Assembly (NCBI GenBank): GCA_001644045.1
Contig: LUUF01000077.1
Span: forward strand, 1 to 64,000
Direction of reading: 5' to 3'
Source of the DNA: Methylomonas methanica
GTDB taxonomy: Bacteria; Pseudomonadota; Gammaproteobacteria; Methylococcales; Methylomonadaceae
Length of the DNA stretch: 64,000 nt
Below, in pieces: positions 1 to 64,000 of this stretch. The position numbers and the translations under genes are program-made. The stretch's first letter is position 1; each line of letters begins with the position of its first letter. The notes under the pieces are model-generated. The model had not been told where the DNA came from. It saw nothing but the letters and a program-made list of their open reading frames with translations, and did not search any database.

Positions 1-1
1 A

Positions 2-427
2 TTTATTCAAGATCGACTCGTTAGCTCTGCTACTTTTAATGCGCAGGCTGAAACACCACAGTTTGCTCATCCGTTATTGGATTACACGACAGGTGCAACG
101 GTTTATATGGGTAATCTGTCCCAAGCAATCTCCAATGTCATTGGTAACGATGGCACGGTATTAGCTCGGGGTGCAGGGAGTGACCTTGAGGCTGCACTGA
201 AGCAACCGCTGGATCGACCGCGCACGATTACATTTTCACCTGACTCAATAGAGGGTGAAGTTGCCGCCATCCCAGTGTGCGTTGAACAAAACCGCCAGAT
301 TCTAGGCAAATGGATGATTCAAACTTCTGGGCAGGTTGTTGCTGACAATCAACCTGTCGTTCTGATGGAAGGCAAGACACCTTGTAAATCTTGGCTCATT
401 CCGCAAGGTATGGCTTGGATGAAGTAG
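2..427 (+). CDS. Unrecognised protein, C-terminal part (5' end outside window)
   Basis: The frame is open from the first bases of the window to a TAG at 425-427, giving at least 141 residues; the true start lies upstream. The visible part is soluble-looking, with no membrane segment, two cysteines near the middle and end, and the ending QGMAWMK. I do not recognise a family. A TTG at 77 could serve as a start, but it has no good ribosome binding site and the sequence before it reads as normal protein, so I treat the gene as truncated by the window edge. A strong hairpin follows about 80 bases downstream. Confidence 0.6.
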   Translation, partial: FIQDRLVSSATFNAQAETPQFAHPLLDYTTGATVYMGNLSQAISNVIGNDGTVLARGAGSDLEAALKQPLDRPRTITFSPDSIEGEVAAIPVCVEQNRQILGKWMIQTSGQVVADNQPVVLMEGKTPCKSWLIPQGMAWMK

Positions 428-509
428 CCTCCGTAGGATGTGCCGTCTCCAGGAGGTGCATCGTTCGAGTTATTCAACACCATCACTCCCTCAACCTTTT
501 GGATTTTGT

Positions 510-545
510 GCGACGGCGTTTGTAACGCCGTCGCTTACGTTTTTG
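510..545 (+). terminator. Rho-independent terminator-like hairpin
   Basis: Perfect 11-base arms (510-520 and 524-534) with a 3-base loop are followed by TTACG and a run of five T. It lies about 80 bases after the stop of the gene at the left edge and probably ends its transcript. Confidence 0.6.
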
Positions 546-568
546 ATCTGGCAATAGCTAGATCAAAA
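541..568. repeat. Second inverted repeat next to the terminator
   Basis: Arms TTTTGATCT (541-549) and AGATCAAAA (560-568) form a 9-base stem with a 10-base loop. A-rich and T-rich flanks on both sides could let it act as a weak terminator in either direction. Confidence 0.4.
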
Positions 569-673
569 AGCTCGTTGATTCTCTGATAGGAAGGGTTTTG
601 TCCCGTATGCCGCGCCGAGCACCGGAGCTTTTGAACGGATTAGCCCGTTAGGGGGGCGGCAGGGATGCCGCAC

Positions 674-707
674 GTTGCCGAAGGGGCAGGAAGCCCCTTT
701 CGGCAAC
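674..707. repeat. Inverted repeat in spacer
   Basis: Arms GTTGCCGAAGGGGC (674-687) and GCCCCTTTCGGCAAC (693-707) pair with a single bulged base. It is part of a hairpin-rich, probably non-coding spacer between the left-edge gene and the nif operon. Confidence 0.5.
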
Positions 708-764
708 CCCGTTCAAAAGCGAGGAGCGCAGGAAACAAGCGGTATCCGGGTGGCCTTTTCTTTG

Positions 765-798
765 GATACTTTCTTTTGGCCAAGCAAAAGAAAGTATC
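765..798. repeat. Extragenic palindrome, GATACTTTCTTTT type
   Basis: Perfect 13-base arms (765-777 and 786-798) flank GGCCAAGC. From memory, a very similar block with TTTCTTTTGGCCAAGCAAAAGAAA occurs in spacers of many proteobacterial genomes and often gives rise to spurious small protein calls. It is best read as a dispersed extragenic repeat. Confidence 0.55.
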
Positions 799-867
799 TC
801 GGCTGTCGGGCCGAGACCCGATTTCTAAAAAACCGTCGCGTTAGCGACACATTAAGCCCATTACCGC

Positions 868-897
868 GTGGGCACAAAAACCCCTGCCCACCCTACG
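868..897 (-). repeat. CGTAGGGTGGGC-type hairpin behind the nif operon
   Basis: Arms GTGGGCA (868-874) and TGCCCAC (885-891) are followed by CCTACG. Read on the minus strand the element starts CGTAGGGTGGGC about 12 bases after the stop codon of the last gene of the nif operon. Related elements follow nifH, nifD and nifK. Confidence 0.55.
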
Positions 898-908
898 TCA
901 AACAAGAA

Positions 909-1871
909 TCAGACGTTATACGGCGTAGAAATCCAATCCCTCAACACCGCCTCATCCCGCTCCGGCAAATAAGCAAAATCCCCGGAAATATCCTTGTAGA
1001 CCGCGTCGGCGCTATGGGTGGAAACCAACTTACCCTTGACCATGTAGAAAAACCATGCAAACGGATAACCGGCCTGGCGATCAAATCGGCTCAACACATT
1101 GCTTAAGGCGCTACCTTTTTTGCCGGAAAAATCTTCCAAATGCGGCAAGTTGTTTTTGTGGGTGTTGACGATTTCCACGTTGACGATTTGTTCGCCGAAG
1201 CGGCCGGTGTGCCGGTAGGGGCGGATGATCCAGTCTTCGGACATGCTGTGTTTCTGGCCGGCGCTGCTGCGGTTCCAGTCTTCCATGAAGCGTTGTACCG
1301 GATGTTCGCCCGGATGACGCTCGTTAATCACTTCCATGAACAGCTTGACATCGGTCTTGCGCCGGTAGGTATACCGCGAATGCCCAAAGCCGAAGCTCTC
1401 GATGCAAAAGGGTTGCAGCGGGTCGATGAATTCTTCCAGGTCGTCGGGCGGATTGTTCTCGTCCACCAGCATCCGATCTGACACTTCGTGGGTTTTATCG
1501 ATTTCGATCAGGGTGAAATCTTCGGCCTTAGTGCCGGTCTGCACCACAAAATACAGGGTTTTGCCGGTTTGCTTGGTGGCGATCAGTTTTTGTTCCAGCG
1601 TGTAATCGATCAGGGTTTGCAGGTTTTGGCCGCATTCCAGATAGGTGCGCTCCACCCATTCGATTAAATCGTTGGCGATGCGCTTGCCGTCCATGTCCAC
1701 CACGCCGCCCAGCCGGTACCATTCGTCGCCGGTTAAGGCCAGACGGATAGGGTGGTCGGGAATCAACGCCTGTAGTTTGCTGAGCAGCAAATCGTCGGTT
1801 TGGCCGGGGATGATTTTTTTACAGCGATCGGTAATGTCTTGTCCGGCAAGATTGAGTCGTGATTCAGTCAT
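909..1871 (-). CDS. Unknown protein, last gene of the nif operon
   Basis: A 320-residue, soluble-looking protein with no signal peptide or membrane segment. I do not recognise a domain. The sequence is rich in charged and aromatic residues, with a stretch of acidic and proline residues near 140-150 and a tryptophan- and tyrosine-rich C-terminal third. Its start codon lies inside the end of the LRV iron-sulfur gene (8-base overlap), which implies coupled translation and a common transcript from the nifH promoter. A role around nitrogenase is suggested only by position. A CGTAGGGTGGGC hairpin follows the stop and no further gene of the operon is seen, so this is probably the operon end. Confidence 0.7.
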   Translation of the reverse strand: MTESRLNLAGQDITDRCKKIIPGQTDDLLLSKLQALIPDHPIRLALTGDEWYRLGGVVDMDGKRIANDLIEWVERTYLECGQNLQTLIDYTLEQKLIATKQTGKTLYFVVQTGTKAEDFTLIEIDKTHEVSDRMLVDENNPPDDLEEFIDPLQPFCIESFGFGHSRYTYRRKTDVKLFMEVINERHPGEHPVQRFMEDWNRSSAGQKHSMSEDWIIRPYRHTGRFGEQIVNVEIVNTHKNNLPHLEDFSGKKGSALSNVLSRFDRQAGYPFAWFFYMVKGKLVSTHSADAVYKDISGDFAYLPERDEAVLRDWISTPYNV

Positions 1872-2628
1872 GATCGGCTTCAGGAGTGGAGTTTGAATTT
1901 AAGCGCTGCCGCACCAGTTCGCGGATATCCGGTTCTGGATCGTCGGCTAGCCCGGCCAAATGCGCGGGATCGACCTTTAACGCCGCCGTGTAGCGTACTA
2001 CCCAATCGCTGTCGTTTAACAACATGGTCGCATCTTCCGGCGACATGCGTTCCGCGACGATGCGGCGTACATCCGGCGAACGGTCGGTGGCCATCAGCCC
2101 CAGGCTGACTTCCGGCAGCCTTTCGGCAACGCGTTTGCGTACTTGTAAGTCGTCGTCTTTGATAAAGCGAAACAAGCGGCCTGGCGCCAAGCGTTTGGCT
2201 ACCATCAAGCGCACGATGTAGTCGGGATCGTTGGCCAGCAGTTCCAGGTGCTCCAGATCGATGCGGTCCGCTACCGTCATCCGAACTTCGCGGTCCGGGT
2301 CGTCGATCAAGGCCTGGAGCTGTTGGGCCGGTAGCCGAAAAGCCACGGCGCGGCGCACCACTTCGTCTTCGTCGGTAATCAGTGCTGACAAGGCTTTTAG
2401 CGGAGCGTAGCGTACCGCGATGGCCCGGCGTTCCCAGAACGGATCTTGCAGGTAATGCGTGGCATAGGCCGGATTGACCCGAAAAAAGCGGTCTATCTGC
2501 CGGCCGCTATTGATGAATACGCAGGTATCGCCAGGCATGCAGCGGCCCATCAGCAGGGTTTTCCCGCGGAATGGGCAGAGGCTGCAGTCGGCGACGGGCA
2601 GAGTAACAGGGCTGTCTTGTTCCGCCAT
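1864..2628 (-). CDS. LRV (leucine-rich repeat variant) 4Fe-4S protein
   Basis: This 254-residue protein has an N-terminal cysteine cluster (C15, C18, C30, C36) that fits the LRV FeS4 domain. It is followed by about eight repeats of roughly 24 residues with the pattern DPDxxVRxxVAxRL, which build the alpha/3-10 solenoid known from the Azotobacter vinelandii LRV protein, also encoded in a nif cluster. The biochemical role of that family is not established; a redox or scaffold function near nitrogenase assembly is an inference. It lies 9 bases after the DUF6129-type gene and overlaps the unknown gene downstream by 8 bases. Length and cysteine spacing look complete. Confidence 0.88.
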   Translation of the reverse strand: MAEQDSPVTLPVADCSLCPFRGKTLLMGRCMPGDTCVFINSGRQIDRFFRVNPAYATHYLQDPFWERRAIAVRYAPLKALSALITDEDEVVRRAVAFRLPAQQLQALIDDPDREVRMTVADRIDLEHLELLANDPDYIVRLMVAKRLAPGRLFRFIKDDDLQVRKRVAERLPEVSLGLMATDRSPDVRRIVAERMSPEDATMLLNDSDWVVRYTAALKVDPAHLAGLADDPEPDIRELVRQRLNSNSTPEADHD

Positions 2629-2637
2629 GTTATCGCC

Positions 2638-2904
2638 TTATTCGCCGATAACTTCTGCTATCACAATGCCTGAGGCATTCTCGTAATTATCGGTAATACG
2701 CAGGCAGTGTTCCCGGCCGTCTACCAGGTAAAGATTGAAGCCCGCGCCTTCGAACAAAGGTACATTGTTGGGCAGGTCGTCATCCATGCAATAAGTAAAA
2801 TGCACGCCGGGGTACTCGCCGCGCAGTCCACTCACCACGGTTTCGTTCAAGACTTGGCCGTCAATTTTGCCGGCTATGGTTTGCAGTTGCTCTGGACTAA
2901 TCAT
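2638..2904 (-). CDS. DUF6129-like small nif-associated protein
   Basis: An 88-residue protein starting MISPEQLQTIAGKIDG. The ATG at 2904 is preferred because AGGA lies about 8 bases upstream and the start sits just after the stop of nifY; a longer reading to 3120 only overlaps nifY in another frame. The protein is acidic, with two cysteines (C39, C67), and resembles the DUF6129 family found in nif clusters of proteobacteria. Its function is unknown. It is placed between nifY and the LRV gene on the same strand, so it is probably made with nitrogenase. Confidence 0.72.
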   Translation of the reverse strand: MISPEQLQTIAGKIDGQVLNETVVSGLRGEYPGVHFTYCMDDDLPNNVPLFEGAGFNLYLVDGREHCLRITDNYENASGIVIAEVIGE

Positions 2905-2906
2905 CG

Positions 2907-3599
2907 CTAGGATTCCTGTTCGAAACAAACGCGTTGCACGGGCTGAATGCCCATCGATTTGGCCAGCCACGGTGGCGGGGCGTGCGCTAAAACGATTTGC
3001 AGCTGCTTGATAATTTGGGTTATGGCTTCGCCCTGGTCGGCTTTGACCGGATGAATGCCGTATTTGATAATTTTCGCCGCCGCCGGGCCGCCGATAGAGG
3101 CAATATACAGCACTCGGCAATCGGCTATCAGTTCCGCGCGGTAAACATTTTTGTCGTCATGTTGCCGTTGCGCGTCGCTATCGATGCTGCGCACATCGAT
3201 TAAACGGGCGTCGTCCGCGGCAATCTGATAAACCAAAAACTGCCGGCACGAACCAAAATGCCCGCTGATTAACTGCGGATCGTCGCTACCGATGGCAATC
3301 CGGATCGAGCTGGCCGATTCAATTACCTGAGAGGTATCGGCTTTTGGCGAATTTGCTTCGGCATTCCGCAGGATATTTAACGAGTCGCGGATGCTATCGG
3401 CGTCGGCGACGATGCCGAAATTGTTCAGCGCTTGTTGGAACTGTGCTTTGCCGAGTTCGGCCAGGCTCTGGTCATTTAAGACTGTCCCGGTACAGGCGCG
3501 CAACACGGAGATAAAAAGTTTGGGAGGGGTATCGGGCAGGGCGCGAGCCGCTAGCCCGATGCGCAGCGCCAGTTCCCGGGTTAAGGTAGACTGGCTCAT
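2907..3599 (-). CDS. nifY: NifY/NafY-type nitrogenase cofactor-binding protein
   Basis: A 230-residue protein with two parts. The N-terminal half (about 1-90) is helical and resembles the N domain of NafY/NifY. Residues about 97-205 form a NifX/NifB-C-terminal-like dinitrogenase cofactor domain, with IRIAIGSDD at its start, GHFGSCRQFLVYQI in the middle and the IASIGGPAAAKIIKYGI region near the end. Members of this family bind FeMo-cofactor or apo-dinitrogenase during assembly. The position behind nifT and a ferredoxin matches nifY of Azotobacter-type operons; nafY or nifX is the main alternative name. Spacing to the ferredoxin gene is 4 bases. Confidence 0.82.
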   Translation of the reverse strand: MSQSTLTRELALRIGLAARALPDTPPKLFISVLRACTGTVLNDQSLAELGKAQFQQALNNFGIVADADSIRDSLNILRNAEANSPKADTSQVIESASSIRIAIGSDDPQLISGHFGSCRQFLVYQIAADDARLIDVRSIDSDAQRQHDDKNVYRAELIADCRVLYIASIGGPAAAKIIKYGIHPVKADQGEAITQIIKQLQIVLAHAPPPWLAKSMGIQPVQRVCFEQES

Positions 3600-3603
3600 G
3601 GCG

Positions 3604-3804
3604 TCACGCCACTAAAGGCAGAATGCAGTTGTCGATCGGACAAACCTTCACGCATTGCGGTTCGTCGTAATCGCCATTGCATTCCGTGCAGGTCTTTTTG
3701 TTGATTTCAAAGACGATCGCGCCTTCCTTAATGGAGTCGGTTGGGCAGACCGGTAAGCAATCGCCGCAGGAGATGCATTCTTCAGCAACAATGTATAAAG
3801 TCAT
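3604..3804 (-). CDS. 2[4Fe-4S] ferredoxin
   Basis: A 66-residue ferredoxin with two cluster motifs: CISCGDCLPVCP (first) and CTEC followed by an eight-residue insert and CVKVCP (second). The longer spacing in the second motif is typical of the Alvin-type bacterial ferredoxins. It sits 7 bases downstream of nifT and 4 bases upstream of nifY, so it probably serves as an electron carrier for nitrogenase or for cofactor assembly. Which of these it does cannot be told from sequence. No signal peptide is present. Confidence 0.88.
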   Translation of the reverse strand: MTLYIVAEECISCGDCLPVCPTDSIKEGAIVFEINKKTCTECNGDYDEPQCVKVCPIDNCILPLVA

Positions 3805-3811
3805 AACTACC

Positions 3812-4030
3812 TCATTCCGATAAACGTTTTGCTTGTAAGGTCATCGGGATTTTAGGGGGAGTATCCATAGGCTCAAAGTAATATTTTGAACCGTCGCCTA
3901 ACACGACTTCGCCGCCCCATCTATCGGGGGTGTCGAACTCCAGGGATTCGATGGTTTCTTCCAGGTCTTTTTTGGCGATGTAGAACAGCAATTTGCCGTC
4001 TTCGCGTTTCCTGAGCATGACGCTAGGCAT
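3812..4030 (-). CDS. nifT: NifT/FixU family protein
   Basis: A 72-residue protein starting MPSVMLRKREDGKLLFYIAK, with RWGGEVVLGDG in the middle, which is characteristic of NifT. The ATG at 4030 is chosen because GGAGA lies six bases upstream; an upstream ATG at 4084 would read through the repeat region and lacks a site. NifT is conserved behind nifHDK, yet its role in nitrogen fixation is minor or unknown. Here 110 bases holding two inverted repeats separate it from nifK. Confidence 0.9.
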   Translation of the reverse strand: MPSVMLRKREDGKLLFYIAKKDLEETIESLEFDTPDRWGGEVVLGDGSKYYFEPMDTPPKIPMTLQAKRLSE

Positions 4031-4053
4031 TGGGATTCTCCAGACAAGTGTAG

Positions 4054-4082
4054 GTCGGGTTAGGCATTCGCTGTAACCCGAC
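4054..4082. repeat. Inverted repeat GTCGGGTTA / TAACCCGAC in the nifK-nifT spacer
   Basis: Nine-base perfect arms (4054-4062 and 4074-4082) with an 11-base loop. It is distinct in sequence from the neighbouring GGTGGGC-type hairpin and probably belongs to another dispersed repeat family. Confidence 0.5.
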
Positions 4083-4109
4083 ACGATGTGGTTGACTAGC
4101 TTAAAAGCG

Positions 4110-4139
4110 GTGGGCGCCGTAGTCGGCGTCCACCCTACG
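4110..4139 (-). repeat. CGTAGGGTGG-type hairpin directly behind nifK
   Basis: Arms GTGGGCGCCG (4110-4119) and CGGCGTCCAC (4124-4133) pair with one G-T wobble and a 4-base loop. On the minus strand CGTAGGGTGG begins about one base after the nifK stop codon. Confidence 0.6.
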
Positions 4140-4140
4140 A

Positions 4141-5712
4141 TTAGCGGATCAAGTCGTAGTTGTAGTCGGTGGTTCCCATACCTTTGGTTTCTTTATCCAG
4201 CTGTTCCAACAAGGCGTTGACGATGGTGGTCAGCAGATACATACCGCCTTCGTAACCCAGTGTCGTCATCCGGTGCAGATGGTGACGATCGAAGATTGGG
4301 AAGCCGATACGGATCAACGGTACTTCGAACTCTTCGCCTTTGTAGAAGGTGTCGCGTTGGATAAATTTGCCGTAGGAGTTGCCGATCATGAAGTCCGGTT
4401 TGTTGGTGAACATCAATGAACGGAAGTGCCACAAGTCTTTACCGATGTGTACAGTCGCGGTTTGACCGTAAGGAGAGGCTTTCAACACTTCTTCAACTGC
4501 TTTTTTGTAACGTTTGTTCGCGTGGTTGACTAACACATCGGTCACTTCGGCGCCCATTTCCAACAGGAATTTGGTCATACCCAAAGCAAAGTCTGCGTCG
4601 CCGTACAAAGCAAACTTTTTGCCGTGTAACCAAGCGTGTGAGTCGGTCATCATGTCAACGTAACGGCCGCGTTCCACTTCCAGCGATTTTGGAATCGGTT
4701 TGCCGGTCAGTTCGGAGATTTTCATCAGGAACTGGTCGGTCCATTCCAGGCCCATCGGAATGTTCAGCTTAGGCGCGTCGTGTTTCCAAGTGGTTTCGAC
4801 GAATTTTTTGGTTTTTTCCAGCTGCCAAGGTTGCAACAATACGGTGGTAATCGCATTCGGTGCATCCTTAACTTCGTCGATAGTGGTGCCGCCGGCATAC
4901 ATGTTGAAGTGACCGTCAGCAGGCGTATCCAGTACTTCGGTAGGATCGCTCAACAAAGTGTGGTCGACGCCCATTTCGTTCAACATCCGGTGAATCACCC
5001 GGAAGTTGCCCAAATAGGTTTCGAAGCCGGGTACCAAGTTGATTTTGCCGTTGGAACCTACTTCCTTGCCTTCCATGTAGTTCAGCGTGAAATAACGGGC
5101 AATCCCTTCGAACATATTGTCCCAACCGGTGGTGTGGCTACCGACGAAGCTAGGGGTATGCGCGAATGGTACAGGGTAGTCTTGATCGACGTGGCCTTCT
5201 TTTTTCGCGTTGTTGATAAACGCATTCAAGTCGTCGCCGATAACTTCCGCCATACAAGTGGTCGATACCGCAATCATGGTCGGTTTGTACAACGCTTTGG
5301 CGTTTTCCAAACCTGCGAACATGTTTTTCTGGCCGCCGAATACCGCCGCATCTTCAGTCATCGAGTCGGAAACGCAAGAGATAGGCTCTTTGAAATGACG
5401 GTTGAAGTAAGTACGGAAGTAAGCCACGCAACCTTGCGAACCATGCACATAAGGCATGGTTTTTTCGAAGCCCAGTGCGCAAAGTACCGCGCCCAAAGGT
5501 TGGCAAGCTTTAGCTGGGTTGACGGTAATGGCTTCCCGGTTAAAGTTCAGTTCTTGGTATTCCTTGGTAGTAGTCCATTGGAATACTTCGTCTATCGTTT
5601 CTTGCGGATGACGTTCTTCGTATTCCGCACGTTTGTTGGCCAGATTTTCCTTGTATTCGTCGGTTCTGAATAAAGGATAACTAGGTTGAATATTGTCGAC
5701 GTTTTGGCTCAT
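4141..5712 (-). CDS. nifK: Nitrogenase MoFe protein beta chain
   Basis: A 523-residue, full-length NifK. It supplies the beta half of the alpha2beta2 dinitrogenase, which reduces N2 with electrons from NifH. P-cluster ligands fall at the Azotobacter positions: C70, C95 and C153, with S188 also present. The N-terminal segment is the long form typical of group I Mo-nitrogenase. The start has AGGAGA about seven bases upstream. The gene follows nifD after a 149-base spacer that contains a hairpin repeat, and is followed within one base of its stop by another hairpin. Confidence 0.98.
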   Translation of the reverse strand: MSQNVDNIQPSYPLFRTDEYKENLANKRAEYEERHPQETIDEVFQWTTTKEYQELNFNREAITVNPAKACQPLGAVLCALGFEKTMPYVHGSQGCVAYFRTYFNRHFKEPISCVSDSMTEDAAVFGGQKNMFAGLENAKALYKPTMIAVSTTCMAEVIGDDLNAFINNAKKEGHVDQDYPVPFAHTPSFVGSHTTGWDNMFEGIARYFTLNYMEGKEVGSNGKINLVPGFETYLGNFRVIHRMLNEMGVDHTLLSDPTEVLDTPADGHFNMYAGGTTIDEVKDAPNAITTVLLQPWQLEKTKKFVETTWKHDAPKLNIPMGLEWTDQFLMKISELTGKPIPKSLEVERGRYVDMMTDSHAWLHGKKFALYGDADFALGMTKFLLEMGAEVTDVLVNHANKRYKKAVEEVLKASPYGQTATVHIGKDLWHFRSLMFTNKPDFMIGNSYGKFIQRDTFYKGEEFEVPLIRIGFPIFDRHHLHRMTTLGYEGGMYLLTTIVNALLEQLDKETKGMGTTDYNYDLIR

Positions 5713-5800
5713 GATAATCTCCTAACGCGCCACTAATCTGTGGTCCGGCGTTGATTGGATTTTGCCGGGAACGAAATCCCGACCGATATTTTGGCACCTG

Positions 5801-5858
5801 GTAGGGTGGGCGGTTTGCCCACCTTTCCGGGAGTTAAGATGGGCAAAGCCCACCCTAC
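5801..5858 (-). repeat. CGTAGGGTGGGC-type hairpin between nifD and nifK
   Basis: Outer arms GTAGGGTGGGC (5801-5811) and GCCCACCCTAC (5848-5858) match perfectly; shorter complementary stretches lie inside. On the minus strand the element starts about one base after the nifD stop codon. Confidence 0.65.
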
Positions 5859-5861
5859 GGA

Positions 5862-7343
5862 TTACGCAACCGCTTTGACGGGTTCGCTTTCGGTAGCCTC
5901 GGTTTTCCAAGGTGCTTTAAAGCTTTTCCAGCAAGGATTGTTGATGGTCATGTCCATATCGCGGGCGAAGATGGCAAAACCGTCGTAGCCGTGGTAGGGG
6001 CCTGAGTAATCCCAGGAGTGCATTTGGCGGAAAGGCACGCCCATTTTTTGGAAAATGTATTTTTCCTTGATGCCGGAACCGACCAAGTCAGGTTGGACTC
6101 TTTTCACGAACTCTTCGAATTCGTAGCCGGTAACGTCGTCATACAGCAGGGTAGCGTTGCCCATTTCCTTGATGGTACGGTCGTAGTCGTCGTTGTGACC
6201 GAACTCGTAACCGGTACCGACCACTTCCATGCCCAAATCTTCGTAGGCACCGATCACGTGGCGAGGACGCAAACCGCCGATGTACAACATCACGCGTTTG
6301 CCTTCCAGGCGTGGTTTGTACTTGGCGATTACCGCGTTGTATTCAGACTCGTAGCGGGCAATAACGCGTTCCGCGCCTTCTTTGATGCTATCGTCGAAGT
6401 GCGAGGCGATTCTGCGCAAGGACTCGGCGATTTTGGTCGGGCCGAAGAAGTTGTACTCGATCCAAGGGATGTTGTACTTTTCTTCCATGTGCCGGGCGAT
6501 GTAGTTCATCGAACGGTAGCAGTGAATCAGGTTCAATTTCACTTTCGGGGTTTTTTCGATCTCGGCAATGGTGCCGTCGCCGGACCATTGGGCAACCACG
6601 CGCAAACCCATTTCTTCCAACAAGGTACGAGATGCCCAAGCATCGCCGCCGATGTTGTAGTCGCCGATCACGGCTACGTCGTAAGGCGTGGTCGGGAAGC
6701 TTTCGTCGCCGTCGCGGTTTTCCAAAACCCAGTCGCGGATTGCGTCGTTAGCGATATGGTGACCCAAGGATTGAGAAACACCGCGGAAACCTTCGCAACG
6801 TACCGGCACGATGGTTTTGTTGTACTCTTTGTTTTTAACTTTGGAGACCGCTTCGATGTCGTCGCCGATCAGACCGATCGGGCACTCGGATTGAATCGAG
6901 ATGCCTTTGTTCAGTGGGAACAAGGTTTCGATTTCGTCGATACATTTAGCCAGTTTTTTGTCGCCGCCGAACACGATGTCTTTCTCGGTAAAGTCCGAGG
7001 TGAAGTTCATCGTACCGAAGGTGTTGACGCCTGTGGTACCTACGTAATAGTTACGGCGGCCGGCGCGGGAATATTGTCCGCAGCCAACCGGGCCGTGAGA
7101 AATATGGATCATGTCCTTAATCGGACCCCAAACCACCCCTTTGGAACCGGCGTAAGCACAACCACGAATGGTCATTACACCTGGTAGGGATTTACGGTTG
7201 GACGTAATACATTTGTTTGATTTTTCCAAGCTTTGATCATTGATGGCCAAATGTTTGGCGCGATCGGCTTTGGCTTTTTCGGGATAGACTTCCAGCACTT
7301 CTTGAATAAGTGCTTCGGTCTCTTCTCTTGTCATGGCTGCCAT
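5862..7343 (-). CDS. nifD: Nitrogenase MoFe protein alpha chain
   Basis: A 493-residue NifD, the chain that carries FeMo-cofactor. P-cluster ligands C62, C88 and C154 and cofactor ligands C275 and H442 are all present at the Azotobacter vinelandii numbering, as are Q191 and H195 near the cofactor. The start at 7343 ([12 protein letters not shown]) is chosen because a perfect AGGAGG lies eight bases upstream; an ATG at 7397 would add 18 residues without a site. nifH lies upstream with 103 bases between the genes, nifK downstream. Confidence 0.98.
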
Positions 7344-7406
7344 GATGAAATCCTCCTGGTAGTCGTGGGTAATCCCCCACAGACCTGTTAGGAACAATGC
7401 GAAAGC

Positions 7407-7440
7407 AGGTTGGGCTGACTAACAGTCGACCCAACCTACG
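7407..7440 (-). repeat. CGTAGGTTGGG-type hairpin between nifH and nifD
   Basis: Arms AGGTTGGG (7407-7414) and CCCAACCT (7430-7437) with the flanking ACG to 7440. On the minus strand CGTAGGTTGGG starts six bases after the nifH stop. It resembles the elements behind nifD and nifK but has TTGGG in place of GTGGG. Confidence 0.55.
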
Positions 7441-7446
7441 TCTTGA

Positions 7447-8504
<1,058 letters not shown>

Positions 8505-8548
8505 TAAAACGCGGGGTTTTTGTGGTGTGGCTGGGTGTGTGAGCATAT

Positions 8549-8582
8549 TTGCACCTTGCACCTTGCACCTTGCACCTTGCAC
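8549..8582. repeat. Tandem 7-base repeat (TTGCACC), almost five copies
   Basis: Four full copies of TTGCACC and a fifth TTGCAC run without interruption. The array lies in the 520-base spacer between nifH and the divergent HD-GYP gene, some 45 bases beyond the NifA site. The copy number may vary between strains. Confidence 0.8.
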
Positions 8583-8853
8583 TTAAGCGCATCGTATCCG
8601 TGTTCAAGGATTCAGGGCCTATTCTGGGTACGTTTGTTTGCATTCGATAGGAGTAATTTGGCGTTCTGCGCGGATGGGCAGAAAAATAACTGGCTATAAG
8701 CTCTATAATTAACGCTGATCCGGCGCGTAGAGCTTTGGGGAAGCGGACGCGGTTTTGTTGTGGGCATCATGGATGTCCAGTTATCGTCACATTCTTAACC
8801 AAGGAGCGGTTATCAATGTTGGTTTCTCTCATTTTTAGCGATATTTAATTTGT

Positions 8854-10179
8854 ATGTTCTTTAAGAATTGGTGGCCTTTCCGTCGCAAGCTGAAAAATCA
8901 GACTAAGAAAGACGATTCTTTTGACGTCAATCAACGGGTCTATACCCCGGTCAACCAGTTGAGCATTGGCATGTATGTCATCGAATTGGATAGACCTTGG
9001 TTGGAGAGTCCGTTTTTATTTCAAGGGTTTGAACTGGAAACCGAAGCCGATATCCGCGCGGTAAAAGACGTCTGTCAGTATGTATATATCGACGCCACCC
9101 GAAAAAGAAAACGTCCGGTCCAAACTAAAACCGCACAAGACAGCTTGCTGAGCGAGAGTAATATCGATTTTGGCGCGCCGCCGCCGCCAAAGCTAAGCGT
9201 TTTTGAGAAAGAGTTTGCCCGCGCCGAAAGCGTCCATAAAGAAGTGGGGCTATTAGTATCCAACTTTATGGAACGCATCGCCAATGGTGAAGGTATTGAC
9301 ACCAAGGCCGCCAAGGAAGCGGTAGCGCAATGCGTAAATAGTATTTTGCATTCGCCGGATGCTTTTTTGTGGCTGAATCAGTTAAAAAACAAAGACAAAT
9401 ACACCGCACAGCATAGTTTGAATGTTTGCGCTCTGGCTATTGTTTTGGGCAGATACCTGAACTTTTCCGTCGCCAATCTGAACAACGTCGGCTTGTGTGG
9501 GATGATGCATGACATGGGAAAAATGTTAGTGCCATTGGACATCCTGAACAAGCCTGGTAACTTGGATCCTGATGAAATGCTTATCATGCGCTCGCATGCA
9601 TCGCTGGGCTACGAACTACTGAAGTCGAGTGACCAAATGTATCCAGGTGCCATAGATACCGCGTATTCTCATCATGAAACCCTGGACGGTAAGGGCTATC
9701 CTCGTAAAATCGGTGAAAGAGGTATTTCGCTGTTTACCAGGATGGTCACTATAGTAGACATGTACGACGCCATTACCAGCGACCGGGTGTATCAAAAAGG
9801 TCGAACCCATCTGGAGGCGACCAATATTCTGGCAAATATGGCCGGCTCTCAGCTGGACGAACGCTTAGTGATCAAATTTATAGAATGTCTGGGGGTTTAT
9901 CCGCCCGGCAGCATCGTCATGATGACCAACGGCTACATAGCGATTGTGGTGGAAGTGAACGAATTGCAGAAACTGCGGCCCAAAGTCATCATGTTGCTAG
10001 ATGCTCAAAAGCGGCGCATCCCGGAGAGAATTGTCAATCTTGCCGACATGTTATTAGACGAACACGGAAAGGTGTTGACTATTAAAGGCATAGTCAAAGC
10101 GCAAGATTACGACATCGATATCAAAAAATATTATCAACAGGGCGTGTTACAAAAAGGGTTTGCTAACGACAAACGTTAG
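8854..10179 (+). CDS. HD-GYP cyclic di-GMP phosphodiesterase with DUF3391 domain
   Basis: A 441-residue cytosolic protein. Residues about 25-85 form a DUF3391 domain (LSIGMYVIELDRPWL and a YVYID end). The HD-GYP core follows: H219 and D220 in HDMGK, then HH at 273-274 and GYP at 281-283, so the metal-binding and signature residues are intact. The family hydrolyses c-di-GMP. A C-terminal beta-rich extension (about 345-441) is shared with the second HD-GYP protein at 23.7 kb. No clear ribosome binding site precedes the ATG. The gene is divergent from nifH, with 522 bases between the start codons. Confidence 0.9.
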   Translation: MFFKNWWPFRRKLKNQTKKDDSFDVNQRVYTPVNQLSIGMYVIELDRPWLESPFLFQGFELETEADIRAVKDVCQYVYIDATRKRKRPVQTKTAQDSLLSESNIDFGAPPPPKLSVFEKEFARAESVHKEVGLLVSNFMERIANGEGIDTKAAKEAVAQCVNSILHSPDAFLWLNQLKNKDKYTAQHSLNVCALAIVLGRYLNFSVANLNNVGLCGMMHDMGKMLVPLDILNKPGNLDPDEMLIMRSHASLGYELLKSSDQMYPGAIDTAYSHHETLDGKGYPRKIGERGISLFTRMVTIVDMYDAITSDRVYQKGRTHLEATNILANMAGSQLDERLVIKFIECLGVYPPGSIVMMTNGYIAIVVEVNELQKLRPKVIMLLDAQKRRIPERIVNLADMLLDEHGKVLTIKGIVKAQDYDIDIKKYYQQGVLQKGFANDKR

Positions 10180-10327
10180 GCCACGAGACCGAAAATCTCT
10201 CGTACTCCTGCTAGAATGAGGAATACGATGATTGCCATGAAATGTATGTTCATGGACTTAGACCTATGATTTTTGTCAGACTTGCTAAGTCATCAATACA
10301 AACTTTTCTTGAGGCGTCTTGCATTTG

Positions 10328-10804
10328 ATGTATAGAAAAAACATGGTGGGACACGGATTTACACTGATGGAGATGCTTTTGGCGGTTGCTATTGTGGGGG
10401 TATTGACGGCAATTGCCGTACCTGCCTACAACGGCTACATAGACAAGACCAAAAACGACCTTGCCGTTAGCTATCTGTTAGCCATACAAACGGAAATCGA
10501 ACGGTATTACACCCGAGAATTTCATTACCCGAGTGCGCTTAGCGATATTACCTCTGTTCTTCCAAACAACGGCAAGGATCCTTGGGGTAGAGATTATGCC
10601 TATCTGAATATTGTAGAAGGCGGCCCGGGTACCCACGGGGATGTACGCAAGGATCATGCGCTTAACCCGATCAACACCAAATTCGATTTGTACAGCCTGG
10701 GTAAAGATGGCGTTACCAAGAAGCAGATCAGCCAGAAGGACAGTCTGGACGATATTATCCTGGCCCGCGACGGTGGTTTCGTCGGTTTGGCTGCGGATTT
10801 CTGA
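10328..10804 (+). CDS. GspG/type IV pilin-like prepilin
   Basis: A 158-residue protein with a prepilin cleavage and methylation site: GFTLMEMLLAVAIVG, in which the glycine precedes the mature phenylalanine and E is at +5. The hydrophobic helix is followed by a soluble domain with PYNGY-type start, YYTREFHYP, and the DPWGRDYAYLN and DLYSLGKDG motifs typical of GspG major pseudopilins. The ATG at 10328 is preferred; a TTG nine bases upstream is possible. No secretion or pilus assembly genes lie nearby. The GGDEF-EAL gene starts 14 bases after its stop, which suggests a joint transcript. Confidence 0.82.
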   Translation: MYRKNMVGHGFTLMEMLLAVAIVGVLTAIAVPAYNGYIDKTKNDLAVSYLLAIQTEIERYYTREFHYPSALSDITSVLPNNGKDPWGRDYAYLNIVEGGPGTHGDVRKDHALNPINTKFDLYSLGKDGVTKKQISQKDSLDDIILARDGGFVGLAADF

Positions 10805-10818
10805 GTAAGCCATTAGCA

Positions 10819-13698
10819 ATGGATCGCAAGCTATCTTTTAGAGGCAGTAAGGTTGCCCGCCGCATCTTATTTTCCTTCGTACTGGCGGCGCTGATCCCTA
10901 TCGGTATTCTGGGCGTTCTTTCTTTTCAACAAGTCAAACAGCAGCTCCAAGAGCAGACCGCCAAGGCGTTGCAGAGAGGTTGTAAGGAATACGCCTACGG
11001 ATTGGTTAGCCGTTTGCTATTTGCCGAAAGCTCTCTGCGACTGGCGGCGTTGAAAATCGACAAATCCAAAAAGGGCGACGAGTCTATCGCCTTGGATGGC
11101 GAACAATGGCTGCAAGGGCAGTTCGATGGTTTAGTGGTAATCGCTGCCAATGGAAAACCATCCGCATGGTCTCGAGATAACATGGCCATACCGGCACTGA
11201 CGGAACAGGAGCTCGGTCAGGTTGTTGCCGGCAAGACCTTGTTAAAACCGGTTAGTGGTCAGCGGCTTCAGGATAGTCGCTTATGGATGGCCATCAACCT
11301 GGTCGAGCACTCGCCCAAAGCCGGTGTCTTGATGGCCGAGTTGAAACCCGAGTTATTATGGAATTCCGAGACTATCGATCCCAATAACCTGCTGTGGGTG
11401 ATGGCGGCCGATTCGATGGAGATTTTGTTCGCGCTCGAGCAAGATTTCGATCCGCCCCTCGATCTCAGAGCGCAAGTCTCGCAAGCCAATAGCGGACGCT
11501 TCACGTGGCAACAGGGCGAAGAAGCGTATCTCAGCGGGTACTGGAAACTGCCGGTCGCGACCCTGTTTTTCGGTCCGGACCTGATCATTACGCAGAGTCA
11601 GCCGGAAACGCTGGCTTTCGCGGCAATTCGGCAATTCAGCGCGATTTACCCGCCCGTGATCCTGCTGGCCGTGCTGATTGTCGTGTATTTGAGCAGCCGG
11701 CTGATTGCCAAATATTTGACCCCGCTCGAACGCCTAAAAGAAGGAACCCATAGGGTTGCCGAAGGCAATCTGGAATGTCGGGTAGATATCGATAGTCATG
11801 ACGAATTTGAAGAGTTGGCCGATTCGTTCAACGAAATGACCCGTCGCCTGCGCAGCCAATTCGATATTCTCGCCACCATGGCGGAAATCGACCGAAATAT
11901 CCTTTCGGCGTTAAACGCCGAGGATATTGTCGACACCGCGCTGAATCGCCTGCCCAGCATATTATTTTGCGATTTGATTTCCATCGCGGCCGTCAATCCC
12001 GATACCGGTATCGCCAACGATATTCGGATGCGGCGCCGTGGGCAAAATAGCGAAACATTGTCGGAGCCGGTGATTTTGAGTCAGCTGGATGTGGCGGATT
12101 TGCTCGATATGCAAAACACCGCCATCGAGATTGACATCGATGACCAGCGGATGTCCGAGTATTTGCATGTGCTCGGCGTTTCCGGCGCCTGGCGGTATTT
12201 GGTTGTCCCCGTTCATGTTAACGGCGTACTGGCGTCGATTATTTGCTTGGGTTATCAGGCTCCAAAGCAAATTCCACCGGAATCGCGCAACGCGGCAATT
12301 AGTTTCGGCGACCGCATCGCCGTCGCGCTGTCCAACGCCGCCTGGGAAGAGAAGCTGTACCAGCATGCTCATTATGACTCCTTGACCGGCTTGCCCAATC
12401 GTTTGGTGTTGCATGACAGGTTGGGGCAAGAATTGGCGCGGGCCAGACGCGACGACGCGCAGCTTGCCGTGTTTTTTATGGATTTGGATCGCTTCAAAAA
12501 TGTCAACGATTCGCTGGGGCACGCGGCCGGCGACGAATTACTGCGCCAAGTGGCGCGGATTTTCCTTAATTGCGTCAGAGCGACCGACCTGGTTGTCAGG
12601 CTGGGCGGCGACGAGTTCGTGATCGTGATCGGTGAATTGCATAATCACCATAACCCGGTATCGTTCGTGAGCACTGTAGCCGAGAAAATTCTCGCTGCGC
12701 TGAATCAGCCCGTGACGGTAGCCGGACTGCCCATGACCGTGACGACAAGTGTCGGTATTGCATTGTTTCCCGAGGATGCCGACAACGTACAGGATTTACT
12801 GAAAAATGCCGACGCCGCCATGTACTACGCCAAGAGCGAGGGGCGCGCCAATTTCCGGTTTTATTCGCCGGAATTGAATGCGGCGGCGTTGGAAAATATC
12901 AAGCTAGAACAAGAACTGCGCGGCGCAATCGGTAGAAACGAGCTGCTGGTGTTCTATCAACCCAAGGTCGATTGGGATGGCCGCATTGTCGGTGCCGAAG
13001 CCTTGATCCGCTGGCGGCACACCGAGCTGGGCATGATTTCGCCGGCCAAATTCATTCCCTTGGCCGAGCAGACCAGTTTGATTGTGGAGATTAGCGATTG
13101 GGTTTTGGAGCAGACTTGTCTGTGGGTAAATGCTTGCCATGCGCAAGGCTTGGGGCCGCTACGGATTTCCGTGAATCTTTCCGCTGTCGATTTTAAGCAT
13201 CCGGAATTAGTCGAGAAAATTGCCGCAGTGTTGACCAAAACCGGCGTGGATCCAAAATTTATCGAATTGGAACTCACCGAATCGGTAGCTATCGGCAATA
13301 TCAAGGCTTGCGTCGAACGTATGCATCATCTAAAAGCGCTAGGGCTTACGCTGTCCATGGACGACTTCGGCACCGGCTTCTCGTCGCTCTCCTATCTCAA
13401 GGAATTGCCGCTGGATGTGTTGAAAATCGATCAATCGTTTGTCCGGCACCTAGAAAGCGACGACAGCAGCGCGGCTATCGTCCGCGCCATTCTGGCACTT
13501 GCCGACGGCTTGGGCATGGAAACCATCGCCGAGGGCGTGGAAACCGCCGCGCAACTTGAGCTATTGAAACGACATCACTGCGGTTTATTCCAGGGTTATT
13601 TATTCAGCCGGCCCGTGCCTACCGACGAATTTTTAAGTTTGTTGCAGGCCGACGCGCTTAGGCGCGGCGCGGAACTGCCGGCTATTAGTTCGAGCTAA
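10819..13698 (+). CDS. Membrane GGDEF-EAL protein (HAMP, GAF-like)
   Basis: A 959-residue inner-membrane signalling protein. A first membrane helix (about 14-34) and a second (about 275-297) enclose a periplasmic sensor region; HAMP follows at about 298-350 and a GAF-like domain at 370-520. GGDEF lies at 596-600 with an intact inhibitory I-site (RATD) five residues ahead. EAL starts at E727 and keeps the NLSAVDF, ELELTES, DDFGTG, KID and EGVET motifs. Both synthesis and breakdown of c-di-GMP therefore look chemically possible; which dominates is not visible. The last 14 bases overlap the convergent RND gene. Confidence 0.93.
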
Positions 13699-16600
13699 AA
13701 AAGCGGCGGCCCCAAGCACTTAATCCATCCAGGTACAGATAAACCACCGGCGTGGTATACAGCGTCAGCAATTGGCTGAAAATCAGGCCCCCGACGATGG
13801 AAATCCCCAAGGGTTGGCGCAGTTCCGCGCCGTAACCGGAGCTCAAAGCCAAAGGCAGCGCACCCAGCATCGCCGCCAGCGTGGTCATCATGATCGGCCG
13901 GAAGCGCAATAAACAAGCTTGGAAGATGGCTTCCTCGGCGCTCAGGCCATGACGGCGTTCGGCGTCCAGCGCAAAATCGATCATCATGATCGCATTCTTC
14001 TTGACGATGCCGATCAGCAAAATCACCCCAATCAACGCGATAATGCTGAATTCGGTATCGCAGGCCAGCAACGCCAGCAAGGCGCCGACCCCGGCCGAGG
14101 GCAGGGTGGACAATATCGTCAGCGGATGAATATAGCTTTCGTAGAGCATGCCCAGTACGATGTAAATGCTCAACAGCGCCGCCGCGACCAGCCAGGGTTG
14201 GTTACGCAGCGATTCCTGAAAAGCCTTGGCCGAGCCCTGGAAGCTGCCACGCACCGCCGCCGGGGTGCCGAGGTCGCGCAGGGTTTGCTCTATCAGTTGC
14301 GTGGCGGCGGACAGCGAGGCGCCGGGCATTAAATTAAACGACACGGTAGCGGCGGCAAACTGGCCTTGATGATTGATGGTCAGCGGCGCGTTGCTGGTCT
14401 GGAAGCTGGCCAAGGTGGCCAGCGGAATTTGCGTGCCGCTGCTGGCACTGACGTAAAGCTGTTGCAGGCTGCGCGGGTTTTGCCAGTATTCCGGCGCCAG
14501 TTCCATCACCACCCGGTATTGGTTCAGCGGCTTGTAAATCACCGAGACTTGGCGTTGGCCGAAGGCGTTGTTCAACGCCGTATCGATGGCCGCCTGACTG
14601 ACGCCCAAACTGGAGGCTTTATCCCGGTCCACCACCAGCGATATTTGCCGGCCCTTGTCCTGCTGATTGGTGTTGACGTCGGTCAGTTCCGGCCGCTTGC
14701 GTAGCGCCGCGACGATCTTGGGCGTCCATTCGCGCAGCAGATTCAAATCTTCCGATTGCAAGGCAAATTCGTACATCGCCGCAGAGCCGCGGCCGCCGAT
14801 GCGTAAGTCCTGCACCGGCTGCAAAAACAGGCTGGCGCCGGGTTCGTCGGCCAGTTTTTCCCGCAGCCGGCGGCTAATTTCGGCTATCGGCGCGTCGCGT
14901 TGCTCGGGCGGTTTCAGCACCGCAAACATCAAGCCGGAATTGGTGTTTTGCATGCCACCGGCAAAGCCCACTACATTGGTTACCGCCGGGTCTTGCCGCA
15001 AGATGTCGACAAAATCATGCAGCTTGGTCTGCATGGCCTGAAAGGAAATGCTTTGATCGGCCTGGATCGTGCCGCTAAGCCGGCCGTTGTCCTGCACCGG
15101 GAAAAAGCCTTTCGGGACGATGATATACAGATAGACATTCAAGCCGATGCAAGCCAGCAGCACGGTCAGCATCACTTTGGGATGGTGCAGGGCCCAGCCT
15201 AAACTGCGGTGATAGCCGTTGTGAAGGCGCTGGAATTGGCTTTCGATCCAGGCCGATAGCCGATTGGGCTGGCGTTCTGCTTCCGGTTCCAGCCAACGCG
15301 CGCACAGCATCGGCGTGACGGTCAACGACACTACCAGCGACACTAGCACCGCCGCCGACAGCGTCACGGCAAACTCCCGAAACAGCCGGCCGACGATGCC
15401 GCCCATCAACAAAATCGGCGTGAACACCGCGATCAGAGACAAACTCATCGCTAACACGGTGAAGCCGACCTCGCCGGCACCGCGCAACGCCGCCTGGAAC
15501 GGCGGCACGCCGTTTTCGATGTGCCGGCTGGTGTTTTCCAGTACCACGGTCGCGTCATCCACCACGAAGCCGGTGGCGATGGTCAGCGCCATCAGCGACA
15601 GATTATCCAGGCTGTAATCGCACAGATACATCACCGCGCAGGCGCCGAGTAGCGATACCGGCACTGCGATCAGCGGGATCAGCGTGGACTGCCAGCGGCG
15701 CAGAAACAGCAAGACCACCATGATCACCAGCGCGACCGCGATCAACAGACTGCGCTCCACTTCGTCGACCGAGGCGCGGATAGTTAATGAACGATCCACC
15801 GCTACCGACAATTCGATGGCCGCCGGCAACAGCGCGCGCAGCTGCGGTAGCAGCGCTTTTACCTGCTCCACCGTTTCGATAATGTTGGCGCCGGGTTGTT
15901 TGTTCAGGATCAGCAACACCGCCGGTTGGCCGTTTTTCAGGCCGGTGCTGCGCAAATCTTCCACCGAATCGACCGCAGTGCCCAAGTCGGCGATGCGTAC
16001 CGGGGCGCTATTGCGGTAAGCCACAATCAGCGGCAGGTAATCGGCGGCATGTTCGGCCTGATCGTTGGCGTGAATTTGCCAATGCCGTTCGCCGCGCTCC
16101 AGCGTGCCTTTCGGGCGGTTGGCGTTGCTGGAATTGATGGCCTTGGCGACTTGGTCCAGGCCTATGCCGTATTGCGCCAATGCCGTGGGATTCAGTTCCA
16201 CACGCACAGCCGGTAAGGAGCTGCCGCCCACACTAACCTGGCCGATGCCGGGTAGCTGGGCGATTTTTTGCGCCAGTATCGTCGAGGCGGCGTCGTACAT
16301 CTGGCCGCGGCTGAGAGTGGTGGAGCTCAGTGCCAGAATCAGAATCGGCGAATCGGCGGGATTGACCTTGCGGTAATTGGGCCGGTTGGGCAGATTGCTA
16401 GGTAGCAAACTGCTGGCGGCATTGATCGCGGCTTGTACGTCGCGCGCCGCGCCATCTATGTCGCGATTTAAATCGAACTGCAAGGTAATTCGGGTCGAAC
16501 CCAAGGAACTGGCCGAAGTCATTTCGGTGATACCGGCAATGCGGCCCAGCGCCCGTTCCAGCGGTGTGGCGACCGTGGCGGCCATGGTTTCCGGGCTGGC

Positions 16601-16759
16601 GCCGGGCAGGTTGGCGGATACCGAGATAGTCGGAAAATCCACTTGCGGCAAGGGTGCGACCGGCAGTTGCAGAAAGGCGATGATACCCGCCAGCGCCAGG
16701 CCCAGCGTCAGTAGCGTAGTGGCGACCGGCCGATAGATGAACAGCGCCGAGAAGTTCAC
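13685..16759 (-). CDS. mdtC: RND efflux pump inner-membrane subunit, MdtC type
   Basis: A 1024-residue RND transporter with the usual layout of one membrane helix, a large periplasmic loop, six helices, a second loop and five helices. The paired aspartates of the proton relay are present in TM4 ([13 protein letters not shown]). It lies last in a three-gene operon after the fusion protein and a sister RND subunit, the arrangement of mdtABC/muxABC pumps, in which the two RND proteins form a heterotrimer. Its start overlaps the stop of mdtB by four bases (ATGA). No TolC-like outer-membrane gene is adjacent. Substrates cannot be told; bile salts and novobiocin are typical for the family. Confidence 0.92.
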
Positions 16760-19700
16760 GGCTGGCCGTCGCCGCTATCGGCTAAAGTCGCTTCTGATTC
16801 GCCGCGCAACTTACGGGCCAGCCGATCCAGACTTAAGTAGATCACCGGCGTGGTGTAAAGCGTCAGCAATTGGCTGAGCAACAGGCCGCCGACCATGCTA
16901 ATCCCCAAGGGATGGCGCAATTCGGAGCCAACGCCGCTGCCCAACATCAAGGGCAGGGCGCCTAGCAAGGCCGCCAGCGTGGTCATAAGTATCGGCCGAA
17001 AGCGCAGCAGACAGGCCTGGAAAATGGCTTCCCGCGGTGGCAGGCCTTGTTTGCGCTCAGCGTCCAAGGCAAAGTCTATCATCATGATCGCGTTCTTCTT
17101 CACAATGCCAATCAATAGCACGATGCCGATCACCGCGATGATGCCCAAATCGTTGCCGGACAGTTGCAAAGCCAACAGCGCGCCGACCCCGGCCGAAGGC
17201 AGCGTGGACAGAATGGTGATGGGATGAATATAGCTCTCGTATAACACGCCCAGTACGATATACACCGTGACGATGGCGGCCAGGATCAACCAGAGCGTGC
17301 CGCTCAGCGAGGCATTAAACGCCAAGGCTGCGCCCTGATAATCGCTTTGCACGGCCAGCGGTAAACCAATGTCCTGCTTGGCGGCTTCGATGGCTTTGAT
17401 CGCATCGCCCAAGGCGGCGCCCGGCGCCAGATTAAAGGAAATGGTCGCGGATGGAAACTGATCCAGATGGTTGATCGCCAGCGCGGTTTGCCGTTCGGAA
17501 ATGGTTGCCAAGGCCGACAGCGGTACTTGAGTGCCGTTGCTGGACGGGATGCGCAGTTGCTGTAAGGCTTCCGGGCCGCTCTGCTGCTTTGGGTCCACTT
17601 CCAGCACCACGCGGTATTGATTGGACTGGGTGAAGATGGTCGAGACCAGGCGCTGGCCAAAGGCGTTATATAAAGCGTTATCGATGTCGGTGGTGCTGAC
17701 GCCCAAGCGGCTGGCGCTGGCGCGGTCGATTTCGATATAAGTTTGCAGGCCCTGATCCTGCACGTCGCTGGCGGCATCGACGATGCCGGGAACTTGGCGG
17801 ATGCGCTCGACCAGGCGTTGGGTCCAGCGGTTCAGTTCCGCCAGATCGACGGTCTGCAAGGTAAATTGAAACTGAGTGCGGCTGACCCGGTTTTCCAAGG
17901 TCATGTCCTGTACCGGTTGCAGATAGACCGAGATGCCTGAAACGTCGGCGAGGCGCGGCCGCAAGCGCGCGATCACCGCCGTGGCGTTGTCGCGTTGGGC
18001 TTGCGGCTTGAGGTTGATCAGGAAGCGGCCGCTATTTAGCGTCGGATTGCTGCCGTCGACGCCGATGAAAGACGACAGACTGGCTACTGCCGGATCGGCC
18101 AATATCTGCTTGGCCATGGCTTGCTGGCGTTCGGCCATGGCCGCGAAGGAAATGCTGGGCGGCGCCTCGGAGATGCCTTGAATCAAGCCGGTGTCCTGTA
18201 TCGGGAACAGGCCTTTAGGCATGGCGATGTATAGCAACACGGTCAGGACTAACGTGGCGATGGCGACCAGCAGCGTCAGGCTTTGCCGCTTTAGCACCCA
18301 TTCCAGGCTGCGGCCGTAGCCGGCGATGACTTTGGCGATGAAGCCATCGCGTTTTTCATGCTCGGTCCCGAGTGGTCGCAGCATCTTCGCACACATCATC
18401 GGCGTCAAGGTCAGCGAGACCACCGCAGAGATCAGGATCGCCACGGCCAGGGTGATCGCGAATTCGCGGAACAAGCGGCCGACCACGTCGCCCATGAACA
18501 GCAGCGGAATCAGCACCGCTACCAGCGAGACGGTCAAGGAGATGATGGTGAAGCCGATTTGCTCCGAGCCTTTCAAAGCCGCCTGCAAGGACGATTCGCC
18601 GCGTTCCAGATAGCGGGAGATGTTTTCGATCACGACGATGGCGTCGTCCACCACGAAACCACTGGCGATGGTCAGCGCCATCAAGGTCAGATTGTTGATG
18701 CTGAATCCGGCCAGATGCATCACCGCAAAGGTGCCGACCAGCGACAGCGGCACCGCGACTGCGGGGATCAGCGTGGCCGGCAGGTTGCGCAGGAATAGAA
18801 AAATCACCATCACCACCAAGGCCACGGCCAGCAGCAACTCGAACTGCACATCGTGTACCGAGGCGCGGATGGTCACGGTGCGGTCGGTCAAGGGCAGCAC
18901 TTCGACCGCACTTGGTAATGTCGCCCGGAGTTGCGGCAGCAGTTTGTTGATGCGATCCACCACCTCGATCACGTTGGCGCCGGGTTGGCGCTGTATATTG
19001 ACGATGACCGCAGCGCTGTTGTTGGCCCAGGCCGCCAGCTTGACGTTTTCGGCCGCGTCGATGGCATCGGCCACTTCTGAAAGACGCACCGGCGCGCCGT
19101 TGCGGTAAGCCACCACCAGTTCTCGATATTCTGCGGCCGAATGCAATTGATCGTTGTTGTCGATGATTGCCGAGCGTTGCGGGCCGTCGAACATGCCCTT
19201 GGGCTGATTGACGTTGGCGGCGGCGATCGCGCCGCGCAGGTCTTCCAGGCTCAGACCGTAAGCGGCCAGGGCCTGGTGGTTGGCTTGTATCCTGACGGCC
19301 GGCCGTTGGCCGCCGCTGATGCTGACCAAGCCGACGCCGGGCAGCTGGGCGATTTTTTGCGCCAGGCGGGTATCGACCAAGTCCTGCACTTTGGGCAAGG
19401 GCAGGCTGGACGACGTGATTGCAAGCGTCAAAATCGGCGCGTCCGCCGGGTTGACCTTGTTGTAGATTGGCGGCAGCGGCAGATCGTTGGGCAGGAAATT
19501 GTTGGCGGCGTTGATCGCGGCTTGCACGGTTTGTTCGGCCACATCCAGATCCAATTCAAGATCGAATTGCAGTGTCACCACCGAAGCGCCGCCGGAACTG
19601 GTCGAGGACATCTGCCGCAGGCCTGGCATTTGCCCGAACTGGCGTTCCAAGGGCGCGGTGATCGCCGAGGTCATCACTTCCGGGCTGGCGCCGGGGTAGA

Positions 19701-19875
19701 GCGTGGTGACCTGGATGGTCGGATAATCGACTTGCGGCAATGCCGAAATCGGCAATAGCCGGTAAGTCAAAATCCCGGCCAGCAACAGCGCCACCATCAG
19801 CAGGGAGGTGGCGACCGGGCGCAGGATAAAGTGTCGCGAGGGGTTAAAGCCGGGTAGCGGATTTTGCGCGGCCAT
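16756..19875 (-). CDS. mdtB: RND efflux pump inner-membrane subunit, MdtB type
   Basis: A 1039-residue RND transporter, closely similar to the downstream subunit, so the pair probably arose by duplication. The proton-relay aspartates occur in [13 protein letters not shown]. Substrate extrusion is driven by the proton gradient, together with the periplasmic adaptor encoded just upstream and an outer-membrane channel encoded elsewhere. Its start codon lies one base after the stop of mdtA and its stop overlaps the start of mdtC, so the three products are translationally linked. Confidence 0.92.
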
Positions 19876-19876
19876 G

Positions 19877-21091
19877 TTAGTTGGCCGGTTTTCCGGGGCT
19901 GGGAACGGCCGGTTTGGCTTTATCGATTACATTAACTTGGCTGCCTTCCCGCAGCTTGTCGGCACCGTCGATCACCAGTTTTTCGTTCGGCGCCAAGCCT
20001 TCCAGAATCGCGACGGTTTCGCCGTCTGTCGGTCCGGTTTTTACATGCCGTACCGTGATGCTGTTATCGTCCTTTACCAAATACACGAAAGCACCGTTGG
20101 CGCCATGCTGGATCGCCGCGCTGGGTGCCAAGGTAGCCGCGAGCAAGGTGTCCAGATGCATTTTGACGTTGACGAACTGATTGGCGAATAGCGTGCGGTC
20201 TTCGTTATCGAACTGGGCTTTTAACTTTAGTGTGCCGGTGCTGGCGTCGATCTGGTTGTCCACCGCCAGCAGTTTGCCGCTGGCCAGTTTTTGCTGGCCG
20301 GCCCGGTCGTAAGCGTCTATAACTATTGCGTCGCCGGAGCGCCAGCGCCGCATCACCGCGGGTATTTGGTCTTCCGGCAAGGTGAATACTACCGAGATAG
20401 GCTGAATTTGGGTGATGACCGCTAGGCCATTCACGTCGCCGGCGCGGATCATATTGCCCTGATCGACCAGGCGCAGCCCGATGCGGCCGGTTACCGGCGC
20501 GGTGATGCGGGCGTAACTGAGTTGCAGTTTGGTGTTGTCGAGCTGGGCGCGGTCAATTTCGACGGTGCCGCGATATTGTTTGACCAGCGCGGCCTGGGTG
20601 GCGGTTTGCTGGGCGGCGATGGAATCCTGTTCCAGCAGGGTTTGGTAGCGGGCCTGGTCGATCTTGGCGTTTTTCAGCAGGGCCTCGTCGCGCAGCAATT
20701 GGCCCTCGGCTTGTTGCACCGCCACTTGATAGGGGCGGGGGTCGATTTCGGCCAGCAGTTCGCCTTGGCGGACCGCCTGCCCCTCGGTAAAGGCCACCCG
20801 GATCAGTTCGCCGTCGACGCGCGAACGTACCGTGACGGTGTGTAGCGGGGTGACCGTTCCCAGGCCGCTCAGATAAATCGGCAGGTCGCCTTGCCTGGTT
20901 AACGCAATTGCAACGCTGACTGGAGCGTTTTCGTATTGGTTGGCGCGGGCGTCCGCGTTCTCCTGATTTTGTCGTCCGGCTTGATAAAAATAATACCCGC
21001 CTGCCACGGCAAGCAACGCGAGCACTGTTGCCCAGCGCCAGCGTGACCCCGGCTTTAGTGCGGAATAATCCTGGTCCTTGTTCATAGCCAT
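19877..21091 (-). CDS. mdtA: RND periplasmic adaptor (membrane fusion protein), MdtA type
   Basis: A 404-residue adaptor with an N-terminal membrane anchor (about 20-38), a lipoyl-like half motif ([17 protein letters not shown]), a coiled-coil hairpin (about 120-185), a second lipoyl half with [18 protein letters not shown] and beta-barrel domains. It bridges the RND pump and the outer-membrane channel. It is the first gene of the operon, and no regulator gene is adjacent. An internal ATG two codons downstream is an equally possible start; neither has a strong ribosome binding site. Confidence 0.92.
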
Positions 21092-21121
21092 GCGAATATC
21101 AATAAGTGGGTTCTGGCGTCA

Positions 21122-21147
21122 TGCCGGTCAGCGGAGTCTACCGGCAC
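21122..21147. repeat. Inverted repeat TGCCGGT / ACCGGCA
   Basis: Seven-base perfect arms at 21122-21128 and 21141-21147. It lies between the cupin gene and mdtA, directly next to a terminator-like hairpin. Confidence 0.4.
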
Positions 21148-21151
21148 AACT

Positions 21152-21179
21152 AAAAAAGGCATCCTGAAGATGCCTTTTT
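21152..21179 (-). terminator. Rho-independent terminator behind the cupin gene
   Basis: The stem AAAAAGGCAT/ATGCCTTTTT with a short loop is flanked by A and T runs on both sides, so it can end transcripts from either direction. It probably separates the cupin gene from the mdtABC operon. Confidence 0.8.
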
Positions 21180-21206
21180 GCGGATTGTCGACCGATGTAG
21201 CGACGA

Positions 21207-21482
21207 TCAATCGTAATGGTAGTGTTTGCGCAACGGCTTAACCACTTCCCAATGACTATCCAGACCTTCGTGAAACATCACCAGATCGCCTGGCAAAATC
21301 CGCACCGGCTCGCCGCCGACAGGAGTGACGATGATTTCGCCTTCCAGCACATAGGCGGTTTCGGTTTCGTCGAAATCGATGGTGAACGTGGAAATTTCTT
21401 TTTCCCAGATCGGCCAGCTTGATACGCCCAGCTCCTGTAAACGTTCCTCGCTAGGGTTGTGTTCAACGGTAATTTGGCTCAT
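21207..21482 (-). CDS. Small cupin-fold protein (DUF861/Cupin_3)
   Basis: A 91-residue single-domain cupin. The central stretch ETAYVLEGEIIVTPVGGEP, with ILPGDLVMFHEG after it, matches the Cupin_3 (EutQ-like, DUF861) pattern, and SHWEVVKPLRKHYHY closes the barrel. The usual metal-binding histidines are only partly kept, so a catalytic role is uncertain. The N-terminal VEHNPSEERLQELGVSSWPIW is common in this family. It stands between a terminator and a Wzz-like gene and gives no pathway clue. Confidence 0.75.
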   Translation of the reverse strand: MSQITVEHNPSEERLQELGVSSWPIWEKEISTFTIDFDETETAYVLEGEIIVTPVGGEPVRILPGDLVMFHEGLDSHWEVVKPLRKHYHYD

Positions 21483-21544
21483 GGGTTTCCTGTTTGAATA
21501 AAGTTTATCGAGCGGCGAATTTTAGCATTGTTGCCGCGTCGCAG

Positions 21545-23011
21545 CTATGTATCGGTCGTTTCGTCCGGCAATTGCTTGGGATCGTCCGCGCGGCGCAGCC
21601 TGTTTACCCGTTCAAATCCCAATGGTTCGTTATGCGCTTCGTTTTCCAGTTTTGGCTCGCTTTGATGGTAGAGCTGAAATTCGGTAACGGAATTGATAGT
21701 GGTCAGCGTCGGTTCCTTGTTCAGATAATCGTTAAGCCAGACCACGATTAGCGCGATTGCCAGGCTGGCGACGCAGGCGATGCTGGCGTCTTGGCCGTAG
21801 TCGGGTTTTACCGGCTTGTCCGGCAGAGACGCCCAATCCACTACATCCAGTTGCGGGTTGCTTTGGCGTTGTTTTACGTCGATCTCCACCAGCCGCTGTT
21901 TGGTTTGCTGTAATAATTCCTCCAGTTTAACCAGTTCTTCCTGCATGGCTTTGTGCTTGGCGAACTGATTGGTGTATTCAGAGGCTTTTTGTTTGTGCTC
22001 GGCCATTTGTTTTTGAATGGTCAGTACGGTGCGATGCGCGGCGCCGTAGGCGTTTTCGGCTTCTTGCACAGCATAGGTGCTGCCCACTTGTTCCTTGCTG
22101 GCGATTTTTTCCTCCAGCTCGGCCAGCTGGGTTTTTAAGTTGCGTAAGGTGGGATGAAATTCGATGTATTCGTCGGTGTATTGGCCTCTTTGCGCTTCCA
22201 GGCGCTCACGCAGACGCTCGGCTTTCTCGGTTAATACCGCCAGACTTTGCGAATCAGCTTCCGGCACCACGGCTTTACCTTCCGCGATGGCGGCGCGAAT
22301 GGCGTCGAGTTTGGCCTTGGCTTTGGCTTCTTCTTCCAGAGCGGCATTCAGGGAATTATTTAAACCTTGTAAACGGGCGTGGGCCTCGTTATCGGTGCTT
22401 TCCAGAGAAACGATGTCATGCTGCAATCTGAACAATTCGATTTCCTGGCGTTTGTCGCGCACCTGCTGTTCGATGCGAGTCAATTCGGCATTAATCGTGG
22501 TGCTGGCTTTGTCGGTGATTTCGGCGATGTATTCCGCGCGAATTTGCTGGTAGGATTTTATCCAGGTATTCAAGGCCATCTGCAGAAATTGTGGATGCGA
22601 GCCTTCCGCTGCCAATTGCACCAGATTGGTTTCCGCTACCGGTTTTACCTGGAAGAGCGCTTTCAATTGGTTGACAGTGGGATGCTCGATGTCTTTCTGC
22701 TGCTTTAGCGTATCGGCTGTTTTTTCCAATACCGGTTGTCCCAGCAAAACCTGCTTTTGAATATTGACGTGTTCCAGATCCGCTTCCGCATGAGTTTGAT
22801 CTACATCGGTTGCGGCGGTGGTTAGGACCAAGGCTTGGCTTTCAAAAATTGCTGGTTGCAGAAATACATAGGTTTCGCTAATCAGCAACAACGGCAACAG
22901 CACCAGCAAAAATAAGGTCCGGCGCCTTAATCGGTGTGACCAAGGCATTGGGTTCGAATGGTAAAAATCGTCTCCGACGACGCGGAAATCATGGCGAAAT
23001 GGAAACATCAC
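21545..23011 (-). CDS. Wzz/GumC-like polysaccharide chain-length or export protein
   Basis: A 488-residue inner-membrane protein with a membrane helix near each end (about 31-50 and 410-430) and a long coiled-coil periplasmic region (about 160-390) between them. The layout matches the polysaccharide co-polymerase family (Wzz, GumC, EpsF-type), here without a fused tyrosine kinase. The motif PxxP before the second helix is present as LPDKPVKPDYGQ. The first Met at 23011 has AGGGAG about ten bases upstream. No other polysaccharide assembly genes are adjacent, so the polymer is unknown. Confidence 0.72.
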   Translation of the reverse strand: MMFPFRHDFRVVGDDFYHSNPMPWSHRLRRRTLFLLVLLPLLLISETYVFLQPAIFESQALVLTTAATDVDQTHAEADLEHVNIQKQVLLGQPVLEKTADTLKQQKDIEHPTVNQLKALFQVKPVAETNLVQLAAEGSHPQFLQMALNTWIKSYQQIRAEYIAEITDKASTTINAELTRIEQQVRDKRQEIELFRLQHDIVSLESTDNEAHARLQGLNNSLNAALEEEAKAKAKLDAIRAAIAEGKAVVPEADSQSLAVLTEKAERLRERLEAQRGQYTDEYIEFHPTLRNLKTQLAELEEKIASKEQVGSTYAVQEAENAYGAAHRTVLTIQKQMAEHKQKASEYTNQFAKHKAMQEELVKLEELLQQTKQRLVEIDVKQRQSNPQLDVVDWASLPDKPVKPDYGQDASIACVASLAIALIVVWLNDYLNKEPTLTTINSVTEFQLYHQSEPKLENEAHNEPLGFERVNRLRRADDPKQLPDETTDT

Positions 23012-23681
23012 GATTTTCTCCCTGGCGCTAAGTCCGAAGGTTATAGTTTTTGTTATGGTCCGCTTGGCGGAATTTCAAAAAATTCTACTAAGCTATCCAT
23101 GCCGAGAAAATCTTTAATGCCGATGCGAAGTTTGCGAAAGCCTGCTTCGATAACGGCACTTAAACGAATGTCGGGTTTAGTGTTGTCGATATTGACTGCT
23201 AACCTCCGAGGCGAGAGAGCAGATCGTGATTGTTCAAAACGTCTTTAAAGCCTTTTCCAAGGCCTTAAAGTGCAATATTCGCGCTGGCGGGCCTACTTTG
23301 GTGCGGAAACAGTAAATATCGCCGAGCCGCCAGTTTAAACCAATCCAAAAATCTAGCAATTCTAAATTTGCTAACGGCTTTAACGGGTTGTCATCAGTCC
23401 CATTATGTTGTGAGCCGAAAAAGGATTGGCGGGGCGGTTGTGGGAGCAGCTTTCAAATCCAATATATTACGCCACGATAAAATATGCTTCGCCTATACTA
23501 AAACTCCAACTGGATTTGTGATCCGTAGCCGGTTTGCGGACTTTTTGTTCGGACAAGACTGAGTTACCTAGGTATGCTGGCTAACTGACGTCCGAGGTTA
23601 GGCGGACACAATTTTCCAGGTGCTGTTTTGGCGGCAGTTTTTCAAATTTTTGGATTTTCACAAATCCCAGATTGGACTCGT
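23012..23681. other. Gene-free spacer of about 670 bases
   Basis: No open frame here looks like a protein. A 64-codon frame at 23368-23562 has only a TTG start and no ribosome binding site. The region separates the Wzz-like gene from the divergent HD-GYP gene and must hold the promoters of both, but I see no clear elements. Confidence 0.5.
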
Positions 23682-24905
23682 ATGGCAGATAAAGAGGACG
23701 GAATACTCAGAATTCATGTGTATGAACTGAGAATTGGTATGTGCGTAAGCCGTCTGGAAGCGCCGACGGAAGAGTCGCCTTTTTTATTGGATAGAATCGT
23801 TATCGAAAGTCATGCGGATATTCAGGCTATTCAGGCGATTTGCGATTATGTCTATATCGATGTCAAATACCAAAAATCCTTCTCCGGCACAATTCCGACC
23901 AGAAACACCGACGCGCGGAAATATTTGAGTTTCGCAAGATCATTTAATCAAACCGCTAATACCTTTCAACGCACCGGTAATTTGATTAAAACGGTGATGG
24001 ACGATATTCGTTTCGGTAATCAATTTAGTGTCAGCGCGGTTAAACAAGCCGTTTCCGAGTGCGTCGATAAAGTATTGGAAAACCCCGATACGATGCTGTT
24101 GCTAACCCAAATTAAAGATCAGGATCAATACACCGCACAACATAGTATGAATGTTTGTATATTGTCCATTCTGCTGGGGCGTGAGTTGAATTTTTCGATG
24201 GAAGACCTGAATAAAGTGGGTTTTTGCGGCTTAATGCACGATGTCGGTAAAATGAAAGTGCCGTTGGAAATACTCAATAAACCCGGCTCTTTAGAAGACT
24301 ACGAGATGGACATCATGCGTAAGCATACGCTTTACGGACGCAACGTATTAATGTCGGCCCGTAATGTCTATCCTGGGGCTGTCGATGTTGCCTACGACCA
24401 TCATGAGCATTTGGCCGGTACCGGTTATCCGAGAGGTTTGAACAAAACGACGCTATCGATATTTACCAAACTGGTAGCGGTTGTCGATACCTACGATGCC
24501 ATCACCAGCGACCGGGTTTATCAACGAGGCAAGCCGCATCTTATGGCTTTGGGGATTTTAGTTAAAGGGATGAATCTTCAATATGAAGCCAATTATGTCA
24601 CTCAGTTTATCAACTGTATCGGATTTTATCCGCAAGGTAATTTAGTCGAATTAAGTAGTGGCGAGATAGGCTTAATAGTCGAGCAGAATAAAGTCGATAG
24701 GCTTAAGCCAAAGATTTTGTTGATTCAAGATGGCAGTAAAAATCCTATTGAAGAGAAAATACTCGACTTGTCGCTGAATCTTGCCGATGTAAGCGGTAAA
24801 CGCTATGGTGTTAAGCAAGTAATAAGGCCGCAGGATTGCGGTATCGATTTAACCAAGTATTATCAAGACGGCAAGTTTACTAAAGAATATGCGGTAGTAG
24901 GCTAA
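23682..24905 (+). CDS. HD-GYP cyclic di-GMP phosphodiesterase with DUF3391 domain (second copy)
   Basis: A 407-residue protein paralogous to that at 8854. The DUF3391 part (about 7-65) has LRIGMCVSRLEAPTEESPF and YVYIDV. The core has H186-D187 in HDVGK, HH at 240-241 and GYP at 248-250, so catalysis should be intact. The C-terminal extension resembles that of the first copy (KLRP/RLKPKILLIQD and a final KYYQDG). The ATG at 23682 is preferred over a TTG 54 bases upstream, though its ribosome binding site is weak. A truncated paralogue follows 45 bases downstream. Confidence 0.9.
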   Translation: MADKEDGILRIHVYELRIGMCVSRLEAPTEESPFLLDRIVIESHADIQAIQAICDYVYIDVKYQKSFSGTIPTRNTDARKYLSFARSFNQTANTFQRTGNLIKTVMDDIRFGNQFSVSAVKQAVSECVDKVLENPDTMLLLTQIKDQDQYTAQHSMNVCILSILLGRELNFSMEDLNKVGFCGLMHDVGKMKVPLEILNKPGSLEDYEMDIMRKHTLYGRNVLMSARNVYPGAVDVAYDHHEHLAGTGYPRGLNKTTLSIFTKLVAVVDTYDAITSDRVYQRGKPHLMALGILVKGMNLQYEANYVTQFINCIGFYPQGNLVELSSGEIGLIVEQNKVDRLKPKILLIQDGSKNPIEEKILDLSLNLADVSGKRYGVKQVIRPQDCGIDLTKYYQDGKFTKEYAVVG

Positions 24906-24950
24906 AGCTTAAATGTTGTAAATAAAACTCCCTGGATATTGTTTTTAACA

Positions 24951-25469
24951 ATGGTTAAAAAAATTAATATTAACCAGCTAAGAAAAGGTATGTTTGTTTG
25001 CGGCACTGACCGAAAATGGATAGATACACCTTTTTTCCGTACTAAATTTCTGATTTCATCCGACAAACAAATTAATACCTTAAAAGAGTATTGCCAAACT
25101 GTTTCTATCGATACCGGCAAAGGTATCGACGTGGATAAGCCCGCCGAAACCGACATAGTCGATTCCAGCGGTTCTGCGGCTACGGAGATGCGCTGCCGCG
25201 CCGAGGAAAATGATTCCGCTTACTCTGTTAATTGCATCGTCGAATTGCAGACTGACGAGCTGGCGATAGTGGTCAAGGAAAATTTACGCTGTCCACAGCG
25301 TCCGTTATTGAAAGTGATCACCAATCCGCATAAACAATTGCTTTTTCAAGAGCGTTCGCTCGATCTGGCCGATGAACAGCAAAATCAGATCAAGATAGTC
25401 AGAGTGTTGGCTAGCGACGAACCGATTATCGAACTACTGAAAATGTTTGTCGAACTGGAAAAAGTTTAG
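24951..25469 (+). CDS. Core-less HD-GYP paralogue (DUF3391 plus C-terminal domain only)
   Basis: A 172-residue protein. Residues 1-60 resemble the DUF3391 domain of the two HD-GYP proteins in this window (INQLRKGMFVCGTDRKWIDT, then TVSID). Residues about 95-150 resemble their C-terminal extension (ELAIVVKENLRCPQRPLLKV and ERSLDLAD). The roughly 230-residue HD-GYP core that should lie between is absent, without a frameshift or stop, so it cannot hydrolyse c-di-GMP. It follows the second HD-GYP gene by 45 bases on the same strand and could be a regulator or partner of it. A TTG 12 bases upstream is an alternative start. Confidence 0.72.
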   Translation: MVKKININQLRKGMFVCGTDRKWIDTPFFRTKFLISSDKQINTLKEYCQTVSIDTGKGIDVDKPAETDIVDSSGSAATEMRCRAEENDSAYSVNCIVELQTDELAIVVKENLRCPQRPLLKVITNPHKQLLFQERSLDLADEQQNQIKIVRVLASDEPIIELLKMFVELEKV

Positions 25470-25489
25470 CGAGCCAACGGGTCAAAAGC

Positions 25490-26500
25490 TCAGGCTTGCT
25501 GATAAGTCTTGCCGAATAGCTCGTTGCTTAGCGCAATGGCGGCGCGCGGATCGATTTCGGCAATGGAAAAATCGTTTTTGTCCAGTTTGAACGGATTGAC
25601 ATGCGACGGCGACTTCAACACTTTATTGATGTCGGTTTGATAAACCCGGCTGATCGGCGTCGGCCCGAACAAGGTAATCGAGGGCCTATTCAAACCCCAC
25701 GCCATGTGGGTGGGGCCGGTATCGTTACCGATTACTAAATCGGCCCTGGCAAGCGCCGCTTTCAAATCGTTGAGGCTTAATTGCGGTAATACCCGTGCCA
25801 AGCTGCGTTCGGCCAGCCATTGCGCCATCCAATGTTCTTTCTCGTTGCCCCAGCAGATCAGAAAATTGGCTTCCAGGCCAAAGATTACCTGCAGAAATTT
25901 TTCTAAAGGGTAATTGCGGCTGAGCCAGGTCGAGCCTATCACCAGGATGATGTTGGGTTGACCGGTTGGGAAATATTCATCCAACGGCGTTTGCGGCGGC
26001 TGAAAATACAAAAATGGCTGCTTTGCCTGAATTTGCGCCGGTGTCACATTCAGACCCAGCGGTTGGGTTAGCACGGCGACATTACGATCGATGGTATTGG
26101 CGTCGTAAGGGTAGGTCACATGCCGGTTGTAAAATAGCGCGGCCCATTTTTCCCGGATCGAGTCTTGATCGAAACCCACGCAGTTTGCAGACAGCAAACG
26201 CGCGACGAGCGCGGATTTAATCAAACCTTGCGCATCGATGACTAAGTCGTACCCCTGCTCGGCATAGCCGCGTACCTTGTTTATTTCGGCAAAGATACGC
26301 CATTTGTCGGTTTTCAGGGCCTTTAAATTCACACCTAAAACATTGTCCAGGTGCGGATTGTCGGCCAGAACGCCGGCGAAGCGTTCTTCGACGATCCAGT
26401 CGATTTGCGCCAACGGCAATGCGGCCTTGATGAATTGCAAGGCTGCCATCGCGTGTACGATGTCGCCCAACGCCGACAACTTGACGATGGCGATTTTCAT
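25490..26500 (-). CDS. waaC: Lipopolysaccharide heptosyltransferase I
   Basis: A 336-residue GT-B glycosyltransferase of family GT9. It begins MKIAIVKLSALGDIVHAMAA, the hallmark of WaaC/RfaC, and carries GNDTGPTHMAWGLNRPSITLFG in the nucleotide-sugar domain. It adds the first heptose from ADP-heptose to Kdo of the LPS inner core at the cytosolic face of the inner membrane. waaF lies three bases upstream on the same strand, so the two form an inner-core operon. Confidence 0.9.
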   Translation of the reverse strand: MKIAIVKLSALGDIVHAMAALQFIKAALPLAQIDWIVEERFAGVLADNPHLDNVLGVNLKALKTDKWRIFAEINKVRGYAEQGYDLVIDAQGLIKSALVARLLSANCVGFDQDSIREKWAALFYNRHVTYPYDANTIDRNVAVLTQPLGLNVTPAQIQAKQPFLYFQPPQTPLDEYFPTGQPNIILVIGSTWLSRNYPLEKFLQVIFGLEANFLICWGNEKEHWMAQWLAERSLARVLPQLSLNDLKAALARADLVIGNDTGPTHMAWGLNRPSITLFGPTPISRVYQTDINKVLKSPSHVNPFKLDKNDFSIAEIDPRAAIALSNELFGKTYQQA

Positions 26501-26503
26501 CCC

Positions 26504-27583
26504 TCAGGCGTCCAGCGCCGCCAGAACCTGTCCCGGCCTGATCTCTGTTAAGCAGCGGGTATGCCCCAGCGGACACTCGCGTTTAAAGCATGGTGAGCAA
26601 TCCAGATGTAAATCAATAATCTCGGCCGCGGGGTGCAGCGGCGGGGTAAAGCCGGGGTCGGAAGAGCCGTAGACCGCGATCAGTTTTTTATCCAGTGCGG
26701 CCGCAACGTGCATTAGGCCGGAATCGTTGCTGACGACTGCGTCCACCAAAGACAGCAAATCCACGGCTTCGGCCAGCGAGGTGATGCCGGCGAAATTGCG
26801 GCAAATGCCGCCCGATAAATCGTTGATTTGCTCCGCAACGGCTTTGTCCTTATCGGAACCGAATAACCAGACTTGCCAGCCTTGTTCTTCCTTTTGCCGG
26901 GCGACCGCAGCGTAATGTTCGCTCGGCCAGCGCTTGGCCGGACCGTATTCCGCGCCGGGACAAAGCGCCAGGATTTTGCTGACAACAGGGCGTAGTTCCT
27001 CCGAATTCTCAAGCAGCGCGCTGGGGTGGGGGATTTCGATTAAATCCGCGCCGGTAATTTCGAATTTCCGGCAGACGTTTAATTGTTGCTCGGTCGTGAT
27101 CGTCAGCCTCGGAAACTCGTAGGCTGGTGGTTGATCGGCGTCGACAGGTAAACCCAGTGCCACGAAGCGCTGCACCGTCATGGTCAACACTGTCTTATTG
27201 AGCGTGCGTAAATCGTTCAACAAACCCCGGCGCAGTTCGCCGAGATAACCGGTCCGTTTAGGAATGTGCGCAAAAAATGGAATCAGCGCCGACTTCCAGG
27301 AGTTGGGCAGCACAATCGCCTGATCGTAATGATGACTTTGCAATTGCCGGCCGATACGGATACGCCCGCGCAAATCGAACTGCCCATGACCCAGCGGCAT
27401 CGCAACACCACTATGAACTTCCGGCATGCGCTCCAATAGCGGCAGTGACCAAGCCGGAGCCAGGACATCAATCAGGCAATCGGGATGTTGTTGCTTGAGG
27501 GTGATGAACAGGCTTTGCGCCATCATCATGTCGCCGACCCAGGAGGGGCCGACGACCAGGATTTTATAAGGCTGCGCTGACAC
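26504..27583 (-). CDS. waaF: Lipopolysaccharide heptosyltransferase II
   Basis: A 359-residue GT9 family protein. The N-terminal ILVVGPSWVGDMMMAQSLF and LCPGAEYGPAKRWP are characteristic of WaaF, and NDSGLMHVAAALDKKLIAVYG forms the donor site. It adds the second heptose of the LPS inner core. Four cysteines near the end (about 330-350, in CSPCFKRECPLGHTRCL) are a known feature of the family. It follows ilvE with no spacing and precedes waaC by three bases. Confidence 0.92.
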   Translation of the reverse strand: MSAQPYKILVVGPSWVGDMMMAQSLFITLKQQHPDCLIDVLAPAWSLPLLERMPEVHSGVAMPLGHGQFDLRGRIRIGRQLQSHHYDQAIVLPNSWKSALIPFFAHIPKRTGYLGELRRGLLNDLRTLNKTVLTMTVQRFVALGLPVDADQPPAYEFPRLTITTEQQLNVCRKFEITGADLIEIPHPSALLENSEELRPVVSKILALCPGAEYGPAKRWPSEHYAAVARQKEEQGWQVWLFGSDKDKAVAEQINDLSGGICRNFAGITSLAEAVDLLSLVDAVVSNDSGLMHVAAALDKKLIAVYGSSDPGFTPPLHPAAEIIDLHLDCSPCFKRECPLGHTRCLTEIRPGQVLAALDA

Positions 27584-28510
27584 TTAAGAAACGAGCGTCA
27601 ACCATTCCTTATGGTCGGTGCGGCGGCCTTGGACGTAGTCGAAATACAGGGCTTGCAGTTTTTCGGTGACAGGTCCCCGGCTGCCGGAACCGATGTCGCG
27701 GTTGTCGTATTGCCGAATCGGCGTAACTTCGGCGGCGGAACCGGTGAAGAAAGCCTCGTCGGCCACGTACACTTCGTCGCGGGTGATGCGTTTTTCGACC
27801 ACTTCATAGCCTTGTTCACGGGCGATGGTGATCAAGGTATCGCGGGTGATGCCTTCCAGTGCCGAGGTGGTCTCCGGCGTGTAGATTTTGCCGTTGCGAA
27901 CGATGAACAGGTTCTCGCCGCTGCCTTCCGCGCAGTAGCCTTCATGGTCCAGCAACAAAGCTTCGTCGTAACCGGTGGACAGTGCTTCCTGCAGGGCCAG
28001 AATCGAGTTGATGTAGTTGCCGTTGGCCTTGGCTTTGCACATCGTGCTGTTGACGTGGTTACGGGTGTAAGACGAGGTGCGGATGCGGATGCCTTTTTCC
28101 ATGTTTTCCGCGCCCAAATACGCGCCCCAGGTCCAGGCGGCGACCATCACGTGGACCTTCAGGTTATCGGCGCGCAGGCCCATGCCTTCGGAACCGAAGA
28201 ACACCATGCTGCGGATGTAGGCGCTGTCCAGATTGTTTTTGGCGACTGCGTCGCGATGCGCTTGGTTGATTTCCTCTTTGGAAAACGGCATTTTCATGTT
28301 CATGATATGCGCGGAACGGTACAGACGGTCGGTGTGCTCGGCCAGTTTGAAAATCGCGGTGCCATTGTCGGTTTTATAAGCGCGCAGACCTTCGAAGACG
28401 CCGCAGCCGTAATGCAGAGTATGAGTCAAGACATGGACTTTCGCATCGCGCCAATCAACCCATTTTCCGTCTAGCCATATAAACCCGTCTCTATCATCCA
28501 TCGTTGTCAT
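27584..28510 (-). CDS. ilvE: Branched-chain amino acid aminotransferase
   Basis: A 308-residue fold-type IV PLP enzyme, full length for IlvE. K161 in KANGNYINS is the likely Schiff-base lysine, and EGSGENLFIV with the FFTGSAAEVTPI segment holds the cofactor phosphate and substrate. It catalyses the last step of leucine, isoleucine and valine synthesis with glutamate as donor. ACAGG lies about eight bases upstream of the start. Its stop touches the waaF start, so it is the first gene of an ilvE-waaF-waaC transcription unit. Confidence 0.94.
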   Translation of the reverse strand: MTTMDDRDGFIWLDGKWVDWRDAKVHVLTHTLHYGCGVFEGLRAYKTDNGTAIFKLAEHTDRLYRSAHIMNMKMPFSKEEINQAHRDAVAKNNLDSAYIRSMVFFGSEGMGLRADNLKVHVMVAAWTWGAYLGAENMEKGIRIRTSSYTRNHVNSTMCKAKANGNYINSILALQEALSTGYDEALLLDHEGYCAEGSGENLFIVRNGKIYTPETTSALEGITRDTLITIAREQGYEVVEKRITRDEVYVADEAFFTGSAAEVTPIRQYDNRDIGSGSRGPVTEKLQALYFDYVQGRRTDHKEWLTLVS

Positions 28511-28913
28511 CGTCTGAACCTGTTTTGTTTAATGATTGTTGCTGCGCCGCGTCGGCTTAAAAGTGGCGGAAATTGTACTATAAAGCGGTGTCCGGCAATA
28601 CAGGCCGCGCAGAAGTCTTCGGTATGGGGCGGTATTGAATCTAGCCACAGGTCTATCGAATTGTCTCCAATCTCTGGCGGGACCTAAGATGCGTTGTGTG
28701 CAAGCGTGAAATAATTCACTGATTCTTCGTGGCATAGGCCACCGACAGCATGCACTGTTTGGGATAAATTAAACTCAACGTCAATTTTTAGCTACAGCCT
28801 GATGTTAGAGATATATGAAAATCTTATGGCTATGATTTTTAAAGGCTTTGGATAATTGGCGTCACTTATGCTCAAGATTAAATCAGTCAAATCGGCATAT
28901 TCAGGAGAGCGTC
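28511..28913. other. Gene-free spacer of about 400 bases
   Basis: This divergent spacer should contain the promoter of ilvE on the minus strand and of the small gene at 28914 on the plus strand. I see no protein-like frame, repeat or convincing promoter box in it. Confidence 0.5.
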
Positions 28914-29123
28914 ATGGAAACATTCAATGAAGTCAACGAAATCAGCAAGCTGCGTATCGTGTTTATCGAAACCTTAAGCCGGCAGTTTATCGCCATCACC
29001 GGCTGCGGCATTTATGTGTATCTCAACCCGGTCACTATTAACGAGCTGTTCAACCGCTATCTGAACAGCAGCGTACCCATCAATGTGTTTGCCCGGCAAT
29101 GCGTCAGGAATGTAGTGGCTTAA
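28914..29123 (+). CDS. Unknown 69-residue protein
   Basis: A small protein starting METFNEVNEISKLR with a good AGGAGA seven bases upstream of the ATG, which supports translation. It has no membrane segment; two cysteines lie at about 34 and 64, and the middle (FIAITGCGIYVYLNPVTI) is beta-rich. I do not recognise it. It stands alone, convergent with the ABC permease gene that ends at 29183. Confidence 0.55.
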   Translation: METFNEVNEISKLRIVFIETLSRQFIAITGCGIYVYLNPVTINELFNRYLNSSVPINVFARQCVRNVVA

Positions 29124-29182
29124 GTTTGGCAAGGCGGTCCTGGGCCTGAACCGCACGGAACGCCTTTGGATGCTATGGTTCG

Positions 29183-30568
29183 TCAGGCTTTGGCAAAACG
29201 CCGGCGTGAGCCGAATAGTACAACTAACAACAGCGCGGCCAGCGCCGCTTGTCCGGCTATCAAGTTTTGACAAGCCGCCGGATTTGCCGGCTGGGCAAAT
29301 GCAAAGCGGGGCTGATCGCGACGCATTTCATCGGTCCAGGCGGTATTCGTGATGATTTTAGGCACAAAATAGCCGCGCCATTGATCTTCGAAGTCGTTAA
29401 CCGCTTGAATGTACTCGGCGTAGCGCGGAGCATCGATGCCAGCCAGTCTATCGGCCATTTGCAGCGCGGCCATGGTCGGCGATAGCCAAGACCACGTTTC
29501 CAAAAATTCGAATTGCGCCTTGCGCGTGCTGTCGAAGCGGGACATCAAGGGCCGGATCTGTCGATCCAGAACCAAACCTGCCGGCAAACCGGCGATTTCG
29601 CGCGGTAACTCCTTGCCTGATGCCTGCGCCTTGATATCGGGATGGGCGGCATACCAGTCAGCCAACAGCGTATCGCGTTGTCGATTGTTTTGTTCCTGAA
29701 ACTGGCGGATGGCGATGATGCTATCTAGCCTGGACGGCATCGGCGCATGCCGGTCGGCGGCCCAAGCCAGTAACGCCGGGCCGGCAAAGGTTAGGATCAA
29801 CCAGACGCCCAGCATGCCGATGGCCGCCGCGCCAGAAGAGAAGGGCAGCAGTAGGAACAGGCCGGCAATGCCGAACCAGACCAGCGCGTAAAGTCCGCCG
29901 AATCCCAGCCAATAAGCCAGGGTATCCGGGCTAATTCCCGGATCGAGCAATAGCGCCAATAGCGAGCTGCCGAAAATCACCAGCACTACCACGCTATAGC
30001 GCACGCTCAGCGCGGCGCACACCAAGCGCCATGGCGTGGGCATTTGTGTGCAGACCAAACGCCAGACCCCGCTTTCCCGGTCTTCCTGCACCAGGCCGTA
30101 GCTCAACGCAATGACCATCAACGGCGTGAGTAAGGCAAACACGGTGGCAAAATCCAGCATGCCCAGCTCATGCAGCATCGGATTGAACAACTGATCGCTG
30201 TTACGGCCGTCGGTGTGGCGGCTGCGGGTGGAGATTTTGATGCCGGTACTTAAAAAATCCAATTGCCGCACGCTTAAGGCCAAACCGCCGAGGGCGGGCA
30301 GCCGCAAGGGCGGCGCGGCGGCGCTGGCGGAAAAAGTACTGGCTTTAGCTGCATTGTCCACCGCTTTCGGCGCGTCGTGCATCTCCGCTTGATTCGCCGT
30401 GGCATTGACCGCGTGCGGCGATGCGTTGCCGTGTAGGCGAAATTTGCGCGCAGCCAAACCCGACCAGGCGGCGCTACCCAGCATCACTAACAGAAACAGC
30501 CCCGTGACCCAAAGGTTTAAGGGGTTGCGTTTGAAACGCAGCCATTCGATGGCGATCAGTTGCATCAT
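29183..30568 (-). CDS. ABC exporter permease (DUF3526-type), second of two
   Basis: A 461-residue membrane protein with an N-terminal helix (about 17-38), a large extracytoplasmic loop (about 40-150), several helices between 150 and 290 and a second loop before the last helix at the C-terminus. The layout matches ABC-2 permeases of the DUF3526 group. The ATG at 30568 overlaps the stop of the first permease (ATGA); 18 extra upstream codons are possible but unlikely. It works with the permease and ATPase encoded upstream. Confidence 0.8.
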   Translation of the reverse strand: MMQLIAIEWLRFKRNPLNLWVTGLFLLVMLGSAAWSGLAARKFRLHGNASPHAVNATANQAEMHDAPKAVDNAAKASTFSASAAAPPLRLPALGGLALSVRQLDFLSTGIKISTRSRHTDGRNSDQLFNPMLHELGMLDFATVFALLTPLMVIALSYGLVQEDRESGVWRLVCTQMPTPWRLVCAALSVRYSVVVLVIFGSSLLALLLDPGISPDTLAYWLGFGGLYALVWFGIAGLFLLLPFSSGAAAIGMLGVWLILTFAGPALLAWAADRHAPMPSRLDSIIAIRQFQEQNNRQRDTLLADWYAAHPDIKAQASGKELPREIAGLPAGLVLDRQIRPLMSRFDSTRKAQFEFLETWSWLSPTMAALQMADRLAGIDAPRYAEYIQAVNDFEDQWRGYFVPKIITNTAWTDEMRRDQPRFAFAQPANPAACQNLIAGQAALAALLLVVLFGSRRRFAKA

Positions 30569-31977
30569 GGTGCCAGTCTCCGCGCGGAAAAGCTCAGCAT
30601 GCCAATCGATAAGCTCAGCCATAGCAACAGCACCAGTAAATCCAGTTCGGCTGTCCGCAACGCAAAACCGATACCCGGTGCTTGATAACTAAAGTCCGCC
30701 ACGCTGCGCCAATCGGCTTCCTCACCGATGGCCTTGCGCTCCGTGCCACGGCTGCGTTCGCGGTCCCAATCTTCGGTTAGATTGATGAAATATTGCCGGT
30801 ACTGCTCGGCGGCGTCTTCAAAATGCCGTTGATGCGCCAAATCCATGCCGGCCAGGGTCATGGACAAGGAGCGCAACGCAAGACTTGGACCCAGCCAGGA
30901 GCCGAGGTGGCTGAGGTGTTGTTGCCTGATAAAGTTGTCGCGCAAGGCGTCGAAATGCAGCGCGTGAACCTTAACGGAATAGGCGTCGTTATGCTGACGG
31001 CTTAAGGACACGAAACCGACCGGCAAATCTTCCTTGCGAGATACGCCGTACTGCGCCAGCAATTGCGCTTCGAAGGCCTTGGCGCGTTGCTCATGGTCGC
31101 CGTCGTGCTCCAGTCCATGCTCTATATCGTCCTTGATCTCACGCCAAAATTCGCTGGCACTGGGATTGGGCGCCAGCATTTCGGCACCCACGGCGCCCAG
31201 GCGCGGAGCGATAAATACGCTGACCAACCAAAAGGCTAACAGACAAAACAGTGTGGTGCGGCTGGTGCTGAAATACGCGGAAGCGGCAATCGCCAACGCG
31301 GCGAAGATGCCGTAGTACAGATTTAACAACAGCATTAACACCAGCAAGCGCAGCGCATCGTCCAGCGTAAACGCGAAATTACCCAACAAGATGACGGCGG
31401 CCAGTAACAGCGCTGGCGCCAACACCACGAAAAATGCGGCCATCAAGCCCAGCAATTTACCGAACAACAATTGCCCGGCGTCCACGCCTAAACTATGGAG
31501 CATGCGTAAGGTACCGGACTCGCGTTCCTGGCTGACCGAGTTAAAGGTCAAGGCCACAATCATTAATGGCAGCAACGCGGTCAACACAAAACTGGTGCTG
31601 GCTTCGCCGAAGCGGCCAGCCAATACTTGGTCCGCCGCCGGGCTGAAACGGGTCAGGTTGCGCTTATGCGGTTCCATCCATAAAGATTGGCCGGTATACG
31701 GACGCAAGCCCGGATCCAGCGCCGCCACCGGCGTGTCCTGTTTAAACACATAGATGCCGTAATGCGCGGCGGCATGCGGATTCTTGACGCTCTGGGTATT
31801 CCATTGCTCCTTGGCGGTGGTGCCGACGCTGTGTTTTTCCGCACGCAGCTGTTGCAGTTCGTACGCGGAAGCCAGGAAAAAGCCGGCAAATAACACCAGC
31901 AAGGCCATGCCCAAGGTCAGCAAGCGACCGTCGCGGAGTGTGGCGAGAAATTCTTTGCGGACGATGGTCTTGATCAT
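30565..31977 (-). CDS. ABC exporter permease (ABC-2/DUF3526-type), first of two
   Basis: A 470-residue membrane protein starting MIKTIVRKEFLATLRDGRLL, a common beginning for this permease group. It has an N-terminal helix, a large periplasmic loop (about 45-160), a bundle of helices between 170 and 290, and a final helix. The start at 31977 overlaps the ATPase stop; the frame continues upstream for 137 codons only as an out-of-frame copy of the ATPase gene and is not protein-like. The substrate is unknown. Confidence 0.82.
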   Translation of the reverse strand: MIKTIVRKEFLATLRDGRLLTLGMALLVLFAGFFLASAYELQQLRAEKHSVGTTAKEQWNTQSVKNPHAAAHYGIYVFKQDTPVAALDPGLRPYTGQSLWMEPHKRNLTRFSPAADQVLAGRFGEASTSFVLTALLPLMIVALTFNSVSQERESGTLRMLHSLGVDAGQLLFGKLLGLMAAFFVVLAPALLLAAVILLGNFAFTLDDALRLLVLMLLLNLYYGIFAALAIAASAYFSTSRTTLFCLLAFWLVSVFIAPRLGAVGAEMLAPNPSASEFWREIKDDIEHGLEHDGDHEQRAKAFEAQLLAQYGVSRKEDLPVGFVSLSRQHNDAYSVKVHALHFDALRDNFIRQQHLSHLGSWLGPSLALRSLSMTLAGMDLAHQRHFEDAAEQYRQYFINLTEDWDRERSRGTERKAIGEEADWRSVADFSYQAPGIGFALRTAELDLLVLLLWLSLSIGMLSFSARRLAP

Positions 31978-32699
31978 GCCAGCCCCCGGGCGTGAGCCAG
32001 ATATTTTTGTTCCAGTTCGTCGTGCTGCACGGTGTGGGCGTCGAATTCTTCCACCAGGCGGCCGTTTTTCATGATGCCGATGCGGTCGGCGACCTGCTTG
32101 GCGTTGAACAAATCGTGGGTCGCCATCAGCACCGCCATGCCTCGATCGGCGGCGGCGCGGATGCGTTGGGCGAAATCGTTGGCGGCGCTCGGGTCCAGGC
32201 CCGAGGTGGGTTCGTCCAGCAACATGGCTTTGGCCTGTTTCGCCGAGGCGATGGCCAAACCGACTTTTTGGCGCATGCCTTTGGAATAAGCGGCCACCCG
32301 TTTTTGGTGGGCGTCGGCTTGCAAACCGCTGTCCAGCAACAAGGCGTGGGCTTGGTCGTTGCTCAGACGGATATTGGCCAGGGTGCAAAAATAGGTCAGA
32401 TTCTCCAGGCCGCTCATCACGTCGTATAGTGCGACGTTTTCCGGCAGATAGGCCAGTTTCGCGCGCACCAGCTCGGCATTGGCGTGCGGCGATTCGCCTT
32501 CGATCAGCACCTGGCCGCTACTGGGGCGATTGAAAGTCAAAAAGGTGCTGATGGTCGTGGACTTGCCGGCACCGTTGCCGCCAAGCAGCGCATAGACGCA
32601 GCCCTTGGGGATTTGTAGGTTTAAGTTATCGACCGCGCGATGCTGCCGGTATTCGACAACCAGGTTTTGTGCGGTTAAAACGGGGATGGCGGCGTTCAT
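31974..32699 (-). CDS. ABC transporter ATP-binding protein
   Basis: A 241-residue ATPase. Walker A is GGNGAGKST, the signature motif is YSKGMRQKVG, Walker B with the following D-loop is AMLLDEPTSGLDPS, and the switch histidine is in ATHD. The final part is short. It energises the two DUF3526 permeases encoded downstream, and all three genes overlap by four bases, so the transporter is made from one transcript. Confidence 0.92.
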   Translation of the reverse strand: MNAAIPVLTAQNLVVEYRQHRAVDNLNLQIPKGCVYALLGGNGAGKSTTISTFLTFNRPSSGQVLIEGESPHANAELVRAKLAYLPENVALYDVMSGLENLTYFCTLANIRLSNDQAHALLLDSGLQADAHQKRVAAYSKGMRQKVGLAIASAKQAKAMLLDEPTSGLDPSAANDFAQRIRAAADRGMAVLMATHDLFNAKQVADRIGIMKNGRLVEEFDAHTVQHDELEQKYLAHARGLA

Positions 32700-32888
32700 A
32701 GGGGATAAGAGTTTGCAAGAGTGATCGACTGACGACGGCTAGTGCAAATGGCTTTCCGTCGCCTCCTGGGCTATCGGTAGTTTAACGCTAGATTGCGCTA
32801 ATCGCTTGAATTCATAAGACGTCCCTGTCCGGATAAGTTGATGCCGAAGCAGTGGATGCACACCGCTCACCATGAGGCATGGATTTAA

Positions 32889-32914
32889 CCGCCTGCGGTC
32901 TTGTCGGCAGGCGG
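32889..32914 (-). terminator. Stem-loop behind the efpL-like gene
   Basis: Arms CCGCCTGC (32889-32896) and GCAGGCGG (32907-32914) form a strong 8-base stem about ten bases after the stop at 32925. The following T run on the minus strand is weak, so termination is probable but not certain. Confidence 0.5.
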
Positions 32915-32924
32915 CAATTAAAAC

Positions 32925-33491
32925 TCAAGCCCGCGAAGTAAAATCGCCGGTTTCGGTATTGACCTTGATGATTTCGCCGGATTCGATGTATTCCGGGATC
33001 TGCACTTCCAGACCGGTGGTCAATTTCGCGGTTTTGGTGCGCTTGGTCGCGCTTGAACCCTTCATGGACGGCGGCGTTTCGACGATTTGCAAATTGACGG
33101 TGGTCGGCAGCTGGATGCCCAGCGGCGCGTCGTCCATCAACAACATGATGATGCCTTCCAGGCCGTCGGTCAGATACAGGGTCTGGCCTTCCAGGTCGTC
33201 CGCCGCCAGCGCATACTGATCGTAAGTCTCGCTGTTCATGAAGTAGTAGGTGTCGCCGTCTTGGTAGGAAAACTGCACGTTGCAGCGCGAACAGTCGGCG
33301 GCTTTCAGCATGTCGTCGCTTTTGAAGGTTTCATCCAATTTTTGCCGGGTTTTCATGTGCGTGAAACGGACTTTGTACAGCGTGGTCGCGCCGCGCGAAG
33401 TGGGGTTGCGCACGTCGATGTGTTTCACCACATACGGTTCGCCGTTGATTTCGATGGCGGTTCCCTGTTTCAGTTCGTTGGCTTTTGGCAC
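32925..33491 (-). CDS. efpL: Elongation factor P-like protein (EfpL/YeiP)
   Basis: A 188-residue, three-domain EF-P paralogue. The beginning MPKANELKQG and the loop NPTSRGATTLYK (R33 at its tip) match YeiP/EfpL, where arginine replaces the modified lysine of EF-P. EF-P family proteins relieve ribosomes stalled at polyproline and related motifs. Calling it ordinary efp would be wrong given this loop and the TVDLEIVE-like NLQIVETPPSMKG. It lies three bases after the bpt stop codon on the same strand. Confidence 0.88.
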   Translation of the reverse strand: MPKANELKQGTAIEINGEPYVVKHIDVRNPTSRGATTLYKVRFTHMKTRQKLDETFKSDDMLKAADCSRCNVQFSYQDGDTYYFMNSETYDQYALAADDLEGQTLYLTDGLEGIIMLLMDDAPLGIQLPTTVNLQIVETPPSMKGSSATKRTKTAKLTTGLEVQIPEYIESGEIIKVNTETGDFTSRA

Positions 33492-33494
33492 GGC

Positions 33495-34214
33495 TTAATC
33501 CTCTGTAAATGTATGATTTGAAATGGCTTGCCACTGGCCGTCCAACAGGCCGGTCAGCGGTTGATAATCGATTTTGTAGCGCATTTTACGACAGTCTTTG
33601 ATCCAGTAGCCCAGATAAAGATATTCCAGTCCCAATTGTTTGGCGGTTTCGATTTGCCATAACACCGCGTAAACGCCGGGGCTGTAGTCGGCAAAGTCCG
33701 GGTCAAAAAAGGTATACACCGCCGATAGCCCGTCGCTTACCACATCGACCACCGCCACCGCCGCCAATTGGCCGCCGATCAAAAATTCCACGAACAGCGT
33801 GTCGCACCAACTGCTACCCAAGAATTTGATGTAGTCGTCCGGGCTGGTCGGTTCTTCGCCGGGCTTGTCGTGACGGGCGTTTAGATAACGTTGATAAAGC
33901 CGGAAATGGCGTGGGTCGAACTCGGCGTCTTTAACGACTACCCGGGTTTGCGTATTGCGCTTGGCGCAGCGTTTTTGTTTACGGTCGGGACGGAATGCCG
34001 ACACCGGCAAACGCGTCGGCACGCAGGCTTGGCAAGATTCGCAATATGGCTTATAGACATGGTCGCCGCTACGCCGGAAGCCCTGAGCTATCAATTGCGA
34101 ATACAGCGGCGTGTCCATTTCCAGCGACGGATGCACGAAGCCGGAACGCGCGATGCGGTCGTCCAGATAGCCGCAGGCATGGCCGCTGTCCAGCCAAATG
34201 GGGATGGAGCTCAT
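33495..34214 (-). CDS. bpt: Aspartate/glutamate leucyltransferase (bacterial ATE family)
   Basis: A 239-residue member of the ATE/Bpt family, which transfers leucine from Leu-tRNA to N-terminal Asp or Glu and marks proteins for ClpAP. The cysteine motif CESCQACVPTR (about 57-67) and the C-terminal YLGYWIKDCRKMRYK are diagnostic. The ATG at 34214 overlaps the stop of aat by four bases; 47 extra upstream codons would be out-of-frame aat sequence. Together with aat it forms the N-degron pathway enzymes in one operon. Confidence 0.92.
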   Translation of the reverse strand: MSSIPIWLDSGHACGYLDDRIARSGFVHPSLEMDTPLYSQLIAQGFRRSGDHVYKPYCESCQACVPTRLPVSAFRPDRKQKRCAKRNTQTRVVVKDAEFDPRHFRLYQRYLNARHDKPGEEPTSPDDYIKFLGSSWCDTLFVEFLIGGQLAAVAVVDVVSDGLSAVYTFFDPDFADYSPGVYAVLWQIETAKQLGLEYLYLGYWIKDCRKMRYKIDYQPLTGLLDGQWQAISNHTFTED

Positions 34215-34903
34215 GCTTGCCAAGCGTCGGTACTCGGGGTTTGCTCGCAGAGCCTGTCCAGCAGTTCTACGAAGCGGCTGCGGGGAATTTCCGCCGCGCC
34301 GAGGCTTAGTAGATGCTCGCTGCTGACCTGGCAATCGATGAGTTGATAACCCCAAGCGCTAAGCTGCCGCACCAGATGTACAAACACGACTTTGGACGCA
34401 TCGGTTTTGCGATGGAACATCGATTCGCCGAAAAACACCTGGCCTATCACGATGCCGTAAAGGCCGCCTACCAGTTGTCCGTCCTGCCAGGCTTCACAGC
34501 TATGCGCTATACCCAGGTGGTGCAGAGCGACATAGGCTTGGCGAATGTCGTCGGTAATCCAGGTGCCGCCGTCTTCGCTACGCGGGGCCGCACAGGCATC
34601 AATCACCTGGCGAAAAGCGGTATCGTAACGAATCTCGAACAGTTGTTTGCGCAGGGTTTTAGCCAGGCTGCGGGAAATGTTCAAATGTTCCGGAAACAAC
34701 ACCAAGCGCGGATCTGGCGACCACCATAAGATGGGCTCGCCGGGATTGAACCAGGGAAATACCCCGTGCCGGTAGGCGTTGACGATGCGCTGCGGCGACA
34801 GGCAACCGCCAAAGGCCAGTAAACCGTTGGGTTGCTTCAAGGCCTTATGCAGAGGCGGGAAGGCTTGATGGGGATGGTCCGGATCGAGCAGGGTGAGTTG
34901 CAT
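34211..34903 (-). CDS. aat: Leucyl/phenylalanyl-tRNA-protein transferase
   Basis: A 230-residue Aat protein, full length. Diagnostic stretches are FPPLHKALKQPNGLLAFGG near the start, GVFPWF and WWSPDPRLVLFP, GGLYGIVIGQVFFGESMFH in the catalytic core, and LIDCQVSSEHLLSLGA. It transfers Leu or Phe to N-terminal Arg or Lys of target proteins. It precedes bpt with a four-base overlap. Confidence 0.95.
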   Translation of the reverse strand: MQLTLLDPDHPHQAFPPLHKALKQPNGLLAFGGCLSPQRIVNAYRHGVFPWFNPGEPILWWSPDPRLVLFPEHLNISRSLAKTLRKQLFEIRYDTAFRQVIDACAAPRSEDGGTWITDDIRQAYVALHHLGIAHSCEAWQDGQLVGGLYGIVIGQVFFGESMFHRKTDASKVVFVHLVRQLSAWGYQLIDCQVSSEHLLSLGAAEIPRSRFVELLDRLCEQTPSTDAWQA

Positions 34904-35026
34904 AAGCGGCGCGTAATCTCTAGCTGGGCGCTGGTTTGTGGAGTGACTTAGCCTGCAAATATTCGAGGGCGATGGCCGGCTTGGTTTTGTTCACGGCTTA
35001 GAAACGCAAGATTTTGCGTCGCAAAC

Positions 35027-35755
35027 TCAAGACGCATCCATTTTGTAACCAAAGCCGCGCACGGTTTTCAGCAGCTTCAGCTCGTAATCGTCATCGATCT
35101 TGCGCCGCAGCTGGCGGATATAAACGTCCACCACATTGGTGAGCGGATCGGCGCTATAGCCCCAGACTTGTTCCAGAATTCGAGTGCGGCTCAATACCTT
35201 GCCCGGCATGCGCATAAAACATTCCAGCAAGGCAAACTCCTTGGGCGTCAGCTCGATGACGGTATCGCCGCGTCGCACCTCGTGGGTTTCGCCGTTGAGT
35301 ACCAGGTCTTCGATGCGCAATTCCTTATCGTCCTGTTTCACTTCGCCGCCGCGCCGCCGCAGTAACACTTCGATACGGGCCAGCAATTCCTCGAAGGCGA
35401 AGGGTTTGGTCATATAGTCGTCGGCGCCGGAGCGCAGGCCGGACACTTTGTCTTGCACGGTATCGCGGGCCGTCAGCATCAATACCGGCGTGTCGATGCC
35501 GTTGCTGCGCAAGCGCTCGCAAATCTGCCGGCCGTTCATGTCCGGCAGGCCCAGATCCAGAATGATCACCTGAAAACTGCCTTCGGTACCCAAGGCAATG
35601 GCCTCTTGCCCGCTGCGGGCCACCTCCACGGCATAGCCCTCGGCTTTCAAGCCGCGTTGTACGAAATCGATGATGCGCTCGTCGTCTTCAACCATCAGCA
35701 CCCGCATATAGCCTATCCCCGTCAGAGTATTGGATGTCATGTACTTCTCATTCAT
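35027..35755 (-). CDS. OmpR/PhoB-family response regulator
   Basis: A 242-residue regulator. The receiver domain has the acidic pair in VEDDE, the phospho-acceptor D67 in LDLGLPDMNG, and K in KPFAFEEL; the C-terminal winged helix has PKEFALLECFMRMPGKVLSR and YIRQLRRKID. The ATG at 35755 has AGGGAG eight bases upstream, the best ribosome binding site; starting at 35707 (MRVLMVEDDE) would give the more usual length. It is the last gene of a four-gene operon, 12 bases after a complete histidine kinase, its likely partner. Confidence 0.92.
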   Translation of the reverse strand: MNEKYMTSNTLTGIGYMRVLMVEDDERIIDFVQRGLKAEGYAVEVARSGQEAIALGTEGSFQVIILDLGLPDMNGRQICERLRSNGIDTPVLMLTARDTVQDKVSGLRSGADDYMTKPFAFEELLARIEVLLRRRGGEVKQDDKELRIEDLVLNGETHEVRRGDTVIELTPKEFALLECFMRMPGKVLSRTRILEQVWGYSADPLTNVVDVYIRQLRRKIDDDYELKLLKTVRGFGYKMDAS

Positions 35756-35767
35756 ATGAAAATCTCC

Positions 35768-37354
35768 CTATGCTACCGTAAGCAGCGGTAGTGTAACCGT
35801 AAATGTCGATCCGGCGTTCTCGACACTACGCACCGCGATCTGGCCGCCATGGGCTTGCAGAATGGATTTGGCCATAGGCAAACCCAGGCCGGAGCCGTCG
35901 TCCCGTGAATGTTGGGCGTTGCTGCTGCGGAAGTGGCGTTCGAAAATCCGTTCCAGATCCTCGCTCGGTATGCCGATACCCTGATCGGTCAGACTGAAGC
36001 AGGCCTGTTTGCCGTCGCGCCATAAGGCCACGGCGATATGACCCAGCGGTTTGGAATAGCGGCAGGCATTCTCGCCCAGTATGAACAACACTTGCCTTAA
36101 CCGCTGTTTATCGCCGCGCACCAATAGCGGTCCGGTCGGGGCGTCCAGGCTGACCGAAATCGAATACTCTTGCGCCATCACCTGAAAATCCTCGACGCTG
36201 CTGCCGACCAAATCCGCCAGATCCACTTTGTTCCATTCGAATTGCAGATTGGCCGTGTCCGCGCGGGCCAGAAACAGTAAATCGTTGACGTATTTACCCA
36301 ATTGCATCGACAGCTCGACGATGCGTTGCAACGCGTCTTTGTATTCTTCGGCGTCGCGGTCCTGGCCGCGCAACGTCACTTCCGCCTCGCCGCGAATCAC
36401 CGTAATGGGTGTGCGCAGTTCATGGCTGATGTCCGCCAAAAACTCACGGCGGGCATTATCCATACGCTTTAATTCCTCATTCAACAGATTAAGTTCAAAC
36501 GTCCGCTCGGTTACCCGCTCTTCCAGCACCGCGCGACCTTCCCGGAGTTTATCCTGCTGAACTTCCAACTCCTTGGCCATTTGATTGAAGTGGCTGGCCA
36601 GATAGGCAAATTCGTCGCGGCTATCCAGGGAAATCCGGTAATCCAGATTGCCGGAGGCGATTTCGTCCGTACCTTTCATCAGTGCTTCGATCGGCGTTTT
36701 AAATGCACGGAGCAACAGTATGCCGGCTACCAGGCTGAACAGCGCTGCGGTTAACGAGGCCAAAATTGCGGTCCAACGTGATTTCTCGACCAGAATTTCC
36801 AGCTCCCGCTTGGCTTTCTTGGCCTTTTCCCGTTCGGCGTTAATTGCGGCATCGATCAAGGGCTGAAATTTGCCGTCGATTTCTTCTTCGGTGAACTTGG
36901 CCAGCACCTGCACGGCAGTGGTCAGCTTGCCCTGCAAGCGCAGCCGCTCCACTTCTTCGAAGCGATATTCGCTGGCTTCCAGGAAAGCGGTGAGATGGGC
37001 GACTTTTTCCAATTCGGCGGGTTTATTGGTCCAGTCTTCGCTGGCGCTGTCTTTGCCCGGCGTTTTGACTGCGGTATCACGCAGCGTTTGCATGGCCTCG
37101 TACAGGCGGCGCTTGGAGGATTCCACGCCGGTTTCCGAATTGGGATTGGCCGTTATCAGCCGGTCCATGCGCTGCTTGAAATGGCGATAGGCTTCCTGCG
37201 ACAGTTGCTCGTAATCGTCGAAGGTTTCGTACGCGGTTTGACTATGCTGAAAATAGCGGGCAACTTCGTTGGCTCCCCAATACAGGGCAATGCCCAAGCT
37301 CAATACAAAGCAGAAGGAGACAACAATAACTATCGCCAACCGAAACCGAAACAT
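35768..37354 (-). CDS. Sensor histidine kinase with HAMP domain
   Basis: A 528-residue inner-membrane kinase. Helices at about 5-27 and 195-215 enclose a helical periplasmic region; HAMP lies at 216-268 and a short coiled coil follows. H311 in FLADISHELRTP is the phospho-acceptor. The ATPase domain keeps the N-box (ILGENACRYS), DQGIGI and DGSGLGLPMAK. It is probably the partner of the OmpR-type regulator 12 bases downstream. The lipoprotein gene ends five bases upstream of its start. Confidence 0.92.
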   Translation of the reverse strand: MFRFRLAIVIVVSFCFVLSLGIALYWGANEVARYFQHSQTAYETFDDYEQLSQEAYRHFKQRMDRLITANPNSETGVESSKRRLYEAMQTLRDTAVKTPGKDSASEDWTNKPAELEKVAHLTAFLEASEYRFEEVERLRLQGKLTTAVQVLAKFTEEEIDGKFQPLIDAAINAEREKAKKAKRELEILVEKSRWTAILASLTAALFSLVAGILLLRAFKTPIEALMKGTDEIASGNLDYRISLDSRDEFAYLASHFNQMAKELEVQQDKLREGRAVLEERVTERTFELNLLNEELKRMDNARREFLADISHELRTPITVIRGEAEVTLRGQDRDAEEYKDALQRIVELSMQLGKYVNDLLFLARADTANLQFEWNKVDLADLVGSSVEDFQVMAQEYSISVSLDAPTGPLLVRGDKQRLRQVLFILGENACRYSKPLGHIAVALWRDGKQACFSLTDQGIGIPSEDLERIFERHFRSSNAQHSRDDGSGLGLPMAKSILQAHGGQIAVRSVENAGSTFTVTLPLLTVA

Positions 37355-37359
37355 TGGCG

Positions 37360-37935
37360 TTATTTGCCTTCGCTAGTTTCGTCCAGTTGTTTTTCCATCG
37401 AACGGATGGCTTCCAGTTTTTCTCGCAGCAATCTTGATTCTTCTTTCTTGGAGCCGGCGGCGTCTTTGGTCTCCAGCACGTTTTGCACGGTTTTTTGTTT
37501 GCGTTCCAACGAGCCGAGCTTTTTAGAGGTGCTGTTGACGCGTTTCAATGCTTCGCTATGAATGGCAACCAGATGGCGCATTCGTTCGTCGCCCAAGCTG
37601 GAGGGCGGGATGCCGGCAATTTCATCCAGAATTCTAGGAATGTCCCCGCAAGCGTCGGACAGCAGGCGGCCCACCAGCAAATGCAGCAATACTCCGATTT
37701 CGGGTTCGTCTTTTTGCCGTTTTACTAATGACCTGCAAGTCTCGGTGCGACTCGCTGTGTTCATGTTGGCCAGATTGTTGCCAAAATCCAGCAACTCGTC
37801 TATGTCGGAATGCACCACGGGGGTGTTGTAAACGGTTGGAAAATGTTCCCTGACGCTGGAATCCACTTCGGCGCAGCCGGCGATCGCCAACAATGCTGCG
37901 ATCAGCGCCGATACGCGCATAAATAGTAACTGCAT
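37360..37935 (-). CDS. QseG/YfhG-like lipoprotein
   Basis: A 191-residue protein with a lipoprotein signal: hydrophobic residues 8-18 and a lipobox ending AIAGC with C21 as the lipidated residue. The C-terminal third (about 130-191) is a charged coiled coil ending in an EKLEAIRSMEKQLDE pattern, as in QseG/YfhG lipoproteins, which sit between a GlrK-type kinase and its regulator in enterobacteria. The assignment is from position and the coiled-coil ending, not from close similarity. It lies five bases downstream of the GlrK-like gene. Confidence 0.65.
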   Translation of the reverse strand: MQLLFMRVSALIAALLAIAGCAEVDSSVREHFPTVYNTPVVHSDIDELLDFGNNLANMNTASRTETCRSLVKRQKDEPEIGVLLHLLVGRLLSDACGDIPRILDEIAGIPPSSLGDERMRHLVAIHSEALKRVNSTSKKLGSLERKQKTVQNVLETKDAAGSKKEESRLLREKLEAIRSMEKQLDETSEGK

Positions 37936-37940
37936 GTTGC

Positions 37941-39398
37941 TTAATTCTCCCCGTTTAACGGAATTTGAACCCGGATGCGGGCTCCTTGTTGGTCTTGACG
38001 GGCATCGATAACTTCCACTTTGCCTTGATGGTTGGCGACGTATTCCTTGACGATGGCCAAGCCCAGACCTGGGCCGTCATTATCGCCTGTTTCGCCGGCC
38101 TTGCCGCGATAAAAGGGTTCGAAGACATGGTCGCGTTCGTCGGCGGCGATACCGGGACCCTCGTCTTCCACTTCCAGTTCCATCAGCGTGCCGGCGTCGC
38201 GCAGGATAATGCGAATTTCGCCTTCCTCCGGCGAATATTTCACGGCGTTGGTTAGTAGCTGCTCGATAATCGCGCGCAATTGCTCCGGAATGCCGGAAAT
38301 TTCCACCGGCCGGGCCAGCATGCGGATGGCGATGGCTTTGCTGCTTAACACGGGTTGGAAATCTTCGACCACGGTTTCCAGCAAATCCTTGATGTTTACG
38401 CTTTCCTTGCGTTTCATATCGGGCAGGGAGTTGATCTGGCTGTAGCGCAGCAGTTCCTCGGATACCGTGTTTAACTTTTCAATATTCGCGCATAAATGCA
38501 GCGCGGTATTTTCCCGCTTGCTGTGCGGGTCGTAGTCGGTTTCGCTGGCCAGCAGCTCGGCGTCCTGGCGCAGGCTTGCCAACGGCAGCTCAATCTCGCG
38601 GGCGACGTTTTGCATAAATTGTTGTTTGGATACTTCCAGTTCCAGCAAATGGGTGCGCAGCCATTCCAGACGGTTGCCCAGATAACGTAAATCCGACGGG
38701 CCGTTCACCAGAATCGGTTCGGCTAGCTCGCCCGCGCCCAGACGGCGTATCGATACGTCGAGCTGCCGCATCGAACGCGACAGCACGATCAACAGGATCG
38801 CGATCACGCTGAACGAAATCGCCAGCAATACCGCGCCTTTGACCAGCAAGCCGTGCTCCAGCGATTCCGACAATTGATGTAGCTCGTTGAATTCGTGATC
38901 GACATGGTTTTCAAACTCTCGCGATAGCGTGGCGGCGGATTCGCGCAAGCCCTGAAAAGCCTCGTCTATCGGCAGCTCCAGATTGTTTTCGTCATCCGAA
39001 CCGATGATTTGTTCGTAAATCAGGTTTTCTTTTTCCGACAATTCGTTAACCAGCAGCGCGATTTTGTTATCCACATGCAGTTTCAGTAAATCGCTCAAAG
39101 CCTGTTTAAACGAGGCCCGCACCGTTTCGTAGGACTGCCGCTCGTAGGGCTGGCGTAGCGTCGGGTCGGATAGCAATACGAATAGCTTGGCCTTACGCTC
39201 TATGTCGGACGCTTTTTGTAAAACAAGGCGGATGGTTTTGGTTTGTTCGAAGACATGGGTGTTCACCGTCCGGCCCAGCGCGGAGGTTTCGCGCATGCCG
39301 AAAGCAGCGTACATCACGGCCAGAAACAGCGGAATCACAGCAATGACAAAGCCCAGAACGATCAGGGACTTTAACGATAAAAAATTTTTAAATTTCAT
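37941..39398 (-). CDS. GlrK/QseE-like sensor kinase without phospho-accepting histidine
   Basis: A 485-residue membrane protein with helices at about 10-30 and 187-207. The juxtamembrane stretch GPSDLRYLGNRLEWLRTHL closely follows E. coli GlrK. The dimerisation box reads FMQNVAREIELPLASL: R267 stands where GlrK and other kinases have the phosphorylated His, and the ELRTP/ELKTP motif is also changed. The ATPase domain looks intact, with LLTNAVKYS, DEGPGIA and GPGLGLAIVKEY. The protein probably cannot autophosphorylate by the normal route and may instead bind ATP and modulate the complete kinase encoded two genes downstream. First gene of the operon. Confidence 0.88.
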   Translation of the reverse strand: MKFKNFLSLKSLIVLGFVIAVIPLFLAVMYAAFGMRETSALGRTVNTHVFEQTKTIRLVLQKASDIERKAKLFVLLSDPTLRQPYERQSYETVRASFKQALSDLLKLHVDNKIALLVNELSEKENLIYEQIIGSDDENNLELPIDEAFQGLRESAATLSREFENHVDHEFNELHQLSESLEHGLLVKGAVLLAISFSVIAILLIVLSRSMRQLDVSIRRLGAGELAEPILVNGPSDLRYLGNRLEWLRTHLLELEVSKQQFMQNVAREIELPLASLRQDAELLASETDYDPHSKRENTALHLCANIEKLNTVSEELLRYSQINSLPDMKRKESVNIKDLLETVVEDFQPVLSSKAIAIRMLARPVEISGIPEQLRAIIEQLLTNAVKYSPEEGEIRIILRDAGTLMELEVEDEGPGIAADERDHVFEPFYRGKAGETGDNDGPGLGLAIVKEYVANHQGKVEVIDARQDQQGARIRVQIPLNGEN

Positions 39399-39801
39399 CC
39401 GTGTGCGAGAAGCAATAAATCACTCCATAGTATAGATGAAACGGCATTCTTAAAATTGTCCATAAATCAGTCACAAACGGCGTTGTCCAGGTGCTTATGC
39501 GCTGGCGATTGAAAATCGGGCGATAAAAACCGAAGGCCCTGAGTTTAAAAAAAGGTAAATAAGGAGGGGGAACTGCCCTGGAGCCACCAGCGGTCATGGG
39601 TTAGAAACAATCTTTTTTGATCCCGAACCGATGCCCGCCGCTGTCTGGCCGTTAGCTCGAGCGTCCAAGCCAAGCAAAATTGGAAATCGTCTATCATTAA
39701 GCACCGAATCGTTAGCATTGATTGGCGATTTTCGACCAGAAAAGCGACTCAAGACAATCACTTGTTTAAGCCTCTTACCGACACTACCATTGGCGCTGGC
39801 T
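39399..39801. other. Spacer of about 400 bases without a clear gene
   Basis: This is the divergent region between the kinase operon and the small genes that follow. An open frame continues through much of it into the next gene, but the translated part is of low complexity and not protein-like. I see no convincing promoter. Confidence 0.45.
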
Positions 39802-40230
39802 ATGAAATCAACCATGAAAATCGATGGAGCTCTCTGCGCTGTTGGTGCCATCAACCTGCATTTTCAGTATTTCCTCGACGATGGCCCGCCGCATGCCTGG
39901 TTGAATATTCATTCCGACTCCAAAGATGATAGTCTTGCCGGTCTCGCCATCAATTGCTTGGATATCGGCGACATTCCCACCTTAGACGGCATCTACGAAC
40001 GCACCTTTTCCTATGATCATACGGACGAGACTGATGGCGCCGAACTTAGTGAAAGCGTGTTCTGGCAGCCGGACCAGGAGACCTTGGAGATTTCGTCCCT
40101 GCAATTACGCTTCGGTATGCCTCAAGACGATTTACTACCGCTCGAAATTGTCGCCAAGTGCTCGGACTACGAAAGTAGGCAAGACATTTCGGTAGTCATC
40201 ACTGGCCAGGCGACAGTTGCTTCAAGTTAG
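39802..40230 (+). CDS. Unknown small acidic protein
   Basis: A 142-residue acidic protein with no signal or membrane helix (MKSTMKIDGALCAVGAIN at the start). The ATG at 39802 or that at 39814 may be used; neither has a good ribosome binding site. I do not recognise the fold; alternating hydrophobic strands and many Asp and Glu residues recall immunity-type proteins. It lies 58 bases before a SUKH-like gene on the same strand. Confidence 0.5.
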   Translation: MKSTMKIDGALCAVGAINLHFQYFLDDGPPHAWLNIHSDSKDDSLAGLAINCLDIGDIPTLDGIYERTFSYDHTDETDGAELSESVFWQPDQETLEISSLQLRFGMPQDDLLPLEIVAKCSDYESRQDISVVITGQATVASS

Positions 40231-40288
40231 CGGCAAGTGCTCATAGTGACTTTCCATTCTCAAATCCATCGCAACAGGAGATGTTCCA

Positions 40289-40906
40289 TTGAAACTTAAT
40301 GACCTTGAAAAAGCCGTTCGTGAGCATGCCGGTGAATTTTTGTGCGAACGTATCAACGACGAAGACAAAACAAAAACCGTCAGTTTCACGCATGTTGTCG
40401 ATGCACCTGAGGACTCAAACGATTTGCCGACGGTGGGCAGGCTCCGTGACTTTTACGAAACCTTTGGCGGCATTCTGTTTTACTACGATAAAAAAAGCGG
40501 GGATGCGGCGAAGCGCATAGCACCCAGTTCGGAATGGGCCGAATTACATGCAGACTTCAGCGATTGGCTTGAGCCGTTGGACGAAGACGAACGTCTCGAG
40601 ATTCTGCCGGATTGGATCGACACCTGTCTGGTTATCGGCGAAACACCGCGCTCCGGAAACTATATTCTGGTTGCAACCGAAGGACCGACAGCCGGGCGAG
40701 TGTTTGAGTTTGACCATGATGGCTACGAATTCACTGACGAAGCGGCGGACATCGTCGAATACGTGGAAAAACTCCTGAAGCCCGATGGTATCAAACTGGT
40801 CGATATTGCCTCTCACATGCGGTTCATTGAGGGCGACCCGATGGTGCAATGGTGGATCAGAGAACTCAGGGACAATGCCGGCCATGTTGCCAGCACACAG
40901 GCTTAA
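40289..40906 (+). CDS. SMI1/KNR4 (SUKH)-like protein
   Basis: A 205-residue acidic, cytosolic protein. The pattern of RLRDFYETFGGILFYY, the WLEPLDEDER region, and SGNYILVATEGPTAGRVFEFDHDGYEF fits the SMI1/KNR4 fold, in which a strand carrying xDGxxxLxxxxxGxVYxxDHDGxExxxxA is common. Such proteins often serve as immunity proteins in polymorphic toxin systems. The start is a TTG at 40289 with AGGAG eight bases upstream. A second SUKH-like gene follows with an overlap or within a few bases. Confidence 0.66.
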   Translation: MKLNDLEKAVREHAGEFLCERINDEDKTKTVSFTHVVDAPEDSNDLPTVGRLRDFYETFGGILFYYDKKSGDAAKRIAPSSEWAELHADFSDWLEPLDEDERLEILPDWIDTCLVIGETPRSGNYILVATEGPTAGRVFEFDHDGYEFTDEAADIVEYVEKLLKPDGIKLVDIASHMRFIEGDPMVQWWIRELRDNAGHVASTQA

Positions 40907-41792
40907 CGCTTTGTCTCGTCCTAAAAGGCCGTCGGGAGGGGTGTTCAGCGCGTTAAAAATATTTCTCTCAGCATTGCTCTTGGCGACGAGTATCGGCTGC
41001 ACGGATCGAGAACCAGCAACAAACTCAAAAGACAGATCAGATTCAGCAAACACCATCTCCATTGATTCAGGGTACGCAAGCGGGGAGCAAGATTGGCGAA
41101 GCTTTCTCACTTGCTGGAGAACGGCGGTACAAGCCCGGTTGGCGCGCGGCGAAAGTTACACGTCACTGAAAAGCCTGCCGCCTTCTCTAAACCAGGTATC
41201 GGCAACGACATCAACGTCGGAACTCGCGGTTGCCGATGCAGAGCGTCGACTGAACGTTAAACTTCCAGCGTCATACAGACACTTTGTGCTTGCCAGCGGC
41301 AATGCTGAATGGTTCATCGAATCCTTCGGAACGCTTGACGGAGATGGAAAGCTCAGCAACGTTTCCGCAATCGATGTCTATCCGCTTGCAGACCCGAAGA
41401 ACTTTGGCTATTGGTCGAGCACGGGACCGGATACGTTAATCCTTGAGGCCCGGAAGTATCTACGCTACGGCTATCACACCGAGCCATTGCTGCGACAAGA
41501 CAGCGCTTACTTCAGAATCGATCAACTCGACAGCCTGATCAAGGTCGGCGATCTCGATCAAGGCGGCGCGATACTACTAAATCCCAAGGTAATCAGTGCC
41601 GATGGCGAAATGGAGGCTTGGCTGCTGTCGTTCAAATCAGGCGCATCCCGCTACCGCTCGTTCGCGGAGCTGATGCAGAACCTTGCTTACCTGGATATTC
41701 AGATGGATAAGGCGCAATCGAGCATTGCCACGCCCAACGTCCTCCGGGAGGTGGAATGCACGAAAATGCTGGTTACTGCGGCTAGCCGCTGA
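40884..41792 (+). CDS. SMI1/KNR4 (SUKH)-like lipoprotein
   Basis: A 302-residue protein with a basic N-terminus, a hydrophobic stretch (ALKIFLSALLLATSIGC) and a lipobox ending SIGC, so it is probably lipid-anchored. Residues about 100-260 carry a SUKH-like pattern: an N-terminal helix with VADAERRLNVKLPASYRHFV followed by FIESFGTLDGDGKL. The ATG at 40884 overlaps the previous gene by 23 bases; a TTG at 40911, just behind that gene's stop, gives a cleaner signal peptide and is equally likely. Lipoprotein forms of SUKH proteins are uncommon, and the target is unknown. Confidence 0.6.
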   Translation: MLPAHRLNALSRPKRPSGGVFSALKIFLSALLLATSIGCTDREPATNSKDRSDSANTISIDSGYASGEQDWRSFLTCWRTAVQARLARGESYTSLKSLPPSLNQVSATTSTSELAVADAERRLNVKLPASYRHFVLASGNAEWFIESFGTLDGDGKLSNVSAIDVYPLADPKNFGYWSSTGPDTLILEARKYLRYGYHTEPLLRQDSAYFRIDQLDSLIKVGDLDQGGAILLNPKVISADGEMEAWLLSFKSGASRYRSFAELMQNLAYLDIQMDKAQSSIATPNVLREVECTKMLVTAASR

Positions 41793-41852
41793 GGCCCAAG
41801 ACTCAGCCGACACCACCCATTCAATTTTACCCACCACCAACAGGAAACAACG

Positions 41853-42272
41853 ATGAGTATGACGCTTTGGTTGAACATCCGCGACGACGAAACCTACGAG
41901 AGCAACGGCGAAGATCATTCCGCCGTCTTCTACCTGCAAGAGCCTCTGGATGCGCTGGCTGACAAACTGAATGTCACCCCGCTCAGCGCGTTTTATGACG
42001 ATACTGACGTGCGTTACAACATGGACGAAACCGGCGAGTTCGATGACGCTGAAGAAGGCTGGCCGGCATCCGCCGCGAATTGGTTCCCGGCCGAAGCCGT
42101 CTTGTCTTCGGTATCGGTCATATTGGACCACCTGCAAACCAATCCCGAAGCGTTAACAACCACAGACGGCTGGAAGCAAGAAGACGTGATCGAAGATCTG
42201 ACCGATTTTAAGTCCGAGCTGGAACGTGCCGCAGCGCAGTCAAAAACCGTCCATCTTTGTATCGTCATGTGA
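41853..42272 (+). CDS. Unknown small acidic protein
   Basis: A 139-residue, strongly acidic protein starting MSMTLWLNIRDDETYES, with AGGAAA eight bases upstream of the ATG. It has no signal peptide. The sequence looks like a soluble immunity-type or DUF1877-like fold, but I cannot assign a family. It is the last of four small genes in this block and converges on napC, 40 bases away. Confidence 0.55.
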   Translation: MSMTLWLNIRDDETYESNGEDHSAVFYLQEPLDALADKLNVTPLSAFYDDTDVRYNMDETGEFDDAEEGWPASAANWFPAEAVLSSVSVILDHLQTNPEALTTTDGWKQEDVIEDLTDFKSELERAAAQSKTVHLCIVM

Positions 42273-42312
42273 CAGTAATCCTCACCATCAAAACCAAACA
42301 CCCGCTTCTTGG

Positions 42313-42918
42313 TCAATGCTGGGGATCAATAGCCGCACTAGGGTCTTCTTCGTACATGGCCGGCAAGGAGTGAGCGATGCCTTTGTGGCAATCGATACAG
42401 GTTTTTCCTTCAGCAAAGCCTTTGATATGCTGCGGTACCGAGCGGCGGCGCTGTTTGGTGTAATCCATCGATTGATAATCGTGGCAGTTGCGGCACTCGC
42501 GCGAATCGGTGTTTTTCATCGCCTTCCAGACGTGCCGCGCCAGTTCAAGGCGCTTAGCCTCGAATTTTTCCGGGGTAGCGACCGAGCCCAGGATCTTGTG
42601 ATAAAGCTCGTTGGTGGCTTGGATTTTTCTGACCAGTTTGTGATGCCATTGCTTAGGCACGTGACAGTCCGGGCAGGTCGCTCTGACACCGCTATGATTG
42701 TTGTAATGAATGGTGTTTTTGTATTCCTGGTAGACGTTTTCCTCCATCTCGTGGCAGGAGATGCAGAAGGTTTCGGTATTGCTGAGTTCCAAGGCGGTAT
42801 TGAAGCCACCCCAGAACAAGACGCCGCCGACAAAGCCGATGGCGGCGATACTGCCTAAGGAATAGCGCGCGGATGGCGTCGCCAGCCAGAGCCAAAACGC
42901 TTTGAGCCCCTTAATCAC
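42313..42918 (-). CDS. napC: NapC/NirT-type tetrahaem cytochrome c
   Basis: A 201-residue quinol dehydrogenase with an N-terminal membrane helix (about 22-42) and four CxxCH haem sites: CISCH, CPDCH, CRNCH and CIDCH. It passes electrons from the quinol pool to the periplasmic NapAB nitrate reductase. It is the last gene of the nap operon and overlaps the napB stop region by eight bases. Methionine and histidine ligands typical of the family are present in HEMEE and nearby. Confidence 0.93.
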   Translation of the reverse strand: MIKGLKAFWLWLATPSARYSLGSIAAIGFVGGVLFWGGFNTALELSNTETFCISCHEMEENVYQEYKNTIHYNNHSGVRATCPDCHVPKQWHHKLVRKIQATNELYHKILGSVATPEKFEAKRLELARHVWKAMKNTDSRECRNCHDYQSMDYTKQRRRSVPQHIKGFAEGKTCIDCHKGIAHSLPAMYEEDPSAAIDPQH

Positions 42919-43372
42919 GGGGCACCGCCGGATTGGCTTCGGGTTTTGCCCAGGCGGGTTTGAAGCGGTTGTTTACCACTGGGCTGGCATTGGTTTGCGG
43001 CACATGGCATTGCACGCAAAAATAGCGGCGGGCGGCGACATTGGCCAAATCCTGGCCTTCGCGGTCGGAAAAGTGAGTCAGGCTGATTTTGGTGGCGCCG
43101 GATTCCTTATAGTTGGCCCAGCTATGGCAGGTTAGACATTTATTGAATTTTTGGTTGATTACGTAGCCGTCGATGGCATGCGGTATCACGGGCGGTTGTT
43201 GGGTAAATTGCCGGGGTTGCGGTTCGGTATCCTGCCATTGATGGATTTGCGGCGGTTCGGAAAGATTGGGAATCGGATTGCGGCCTCGTTCGGAACTGAA
43301 CGTCGATGGTTCTTGGGCATTGACCATGAATGCCAGAGTCATTAGCAAAGCTATAGCAGCGATACGCATCAT
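42911..43372 (-). CDS. napB: Periplasmic nitrate reductase small subunit (dihaem cytochrome c)
   Basis: A 153-residue protein with a cleavable signal ([20 protein letters not shown]) and two haem sites, CLTCH and CVQCH. It hands electrons from NapC to the catalytic subunit NapA. The start at 43372 overlaps the napA stop by one base; the longer upstream reading has no signal peptide and is unlikely. Confidence 0.92.
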   Translation of the reverse strand: MMRIAAIALLMTLAFMVNAQEPSTFSSERGRNPIPNLSEPPQIHQWQDTEPQPRQFTQQPPVIPHAIDGYVINQKFNKCLTCHSWANYKESGATKISLTHFSDREGQDLANVAARRYFCVQCHVPQTNASPVVNNRFKPAWAKPEANPAVPRD

Positions 43373-45855
43373 CACACTTTCTCCACTTTGACCGCGCATT
43401 TTTTGTAGTCGGTTTCTTTCGAAATCGGACAGGTCGCATCCAGGGTCAGCTTGTTGACCAGGCGCTTGGCGTCGAACCACGGAATGAAAATCAAACCGCG
43501 TGGTGGACGGTTACGACCGCGGGTTTCGACTTGCGCCAGCATCTCGCCCCGGCGGGATTTAATCTTGGCCGGCATACCGCGGCTCAAGCCCCGGTCCTTG
43601 GCGTCATCCGGATGCATGTACACCAAGGCTTCCGGCATGGCTTTGTGCAGTTCCGGCACCCGTTGCGTCATCGAGCCGGAATGCCAATGCTCCAGCACCC
43701 TGCCAGTGCTGAACCATAGATCATATTCCGCATCTGGCACTTCCGCCGGCGGCTCATAAGGCAAGGCAAAAATCACCGCCTTGCCGTCCGGTTTGCCGTA
43801 AAAGCGCAGGCCTTCGCCGGTTTTGACATAGGGGTCGTAGCCTTCACGGAAACGCCACAAGGTTTCGTGGCCGGCAACCACCGGCCAGCGCAGGCCGTGT
43901 GCTTCATGATAGGCATCGAATGGTGCCAGATCGTGGCCGTGACCGCGCCCGAATTCGGCGTATTCCTCGAACAAACCTTTTTGCAGATAAAAGCCGAAAT
44001 GCTGGGATTCGTCGTTGTCGAAACCTTTTTGCATATCGCTTACGGGATATTGATTGACCTTGCCGTTGGCGTACAACACGTCATATAAGGTTTTGCCGCG
44101 ATATTCCGGCTTGGCGGCCAGCAATTCCTCCGGCCAGACCTCTTCGGTTTTGAAATATTTGGCAAACTCCACCAATTGCCATAAGTCCGATTTGGCTTCG
44201 CCCGGCGCTTTGACTTGCTGGCGCCAAAATTGGGTACGACGCTCGGCGTTGCCATATGCACCTTCTTTTTCCACCCACATCGCGGTCGGCAGAATCAAGT
44301 CGGCGGCGCTGGCGGTCACCGTGGGGTAAGGATCGGAGACGACGATGAAATTGTCCGGATTACGGTAGCCGGGCCAGGTTTCTTCGTTCAAATTGGCGGC
44401 GGCCTGCATGTTGTTGTTGCACATAACCCAGTAGGCATTCAGCTTGCCGTCTTTCAACATGCGGTTTTGCTGCACGGCATGAAAGCCCGGTTTATCGGGG
44501 ATGGTGCCTTCCGGCAGTTGCCAATGTTTTTCGGCGATGTCGCGATGTTCTTTTTTATCGACCACCATGTCGGCCGGCAAGCGATGCGAAAAGGTGCCGA
44601 CTTCGCGGGCGGTGCCGCAGGCCGAGGGCTGGCCGGTCAACGAAAACGGACTATTGCCGGGCTCGGCGATCTTGCCGGTCAGCAAATGGATGTTGTAGAT
44701 CAGGTTGTTGGCCCAAGTGCCGCGGCTATGCTGATTAAAGCCCATGGTCCAGAACGAGGTCACCTTGATGTTGGGATTAGCGTACAGTTCAGCCAACGCG
44801 ATCAAATCTTTTTCCGGCACGCCGGACAGCGCGGCGGTTTTTTCCACGCTGTATTCGGCGACGAATTTTTTATATTCGTCGAAACTCATCGGCTGACCGC
44901 CGCCGACTTTGTCGGCATTCTTGGCGGCTTTTTCTTTGTCGTGTTCCGGCCGCAAGCCGTAGCCGATGTCGGCATTGCCGAGTTGGAAAGTGGTGTGTTT
45001 ATCGACGAAGTCGCGATTAACCTTGTTTTGCTGGATGATGTAATTGGCGATGAAATTCAAAATCGCCAGATCGGTTTGCGGGATAAACACCAAACCGAGA
45101 TCGGCCAGATCGAAGTTGCGATTGGTAAAGGTGGACAACACCGCCACTTTGACATGCTCGTCAGTCAGGCGCCGGTCGGCGATGCGCGACCACAAAATCG
45201 GATGCATCTCCGCCATGTTGGCGCCCCATAACACGAAGGCATCGGCATGTTCGATGTCATCGTAACAGCCCATGGGCTCGTCGATACCGAAAGTGCGCAT
45301 AAAGCCGGCAACCGCCGAGGCCATGCAGTGGCGGGCATTGGGATCGAGATTATTGCTGCGAAAGCCGGCTTTCATCAATTTGCTGGCCGCGTAACCCTCC
45401 CAGACCGTCCATTGGCCGGAACCGAACATGCCGACGCTGGTGGGGCCTTTGCTCTTCAAAGCTTGCTTCCACTTATCGGCCATGATTTGAAAAGCCTGCT
45501 CCCAGGAAATTTCGGTGAACTCGCCGTTTTTGTCGTACTGGCCATCGGTCATGCGCAACAGCGGTTTGGTCAGCCGGTCCTCGCCATACATGATCTTGGA
45601 CAAAAAATAGCCTTTCACGCAGTTCAAACCGCGATTGACCGGCGACGCCACATCGCCTTGGGTTGCTACCACCCGGCCGTTTTGCGTGCCGACCAACACG
45701 CTGCAACCCGTACCGCAAAAACGGCAAGGGGCCTTGTCCCACCGGATCATGTCGCGCTGTTGGGCTTCGGCGGCGGTGCTTAAGGAAATGCCGGCAGCAG
45801 CGGCAGTGGCTGCAACCGCGTTGATTTTGATAAATTCACGCCGGTTCAATTTCAT
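43372..45855 (-). CDS. napA: Periplasmic nitrate reductase catalytic subunit
   Basis: An 827-residue molybdoenzyme with a twin-arginine signal (NRREFIK, R5-R6). C44, C47, C51 and C79 bind the [4Fe-4S] cluster, and C177 in NARHCMAS is the probable molybdenum ligand, as in NapA rather than NarG (aspartate). It reduces nitrate to nitrite in the periplasm with bis-MGD cofactor. NapD, encoded upstream with a four-base overlap, is its maturation chaperone. The length is normal for the family. Confidence 0.97.
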
Positions 45856-46100
45856 AATACGGTTTCCTCGGGTTGGTAGTCGGTGTGGTGGTAAACAAGC
45901 GTGGCAGTCACTACGCCATCGATGTTTTGTAAAGCCACCAGGGTGCCGGCAATCACTTCATCATCCTTATGTTCAAACGTAACGACCATTTTGCCCGCCG
46001 GCGTCGCCAGATGGACTTCACAGCCTTGGGTAATGATTTGCTGCCGAACAAAGGCTTCGCGCTCGGGCCGAAATTGCACCAAAATGCCGACAATATTCAT
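45852..46100 (-). CDS. napD: NapD maturation protein
   Basis: An 82-residue cytosolic chaperone that binds the NapA signal peptide before Tat export. It starts [14 protein letters not shown], with the typical ferredoxin-like fold and [10 protein letters not shown] near the end. It overlaps napF upstream and napA downstream by four bases each. Confidence 0.88.
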
Positions 46101-46600
46101 AAAACCTTAGCCTCGCTGATTTGAATGGATTGAGTTGGGCAAGGCGCAAAACAAGCGCCGCAACCGTTACAGCGTTCGGAATCGATCACAGGCAAAGCGG
46201 CACTACCAAGTCTAGGCTGTATTTCAATAGCTTGCTCGGGGCATTGCTCGCGGCACGTCATGCAGATAACGCCATTTTGGGCCAGGCAGCTTTCGTTGAT
46301 CCACGCGACTAGGTTCCAAGGCGACGCGATGCTTAACGACAAGGCGCCAGGCTGGCAATGACTCACGCACGCTTGGCAAAAAGTGCATTCGCCTCTGGCG
46401 AAATCGACTTCGGGAAAACCACCGTCGCCTTTAAACAGAATACCGGTTTCGCAATGATCGATACATGCATTACAACGGCTGCAACGCTCGATAAAAACAG
46501 CTTCATCGTAAGCCCACGGCGGCCGAATTGGCGTATGAGTGCTTGCGAATTTGCCACGCAGAAAACGGCGCCGCTTGAGAATGTTTTCTGAATCTGACAT
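46097..46600 (-). CDS. napF: NapF ferredoxin-type protein
   Basis: A 167-residue iron-sulfur protein with four cysteine groups: CSRCNACIDHC, CTFCQACVSHC, CMTCREQCP and CNGCGACFAPCP. The N-terminal RRRFLRGK is the usual NapF start. NapF acts in the cytoplasm in maturation or iron-sulfur loading of NapA. It is the first gene of the nap operon. No FNR or NarP box could be recognised upstream. Confidence 0.9.
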   Translation of the reverse strand: MSDSENILKRRRFLRGKFASTHTPIRPPWAYDEAVFIERCSRCNACIDHCETGILFKGDGGFPEVDFARGECTFCQACVSHCQPGALSLSIASPWNLVAWINESCLAQNGVICMTCREQCPEQAIEIQPRLGSAALPVIDSERCNGCGACFAPCPTQSIQISEAKVL

Positions 46601-46832
46601 CGACTGAATTTTTAACGAAGAGGCGGTTTGGAAGTTTTAAATAGTATCCCCCCAAAAAAAATACAAGCAAGCCGAATGAACGCGCGAGTCTATTTCGGTT
46701 GGGCAGCAAGCCTTAACAACGCAGAGGCAGACGAAAGCGGAAATTTTTGCTGGGCTGTTTTATCATGGTACCGACAAGGATGTGTTCGCTCCCGGGCTGG
46801 TCTCGGGCGTTTAAAACCGACAAGGATTTGCG

Positions 46833-49800
46833 ATGCCTTCCTGTGCTGTGTTCATTCGGCTGTTTCCGGCCGTTTTCCATTTATTTTTTATCTGTTTGCT
46901 GGCATTGGTTTTTTCCAATCCTGTCTGTGCTGCCGCAACGGACGCCAACGATTTACCCATTCATCCCAATTCTGAGCAACCGGCGCTATTGCTGGAGCTG
47001 GGCAGCGCATCAGTTACTACTTCCCGATTGTTGCCCGGTGTGCAAGCCATTCAAGGCCAAGTCTTGCAAGACCCGCAAGCCGGTGTTAGTTGGCAAGTCG
47101 AGCCAGAAGCGGTCAACGTGCTGTATCCGGGCTTTGGCGAATGGCAAGCCACATTCCGTTTCAACGTAAACCAGCCTATCACCGCTAGTTTCCGATTCTG
47201 GGCGCGCTGGCGGCAGGGCGGCGATCCGACGGTGTGCCGGCAGACTTTTGCGATTTGGGCAGGACCGGATGTGAACCATCTGCAGCAACGCGGCAGCGTG
47301 CAGCTGATGCCCAAAGGCTGGGAATACGCCTGGCTGAGCAGTCCGGAACCCATTCAATTCAAAGCCGGCGACCGGGTCATCGAAGTGCGTAACAGCGGCG
47401 CCGGCCACGATGCCAAGGTGTTCGATGCGTTTTTGTTGGCTTCGCCGTGGGCAGAGTTGCCGGTTACGGCGACCGTCGAGCAACCGGCGCTGCTGCTGGA
47501 ACTGGGCAAGGCGGCGGTTTTGTTTGCACTGCCGAAACCTAATCATCTGACGGCGGTGCAGGGCACGGCCGAGGCCGGCGCCAATACCGGCGCGTTGGCG
47601 ATTGAACAGGACGAGGCTTTGTTATTCCATTCCGGATTTGGCGATTGGAGCGGCAGCTTCCGCTTTCCGTTGCCGGCGGACAGTAAACCCGGCCAATACC
47701 GGCTATGGGCGCGCTATAAAAGCGGCGGCGAGGTATCGCAGGTCAAACAAAACTTCATCGTCAAGGCCGGCGCCCAGCCCGATGAGTTGGCGATGCGCGG
47801 CGAATTTGCCTTGACCAACGCCACGCCCTGGGAATACCAATGGCTGCCAGCCGCCGAGACGGTGACTTTGTTGCCCGGCGACCGCTGGCTGACCTTGGAA
47901 AACAGCGGCAAAGCCGACGGCGCCAAGGTGTTCGACGCCTTTTTGCTGCAAATGCAGCAGCCGTTGGCCTCTGCAATGACCAGCGAGCAGGCGCAACTGC
48001 GCAACCGGTTTCTGGCGCTAACCCGCCCTGACGCCAAAGGCCCGCAGCGCTTGCTGGTACTGGACGGCAGCGGCGCGCACGGTGAGCGATTGTTTCGCGG
48101 CCTGGCCGCCGATGCGGCGCGAACGCATTACCAAAACATGCCGGTGAGTTACATGATCGGTCAAGCGGCCGAGACCATGGCGCACGACCTGAATCTGCCG
48201 AGCTTGCCGGCAGTAGTGCTCACCGACGATCATCACACCGTGCTGGGCGTGTTGACTGAACTGGCAGACGAAGGGAGCGTGGCAAAATTTCTGGCCGATC
48301 CTGACCGGCACGACTGGATGCCGCAACCTCTGGTAGTCGCGGCGCCAACGCCGGCGCCGTTAAAAAATGGCATCCCTGAGGCTTGGTTGATCGGCGGCTT
48401 GCAGGACGGGCAAGCCGGCCTGTCGGTGTTTGGCTTGGACACTGAAACTGTATTGAGGCCGAATCCCGATCAGCCCTATCTGAGTCTGGAAATGATGGGC
48501 GGCAAAATTCGCAACTGGCGGGTGGCGGCCACCGAAGCCAACGCCGAAACAACGCTTGCGGCCAGTACCGAACACGCCTACGGTTGGTCGCGCGGTACGG
48601 GCTATGCACAGTTGTATCTGCGCGCCGACCGTCTTGTGCATGCGCAATTGCATTTGCGCCAGTCCGGTATCAAAACGGCGGCCTGGCTGGATGGGCAGGC
48701 TTTGATTTTGGCGGACGATGCGCAACTGCCGGCTGGCTTCAAGCCTTCGCAGGAGGCTCAGTCCCAAGCCTTGCTGCACGGCTTGACCACCGAAGGCTTG
48801 CTGGCCACCGCCAACGCCGAGCGGCCACAAGTGCCGCAAGTGGCCGCCTTGAACCTGGCGCCCGGCTGGCATAGTCTGCTGGTGAAGCTGGTGATGCAGC
48901 ACGACCAGGGCCAGCGCTTTTATTTTTCCGGGCTGTTCACCGATGTCGGCGGCAAACCGCTCGATGGTTTGCACACCCAAACCGCAGATCCCAATGCCGA
49001 TCTGGCCTTGAACAAAATCGCCGCCAAACTCAGGCCGGTGATTTCCAATACTGCCCCGGCCAATCTGCCGCATCCCGGCGAGCCGATCAAAATCAGCGTC
49101 GATCTGCGCTGGCAGCCGATTCTGGAGGAAGCCAAACTGGACACGCCGCTGCCGCAATTCCCGGCCAAACTGCGCCTGTGGTTGGTCGATTACAACGGCA
49201 AACAAATCGCCGAGCGAGAAATCCGCGCCCGCTTCCCCGGCCAGGTCGAAGCCGATTTCGGCAAGCTCGACCAGCCCGGCTATTACGCGATTTATCCGTC
49301 GTTGTTCGCCGAAGACGGCCGAGTGATCATGGATTACCCGGCCGACGGCTTCAGCGTCGTCGCCGGCAACGCGGCTCAAAAGCAGCGGCTGGCGCACAAG
49401 AAAGTCTGGAACAACGATTACTATGCCTTGGCCGACGGCGACAAAAGCTTCAAACAGTCCGGTGGCTATTTTGTCTGGCTGGAGCGAATGGGGTTGTTTC
49501 GAAGCCTTGGCAGTTATCCGGGCTTTGAGTCGAAATATCGGCCATTGTGGGAGCAAGCCAAGCAGCGTGGTATTGAGTTTTTTGCCGATTCCTCCGGCGA
49601 TAGCAACTGGCTTAACGACAAACCCGGCGATGGGAAAAACTTTGTCAATGCGGCGGCAGCATACACTCGCTATTTCAAGGCCACGAATGAAATAGACATT
49701 CGCCACGAGGCCGACTGGCAAAAGCTGCGCGAGCCGGCGCACTGGGTGGAACGGGCCAAATGGGAATACCAACAAGTCCATCAAGCCCGCAACAATGCGC

Positions 49801-50510
49801 ATTATGTCGGTGGCAGTCTGGTCCGGCCGGGCGAGGGCGATTGGTTTAAACAGGTATTGCAACTCGGTTTGGATAATTACCAGGATGCCTGGGACGTACA
49901 TGCCTACCCGCAACAAGCACCGCGTTTCGGTGGGCCGATCGGTAATGGCGCTAATGAGGACGAGCGCGGCGTACTGGCGGCTTATTTCAGCTTGGGCAAA
50001 ACCAACAAATTACCGTTCTGGCTGGGAGAGACCGGCGCCAAGGCTATGCACGGCTTTAGCGGCCGGCGCTGGCAGGCGGAACAGGTGGCAAAAATCATCG
50101 CTTGGGTGAACAGCCGCCAGGATTATCTGGGTGTGGCGTTTTGCATCGCGCACGAATACGACCTGGCTTATGGTCGGATATGGGATTATTCGTTGGGCCA
50201 CAAACCCGGCGAAGCGGCGCTGTACACAGCTAGTGCGTTGATTGACGGCCTGCCGTATCGGCCTGTGGACACTCACGACGCCAACGTCCAAGCAGGCTAT
50301 TTTGGCGAGACCTTGATGATCTGGCGCGAACAAGGCGAGGGCGAATGGCCGCTGCAATTGGGTGCCCAAAAAGCCTGGGTGGCAGTAGATGTCGTCGGGC
50401 AAGTTCTAGACTTGGCGGTCGATAGCGCGGGCAAGGCCAGTGTTTCCATCTCATCCAGTCCCGTGTATCTGTTGCCGCGCGCTGATTATCTAAATTTGCT
50501 TCGCGATTAA
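46833..50510 (+). CDS. Large secreted protein with duplicated N-terminal domain and clan GH-A-like hydrolase domain
   Basis: A 1225-residue protein with a signal peptide (about 1-33, ending VCAAA) and AAGGA six bases before the ATG. Residues about 48-205 and 217-372 are two copies of one beta-rich domain (EQPALLLELG, the GFGxWxxxFRF region, then AKVFDAFLL), probably carbohydrate binding. A middle beta-sandwich follows, and residues about 860-1150 look like an alpha/beta barrel. ATNEID (N952-E953) and WLGETG (E1066) fit the acid/base and nucleophile of clan A glycosidases such as GH39 or GH5. The substrate is unknown. The gene converges on a membrane acyltransferase. Confidence 0.72.
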   Translation: MPSCAVFIRLFPAVFHLFFICLLALVFSNPVCAAATDANDLPIHPNSEQPALLLELGSASVTTSRLLPGVQAIQGQVLQDPQAGVSWQVEPEAVNVLYPGFGEWQATFRFNVNQPITASFRFWARWRQGGDPTVCRQTFAIWAGPDVNHLQQRGSVQLMPKGWEYAWLSSPEPIQFKAGDRVIEVRNSGAGHDAKVFDAFLLASPWAELPVTATVEQPALLLELGKAAVLFALPKPNHLTAVQGTAEAGANTGALAIEQDEALLFHSGFGDWSGSFRFPLPADSKPGQYRLWARYKSGGEVSQVKQNFIVKAGAQPDELAMRGEFALTNATPWEYQWLPAAETVTLLPGDRWLTLENSGKADGAKVFDAFLLQMQQPLASAMTSEQAQLRNRFLALTRPDAKGPQRLLVLDGSGAHGERLFRGLAADAARTHYQNMPVSYMIGQAAETMAHDLNLPSLPAVVLTDDHHTVLGVLTELADEGSVAKFLADPDRHDWMPQPLVVAAPTPAPLKNGIPEAWLIGGLQDGQAGLSVFGLDTETVLRPNPDQPYLSLEMMGGKIRNWRVAATEANAETTLAASTEHAYGWSRGTGYAQLYLRADRLVHAQLHLRQSGIKTAAWLDGQALILADDAQLPAGFKPSQEAQSQALLHGLTTEGLLATANAERPQVPQVAALNLAPGWHSLLVKLVMQHDQGQRFYFSGLFTDVGGKPLDGLHTQTADPNADLALNKIAAKLRPVISNTAPANLPHPGEPIKISVDLRWQPILEEAKLDTPLPQFPAKLRLWLVDYNGKQIAEREIRARFPGQVEADFGKLDQPGYYAIYPSLFAEDGRVIMDYPADGFSVVAGNAAQKQRLAHKKVWNNDYYALADGDKSFKQSGGYFVWLERMGLFRSLGSYPGFESKYRPLWEQAKQRGIEFFADSSGDSNWLNDKPGDGKNFVNAAAAYTRYFKATNEIDIRHEADWQKLREPAHWVERAKWEYQQVHQARNNAHYVGGSLVRPGEGDWFKQVLQLGLDNYQDAWDVHAYPQQAPRFGGPIGNGANEDERGVLAAYFSLGKTNKLPFWLGETGAKAMHGFSGRRWQAEQVAKIIAWVNSRQDYLGVAFCIAHEYDLAYGRIWDYSLGHKPGEAALYTASALIDGLPYRPVDTHDANVQAGYFGETLMIWREQGEGEWPLQLGAQKAWVAVDVVGQVLDLAVDSAGKASVSISSSPVYLLPRADYLNLLRD

Positions 50511-50518
50511 AACCTGAG

Positions 50519-51613
50519 TTATTTATGCCGCCTTTGCAAGGAAAACGGCTTTTCTATCCAGCAAAATAGTGCGGCCGATGGCAATAAGGTAATAAGGAAG
50601 ATCGGCAATAAACCAATCCAAAATATCAGTTCGCTGTCTTGATGAGGAGGGAGTAATTTGGCTGACACCATGAAAATGGCTTTTAATGACAGGCCATGAA
50701 TTAAATAATAAGAATAACTCATGTTTCCCAGCCATCTAAGGTAGGGTAAGGTAAATAAATTATTGGTAAATCCTGATGTGCAAAAACATTCCAGGCAGAA
50801 AATAAAAAACAGCGTGTAAAGTAATAAATATTTAAACGAAATATTGATAGGGTAATAGCTGGATAGCCCGAATGATGCAATAGCTAATATTAAAGACAAC
50901 AAGCCTATTGGCGGCACTTGTTTTAAATAACCTCTTTCGACGGTTTCGTATAAAACTATTCCGGCAACAAACATTAATAAACGAATCGGGCCATTATGAT
51001 TATAAAAATAGCTAAACAATATAAGCGATGCCGATAAGAACAATAATATCCTATATCGTCTCGGCCAAGAGCGCAGCTTAAGTGTCGTTATTAGCAGCGG
51101 AATCAACAGGTAATAAAAAAACTCATAGCTCAACGACCAGGCCACGGTGATGATAGGAGTAATATCGAATAAACCGGGCATCAGCAAATAATTTTGCATC
51201 ACGAAAACAAAGCCGCTTTTCCAGCCGAAAGGGATTTTCGATTCGGACGGAAATGCGAACGAAAGTGCCAGATAAATAATAAATACCACGGTAAAGGTCG
51301 GATAAATTCGCTGTATTCTTCGGTATAAATATTTTTTGAATTCGGTAGGCTTTTTTATCAGCATGCCGTAAATCAAATACCCGCTTAATACAAAAAACAA
51401 ATCGACGCCAGTATTGCCTATGGTATGAATATTTTTCGCAATTTCGTGAGTGGTCGAACTTGTCAATAGCCACGGTTCTATTAACGTAACATAGTGAACC
51501 AGGAATACCAGGAACACCGCAAAGCCACGTATGCCTTCCATCGAGCGAATGGCGTTGTGGCCGACGTGGGATATTTCGAAGGTATTACGTATCCAGCTTG
51601 CTATGTTTATCAT
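50519..51613 (-). CDS. Membrane acyltransferase 3 family protein (OafA/YrhL type)
   Basis: A 364-residue protein with about ten membrane helices. The start MINIASWIRNTFE leads to MEGIRGFAVFLVFLVHY, the family motif with the active-site histidine in the first helix, and a FFVLSGYLI motif follows. Members O-acetylate polysaccharides or lipids. It is AT-rich against its neighbours, which suggests transfer. It converges on the large secreted protein, nine bases apart, so a common polymer is imaginable but not shown. Confidence 0.88.
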   Translation of the reverse strand: MINIASWIRNTFEISHVGHNAIRSMEGIRGFAVFLVFLVHYVTLIEPWLLTSSTTHEIAKNIHTIGNTGVDLFFVLSGYLIYGMLIKKPTEFKKYLYRRIQRIYPTFTVVFIIYLALSFAFPSESKIPFGWKSGFVFVMQNYLLMPGLFDITPIITVAWSLSYEFFYYLLIPLLITTLKLRSWPRRYRILLFLSASLILFSYFYNHNGPIRLLMFVAGIVLYETVERGYLKQVPPIGLLSLILAIASFGLSSYYPINISFKYLLLYTLFFIFCLECFCTSGFTNNLFTLPYLRWLGNMSYSYYLIHGLSLKAIFMVSAKLLPPHQDSELIFWIGLLPIFLITLLPSAALFCWIEKPFSLQRRHK

Positions 51614-51944
51614 TTTTTAATATTTATTGCTTATATAGGAACTAATGAAAATTCTAATAATATACAGTCGTCGTTCCCGCGAAAGTGCGAGCCCAGTGAA
51701 ATCAGAAAACTCGAAGTGCCGCGCCGTCTTATGACTGCCGCATGCGCGGAAATGACGATTTAGCGCCAGGTTAATAATTGTGAGTGCGGTGGCTAATAAT
51801 GCAACAGTTTTGAGCAGGTGCCTGGTTTTTGCAACTTGCTAGTGTCCGTTCAACGCCTTAACAAATGATCTTTTTGTAAATTCACTTGGTCGGACTTCGT
51901 CCCGGCGCTAGACTTATAAAATTGCTAAACAGTATAGGATGGTC
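51614..51944. other. AT-rich spacer of about 330 bases with a repeat remnant
   Basis: The stretch near 51668-51692 (GTCGTTCCCGCGAAAGTGCGAGC) resembles the widespread TCATTCCCGCG-type dispersed repeat. The gcvT promoter should lie near 51900, but I see no clear boxes and no glycine riboswitch. Confidence 0.45.
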
Positions 51945-53036
51945 ATGGTGACTAGTTCAAAGCAAACGCCCTTGCATGATTTACATCTGCAATTGGGTGC
52001 CAAGATGACCACGTTTGCCGGTTACCAAATGCCGGTGCAATATAAAAACGGCATCATTCACGAGCATTTACACTGCCGCAATAAGGCCGGGTTCTTCGAT
52101 ATTTCGCACATGGGTCAGTGCCGGGTATCGGGCGAACGCGCGGCGGAAGCGCTGGAAAAACTCACGCCCGGGGGCATCGCCGATTTAAAGCAGGGTGCGC
52201 AGAAATACACGGTGTTGACCAATGCTGAGGGCGGCGTAATCGACGACATCATCGTTACCCGCATTGAAGCCGGCTTATCCATCATCGTCAATGCCGGTTG
52301 CAAGGACAAGGATTTTGCTTATCTGCGCAGCCAGTTATCGCTGGATTGCCAATTCGAGGAGTTAAACGAATTAGCCTTGTTTGCCTTACAAGGACCGGGT
52401 GCTGCGGCGGTGATGGCCAAGTTTGCGGCGGAGGCTGTCGGGCTGAAATTTATGCAGGCTTGCGCGGCCGAGATTGCCGGGACTGCATGCCATATCAGTC
52501 GCAGCGGCTACAGCGGCGAAGACGGTTTCGAGATTTCCTTGCCGCAAGCCGATGCGGAACGGATTGCGCGTTTGCTGTTGGCGGAAGACGGTGTCGAACC
52601 GATTGGCCTGGGGGCCCGCGATACTTTGCGGCTGGAAGCAGGCCTGTGCCTGTATGGCCATGAACTCAACGAGACGATTACGCCGATAGAGGCGGGCTTG
52701 CAATGGATATTCAAAAAAGGCCACAGCGATTTTCCCGGCGCGGAAAAGATTCTGGCGCAACGGCAAAACGGCGCAGGGCGAGTCCGCGTCGGCTTACTGG
52801 TGGATGGCCGAATTCCGGTACGGGACGGCTGCGAGATAGTTCATCAAGATCAACAAGTCGGCACTGTGACCAGTGGCAGTTTCTCGCCCAGTCTGAATAG
52901 GCCGGTGGCGATGGCATTGCTGGACCGCCGGTTTGCCGGGCTCGGCACCGGATTAACCGCGCTGGTGCGGAACTCACCTGTGCCGGTCACGGTCAGTTCG
53001 CTACCTTTCGTTCCTCACCGCTACTTGAGAAAATAA
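51945..53036 (+). CDS. gcvT: Glycine cleavage system T protein (aminomethyltransferase)
   Basis: A 363-residue folate-dependent enzyme that releases ammonia and forms methylene-tetrahydrofolate from aminomethyl-lipoyl-Gcv[15 protein letters not shown] and FFDISHMGQ are typical, and D in NAGCKDKDF is the conserved aspartate. The ATG at 51945 is preferred because AGGATGG lies five to eleven bases upstream; an ATG six bases earlier is too close to that site. gcvP follows after four bases. No gcvH gene is present in between or nearby. Confidence 0.93.
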
Positions 53037-53040
53037 GCCC

Positions 53041-55953
53041 ATGCCTGCAAAACGCCCCCGTCTCGACCAGCTGGAAATGCGCGGTAATTTCATTCAGCGG
53101 CATATCGGTCCCAATTCTCGGCAAACTCAGGAAATGCTGGCCGAGCTGGGTTTGCAGGATCTGGAAGACATTGTCGGTCAAGTCATTCCGGCCAATATCC
53201 TCAATCATGAGCCGCTGAAACTTACCGGCACCATCAGCGAGCGGGCCGTCATTAAATATCTGCGCAAGATGCGCGAGCGTAACAAGGTGCTGGTGTCGAT
53301 GATCGGCATGGGCTATTACGACACCATCATGCCGGCGGTGATCAAGCGTAACGTGTTGGAAAATCCCGGCTGGTACACCGCCTACACGCCTTATCAGGCC
53401 GAAGTAGGGCAGGGGCGGTTGGAGGCTTTGCTGAATTTTCAGCAAATGATCATCGATTTGACCGGCATGGACATCGCCAACGCCTCCCTGTTGGACGAAG
53501 CGACTGCGGCGGCGGAAGCGATGACCATGTCCCGGCGCCTGGCCAAAAGCCCGTCCAACACGGTGTTGATCGACAAAGACTGCCACCCGCAAACCATAGC
53601 GGTGGTGCAGACTCGGGCGGGTTCGCTGGGCTACGAAGTCGTCGTCGCCGATCCGTTCGACAATTTGGCGCAGCACGATTTCTTTGCGTTGATTTTGCAA
53701 TACCCCGGTTCCAGCGGCGAAATCCGCGATCTGACCGAGGCGACTGCGATTGCGCACGGCAAACAAGCGCTGGTCACGGTAGCGGCCGACTTGCTGAGCC
53801 TGGTATTGCTAAAACCGCCGGCCGCTTTCGATGCCGACATCGCCGTCGGCAGCGCCCAACGCTTCGGCATGCCGATGGGTTACGGCGGCCCGCATGCGGC
53901 GTTTTTTGCGACCCGCGACGAGTTCAAGCGCTCGATGCCGGGCCGTTTGATCGGCGTTTCCAAGGATAGTCACGGCCAGATCGCGTTGCGGATGGCCCTG
54001 CAGACCCGCGAACAGCATATTCGCCGCGACAAGGCCACCAGCAATATTTGTACGTCGCAGGTGTTGCTGGCGGTGATTGCCGGTTTTTATGCGATTTATC
54101 ACGGTGCGGAAGGGCTGCGGATGATCGCCGGCCGGGTGCATCGCTATGCGCAGATTCTGGCTGCCGGTTTGGTGCAAAGCGGCCATCAAGTACTTAGCCA
54201 GTGTTATTTCGATACCGTGCTGGTCAGCGTGCCGAATCGCGCCCGCCGCATCGCCGCGCAGGCGGCTGATGTGAATATCAATCTGCGGATTATCGATGCC
54301 GACACCCTGGGTATTTCCCTGGATGAAACCACCACCCGCGAGCATTTACGGACCCTTTGGAAGGTGTTCGCTTCGCCCATCGCCGAGTTGCCGGATATTG
54401 GTGCGCTGGATGCCACGTTAAACGAGTGCATATCGGATATGCTGTTGCGCGACGATGCGATTCTGCAAAACCCAGTGTTTAGTTTGTATCACTCGGAAAC
54501 CGAGATGATGCGCTACATGCGCCGATTGGCGCGGCGCGATATTGCGCTGGATCGGGCGATGATTCCGCTAGGCTCGTGTACGATGAAACTGAACGCCGCC
54601 ACTGAGATGCAGGCGATCTCGTTCTACGAATTCAACGCGATGCATCCGTTTGTGCCGCTGTATCAGGCGCAAGGTTATCAGCAATTGTTCGCGGAGCTGG
54701 AAGACATGCTCTGCGATTTGACCGGCTTCGATGCGTTTTCCTTGCAACCCAATGCCGGTTCGCAAGGCGAATACACTGGCTTACTGGTGATACGCAAATA
54801 CCATCAGGTCAACGGACAAGGGCAACGCAATATTTGCCTGATCCCGGCTTCCGCGCACGGCACCAACCCAGCCAGTGCCAGCTTGGCCGGATTGACCGTC
54901 GTGGTGGTAGCTTGCGACGCGCAAGGCAATGTTAGTGTCGACGATTTACGGGCTAAAGCAGAGCTGTATCAGGATACCCTGGCGGCGCTGATGATTACTT
55001 ATCCGTCCACCCACGGCGTTTACGAACAAGCGTTTCGCGAGATCTGCGACATCGTTCATCAACACGGCGGCCAGGTGTATATGGACGGTGCCAATTTCAA
55101 CGCCTTGGTCGGTCTCAGCCGGCCCGGCAAGATCGGTGCGGACGTCGCGCATTTGAATCTGCACAAGACCTTTTGCATCCCGCACGGCGGCGGCGGTCCC
55201 GGCGTCGGGCCAATAGGCGTGGGCGCGCATCTGGCGCCGTATTTGCCGGACCATCCTCTGGTGGAGGGCGTCAACCCAGCCAAGGGTGAACACGGCACGG
55301 TCGGCACCGTATCGGCGGCTCCGTGGGGCTCGGCCAGCATCCTGACGATTTCCTGGGCCTATATTGCGATGATGGGCGCGACCGGTCTGCGCCGCGCTAC
55401 CTTGGCGGCCATCATGAATGCCAACTACATCGCCCGCCGCTTGGCGCCGCATTACCCGATTCTGTACACCGATGCCAACGGCTGGGTGGCGCACGAATGT
55501 ATCATCGATTGCCATCAATTCCGTAAAACCGCCAACGTCACCGTCGAGGACATCGCCAAGCGCTTGGTCGATTACGGTTTCCACGCGCCGACCGTGTCGT
55601 TCCCAGTGGCAGATACCTTGATGATAGAACCCACTGAAAGCGAGAATAAAACCGAGATCGACCGTTTCTGCGCGGCCTTGATCGCGATCCGGCAGGAGAT
55701 TCAAGAGATCGAAGACGGCCTGGCCGATAGCCATAACAACGTGCTGCACAATGCGCCGCATACCCATCGCTTGCTGTTGGAAGAATGGACGCTGCCGTAT
55801 TCCCGGCAAAAAGCCTTCTTCCCGGACAGCCATCAGCATGATGATAAATACTGGCCGCCGGTCGGCCGCATCGATAACGTCTACGGCGACCGTAACGTGA
55901 TGTGCAGTTGCCCGACCGATTGGGCCGAACCGTTGGGAGGTTCTGCTGAGTAA
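53041..55953 (+). CDS. gcvP: Glycine dehydrogenase (decarboxylating), P protein
   Basis: A 970-residue, single-chain GcvP with both halves, as in gammaproteobacteria. The PLP lysine lies in [16 protein letters not shown]. It decarboxylates glycine and loads the aminomethyl group on lipoyl-GcvH. In a methanotroph it may also help to link C1 folate pools with serine. It follows gcvT by four bases, and its last eight bases overlap the likely start of the exonuclease gene. Confidence 0.96.
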
Positions 55954-57340
55954 CGCCACGCAGGCCCTGGCCTTCGTCGATCTGGAAACCACCGGCGCCT
56001 CGGCTACCAAGGACCGTATTACCGAAATCGGCATCGTGCTGGTCGATGAAGACGGGGTGCGCGAATGGAACCAGTTGGTGCATCCGCAAACCCGTATCCC
56101 GCTGTTCATCGAACAATTGACCGGCATCAGCAACGAGATGGTCGCCGAGATGCCCAGTTTTGCGCAAGTAGCCGGCGAAGTGGCGGAATTACTGGAAGGA
56201 CGCTTATTTATCGCCCATAACGCCCGTTTCGATTACGGGTTTTTGAAGAACGAGTTCAGTCGGGTGGGCATGACGTTTCGGCCGCAAGTGTTGTGTACCG
56301 TCAAACTGTCGCGGGCCTTGTATCCGCATTTTCACCGACATAACCTAGACAGCCTGATCGAACGCCACGGTTTGCAGGCCAAAGACCGGCACCGGGCCCT
56401 GGCCGACGCGCAATTGATTCATCAATTTTGGACCCAGGCCTACGAACAGTTTTCCGAGGAAACGGTCGATGTTGCCGTGCAGCGCTTGGTAGGTCGCTCC
56501 AGCCTGCCGTCCAATATCGATCCGTTATTGATCCACGATTTGCCGGAAGCGCCTGGCGTGTACCTGTTTTACGGTGAAAACGACTTACCGTTGTACATTG
56601 GCAAAAGCGTGAATATTCGTAACCGAGTATTGGCGCATTTCGGTGCCGATCATAAGAACAACAAGGAAATGAGTCTGGCCCAGCAACTGCGGCGCATCGA
56701 CTGGATCGAAACCGCCGGCGAGTTGGGTGCTTTGTTGCTGGAAGCGCGCTTGATCAAAGAAAAAACCCCGGTCCATAACCAGCGCCTGCGCCGCAAAAGC
56801 GCCCTGTGTGCCTGGCAATTGCAACAACAGGGCGAACAGCTCAAACCGGTATTAAGCTGGGCCGGCGAATTGGATTTCGGCGCCCAGGACAATCTCTACG
56901 GCTTATACCACAGCCTGCGCGATGCCCAAAAAGCCTTGCGCGGCGTCGCTGAACAACATGGTTTATGCCTGAGCGTATTGGGCTTGGAGAAAACCGCTGC
57001 CGGTCGGCCATGTTTCGGTTACCAGATCAAAAAATGCCGCGGCGCCTGCGTCGGCACCGAAGCACCGCTGGCGCACGCTGCGCGGGTGTTGATCGCCATG
57101 CAAAAACTCAAACTCGCCGTCTGGCCTTATCCGGGTGCGATCGGCATCAGTGAAGGCGAGGAGCTGCATGTGATCGATCGCTGGTGTTACTTGGGCACCG
57201 CGAAAAACGAGGCGGAAATCGCGGAGTTATTGCAGGCCGGCGTTCCGGCGTTTGATCGGGACACTTACATGCTGTTGAGTAAGTCGTTGAAAAAGGCAGA
57301 GGTTGTGGTGCTGCCGCAAGCTTTATGCGTGGCGGGATGA
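55946..57340 (+). CDS. DnaQ-like 3'-5' exonuclease fused to GIY-YIG nuclease domain
   Basis: A 464-residue fusion. Residues 8-175 are a DEDDh exonuclease: D12 and E14 in [14 protein letters not shown], and the final HRALADAQ. Residues about 190-280 are a GIY-YIG domain (GVYLFY and LYIGKS) like that of UvrC and Cho. The combination suggests DNA repair. No ATG, GTG or TTG lies ahead of the first catalytic motif. The CTG at 55946 with GGGAGG five bases upstream is the best start, whereas the GTG at 56036 would remove D12 and E14. It overlaps the end of gcvP. Confidence 0.8.
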
Positions 57341-57346
57341 TTCCTC

Positions 57347-57370
57347 GTTCTCACGGAGGACCGTGGGAAC
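57347..57370. repeat. Palindromic GTTCTCACGG / CCGTGGGAAC element
   Basis: Ten-base arms (57347-57356 and 57361-57370) with one G-T wobble, directly followed by CAG. The sequence belongs to the same family as the stronger palindrome at 58191-58219. Confidence 0.5.
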
Positions 57371-57404
57371 CAGAAAACATAGGCCAAAGTCGAGGAACTT
57401 TACC

Positions 57405-58097
57405 ATGGCCCATTTTTATCGCTTTCGCCAAGTATTCGATGTTATCTCATCAGGCGATTTTTGTTTGAAGGAGGCTTATCGCCCGTCGGGCAAGGAGGGC
57501 ATGCTACCCATCGAGTGGACTAAGGCCATGGAAGAAATCCCCCAAGACCCGCCCTGGCCGCATTGCAAGGTGTTGCGTGCACCGTCGGTTCCGGCAGGTT
57601 ACGAGCAGAGATACCACATGTTCAAGCTGAAGCCCGGTACGGCCATACCGGACTTTTACGGTCCCGGCGAACGTCTACTGGTGTCCGAAAGGGCGCGGGC
57701 GGTGCTGGAGACCTGCGACGATTTCGAGCACGAATACGTCGAAACGGAAATTCAGGACGAAAATCGGCAGCGGATCAATGAACAACCCTATTACTTGTTG
57801 AGTGTCAGACGTTATTTAAGAATCGACGAACTGGGTGAAAAACTCAATAAGAGCCTTATACCGTTTTCCGCAGATGCATATGAAGAGGATTACTTGCCCG
57901 TCCTACAGAACCACCCCGAGCTGATGGAAAAAGTGGCGCAATTGCCGTTGTGGCGGCATCGCTTGAATGAGTCTGTGGTTTATATGAGCGAGCGAGTGCT
58001 TACCACTTTGCGGAATGCAGGCCTAACCGGCCTTAACGAATACAGTGACCTAATAGGCGAACCCGGCGAAACTATCACCCGCTTCGAAGTCCGATAA
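57405..58097 (+). CDS. Imm11/DUF1629-like protein
   Basis: A 230-residue soluble protein starting MAHFYRFRQVFDV, with GAGGAA about seven bases upstream of the ATG. YYLLSVRRYLRIDELGEK and the acidic C-terminal half recall the Imm11 (MXAN_0049, DUF1629) family of putative immunity proteins; similarity is moderate at best. No toxin gene is adjacent. The gene lies between two palindromes of one family, which may mark an inserted unit. Confidence 0.5.
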   Translation: MAHFYRFRQVFDVISSGDFCLKEAYRPSGKEGMLPIEWTKAMEEIPQDPPWPHCKVLRAPSVPAGYEQRYHMFKLKPGTAIPDFYGPGERLLVSERARAVLETCDDFEHEYVETEIQDENRQRINEQPYYLLSVRRYLRIDELGEKLNKSLIPFSADAYEEDYLPVLQNHPELMEKVAQLPLWRHRLNESVVYMSERVLTTLRNAGLTGLNEYSDLIGEPGETITRFEVR

Positions 58098-58143
58098 CCG
58101 AATATCGATACTGTTCCTCAAACCTAGGTCGGGGACTGCAACG

Positions 58144-58187
58144 AGGTAAAAATCCAAGCGTTTAACTCTAGTTAAGTACAGCACCAT
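58144..58187 (+). repeat. 44-base direct repeat, copy 1
   Basis: It begins AGGTAAAAATC and ends with ACAGCACCAT. Copy 2 at 58277-58320 differs at three positions. The copies are 133 bases apart and both contain TTTAACTCTAGTTAAGTAC. Confidence 0.75.
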
Positions 58188-58190
58188 TTT

Positions 58191-58219
58191 CTGGTTCCCA
58201 CGCGCCGCGTGGGAACCAG
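58191..58219. repeat. Perfect palindrome CTGGTTCCCACGCG / CGCGTGGGAACCAG
   Basis: Fourteen-base arms (58191-58204 and 58206-58219) around one base. It lies between the two 44-base direct repeats and behind the Imm11-like gene, and is related to the element at 57347-57370. Confidence 0.75.
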
Positions 58220-58276
58220 ATAAAAAGCCGAGGCCGTACACTTGGTGCCAAAGCCAGGGTTGCCGGCTGTGCAATC

Positions 58277-58320
58277 AGGTAAAAATCTAAGCGTTTAACT
58301 CTAGTTAAGTACGGCGCCAT
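58277..58320 (+). repeat. 44-base direct repeat, copy 2
   Basis: It matches copy 1 at 41 of 44 positions by eye. The differences are near the start (ATCT for ATCC) and near the end (ACGGCGCCAT for ACAGCACCAT). Confidence 0.75.
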
Positions 58321-58489
58321 AGGAAACTTGTTAATCCGTTATGCCTGTTGAGGTCATACCAATAGCGTTTGGCGGTATTTTGATGCCAGCCAATATCCAG
58401 CGCATTTCAGTTTCGCTTCATCGGAATGCTGCTATTATCAATCTTAAACGACAGACTGTTAATTTAACTGTTCGACTCCAGACCAGCCG

Positions 58490-60379
58490 ATGTCCGAAAA
58501 AACCATCAAGTACGCCGAACTTGTCGATCTTGTCAGTCTGCAAACGCTGATGGACGACTTGCATCGGGTGATCGGCATATCAAACGCCATTATCGACACC
58601 GACGGCATCGTCATCACCAACGCAGGTTGGCAGGATGCCTGCGTGAAATTTCATCGCGTCAATCACGATACTTGCAGCAATTGCATAGAAAGCGACACCG
58701 CTTTGGCCGAAAAAATGCTGCAAGGCGAGACATTTGCGATTTACAAATGCCTGAACGGTCTGGTGGATTCGGCCATGCCGATTATCGTCGACGGCCAGCA
58801 TGTCGCCAATATTTTTACCGGCCAATGTTTTATTGAGCCGCCCGATCTGGAGTTCTTTCGCGGTCAGGCTCGGCATTGCGGGTTCGAGGAAAACAGCTAT
58901 CTGCAAAGCATCAGCAAAGTGCCGGTCATTCCGAAGCAGCGGCTGGAAACCATTACCAAAATGTACGCGCAACTCGCGCAAGCCTTTGCCAAGCACGGCG
59001 CGGACCGTTTAAGGCAAAAGCAGGCCGTGGCGGAATTGGCGGAACTGAATAACGAACTGAATCGGCGCGTCGAAGAGCGTACCGAGCAGTTGATTCAAAA
59101 CAATCAGCAATTGTTGTCCGAAAAACGTGCCTTGGCCGCTAGTGAAGCGCGCCTGTCGGCCTTGTTCAAGAATATGAGCAGCGGTGTGGCGGTATACCGA
59201 GCCAGCGATGATGGTCGGGATTTCATTATTATCGGCTTCAACAAGGCTGCGGAGCGGATCGAAAAAATCACCCGCAAACAGTTAATCGGTAAAAAGCTTA
59301 CCGAGATGTTTCCGGGTATATTCGAGTTCGGTTTGCTGGATGTGCTGCGGCGAGTAGCCAAAACCGGCGAGCCGGAAGCTTTTCCGCCGGCGTTTTACCG
59401 CGACGAACGGATTCAAGGCTGGCGGGAAAATTATGTGTATAAATTGCCCGGCGGCGAAATTGTCTCGATTTACAACGATGTCACCGAACGCAAGCTGGCG
59501 GAAAAGGCCTTGCATTTGACGCAGTTTTCCGTGGATAGGGCGACCGAATGTTTGTACTGGGTGGCGGCCGATGGTCGGGTCCAGTTCGTCAATAACACCG
59601 CTTGTCAAATTTTGGGTTACAGTCGGGAGGAGTTGCTCGATTTTTCGATCACGGATATCGACCCGTATTTTCCCGCCAAACATTGGCCCGAGCATTGGCA
59701 GGAACTGAAACAAAAGGGTTCGCTGAAGCTGGAAACCATGCATCGCTGTAAGGACGGCCGGGAAATTCCGGTGGAAGTGGCCGCGAACTATTTGGTCTTC
59801 GAAGGGCTGGAATATAACTGCGCGTTCGTGCGCGACATTAGCGAACGTAAAGCCCTGCAAGCGGAACTGGAACGCCAGGCTCGCATCGATTATCTGACCG
59901 GCATCGCCAATCGCCGCTATTTCATGGAGCAGGGCGAAGCGGAGTTGGCGCGTAATGATCGTTACGGCAATCCCTTGTCTGTTTTGATGCTGGATATCGA
60001 TTATTTTAAAGCCGTCAACGACAACTACGGCCACGCGGCGGGCGATCAGGCCTTGCAAAAACTGGGTTGCATTTTGGTGGAGGTGCTACGGGAAATCGAC
60101 ATCCCCGGGCGCATGGGCGGCGAAGAGTTTGCGATTTTGTTGCCGGAGACCGGCTTGCTGAAAGCCATTGAAGTGGCGGAACGGCTGAGAAGCGTGGTGG
60201 CTAACAGCAGCATTATTGTGGAATCCGAGCAAGAGCTTTGCTTTACCGTGTCAATTGGTGTGGCCACCCTGACGGATAAAAACAGTAACATCGGCGATTT
60301 GCTGAATCTGGCCGATAAGGGTTTGTATCAAGCTAAACATAGCGGCCGGAATAAAGTCTGCAGCTTTTCGCCGCAATAA
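58490..60379 (+). CDS. PocR-PAS-PAS-GGDEF diguanylate cyclase
   Basis: A 629-residue cytosolic protein. A PocR-type sensor domain occupies about 8-175 (with LVSLQTLMDDLHRVIGISN, cysteines in CSNC and FTGQCF), then a short coiled coil, a PAS domain at about 215-330 and another at about 340-460. The GGDEF domain carries GGEEF at 543-547 and an I-site REID five residues ahead, so it should make c-di-GMP under product control. Cysteine-rich PocR domains may sense small molecules or redox state. A direct-repeat spacer precedes the gene. Confidence 0.9.
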   Translation: MSEKTIKYAELVDLVSLQTLMDDLHRVIGISNAIIDTDGIVITNAGWQDACVKFHRVNHDTCSNCIESDTALAEKMLQGETFAIYKCLNGLVDSAMPIIVDGQHVANIFTGQCFIEPPDLEFFRGQARHCGFEENSYLQSISKVPVIPKQRLETITKMYAQLAQAFAKHGADRLRQKQAVAELAELNNELNRRVEERTEQLIQNNQQLLSEKRALAASEARLSALFKNMSSGVAVYRASDDGRDFIIIGFNKAAERIEKITRKQLIGKKLTEMFPGIFEFGLLDVLRRVAKTGEPEAFPPAFYRDERIQGWRENYVYKLPGGEIVSIYNDVTERKLAEKALHLTQFSVDRATECLYWVAADGRVQFVNNTACQILGYSREELLDFSITDIDPYFPAKHWPEHWQELKQKGSLKLETMHRCKDGREIPVEVAANYLVFEGLEYNCAFVRDISERKALQAELERQARIDYLTGIANRRYFMEQGEAELARNDRYGNPLSVLMLDIDYFKAVNDNYGHAAGDQALQKLGCILVEVLREIDIPGRMGGEEFAILLPETGLLKAIEVAERLRSVVANSSIIVESEQELCFTVSIGVATLTDKNSNIGDLLNLADKGLYQAKHSGRNKVCSFSPQ

Positions 60380-60484
60380 AAAATTCCTTCTCCTTTATGC
60401 CCTTTGGGTATTTATGCCCTGCGGGTGCGGCTGGAGAAGAGTTGGTGTACTTCGTGAACAGTCACCAGGATTTTAAGAAAGGTC

Positions 60485-60742
60485 TCAATTGCGGACGGAT
60501 TCGATATATTCAGCCAAGGCCGCCACCGAAGCGAAGATTTTTATCACGTCATCATGCTCGGCATCGATTTTTACCTGATACTTTTTGCGTATCGCCAACC
60601 CCAGCTCCAGGGCGTCTATCGAGTCCAGGCCCAAGCCGTCATTGAACAGCGCGGCATTGCTGTCTATATCCGCCACATCGACATCTTCCAGCGCCAGCGT
60701 GTCGATAATCAGGTGTTTTAATTCAGTTTCCATCTCGCTCAT
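60485..60742 (-). CDS. Acyl carrier protein
   Basis: An 85-residue ACP with the phosphopantetheine serine S41 in GLDSIDALEL. The sequence is acidic and not that of the housekeeping AcpP; it fits ACPs of special lipid or aryl-polyene-type pathways. It overlaps the upstream acyltransferase gene by 20 bases (11 if the ATG at 60733 is used). It probably carries the acyl chain for that enzyme or for a synthase encoded elsewhere. Confidence 0.86.
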   Translation of the reverse strand: MSEMETELKHLIIDTLALEDVDVADIDSNAALFNDGLGLDSIDALELGLAIRKKYQVKIDAEHDDVIKIFASVAALAEYIESVRN

Positions 60743-61517
60743 GGCGTTCTCGTTGTTGGGTAAAATAATCCTGTAAATACTGCGTTAAACGCCGCACCGC
60801 TATCGAACGTGGTTGTAGTTCCCGGAAAGTCTGCAATTCGACATCGTCGCCGACGATCATCCGCAAATGAAAACGCCGCCGCGGAATTTGGTACCAGGCT
60901 TGGGTTTTGGTCAGGGTGCTGGGCATGCAAGTCAGTGTTACCGGGGTGATTATACTACCGGCTTGTAAGGCAATGGCCGCCGCGCCGCGTTGAAAGCGAT
61001 AAGGCTGGCCCGGCACCGAGCGGGTGCCTTCCGGGAAAATCAGCATAGCGCCGCCGTTTTGCAGCCAGGTCGCGCAATAGTTGATCATGGTTTCGGAATC
61101 GGCGTTGCTGATATAGCCGGCGTTCAAGATTGGCCCGCGCATGGCCGGGTTATGCCATAGGCTGGCCTTGACGATGCAATTGGCTTGCTTGATCCGGCTG
61201 AGTAGAAAGACCACGTCCACCAGCGTCGGGTGATTGGCGACAATCAGCTGGCCGGGACGGTTGAGTTTTTCCAGGCCGATCACTTCGTACGTCATCACGC
61301 CCAGTCTGTGCATCAAGCCGATGAAGACATAAAAGCTTAGATGGACGGTATATTGGGCGCGGCAGGCTTTTTCGGTACGGTTGCCCGGCCATATCGCCAA
61401 CAGCGGAAACACCAGCAGCCAGAGTAAAACACCGCCGATACCGAAACAGGTAAAGCTGATGGCCGTTGCCAGCAAGCGCCAGCCGAAGTCGAGTTTTTTT
61501 ATCAGTGTTTTTACCAT
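60723..61517 (-). CDS. PlsC-type lysophospholipid acyltransferase
   Basis: A 264-residue membrane-bound acyltransferase with an N-terminal helix pair (about 12-45). Active-site motifs are NHPTLVD (H96, D101) and FPEGTRS (about 161-167). It transfers acyl chains from acyl-ACP or acyl-CoA to a lipid acceptor. The ATG at 61517 overlaps the stop of the small upstream ORF (ATGGTAA), and the ACP gene overlaps its end, so it is probably specific for that ACP. Confidence 0.86.
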   Translation of the reverse strand: MVKTLIKKLDFGWRLLATAISFTCFGIGGVLLWLLVFPLLAIWPGNRTEKACRAQYTVHLSFYVFIGLMHRLGVMTYEVIGLEKLNRPGQLIVANHPTLVDVVFLLSRIKQANCIVKASLWHNPAMRGPILNAGYISNADSETMINYCATWLQNGGAMLIFPEGTRSVPGQPYRFQRGAAAIALQAGSIITPVTLTCMPSTLTKTQAWYQIPRRRFHLRMIVGDDVELQTFRELQPRSIAVRRLTQYLQDYFTQQRERHERDGN

Positions 61518-61645
61518 TGCCAGCCGCGGACCTGCTCGTCGAACTGCAACATAGTCCGGTCGGCGAGCAGGAATTTGATAAAGGCCGGCAATTGTAGCGG
61601 TTGCTCGCCATGCTGACGAGCCGTTGACGATAAATCCAACTGCAC
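61511..61645 (-). CDS. Possible small or truncated protein coupled to the acyltransferase
   Basis: A 44-residue frame with a GTG at 61645 (AGGG seven bases upstream) ends in FDEQVRGWQW and a TAA that overlaps the acyltransferase ATG. The composition is protein-like and the overlap suggests translational coupling. The open frame extends further upstream into the end of the Anbu gene in another frame. The ending might be the remnant of a longer protein, such as a ketosynthase-type partner of the ACP, but I cannot show that. Confidence 0.4.
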   Translation of the reverse strand: MQLDLSSTARQHGEQPLQLPAFIKFLLADRTMLQFDEQVRGWQW

Positions 61646-61700
61646 TGCTAACCCTGTTCCGCGAGTCGCCAGCCGTTGAGAATAGGCTGAGGCTGGGCTT

Positions 61701-62453
61701 TTATATACAACCCGGTAGCGGACGGGAATCCTCTTTACTGAACTGCGGCAAGGTAGCGAAGGCTTCTTTCAGTTTTTCGTGCCACATCTTGCGGATTTTG
61801 CTCAAATACTCGTTATCTTCCTGAAAGCAGTAATATTCGTCCAAAACCAGGCTGTCCCGGTGGTAAATCAATAACTCCACCGGCGCGCCAACGCTGGCGT
61901 TGCTGCGCATCGTCGAATCCATCGAAATCAAACAGCAGCGGCCGGCCTCGTGCAGTGAAGTGTCGATTTTTAAAAATCGGTCCAGCACCGGTTTGCCGTA
62001 TTTGTTCTCGCCGATCTGCAAATAGGGCGTTTGCCGGGAGGTGGTGATGCAATTGCCTTCAGGATATACCAAATAGGCGCCGTGCGGCTCCTGGCCGATT
62101 TGTCCCGCCAGGATAAAAGTAGCGGACGGATTGAAGCTGCTTTGGCCGGCATCCACATGGCGGCGCTGTTTTTCGACGCTGATCCGCCCCAGATATTCGG
62201 CCGCTTCAGACAGATAATTGACCGTGTCCAGATTAACTGCGGTCTCTTCCTTCATATCGCGCTTCAGCTGATCGATCACGGCCTGGGTGGTAGCCAGATT
62301 GCCGGCGCTGAGCAACACGATCTTTCGGTCCGAGGCGGTGCAAAACGCGTGCATCTTGCCGTAAATGCTGACATTGTCGATGCCGGCGTTGGTTCTGGAA
62401 TCCGAAGTTAATACCAGTCCGTCTTTTAGAGAGACAGCAATACAATAAGTCAT
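61701..62453 (-). CDS. Anbu-type proteasome-like peptidase
   Basis: A 250-residue Ntn-hydrolase. The start MTYCIAVSLKDGLVLTSDSR matches the Anbu (ancestral beta subunit, COG3484) family, with T2 exposed as catalytic nucleophile after Met removal; LLSAGNLATTQ and FILAGQIG are further family stretches. Homologues form open ring assemblies and are often encoded with a transglutaminase-like protease, an alpha-E protein and an ATP-grasp protein. None of these lies beside it here. The ATG at 62453 is chosen because T2 must follow it directly. Confidence 0.88.
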   Translation of the reverse strand: MTYCIAVSLKDGLVLTSDSRTNAGIDNVSIYGKMHAFCTASDRKIVLLSAGNLATTQAVIDQLKRDMKEETAVNLDTVNYLSEAAEYLGRISVEKQRRHVDAGQSSFNPSATFILAGQIGQEPHGAYLVYPEGNCITTSRQTPYLQIGENKYGKPVLDRFLKIDTSLHEAGRCCLISMDSTMRSNASVGAPVELLIYHRDSLVLDEYYCFQEDNEYLSKIRKMWHEKLKEAFATLPQFSKEDSRPLPGCI

Positions 62454-62618
62454 ACGCTCTGTGCCTGAAAATAGGGTTACTGGCAGTGTACTAAAGAAGC
62501 CGCGCAAAGGCCAAGGCCGGTATCGATTAACTGTCGGGGTAAGTTGTCCCATTCACCGTCGGGCTGGCTTTAAGTATACTGACCAGAAACGTTCACATTA
62601 GCTTTAGGTAGGTCATAG

Positions 62619-63647
62619 ATGATCAGTAAACCAGGCCTGATTGCCACCGGCGCATTGGCTGTCGTTGTCCTTGTCGCCACGGGTTTTTATCTCAGGGACG
62701 GGAACCAGCGTAGCGATACCTTGACCTTATACGGCAACATCGACATTCGCCAGGTGGAACTTAGTTTTCACGATCCCGAACGCGTGGAGCAGATCCTGGT
62801 TCAGGAAGGGGAACGGGTCAAACGCGGCCAGTTGTTGGCCGCGCAAGCCTTGGAGCGGTTTCAATACAGCCGCGATCAGGCCGTGGCCAAAGTCCAAGTG
62901 CAACAACATCAGCTGGATAAACTGTTGCATGGCTCGCGGCCGCAGGAAATCGGCAAGGCCGGCAACGATGTCAAGGCGGCGGAAGCCGCAGTTGTGTTGG
63001 CTAAAAAAGAGCTGGCTCGTTTACAGGTGCTGGTCAAGCGCAAACTAAGCTCCACCGAATCGTTGGATCGGGCGCAAGCCCAATACGATGGGGCCAGGGA
63101 GAATCTGCAAGCCTTGAAACAACAATATGCGCTGACCCAAATCGGCCCGCGCCGCGAAGATATCCAGGCGGCCCAGGCGCAACTGCAAGCCGATCAGGCC
63201 GCCTTGCAGTTGGCCGATAAAGTCTTGGCCGATGCGCGTTTGTATGCGCCGCAGGACGGCGTGGTCCAAAACCGCATCCTGGAGCCCGGCGATATGGCCA
63301 GCGCCCAAAAGCCGGTATTGACACTGGCCTTGCGCGATCCGCTGTGGGCGAGAACCTATGTGGCCGAATCTGATTTGGGCCGGCTACGTTACGGCCTGCC
63401 CGCCAGTCTGGCCAGCGACAGTTTTCCGGACAAAAGCTACCGGGGCTGGGTGGCGTATATTTCGCCGACTGCGGAATTTACGCCCAAGACCGTGGAAACC
63501 ACCGAACTCAGAACCAGCCTGGTCTATCAGGTGCGGATCTATGCCTGCGACCCCAGCGATCAGCTAAGGCTGGGGATGCCGGTTACGGTAACGATAGACA
63601 CTAGTAAGACGCCGATGAACCAGCCGGGCTGCGAAAACCTACCGTGA
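62619..63647 (+). CDS. HlyD-family periplasmic adaptor (YbhG-like)
   Basis: A 342-residue adaptor with an N-terminal membrane anchor (about 8-25), a first lipoyl-like half (VEQILVQEGERVKRGQLLA), a long coiled-coil hairpin (about 75-200), a second half (LYAPQDGVVQNRILEPGD) and a barrel domain. It resembles YbhG, which works with an ABC exporter. The ABC ATPase gene starts inside its stop codon (GTGA overlap). The divergent Anbu gene lies 165 bases away. Confidence 0.88.
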   Translation: MISKPGLIATGALAVVVLVATGFYLRDGNQRSDTLTLYGNIDIRQVELSFHDPERVEQILVQEGERVKRGQLLAAQALERFQYSRDQAVAKVQVQQHQLDKLLHGSRPQEIGKAGNDVKAAEAAVVLAKKELARLQVLVKRKLSSTESLDRAQAQYDGARENLQALKQQYALTQIGPRREDIQAAQAQLQADQAALQLADKVLADARLYAPQDGVVQNRILEPGDMASAQKPVLTLALRDPLWARTYVAESDLGRLRYGLPASLASDSFPDKSYRGWVAYISPTAEFTPKTVETTELRTSLVYQVRIYACDPSDQLRLGMPVTVTIDTSKTPMNQPGCENLP

Positions 63648-64000
63648 ATGCAACACTGCCCGCCGCAGTTCAAACGCCTTTAGTCTTCACGTCGGTAAGC
63701 AAACGCTTTACCGCCGGCAATCGCGTCGTTTCGGCTTTGCAGGATATTTCCCTGAGCCTGTCGCTAGGGCAAGTCACGGCCCTGGTCGGCCCGGACGGCG
63801 CCGGCAAAACTACCTTGTTGCGCTTGGCCGCCGGCCTGTTGTTGCCCGACAGCGGCAGCATAGCGAGTTTTGGTTTGAATACTGCCGCCGCCGGCGAGCA
63901 GCTGCACCGCCTGATCGGCTATATGCCGCAGCGCTTCGGTCTTTATGAAGACTTGAGCGTGCTGGAAAATCTCAATCTCTATGCCGACCTTTACGGCATT
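63644..64000 (+). CDS. ABC transporter ATP-binding protein (YbhF-like), N-terminal part
   Basis: The gene runs out of the window. The visible 119 residues contain Walker A (GPDGAGKTTLLRL) and the Q-loop stretch GYMPQRFGLYEDLSVLENL. The start is a GTG at 63644 that overlaps the stop of the adaptor gene. YbhF homologues have two such ATPase domains in tandem; whether this one does cannot be seen. Confidence 0.9.
   Translation, partial: MNATLPAAVQTPLVFTSVSKRFTAGNRVVSALQDISLSLSLGQVTALVGPDGAGKTTLLRLAAGLLLPDSGSIASFGLNTAAAGEQLHRLIGYMPQRFGLYEDLSVLENLNLYADLYGI

Follow-up and report, generated by a model that had tools for sequence, protein, structure and literature searches.

What does a sensor kinase of the GlrK/QseE type do when its phospho-acceptor histidine is missing and a second, complete kinase lies in the same operon? 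The question is raised by four genes on Methylomonas methanica contig LUUF01000077.1, in the 64,000-nucleotide stretch analyzed here (the window, contig positions 1 to 64,000), which encode a GlrK/QseE-like protein (K1), a lipoprotein, a second kinase (K2) and a response regulator; all four are co-directional on the minus strand, with gaps of 5, 5 and 12 bases in that order:

37941..39398, minus strand: K1, GlrK/QseE-type sensor pseudokinase, 485 residues (open reading frame; Pfam; clade of 59 distinct sequences)
39159..39206, minus strand: K1 residues 65–80, DIERKAKLFVLLSDPT, opposite the stretch of QseE that binds QseG (alignment)
38598..38600, minus strand: codon CGC of R267, the phospho-acceptor position of K1 (translation, relatives)
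37360..37935, minus strand: QseG-type lipoprotein, 191 residues, with the lipobox Cys21 codon at 37873–37875 (open reading frame, alignment)
37378..37431, minus strand: lipoprotein residues 169–186, LLREKLEAIRSMEKQLDE, the counterpart of the E. coli QseG end that binds QseE (KLENLTDIERQL) (alignment)
35768..37354, minus strand: K2, complete histidine kinase (HAMP, HisKA, HATPase_c), 528 residues (Pfam)
36422..36424, minus strand: codon of the K2 phospho-acceptor His311 (open reading frame, row alignment)
35027..35755, minus strand: OmpR-type response regulator, 242 residues, Asp67 (Pfam: Response_reg, Trans_reg_C)

The initial annotation placed an Arg of the first kinase where GlrK has its phosphorylated His, with the neighboring ELRTP motif altered and the ATP-binding motifs intact, and each of these observations held: Arg267 is the equivalent of the GlrK/QseE phospho-acceptor H259, the K1 box reads REIELP (HELKTP in E. 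coli GlrK), and the N, D and glycine motifs of the ATP site can all be seen in the window protein, for which Pfam found HATPase_c and not HisKA. The box has both His and Thr in 13/13 canonical Methylococcales copies, and His recurs in all five additional canonical copies, which come from other genera within the family (L149–L153); versus these, His is missing from 55 of the 59 distinct sequences of the K1 clade, and the H+4 Thr is present in two and absent from 57. Across the clade, position 267 is R in 46 of the 59, the others having L or H (four each), E (two), and N, Y or K (one each). Eight close Methylomonas genomes (K1 94–97% identical) also have the Arg, encoded by CGC in seven and by CGT in one, which rules out a read error or recent mutation at R267. 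The annotation had named His in relatives as the finding that would overturn it; among close orthologs, only M. koyamae and its close kin, a single nested clade, have His, and a recent mutation is therefore excluded. The Arg form of K1 almost certainly lacks autokinase activity. As the ATP-site Asn and Asp are retained in 57/59 and 59/59 clade members, respectively, some ATP-dependent role of K1 may remain.

The K1 clade includes Methylomonas, Methylobacter, Methylovulum, Methyloglobulus and other genera, and forms a single branch of the tree (support 100/100); identical sequences were counted once, and two contig-edge fragments (L140, L142) enter neither trees nor counts. Four His-bearing sequences are nested among the Arg forms, so the His of the M. 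koyamae group is best read as a reversion. For pairs at 35–50% overall identity, the median identities of the sensor, DHp and CA domains were 55.7, 25.8 and 39.5% in K1 (291 pairs) and 26.4, 56.4 and 45.0% in canonical GlrK (38 pairs), while K2 pairs at 50–60% had 74.7% in DHp and 47.1% in the sensor (225 pairs), all being comparisons of related rows rather than independent tests. By these identities K2 has the constraint pattern of a normal kinase, and constraint in K1 is inverted: its phospho-acceptor domain is the most variable, whereas in true GlrK it is the sensor. The K1 pairs in the 50–60% band are less one-sided, with the sensor above CA in 56/108. At the level of sequence the K1 gene is under purifying selection, with dN/dS of 0.03–0.06 overall and 0.005–0.009 in the sensor against four relatives; of four comparisons of the regulator in the same analysis, that with L036 was dropped for unequal length. 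A pseudo-histidine-kinase is recognized by conserved loss of the acceptor in an intact gene under selection, which is what we find, and the sequence evidence supports K1 as a conserved pseudokinase derived from GlrK/QseE.

The sensor of K1 matched the GlrK/QseE sensor profile with an hhalign probability of 98.8 over 152 columns, and phmmer matched K1 residues 8–481 to chain 9m08_C (E 2e-38), from an entry titled QseG-QseE complex. Excerpts of the report of the QseG-QseE cryo-EM structure (PMC12691602) give the contact residues of both partners. K1 residues E67, R68, K71, L75, L76, D78 and T80 align with QseE E69, R70, R73, V77, L78, D80 and T82, and E67 and R68 are invariant (31/31 rows); QseE Q74, V77 and E140 are not retained as such in the alignment. 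The lipoprotein had been likened to QseG, and we arrive at the same assignment, a QseG homolog with a lipobox (Gly20-Cys21, invariant in 23/23 rows) and QseG-like C-terminal contact positions; its gene adjoins K1 as qseG adjoins the kinase in GlrK/QseE operons. Within residues 169–186, 11 of the 18 positions are invariant in 23/23 rows, and QseG L209, E213 and R214 correspond to I177, E181 and K182, one identical and two conservative. QseG R219 and K220 are replaced by Thr187 and Ser188 in the window lipoprotein, and the pair is also absent from the aligned canonical Methylococcales QseG copies; loss of R219 abolished QseG binding in Salmonella, according to the same excerpts (PMC12691602). 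Most known contact positions are thus retained in both K1 and the lipoprotein, with R219 of QseG an exception. Pfam Lipoprotein_20, which E. coli QseG does match, gave no match in the window lipoprotein or in L151, the one canonical Methylococcales copy scanned. Neither the window lipoprotein nor its profile, searched by sequence against solved structures, retrieved QseG, and QseG was not among the 50 matches listed by Foldseek; in a structure comparison based on a model of the lipoprotein, the three QseG entries stood at the top of the list (526 chains aligned). The lipoprotein reading frame was wrong or short at two loci (L084, L143), and L084 and two canonical lipoprotein rows (L058, L062) were excluded from the profile comparison. 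We consider it very likely that the lipoprotein binds K1.

In His-bearing relatives the order is glrK-qseG-glrR, with a sigma54-type regulator; where canonical operons have glrR, the K1 operon has K2, which is complete and unrelated, followed by an OmpR-type regulator, and the initial claim that these two stand in the place of the NtrC-type regulator is supported by their Pfam domains and by the contrast with canonical operons. The HELRTP box of K2 has His and Thr in 56/56 rows that cover it (19 of 75 rows stop before it), and the regulator keeps Asp67 in 46/46 rows. No GlrR-grade match was present in any of 37 genus genomes, where the best NtrC-type matches reached at most 329 bits versus 505–555 bits for the 14 of GlrR grade. 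For G000 we rejected the idea that the genome holds another GlrK or GlrR: the next K1 match there covers only residues 157–463 (91.7 bits), and at 310 bits its best NtrC-type matches reach only generic grade. In a family sample of 201 genomes, the same 44 carry K1 and K2 at full length (E ≤ 1e-100), on one contig in all 44, with 338–846 bases between the matches. With the effect of a control gene removed, the identities of K1 and K2 to the window proteins are correlated (rank partial r 0.81, n 40; related rows, hence not an independent test); the four shared genomes omitted were the window itself, G073 and G138 (no control-gene match) and G063 (row not listed). K2 also follows the control gene (partial r 0.37). 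Co-divergence and co-occurrence are also expected of linked genes that move together. No homology was seen between the sensors of K1 and K2 (hhalign probability 2), and kinship of the two therefore gives no ground to expect an ordinary heterodimer.

The sequences show that K1 has lost the His and the H+4 Thr, has kept its sensor and most lipoprotein contacts, is under purifying selection and occurs together with K2. From this co-occurrence, the order of the genes and the way the two kinases diverge together, we think it probable that K1 acts on K2. On balance we favor a pathway in which K1, a QseE-derived receptor for the QseG-type lipoprotein, would control K2 and through it the OmpR-type regulator. 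The lipoprotein would bind K1 in the periplasm, and K1 would hand a cell-envelope signal to K2 by contact in the membrane—in a mixed complex, or by allosteric coupling through the HAMP/DHp helices—where we infer both the contact and its sign; K2 is predicted to phosphorylate the regulator. A glrK-qseG pair may have lost its sigma54-type GlrR and been rewired onto an unrelated K2-regulator pair, the two pairs perhaps being unlinked at first and later united in one operon. We give about an even chance to the full picture of a rewired four-part envelope pathway, in which a QseE kinase was broken in a methanotroph lineage, kept as the receptor of a periplasm-spanning QseG-type lipoprotein and coupled to an unrelated kinase, so that an OmpR-type regulator took over the output from a sigma54 activator; in that picture the pseudokinase would serve purely as a signal adaptor that has persisted over the life of a bacterial family, and the His-regaining clade would be a natural reversal.

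The kinase-like core of K1 could be put to other uses. Its ATP domain might phosphorylate the K2 histidine in a mixed dimer, with only its own acceptor lost, and K1 does retain N, D and most glycine-box residues, and the cytoplasmic part of its model matches ATP- and ADP-bound kinases. We regard this as unlikely, as in the lineage of L054 and L055 (genomes G034 and G005) the N-box Asn and two G2 glycines are gone but the operon, sensor and contact motif remain, and the dimer would be held together by the DHp domain, the least conserved part of K1. The core might instead bind the phosphorylated regulator, or another one, and report on it or sequester it, for which the pseudokinase DivL, which binds DivK~P, is a precedent (excerpts of PMC4211667); DivL chains (4q20) are among the matches to the modeled structure. 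However, regulator docking would fall to the DHp domain, which diverges fastest in K1 while the regulator stays 69–98% identical across genus loci where matched, making this reading unlikely.

K1 and the lipoprotein might also have an output of their own, with K2 and the regulator mere operon neighbors, as would suit genome G057, where the K1-lipoprotein and K2-regulator pairs are both present and unlinked, and the genome of L138, where they lie ~21 kb apart on the same contig; these genomes represent two deep lineages. But the pairs share genomes even when unlinked, and presence coincides in 44/44 cases in the family sample, so we find a separate output improbable. That K1 is a decaying, functionless remnant of glrK, as the eroded catalytic motifs of several lineages could suggest, is very hard to reconcile with its dN/dS, with a sensor retained across genera and with full-length clade matches that, among those listed, contain no stops. 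Nor do we give credence to Arg267 itself as a new phospho-acceptor or required chemical switch: Arg is the commonest residue there, but clade members have six others at the position (Leu, Lys, Glu, Asn, Tyr and His), which rules out Arg as required chemistry.

Several known systems resemble the preferred reading, in which K1 acts as a receptor upstream of K2. DivL has Tyr in place of the His. It is, in excerpts of PMC12189002 and PMC4211667, a pseudo-histidine-kinase that controls a second kinase, CckA, in Caulobacter; unlike K1, with its predicted periplasmic sensor and lipoprotein partner, DivL has PAS domains and binds a phospho-regulator. The enterobacterial QseE/QseG/QseF system (GlrK/QseG/GlrR) shares the homologous sensor, the kinase-lipoprotein order and most QseG-QseE contacts (excerpts of PMC12691602), but K1 lacks the phospho-His and H+4 Thr, and a complete kinase and OmpR-type regulator replace the sigma54-type regulator. 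RocA of group A Streptococcus is likewise a sensor-kinase-like pseudokinase acting via another complete kinase, in RocA-CovRS, although the excerpts of that source mention no lipoprotein for it (PMC7028121). In Pseudomonas aeruginosa one sensor kinase, RetS, alters another, GacS (excerpts of PMC5992135). RetS acts as a phosphatase and draws phosphate from GacS-P, whereas K1 has lost His and the H+4 Thr.

Open-licence PMC searches found no literature linking Methylomonas, histidine kinase and pseudokinase, and no QseE-type pseudokinase among the matches listed, which is not proof of absence. Two-component pathways are thought of as insulated pairs, and the stepwise transfer of an input to a different output has seldom been observed. 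Here the likely steps of rewiring are alive in genomes: the canonical glrK-qseG-glrR order, pseudokinase and K2 pairs that lie apart, and the operon that unites them. The methanotroph K1 operon would be a clean system for studying the control of a live kinase by a dead one, and the clade with His regained a natural control.

Source names of K1 relatives include 'GlrK' and sensor histidine kinase, by which the missing residue is hidden. No tRNA was found at window positions 30000–45000, and promoter and terminator scans yielded no more than shuffled sequence. Visual inspection of the final 140 bases in 61 upstream stretches showed no conserved operator; the sole element to stand out upstream of the operon was a TATACT-like one, common to the close Methylomonas and the M. 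koyamae group.

The four genes of the operon lie in one direction, separated by 5, 5 and 12 bases:

37941-39398, minus strand, K1, the GlrK/QseE-type kinase homologue (reading frame)
38598-38600, minus strand, codon CGC for Arg at K1 residue 267 (translation)
37360-37935, minus strand, QseG-type lipoprotein (reading frame)
35768-37354, minus strand, K2, the complete histidine kinase (reading frame; Pfam HAMP, HisKA and ATPase)
35027-35755, minus strand, regulator (reading frame; OmpR-like by Pfam)

The initial annotation, an operon of a kinase with Arg in place of the phospho-His, a lipoprotein, a full kinase and an OmpR regulator, therefore stands; Pfam matched the ATPase domain of K1 and did not match HisKA. 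Upstream of K1 is a TATACT-like element (39420-39446), kept in close Methylomonas and the M. koyamae group, which is a possible -10 box. The K1 frames of L117, L128, L136 and other Methylobacter-type loci begin ~30-70 codons upstream of the Methylomonas start, and these start sites are tentative.

Relatives were drawn from whole genomes and named contigs, the closest named ones being Methylomonas, and 97 loci were read; with two fragments (L140, with Leu at position 267, and L142, which does not cover it) and identical proteins removed, and the window included, the set comprised 59 members of the K1 clade and 13 canonical GlrK copies. Position 267 is His in all 13 canonical copies, and in the clade is R in 46, L in 4, H in 4, E in 2, and N, Y and K in one each. 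The neighbouring motif is altered too, as had been proposed: Thr at H+4, which is required for phosphatase activity in such kinases, is found in 2/59 clade members versus 13/13 canonical copies. The H+1 Glu is retained in 56/59 members, and HELKTP is present in each of five canonical copies that come from other genera within the family. Judging from these alignments, the loss of the K1 histidine is old. A 72-row tree separated the clade from the canonical copies at full support (100/100). Nested within Arg rows are the four rows with His, which include Methylomonas koyamae SM2 and Methylomonas sp. SURF-1 and group with one of the Arg rows (support 100/98). Several rows (L053, L056 and L057 among them) have long branches and an uncertain precise placement. 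We infer that this His was regained, because an ancestral His would cost at least six separate losses versus one regain (counted from the starred branches). CGC to CAC is a single-base change, and the box in the His-bearing group, HEIEAP, is likewise without Thr.

Domain conservation was compared at matched overall identity (35-50%). Median identities for sensor, HAMP, DHp (the phospho-acceptor domain) and ATPase part were 55.7, 51.0, 25.8 and 39.5 in the clade (291 pairs) versus 26.4, 54.9, 56.4 and 45.0 in canonical GlrK (38 pairs), and the sensor was more conserved than the ATPase part in 287/291 clade pairs versus 3/38 canonical pairs; in the 50-60% band the clade was less lopsided (56/108 pairs). 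By these measures selection on the K1 clade has shifted, relative to canonical GlrK, to another part of the protein. The dN/dS of K1 against four relatives was 0.03-0.06, and 0.005-0.009 within the sensor. The ATP site is preserved in most K1 rows other than L054 and L055, where its Asn is replaced by Leu and two G2 glycines are also gone. K2 has the appearance of a functional kinase, with DHp as its most conserved part in three of four identity bands and the His and Thr of HELRTP present in all 56 rows covering the box. The regulator Asp is present in 46/46 rows.

K1, lipoprotein and K2 occur in this order at 34 of 37 named loci, the exceptions being two fragments and L138, in whose genome K2-regulator lies ~21 kb from K1-lipoprotein on one contig. 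The regulator follows in 29 of the 34, the remaining five stopping at a contig end. At L057 (genome G020) the regulator orthologue, 73% identical, is on a different contig (L158, G020:C5:41690-42391), apart from the K1-lipoprotein-K2 genes. In a 201-genome family sample, full-length K1 is present in 44 genomes, and exactly these 44 also carry K2 (E ≤ 1e-100), in each case on one contig with matches 338-846 bases apart; at that cut-off K2 was not found in G023 and G121, which have contig-edge K1 fragments, nor in 16 genomes whose top K1 match is 25-31% identical. Among 61 relatives, K2 (E ≤ 1e-60) was found in 29, all of which have K1 (as a fragment in G017). Across 40 genomes the identities of K1 and K2 to the window had a rank correlation of 0.82, and of 0.81 allowing for a transferase gene (33495-34355) that itself correlates weakly with K1 (0.29) and moderately with K2 (0.44). 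In G057, which belongs to a different family, K1-lipoprotein maps to 0.54 Mb, K2-regulator to 2.0 Mb and a canonical glrK-qseG-glrR to 2.56 Mb (L052, L146 and L058); since this genome holds both the pseudokinase pair and the canonical operon, the pseudokinase may have started out as a second copy.

The canonical order, as in E. coli K-12 (glrK-qseG-glrR), was found as His-bearing kinase, small gene and regulator at 13 loci (L058-L070) belonging to related families and in five stretches (L149-L153) taken from other genera of the family. Their regulators are 445-472 aa, and all five scanned (L058, L059, L060, L151 and L153) contain Sigma54_activat. GlrR-grade matches (505-555 bits) occur in 14/61 genomes, 13 adjoining a canonical kinase; the fourteenth, G060, has no full-length kinase among the matches listed. 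None of 37 genomes of the genus has such a match (best 329 bits), which agrees with the proposal that a second kinase and an OmpR-type regulator have replaced the NtrC-type regulator.

Taken together, the old His loss, the shifted selection, the operon history and the joint presence support a reading of K1 as a pseudokinase receptor associated with K2; for the last step, from K1 to K2, we infer both direction and chemistry. RocA (PMC7028121), DivL (PMC4211667, PMC12189002), RetS (PMC5992135) and a ChrS variant (PMC9491836) are described examples of kinase-like proteins able to steer another kinase, and QseG is described as essential for QseE/QseF activity in E. coli (PMC6075780). As far as the literature was searched, a QseE-derived pseudokinase that, together with its lipoprotein, has been rewired to an unrelated kinase and to a regulator of a different class would be new.

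The operon is flanked by the following genes:

32925-34903, minus strand, genes labelled aat (Pfam Leu_Phe_trans), ate and efp (provisional labels), after the regulator
40289-41792, plus strand, two SUKH/SMI1-type genes (Pfam), between the operon and the Nap-like genes
43372-45855 and 42313-43480, minus strand, Nap-like genes upstream of the operon (named from translations)

The aat, ate and efp-labelled genes also follow the regulator in several Methylomonas loci and were not seen next to it in Methylobacter-type loci. SUKH/SMI1-type genes often encode immunity proteins; one of this pair is above the Pfam cut-off and the second is weak. The periplasmic nitrate reductase-like set comprises, by translation, a NapA-like protein of 827 aa and two proteins with haem motifs.
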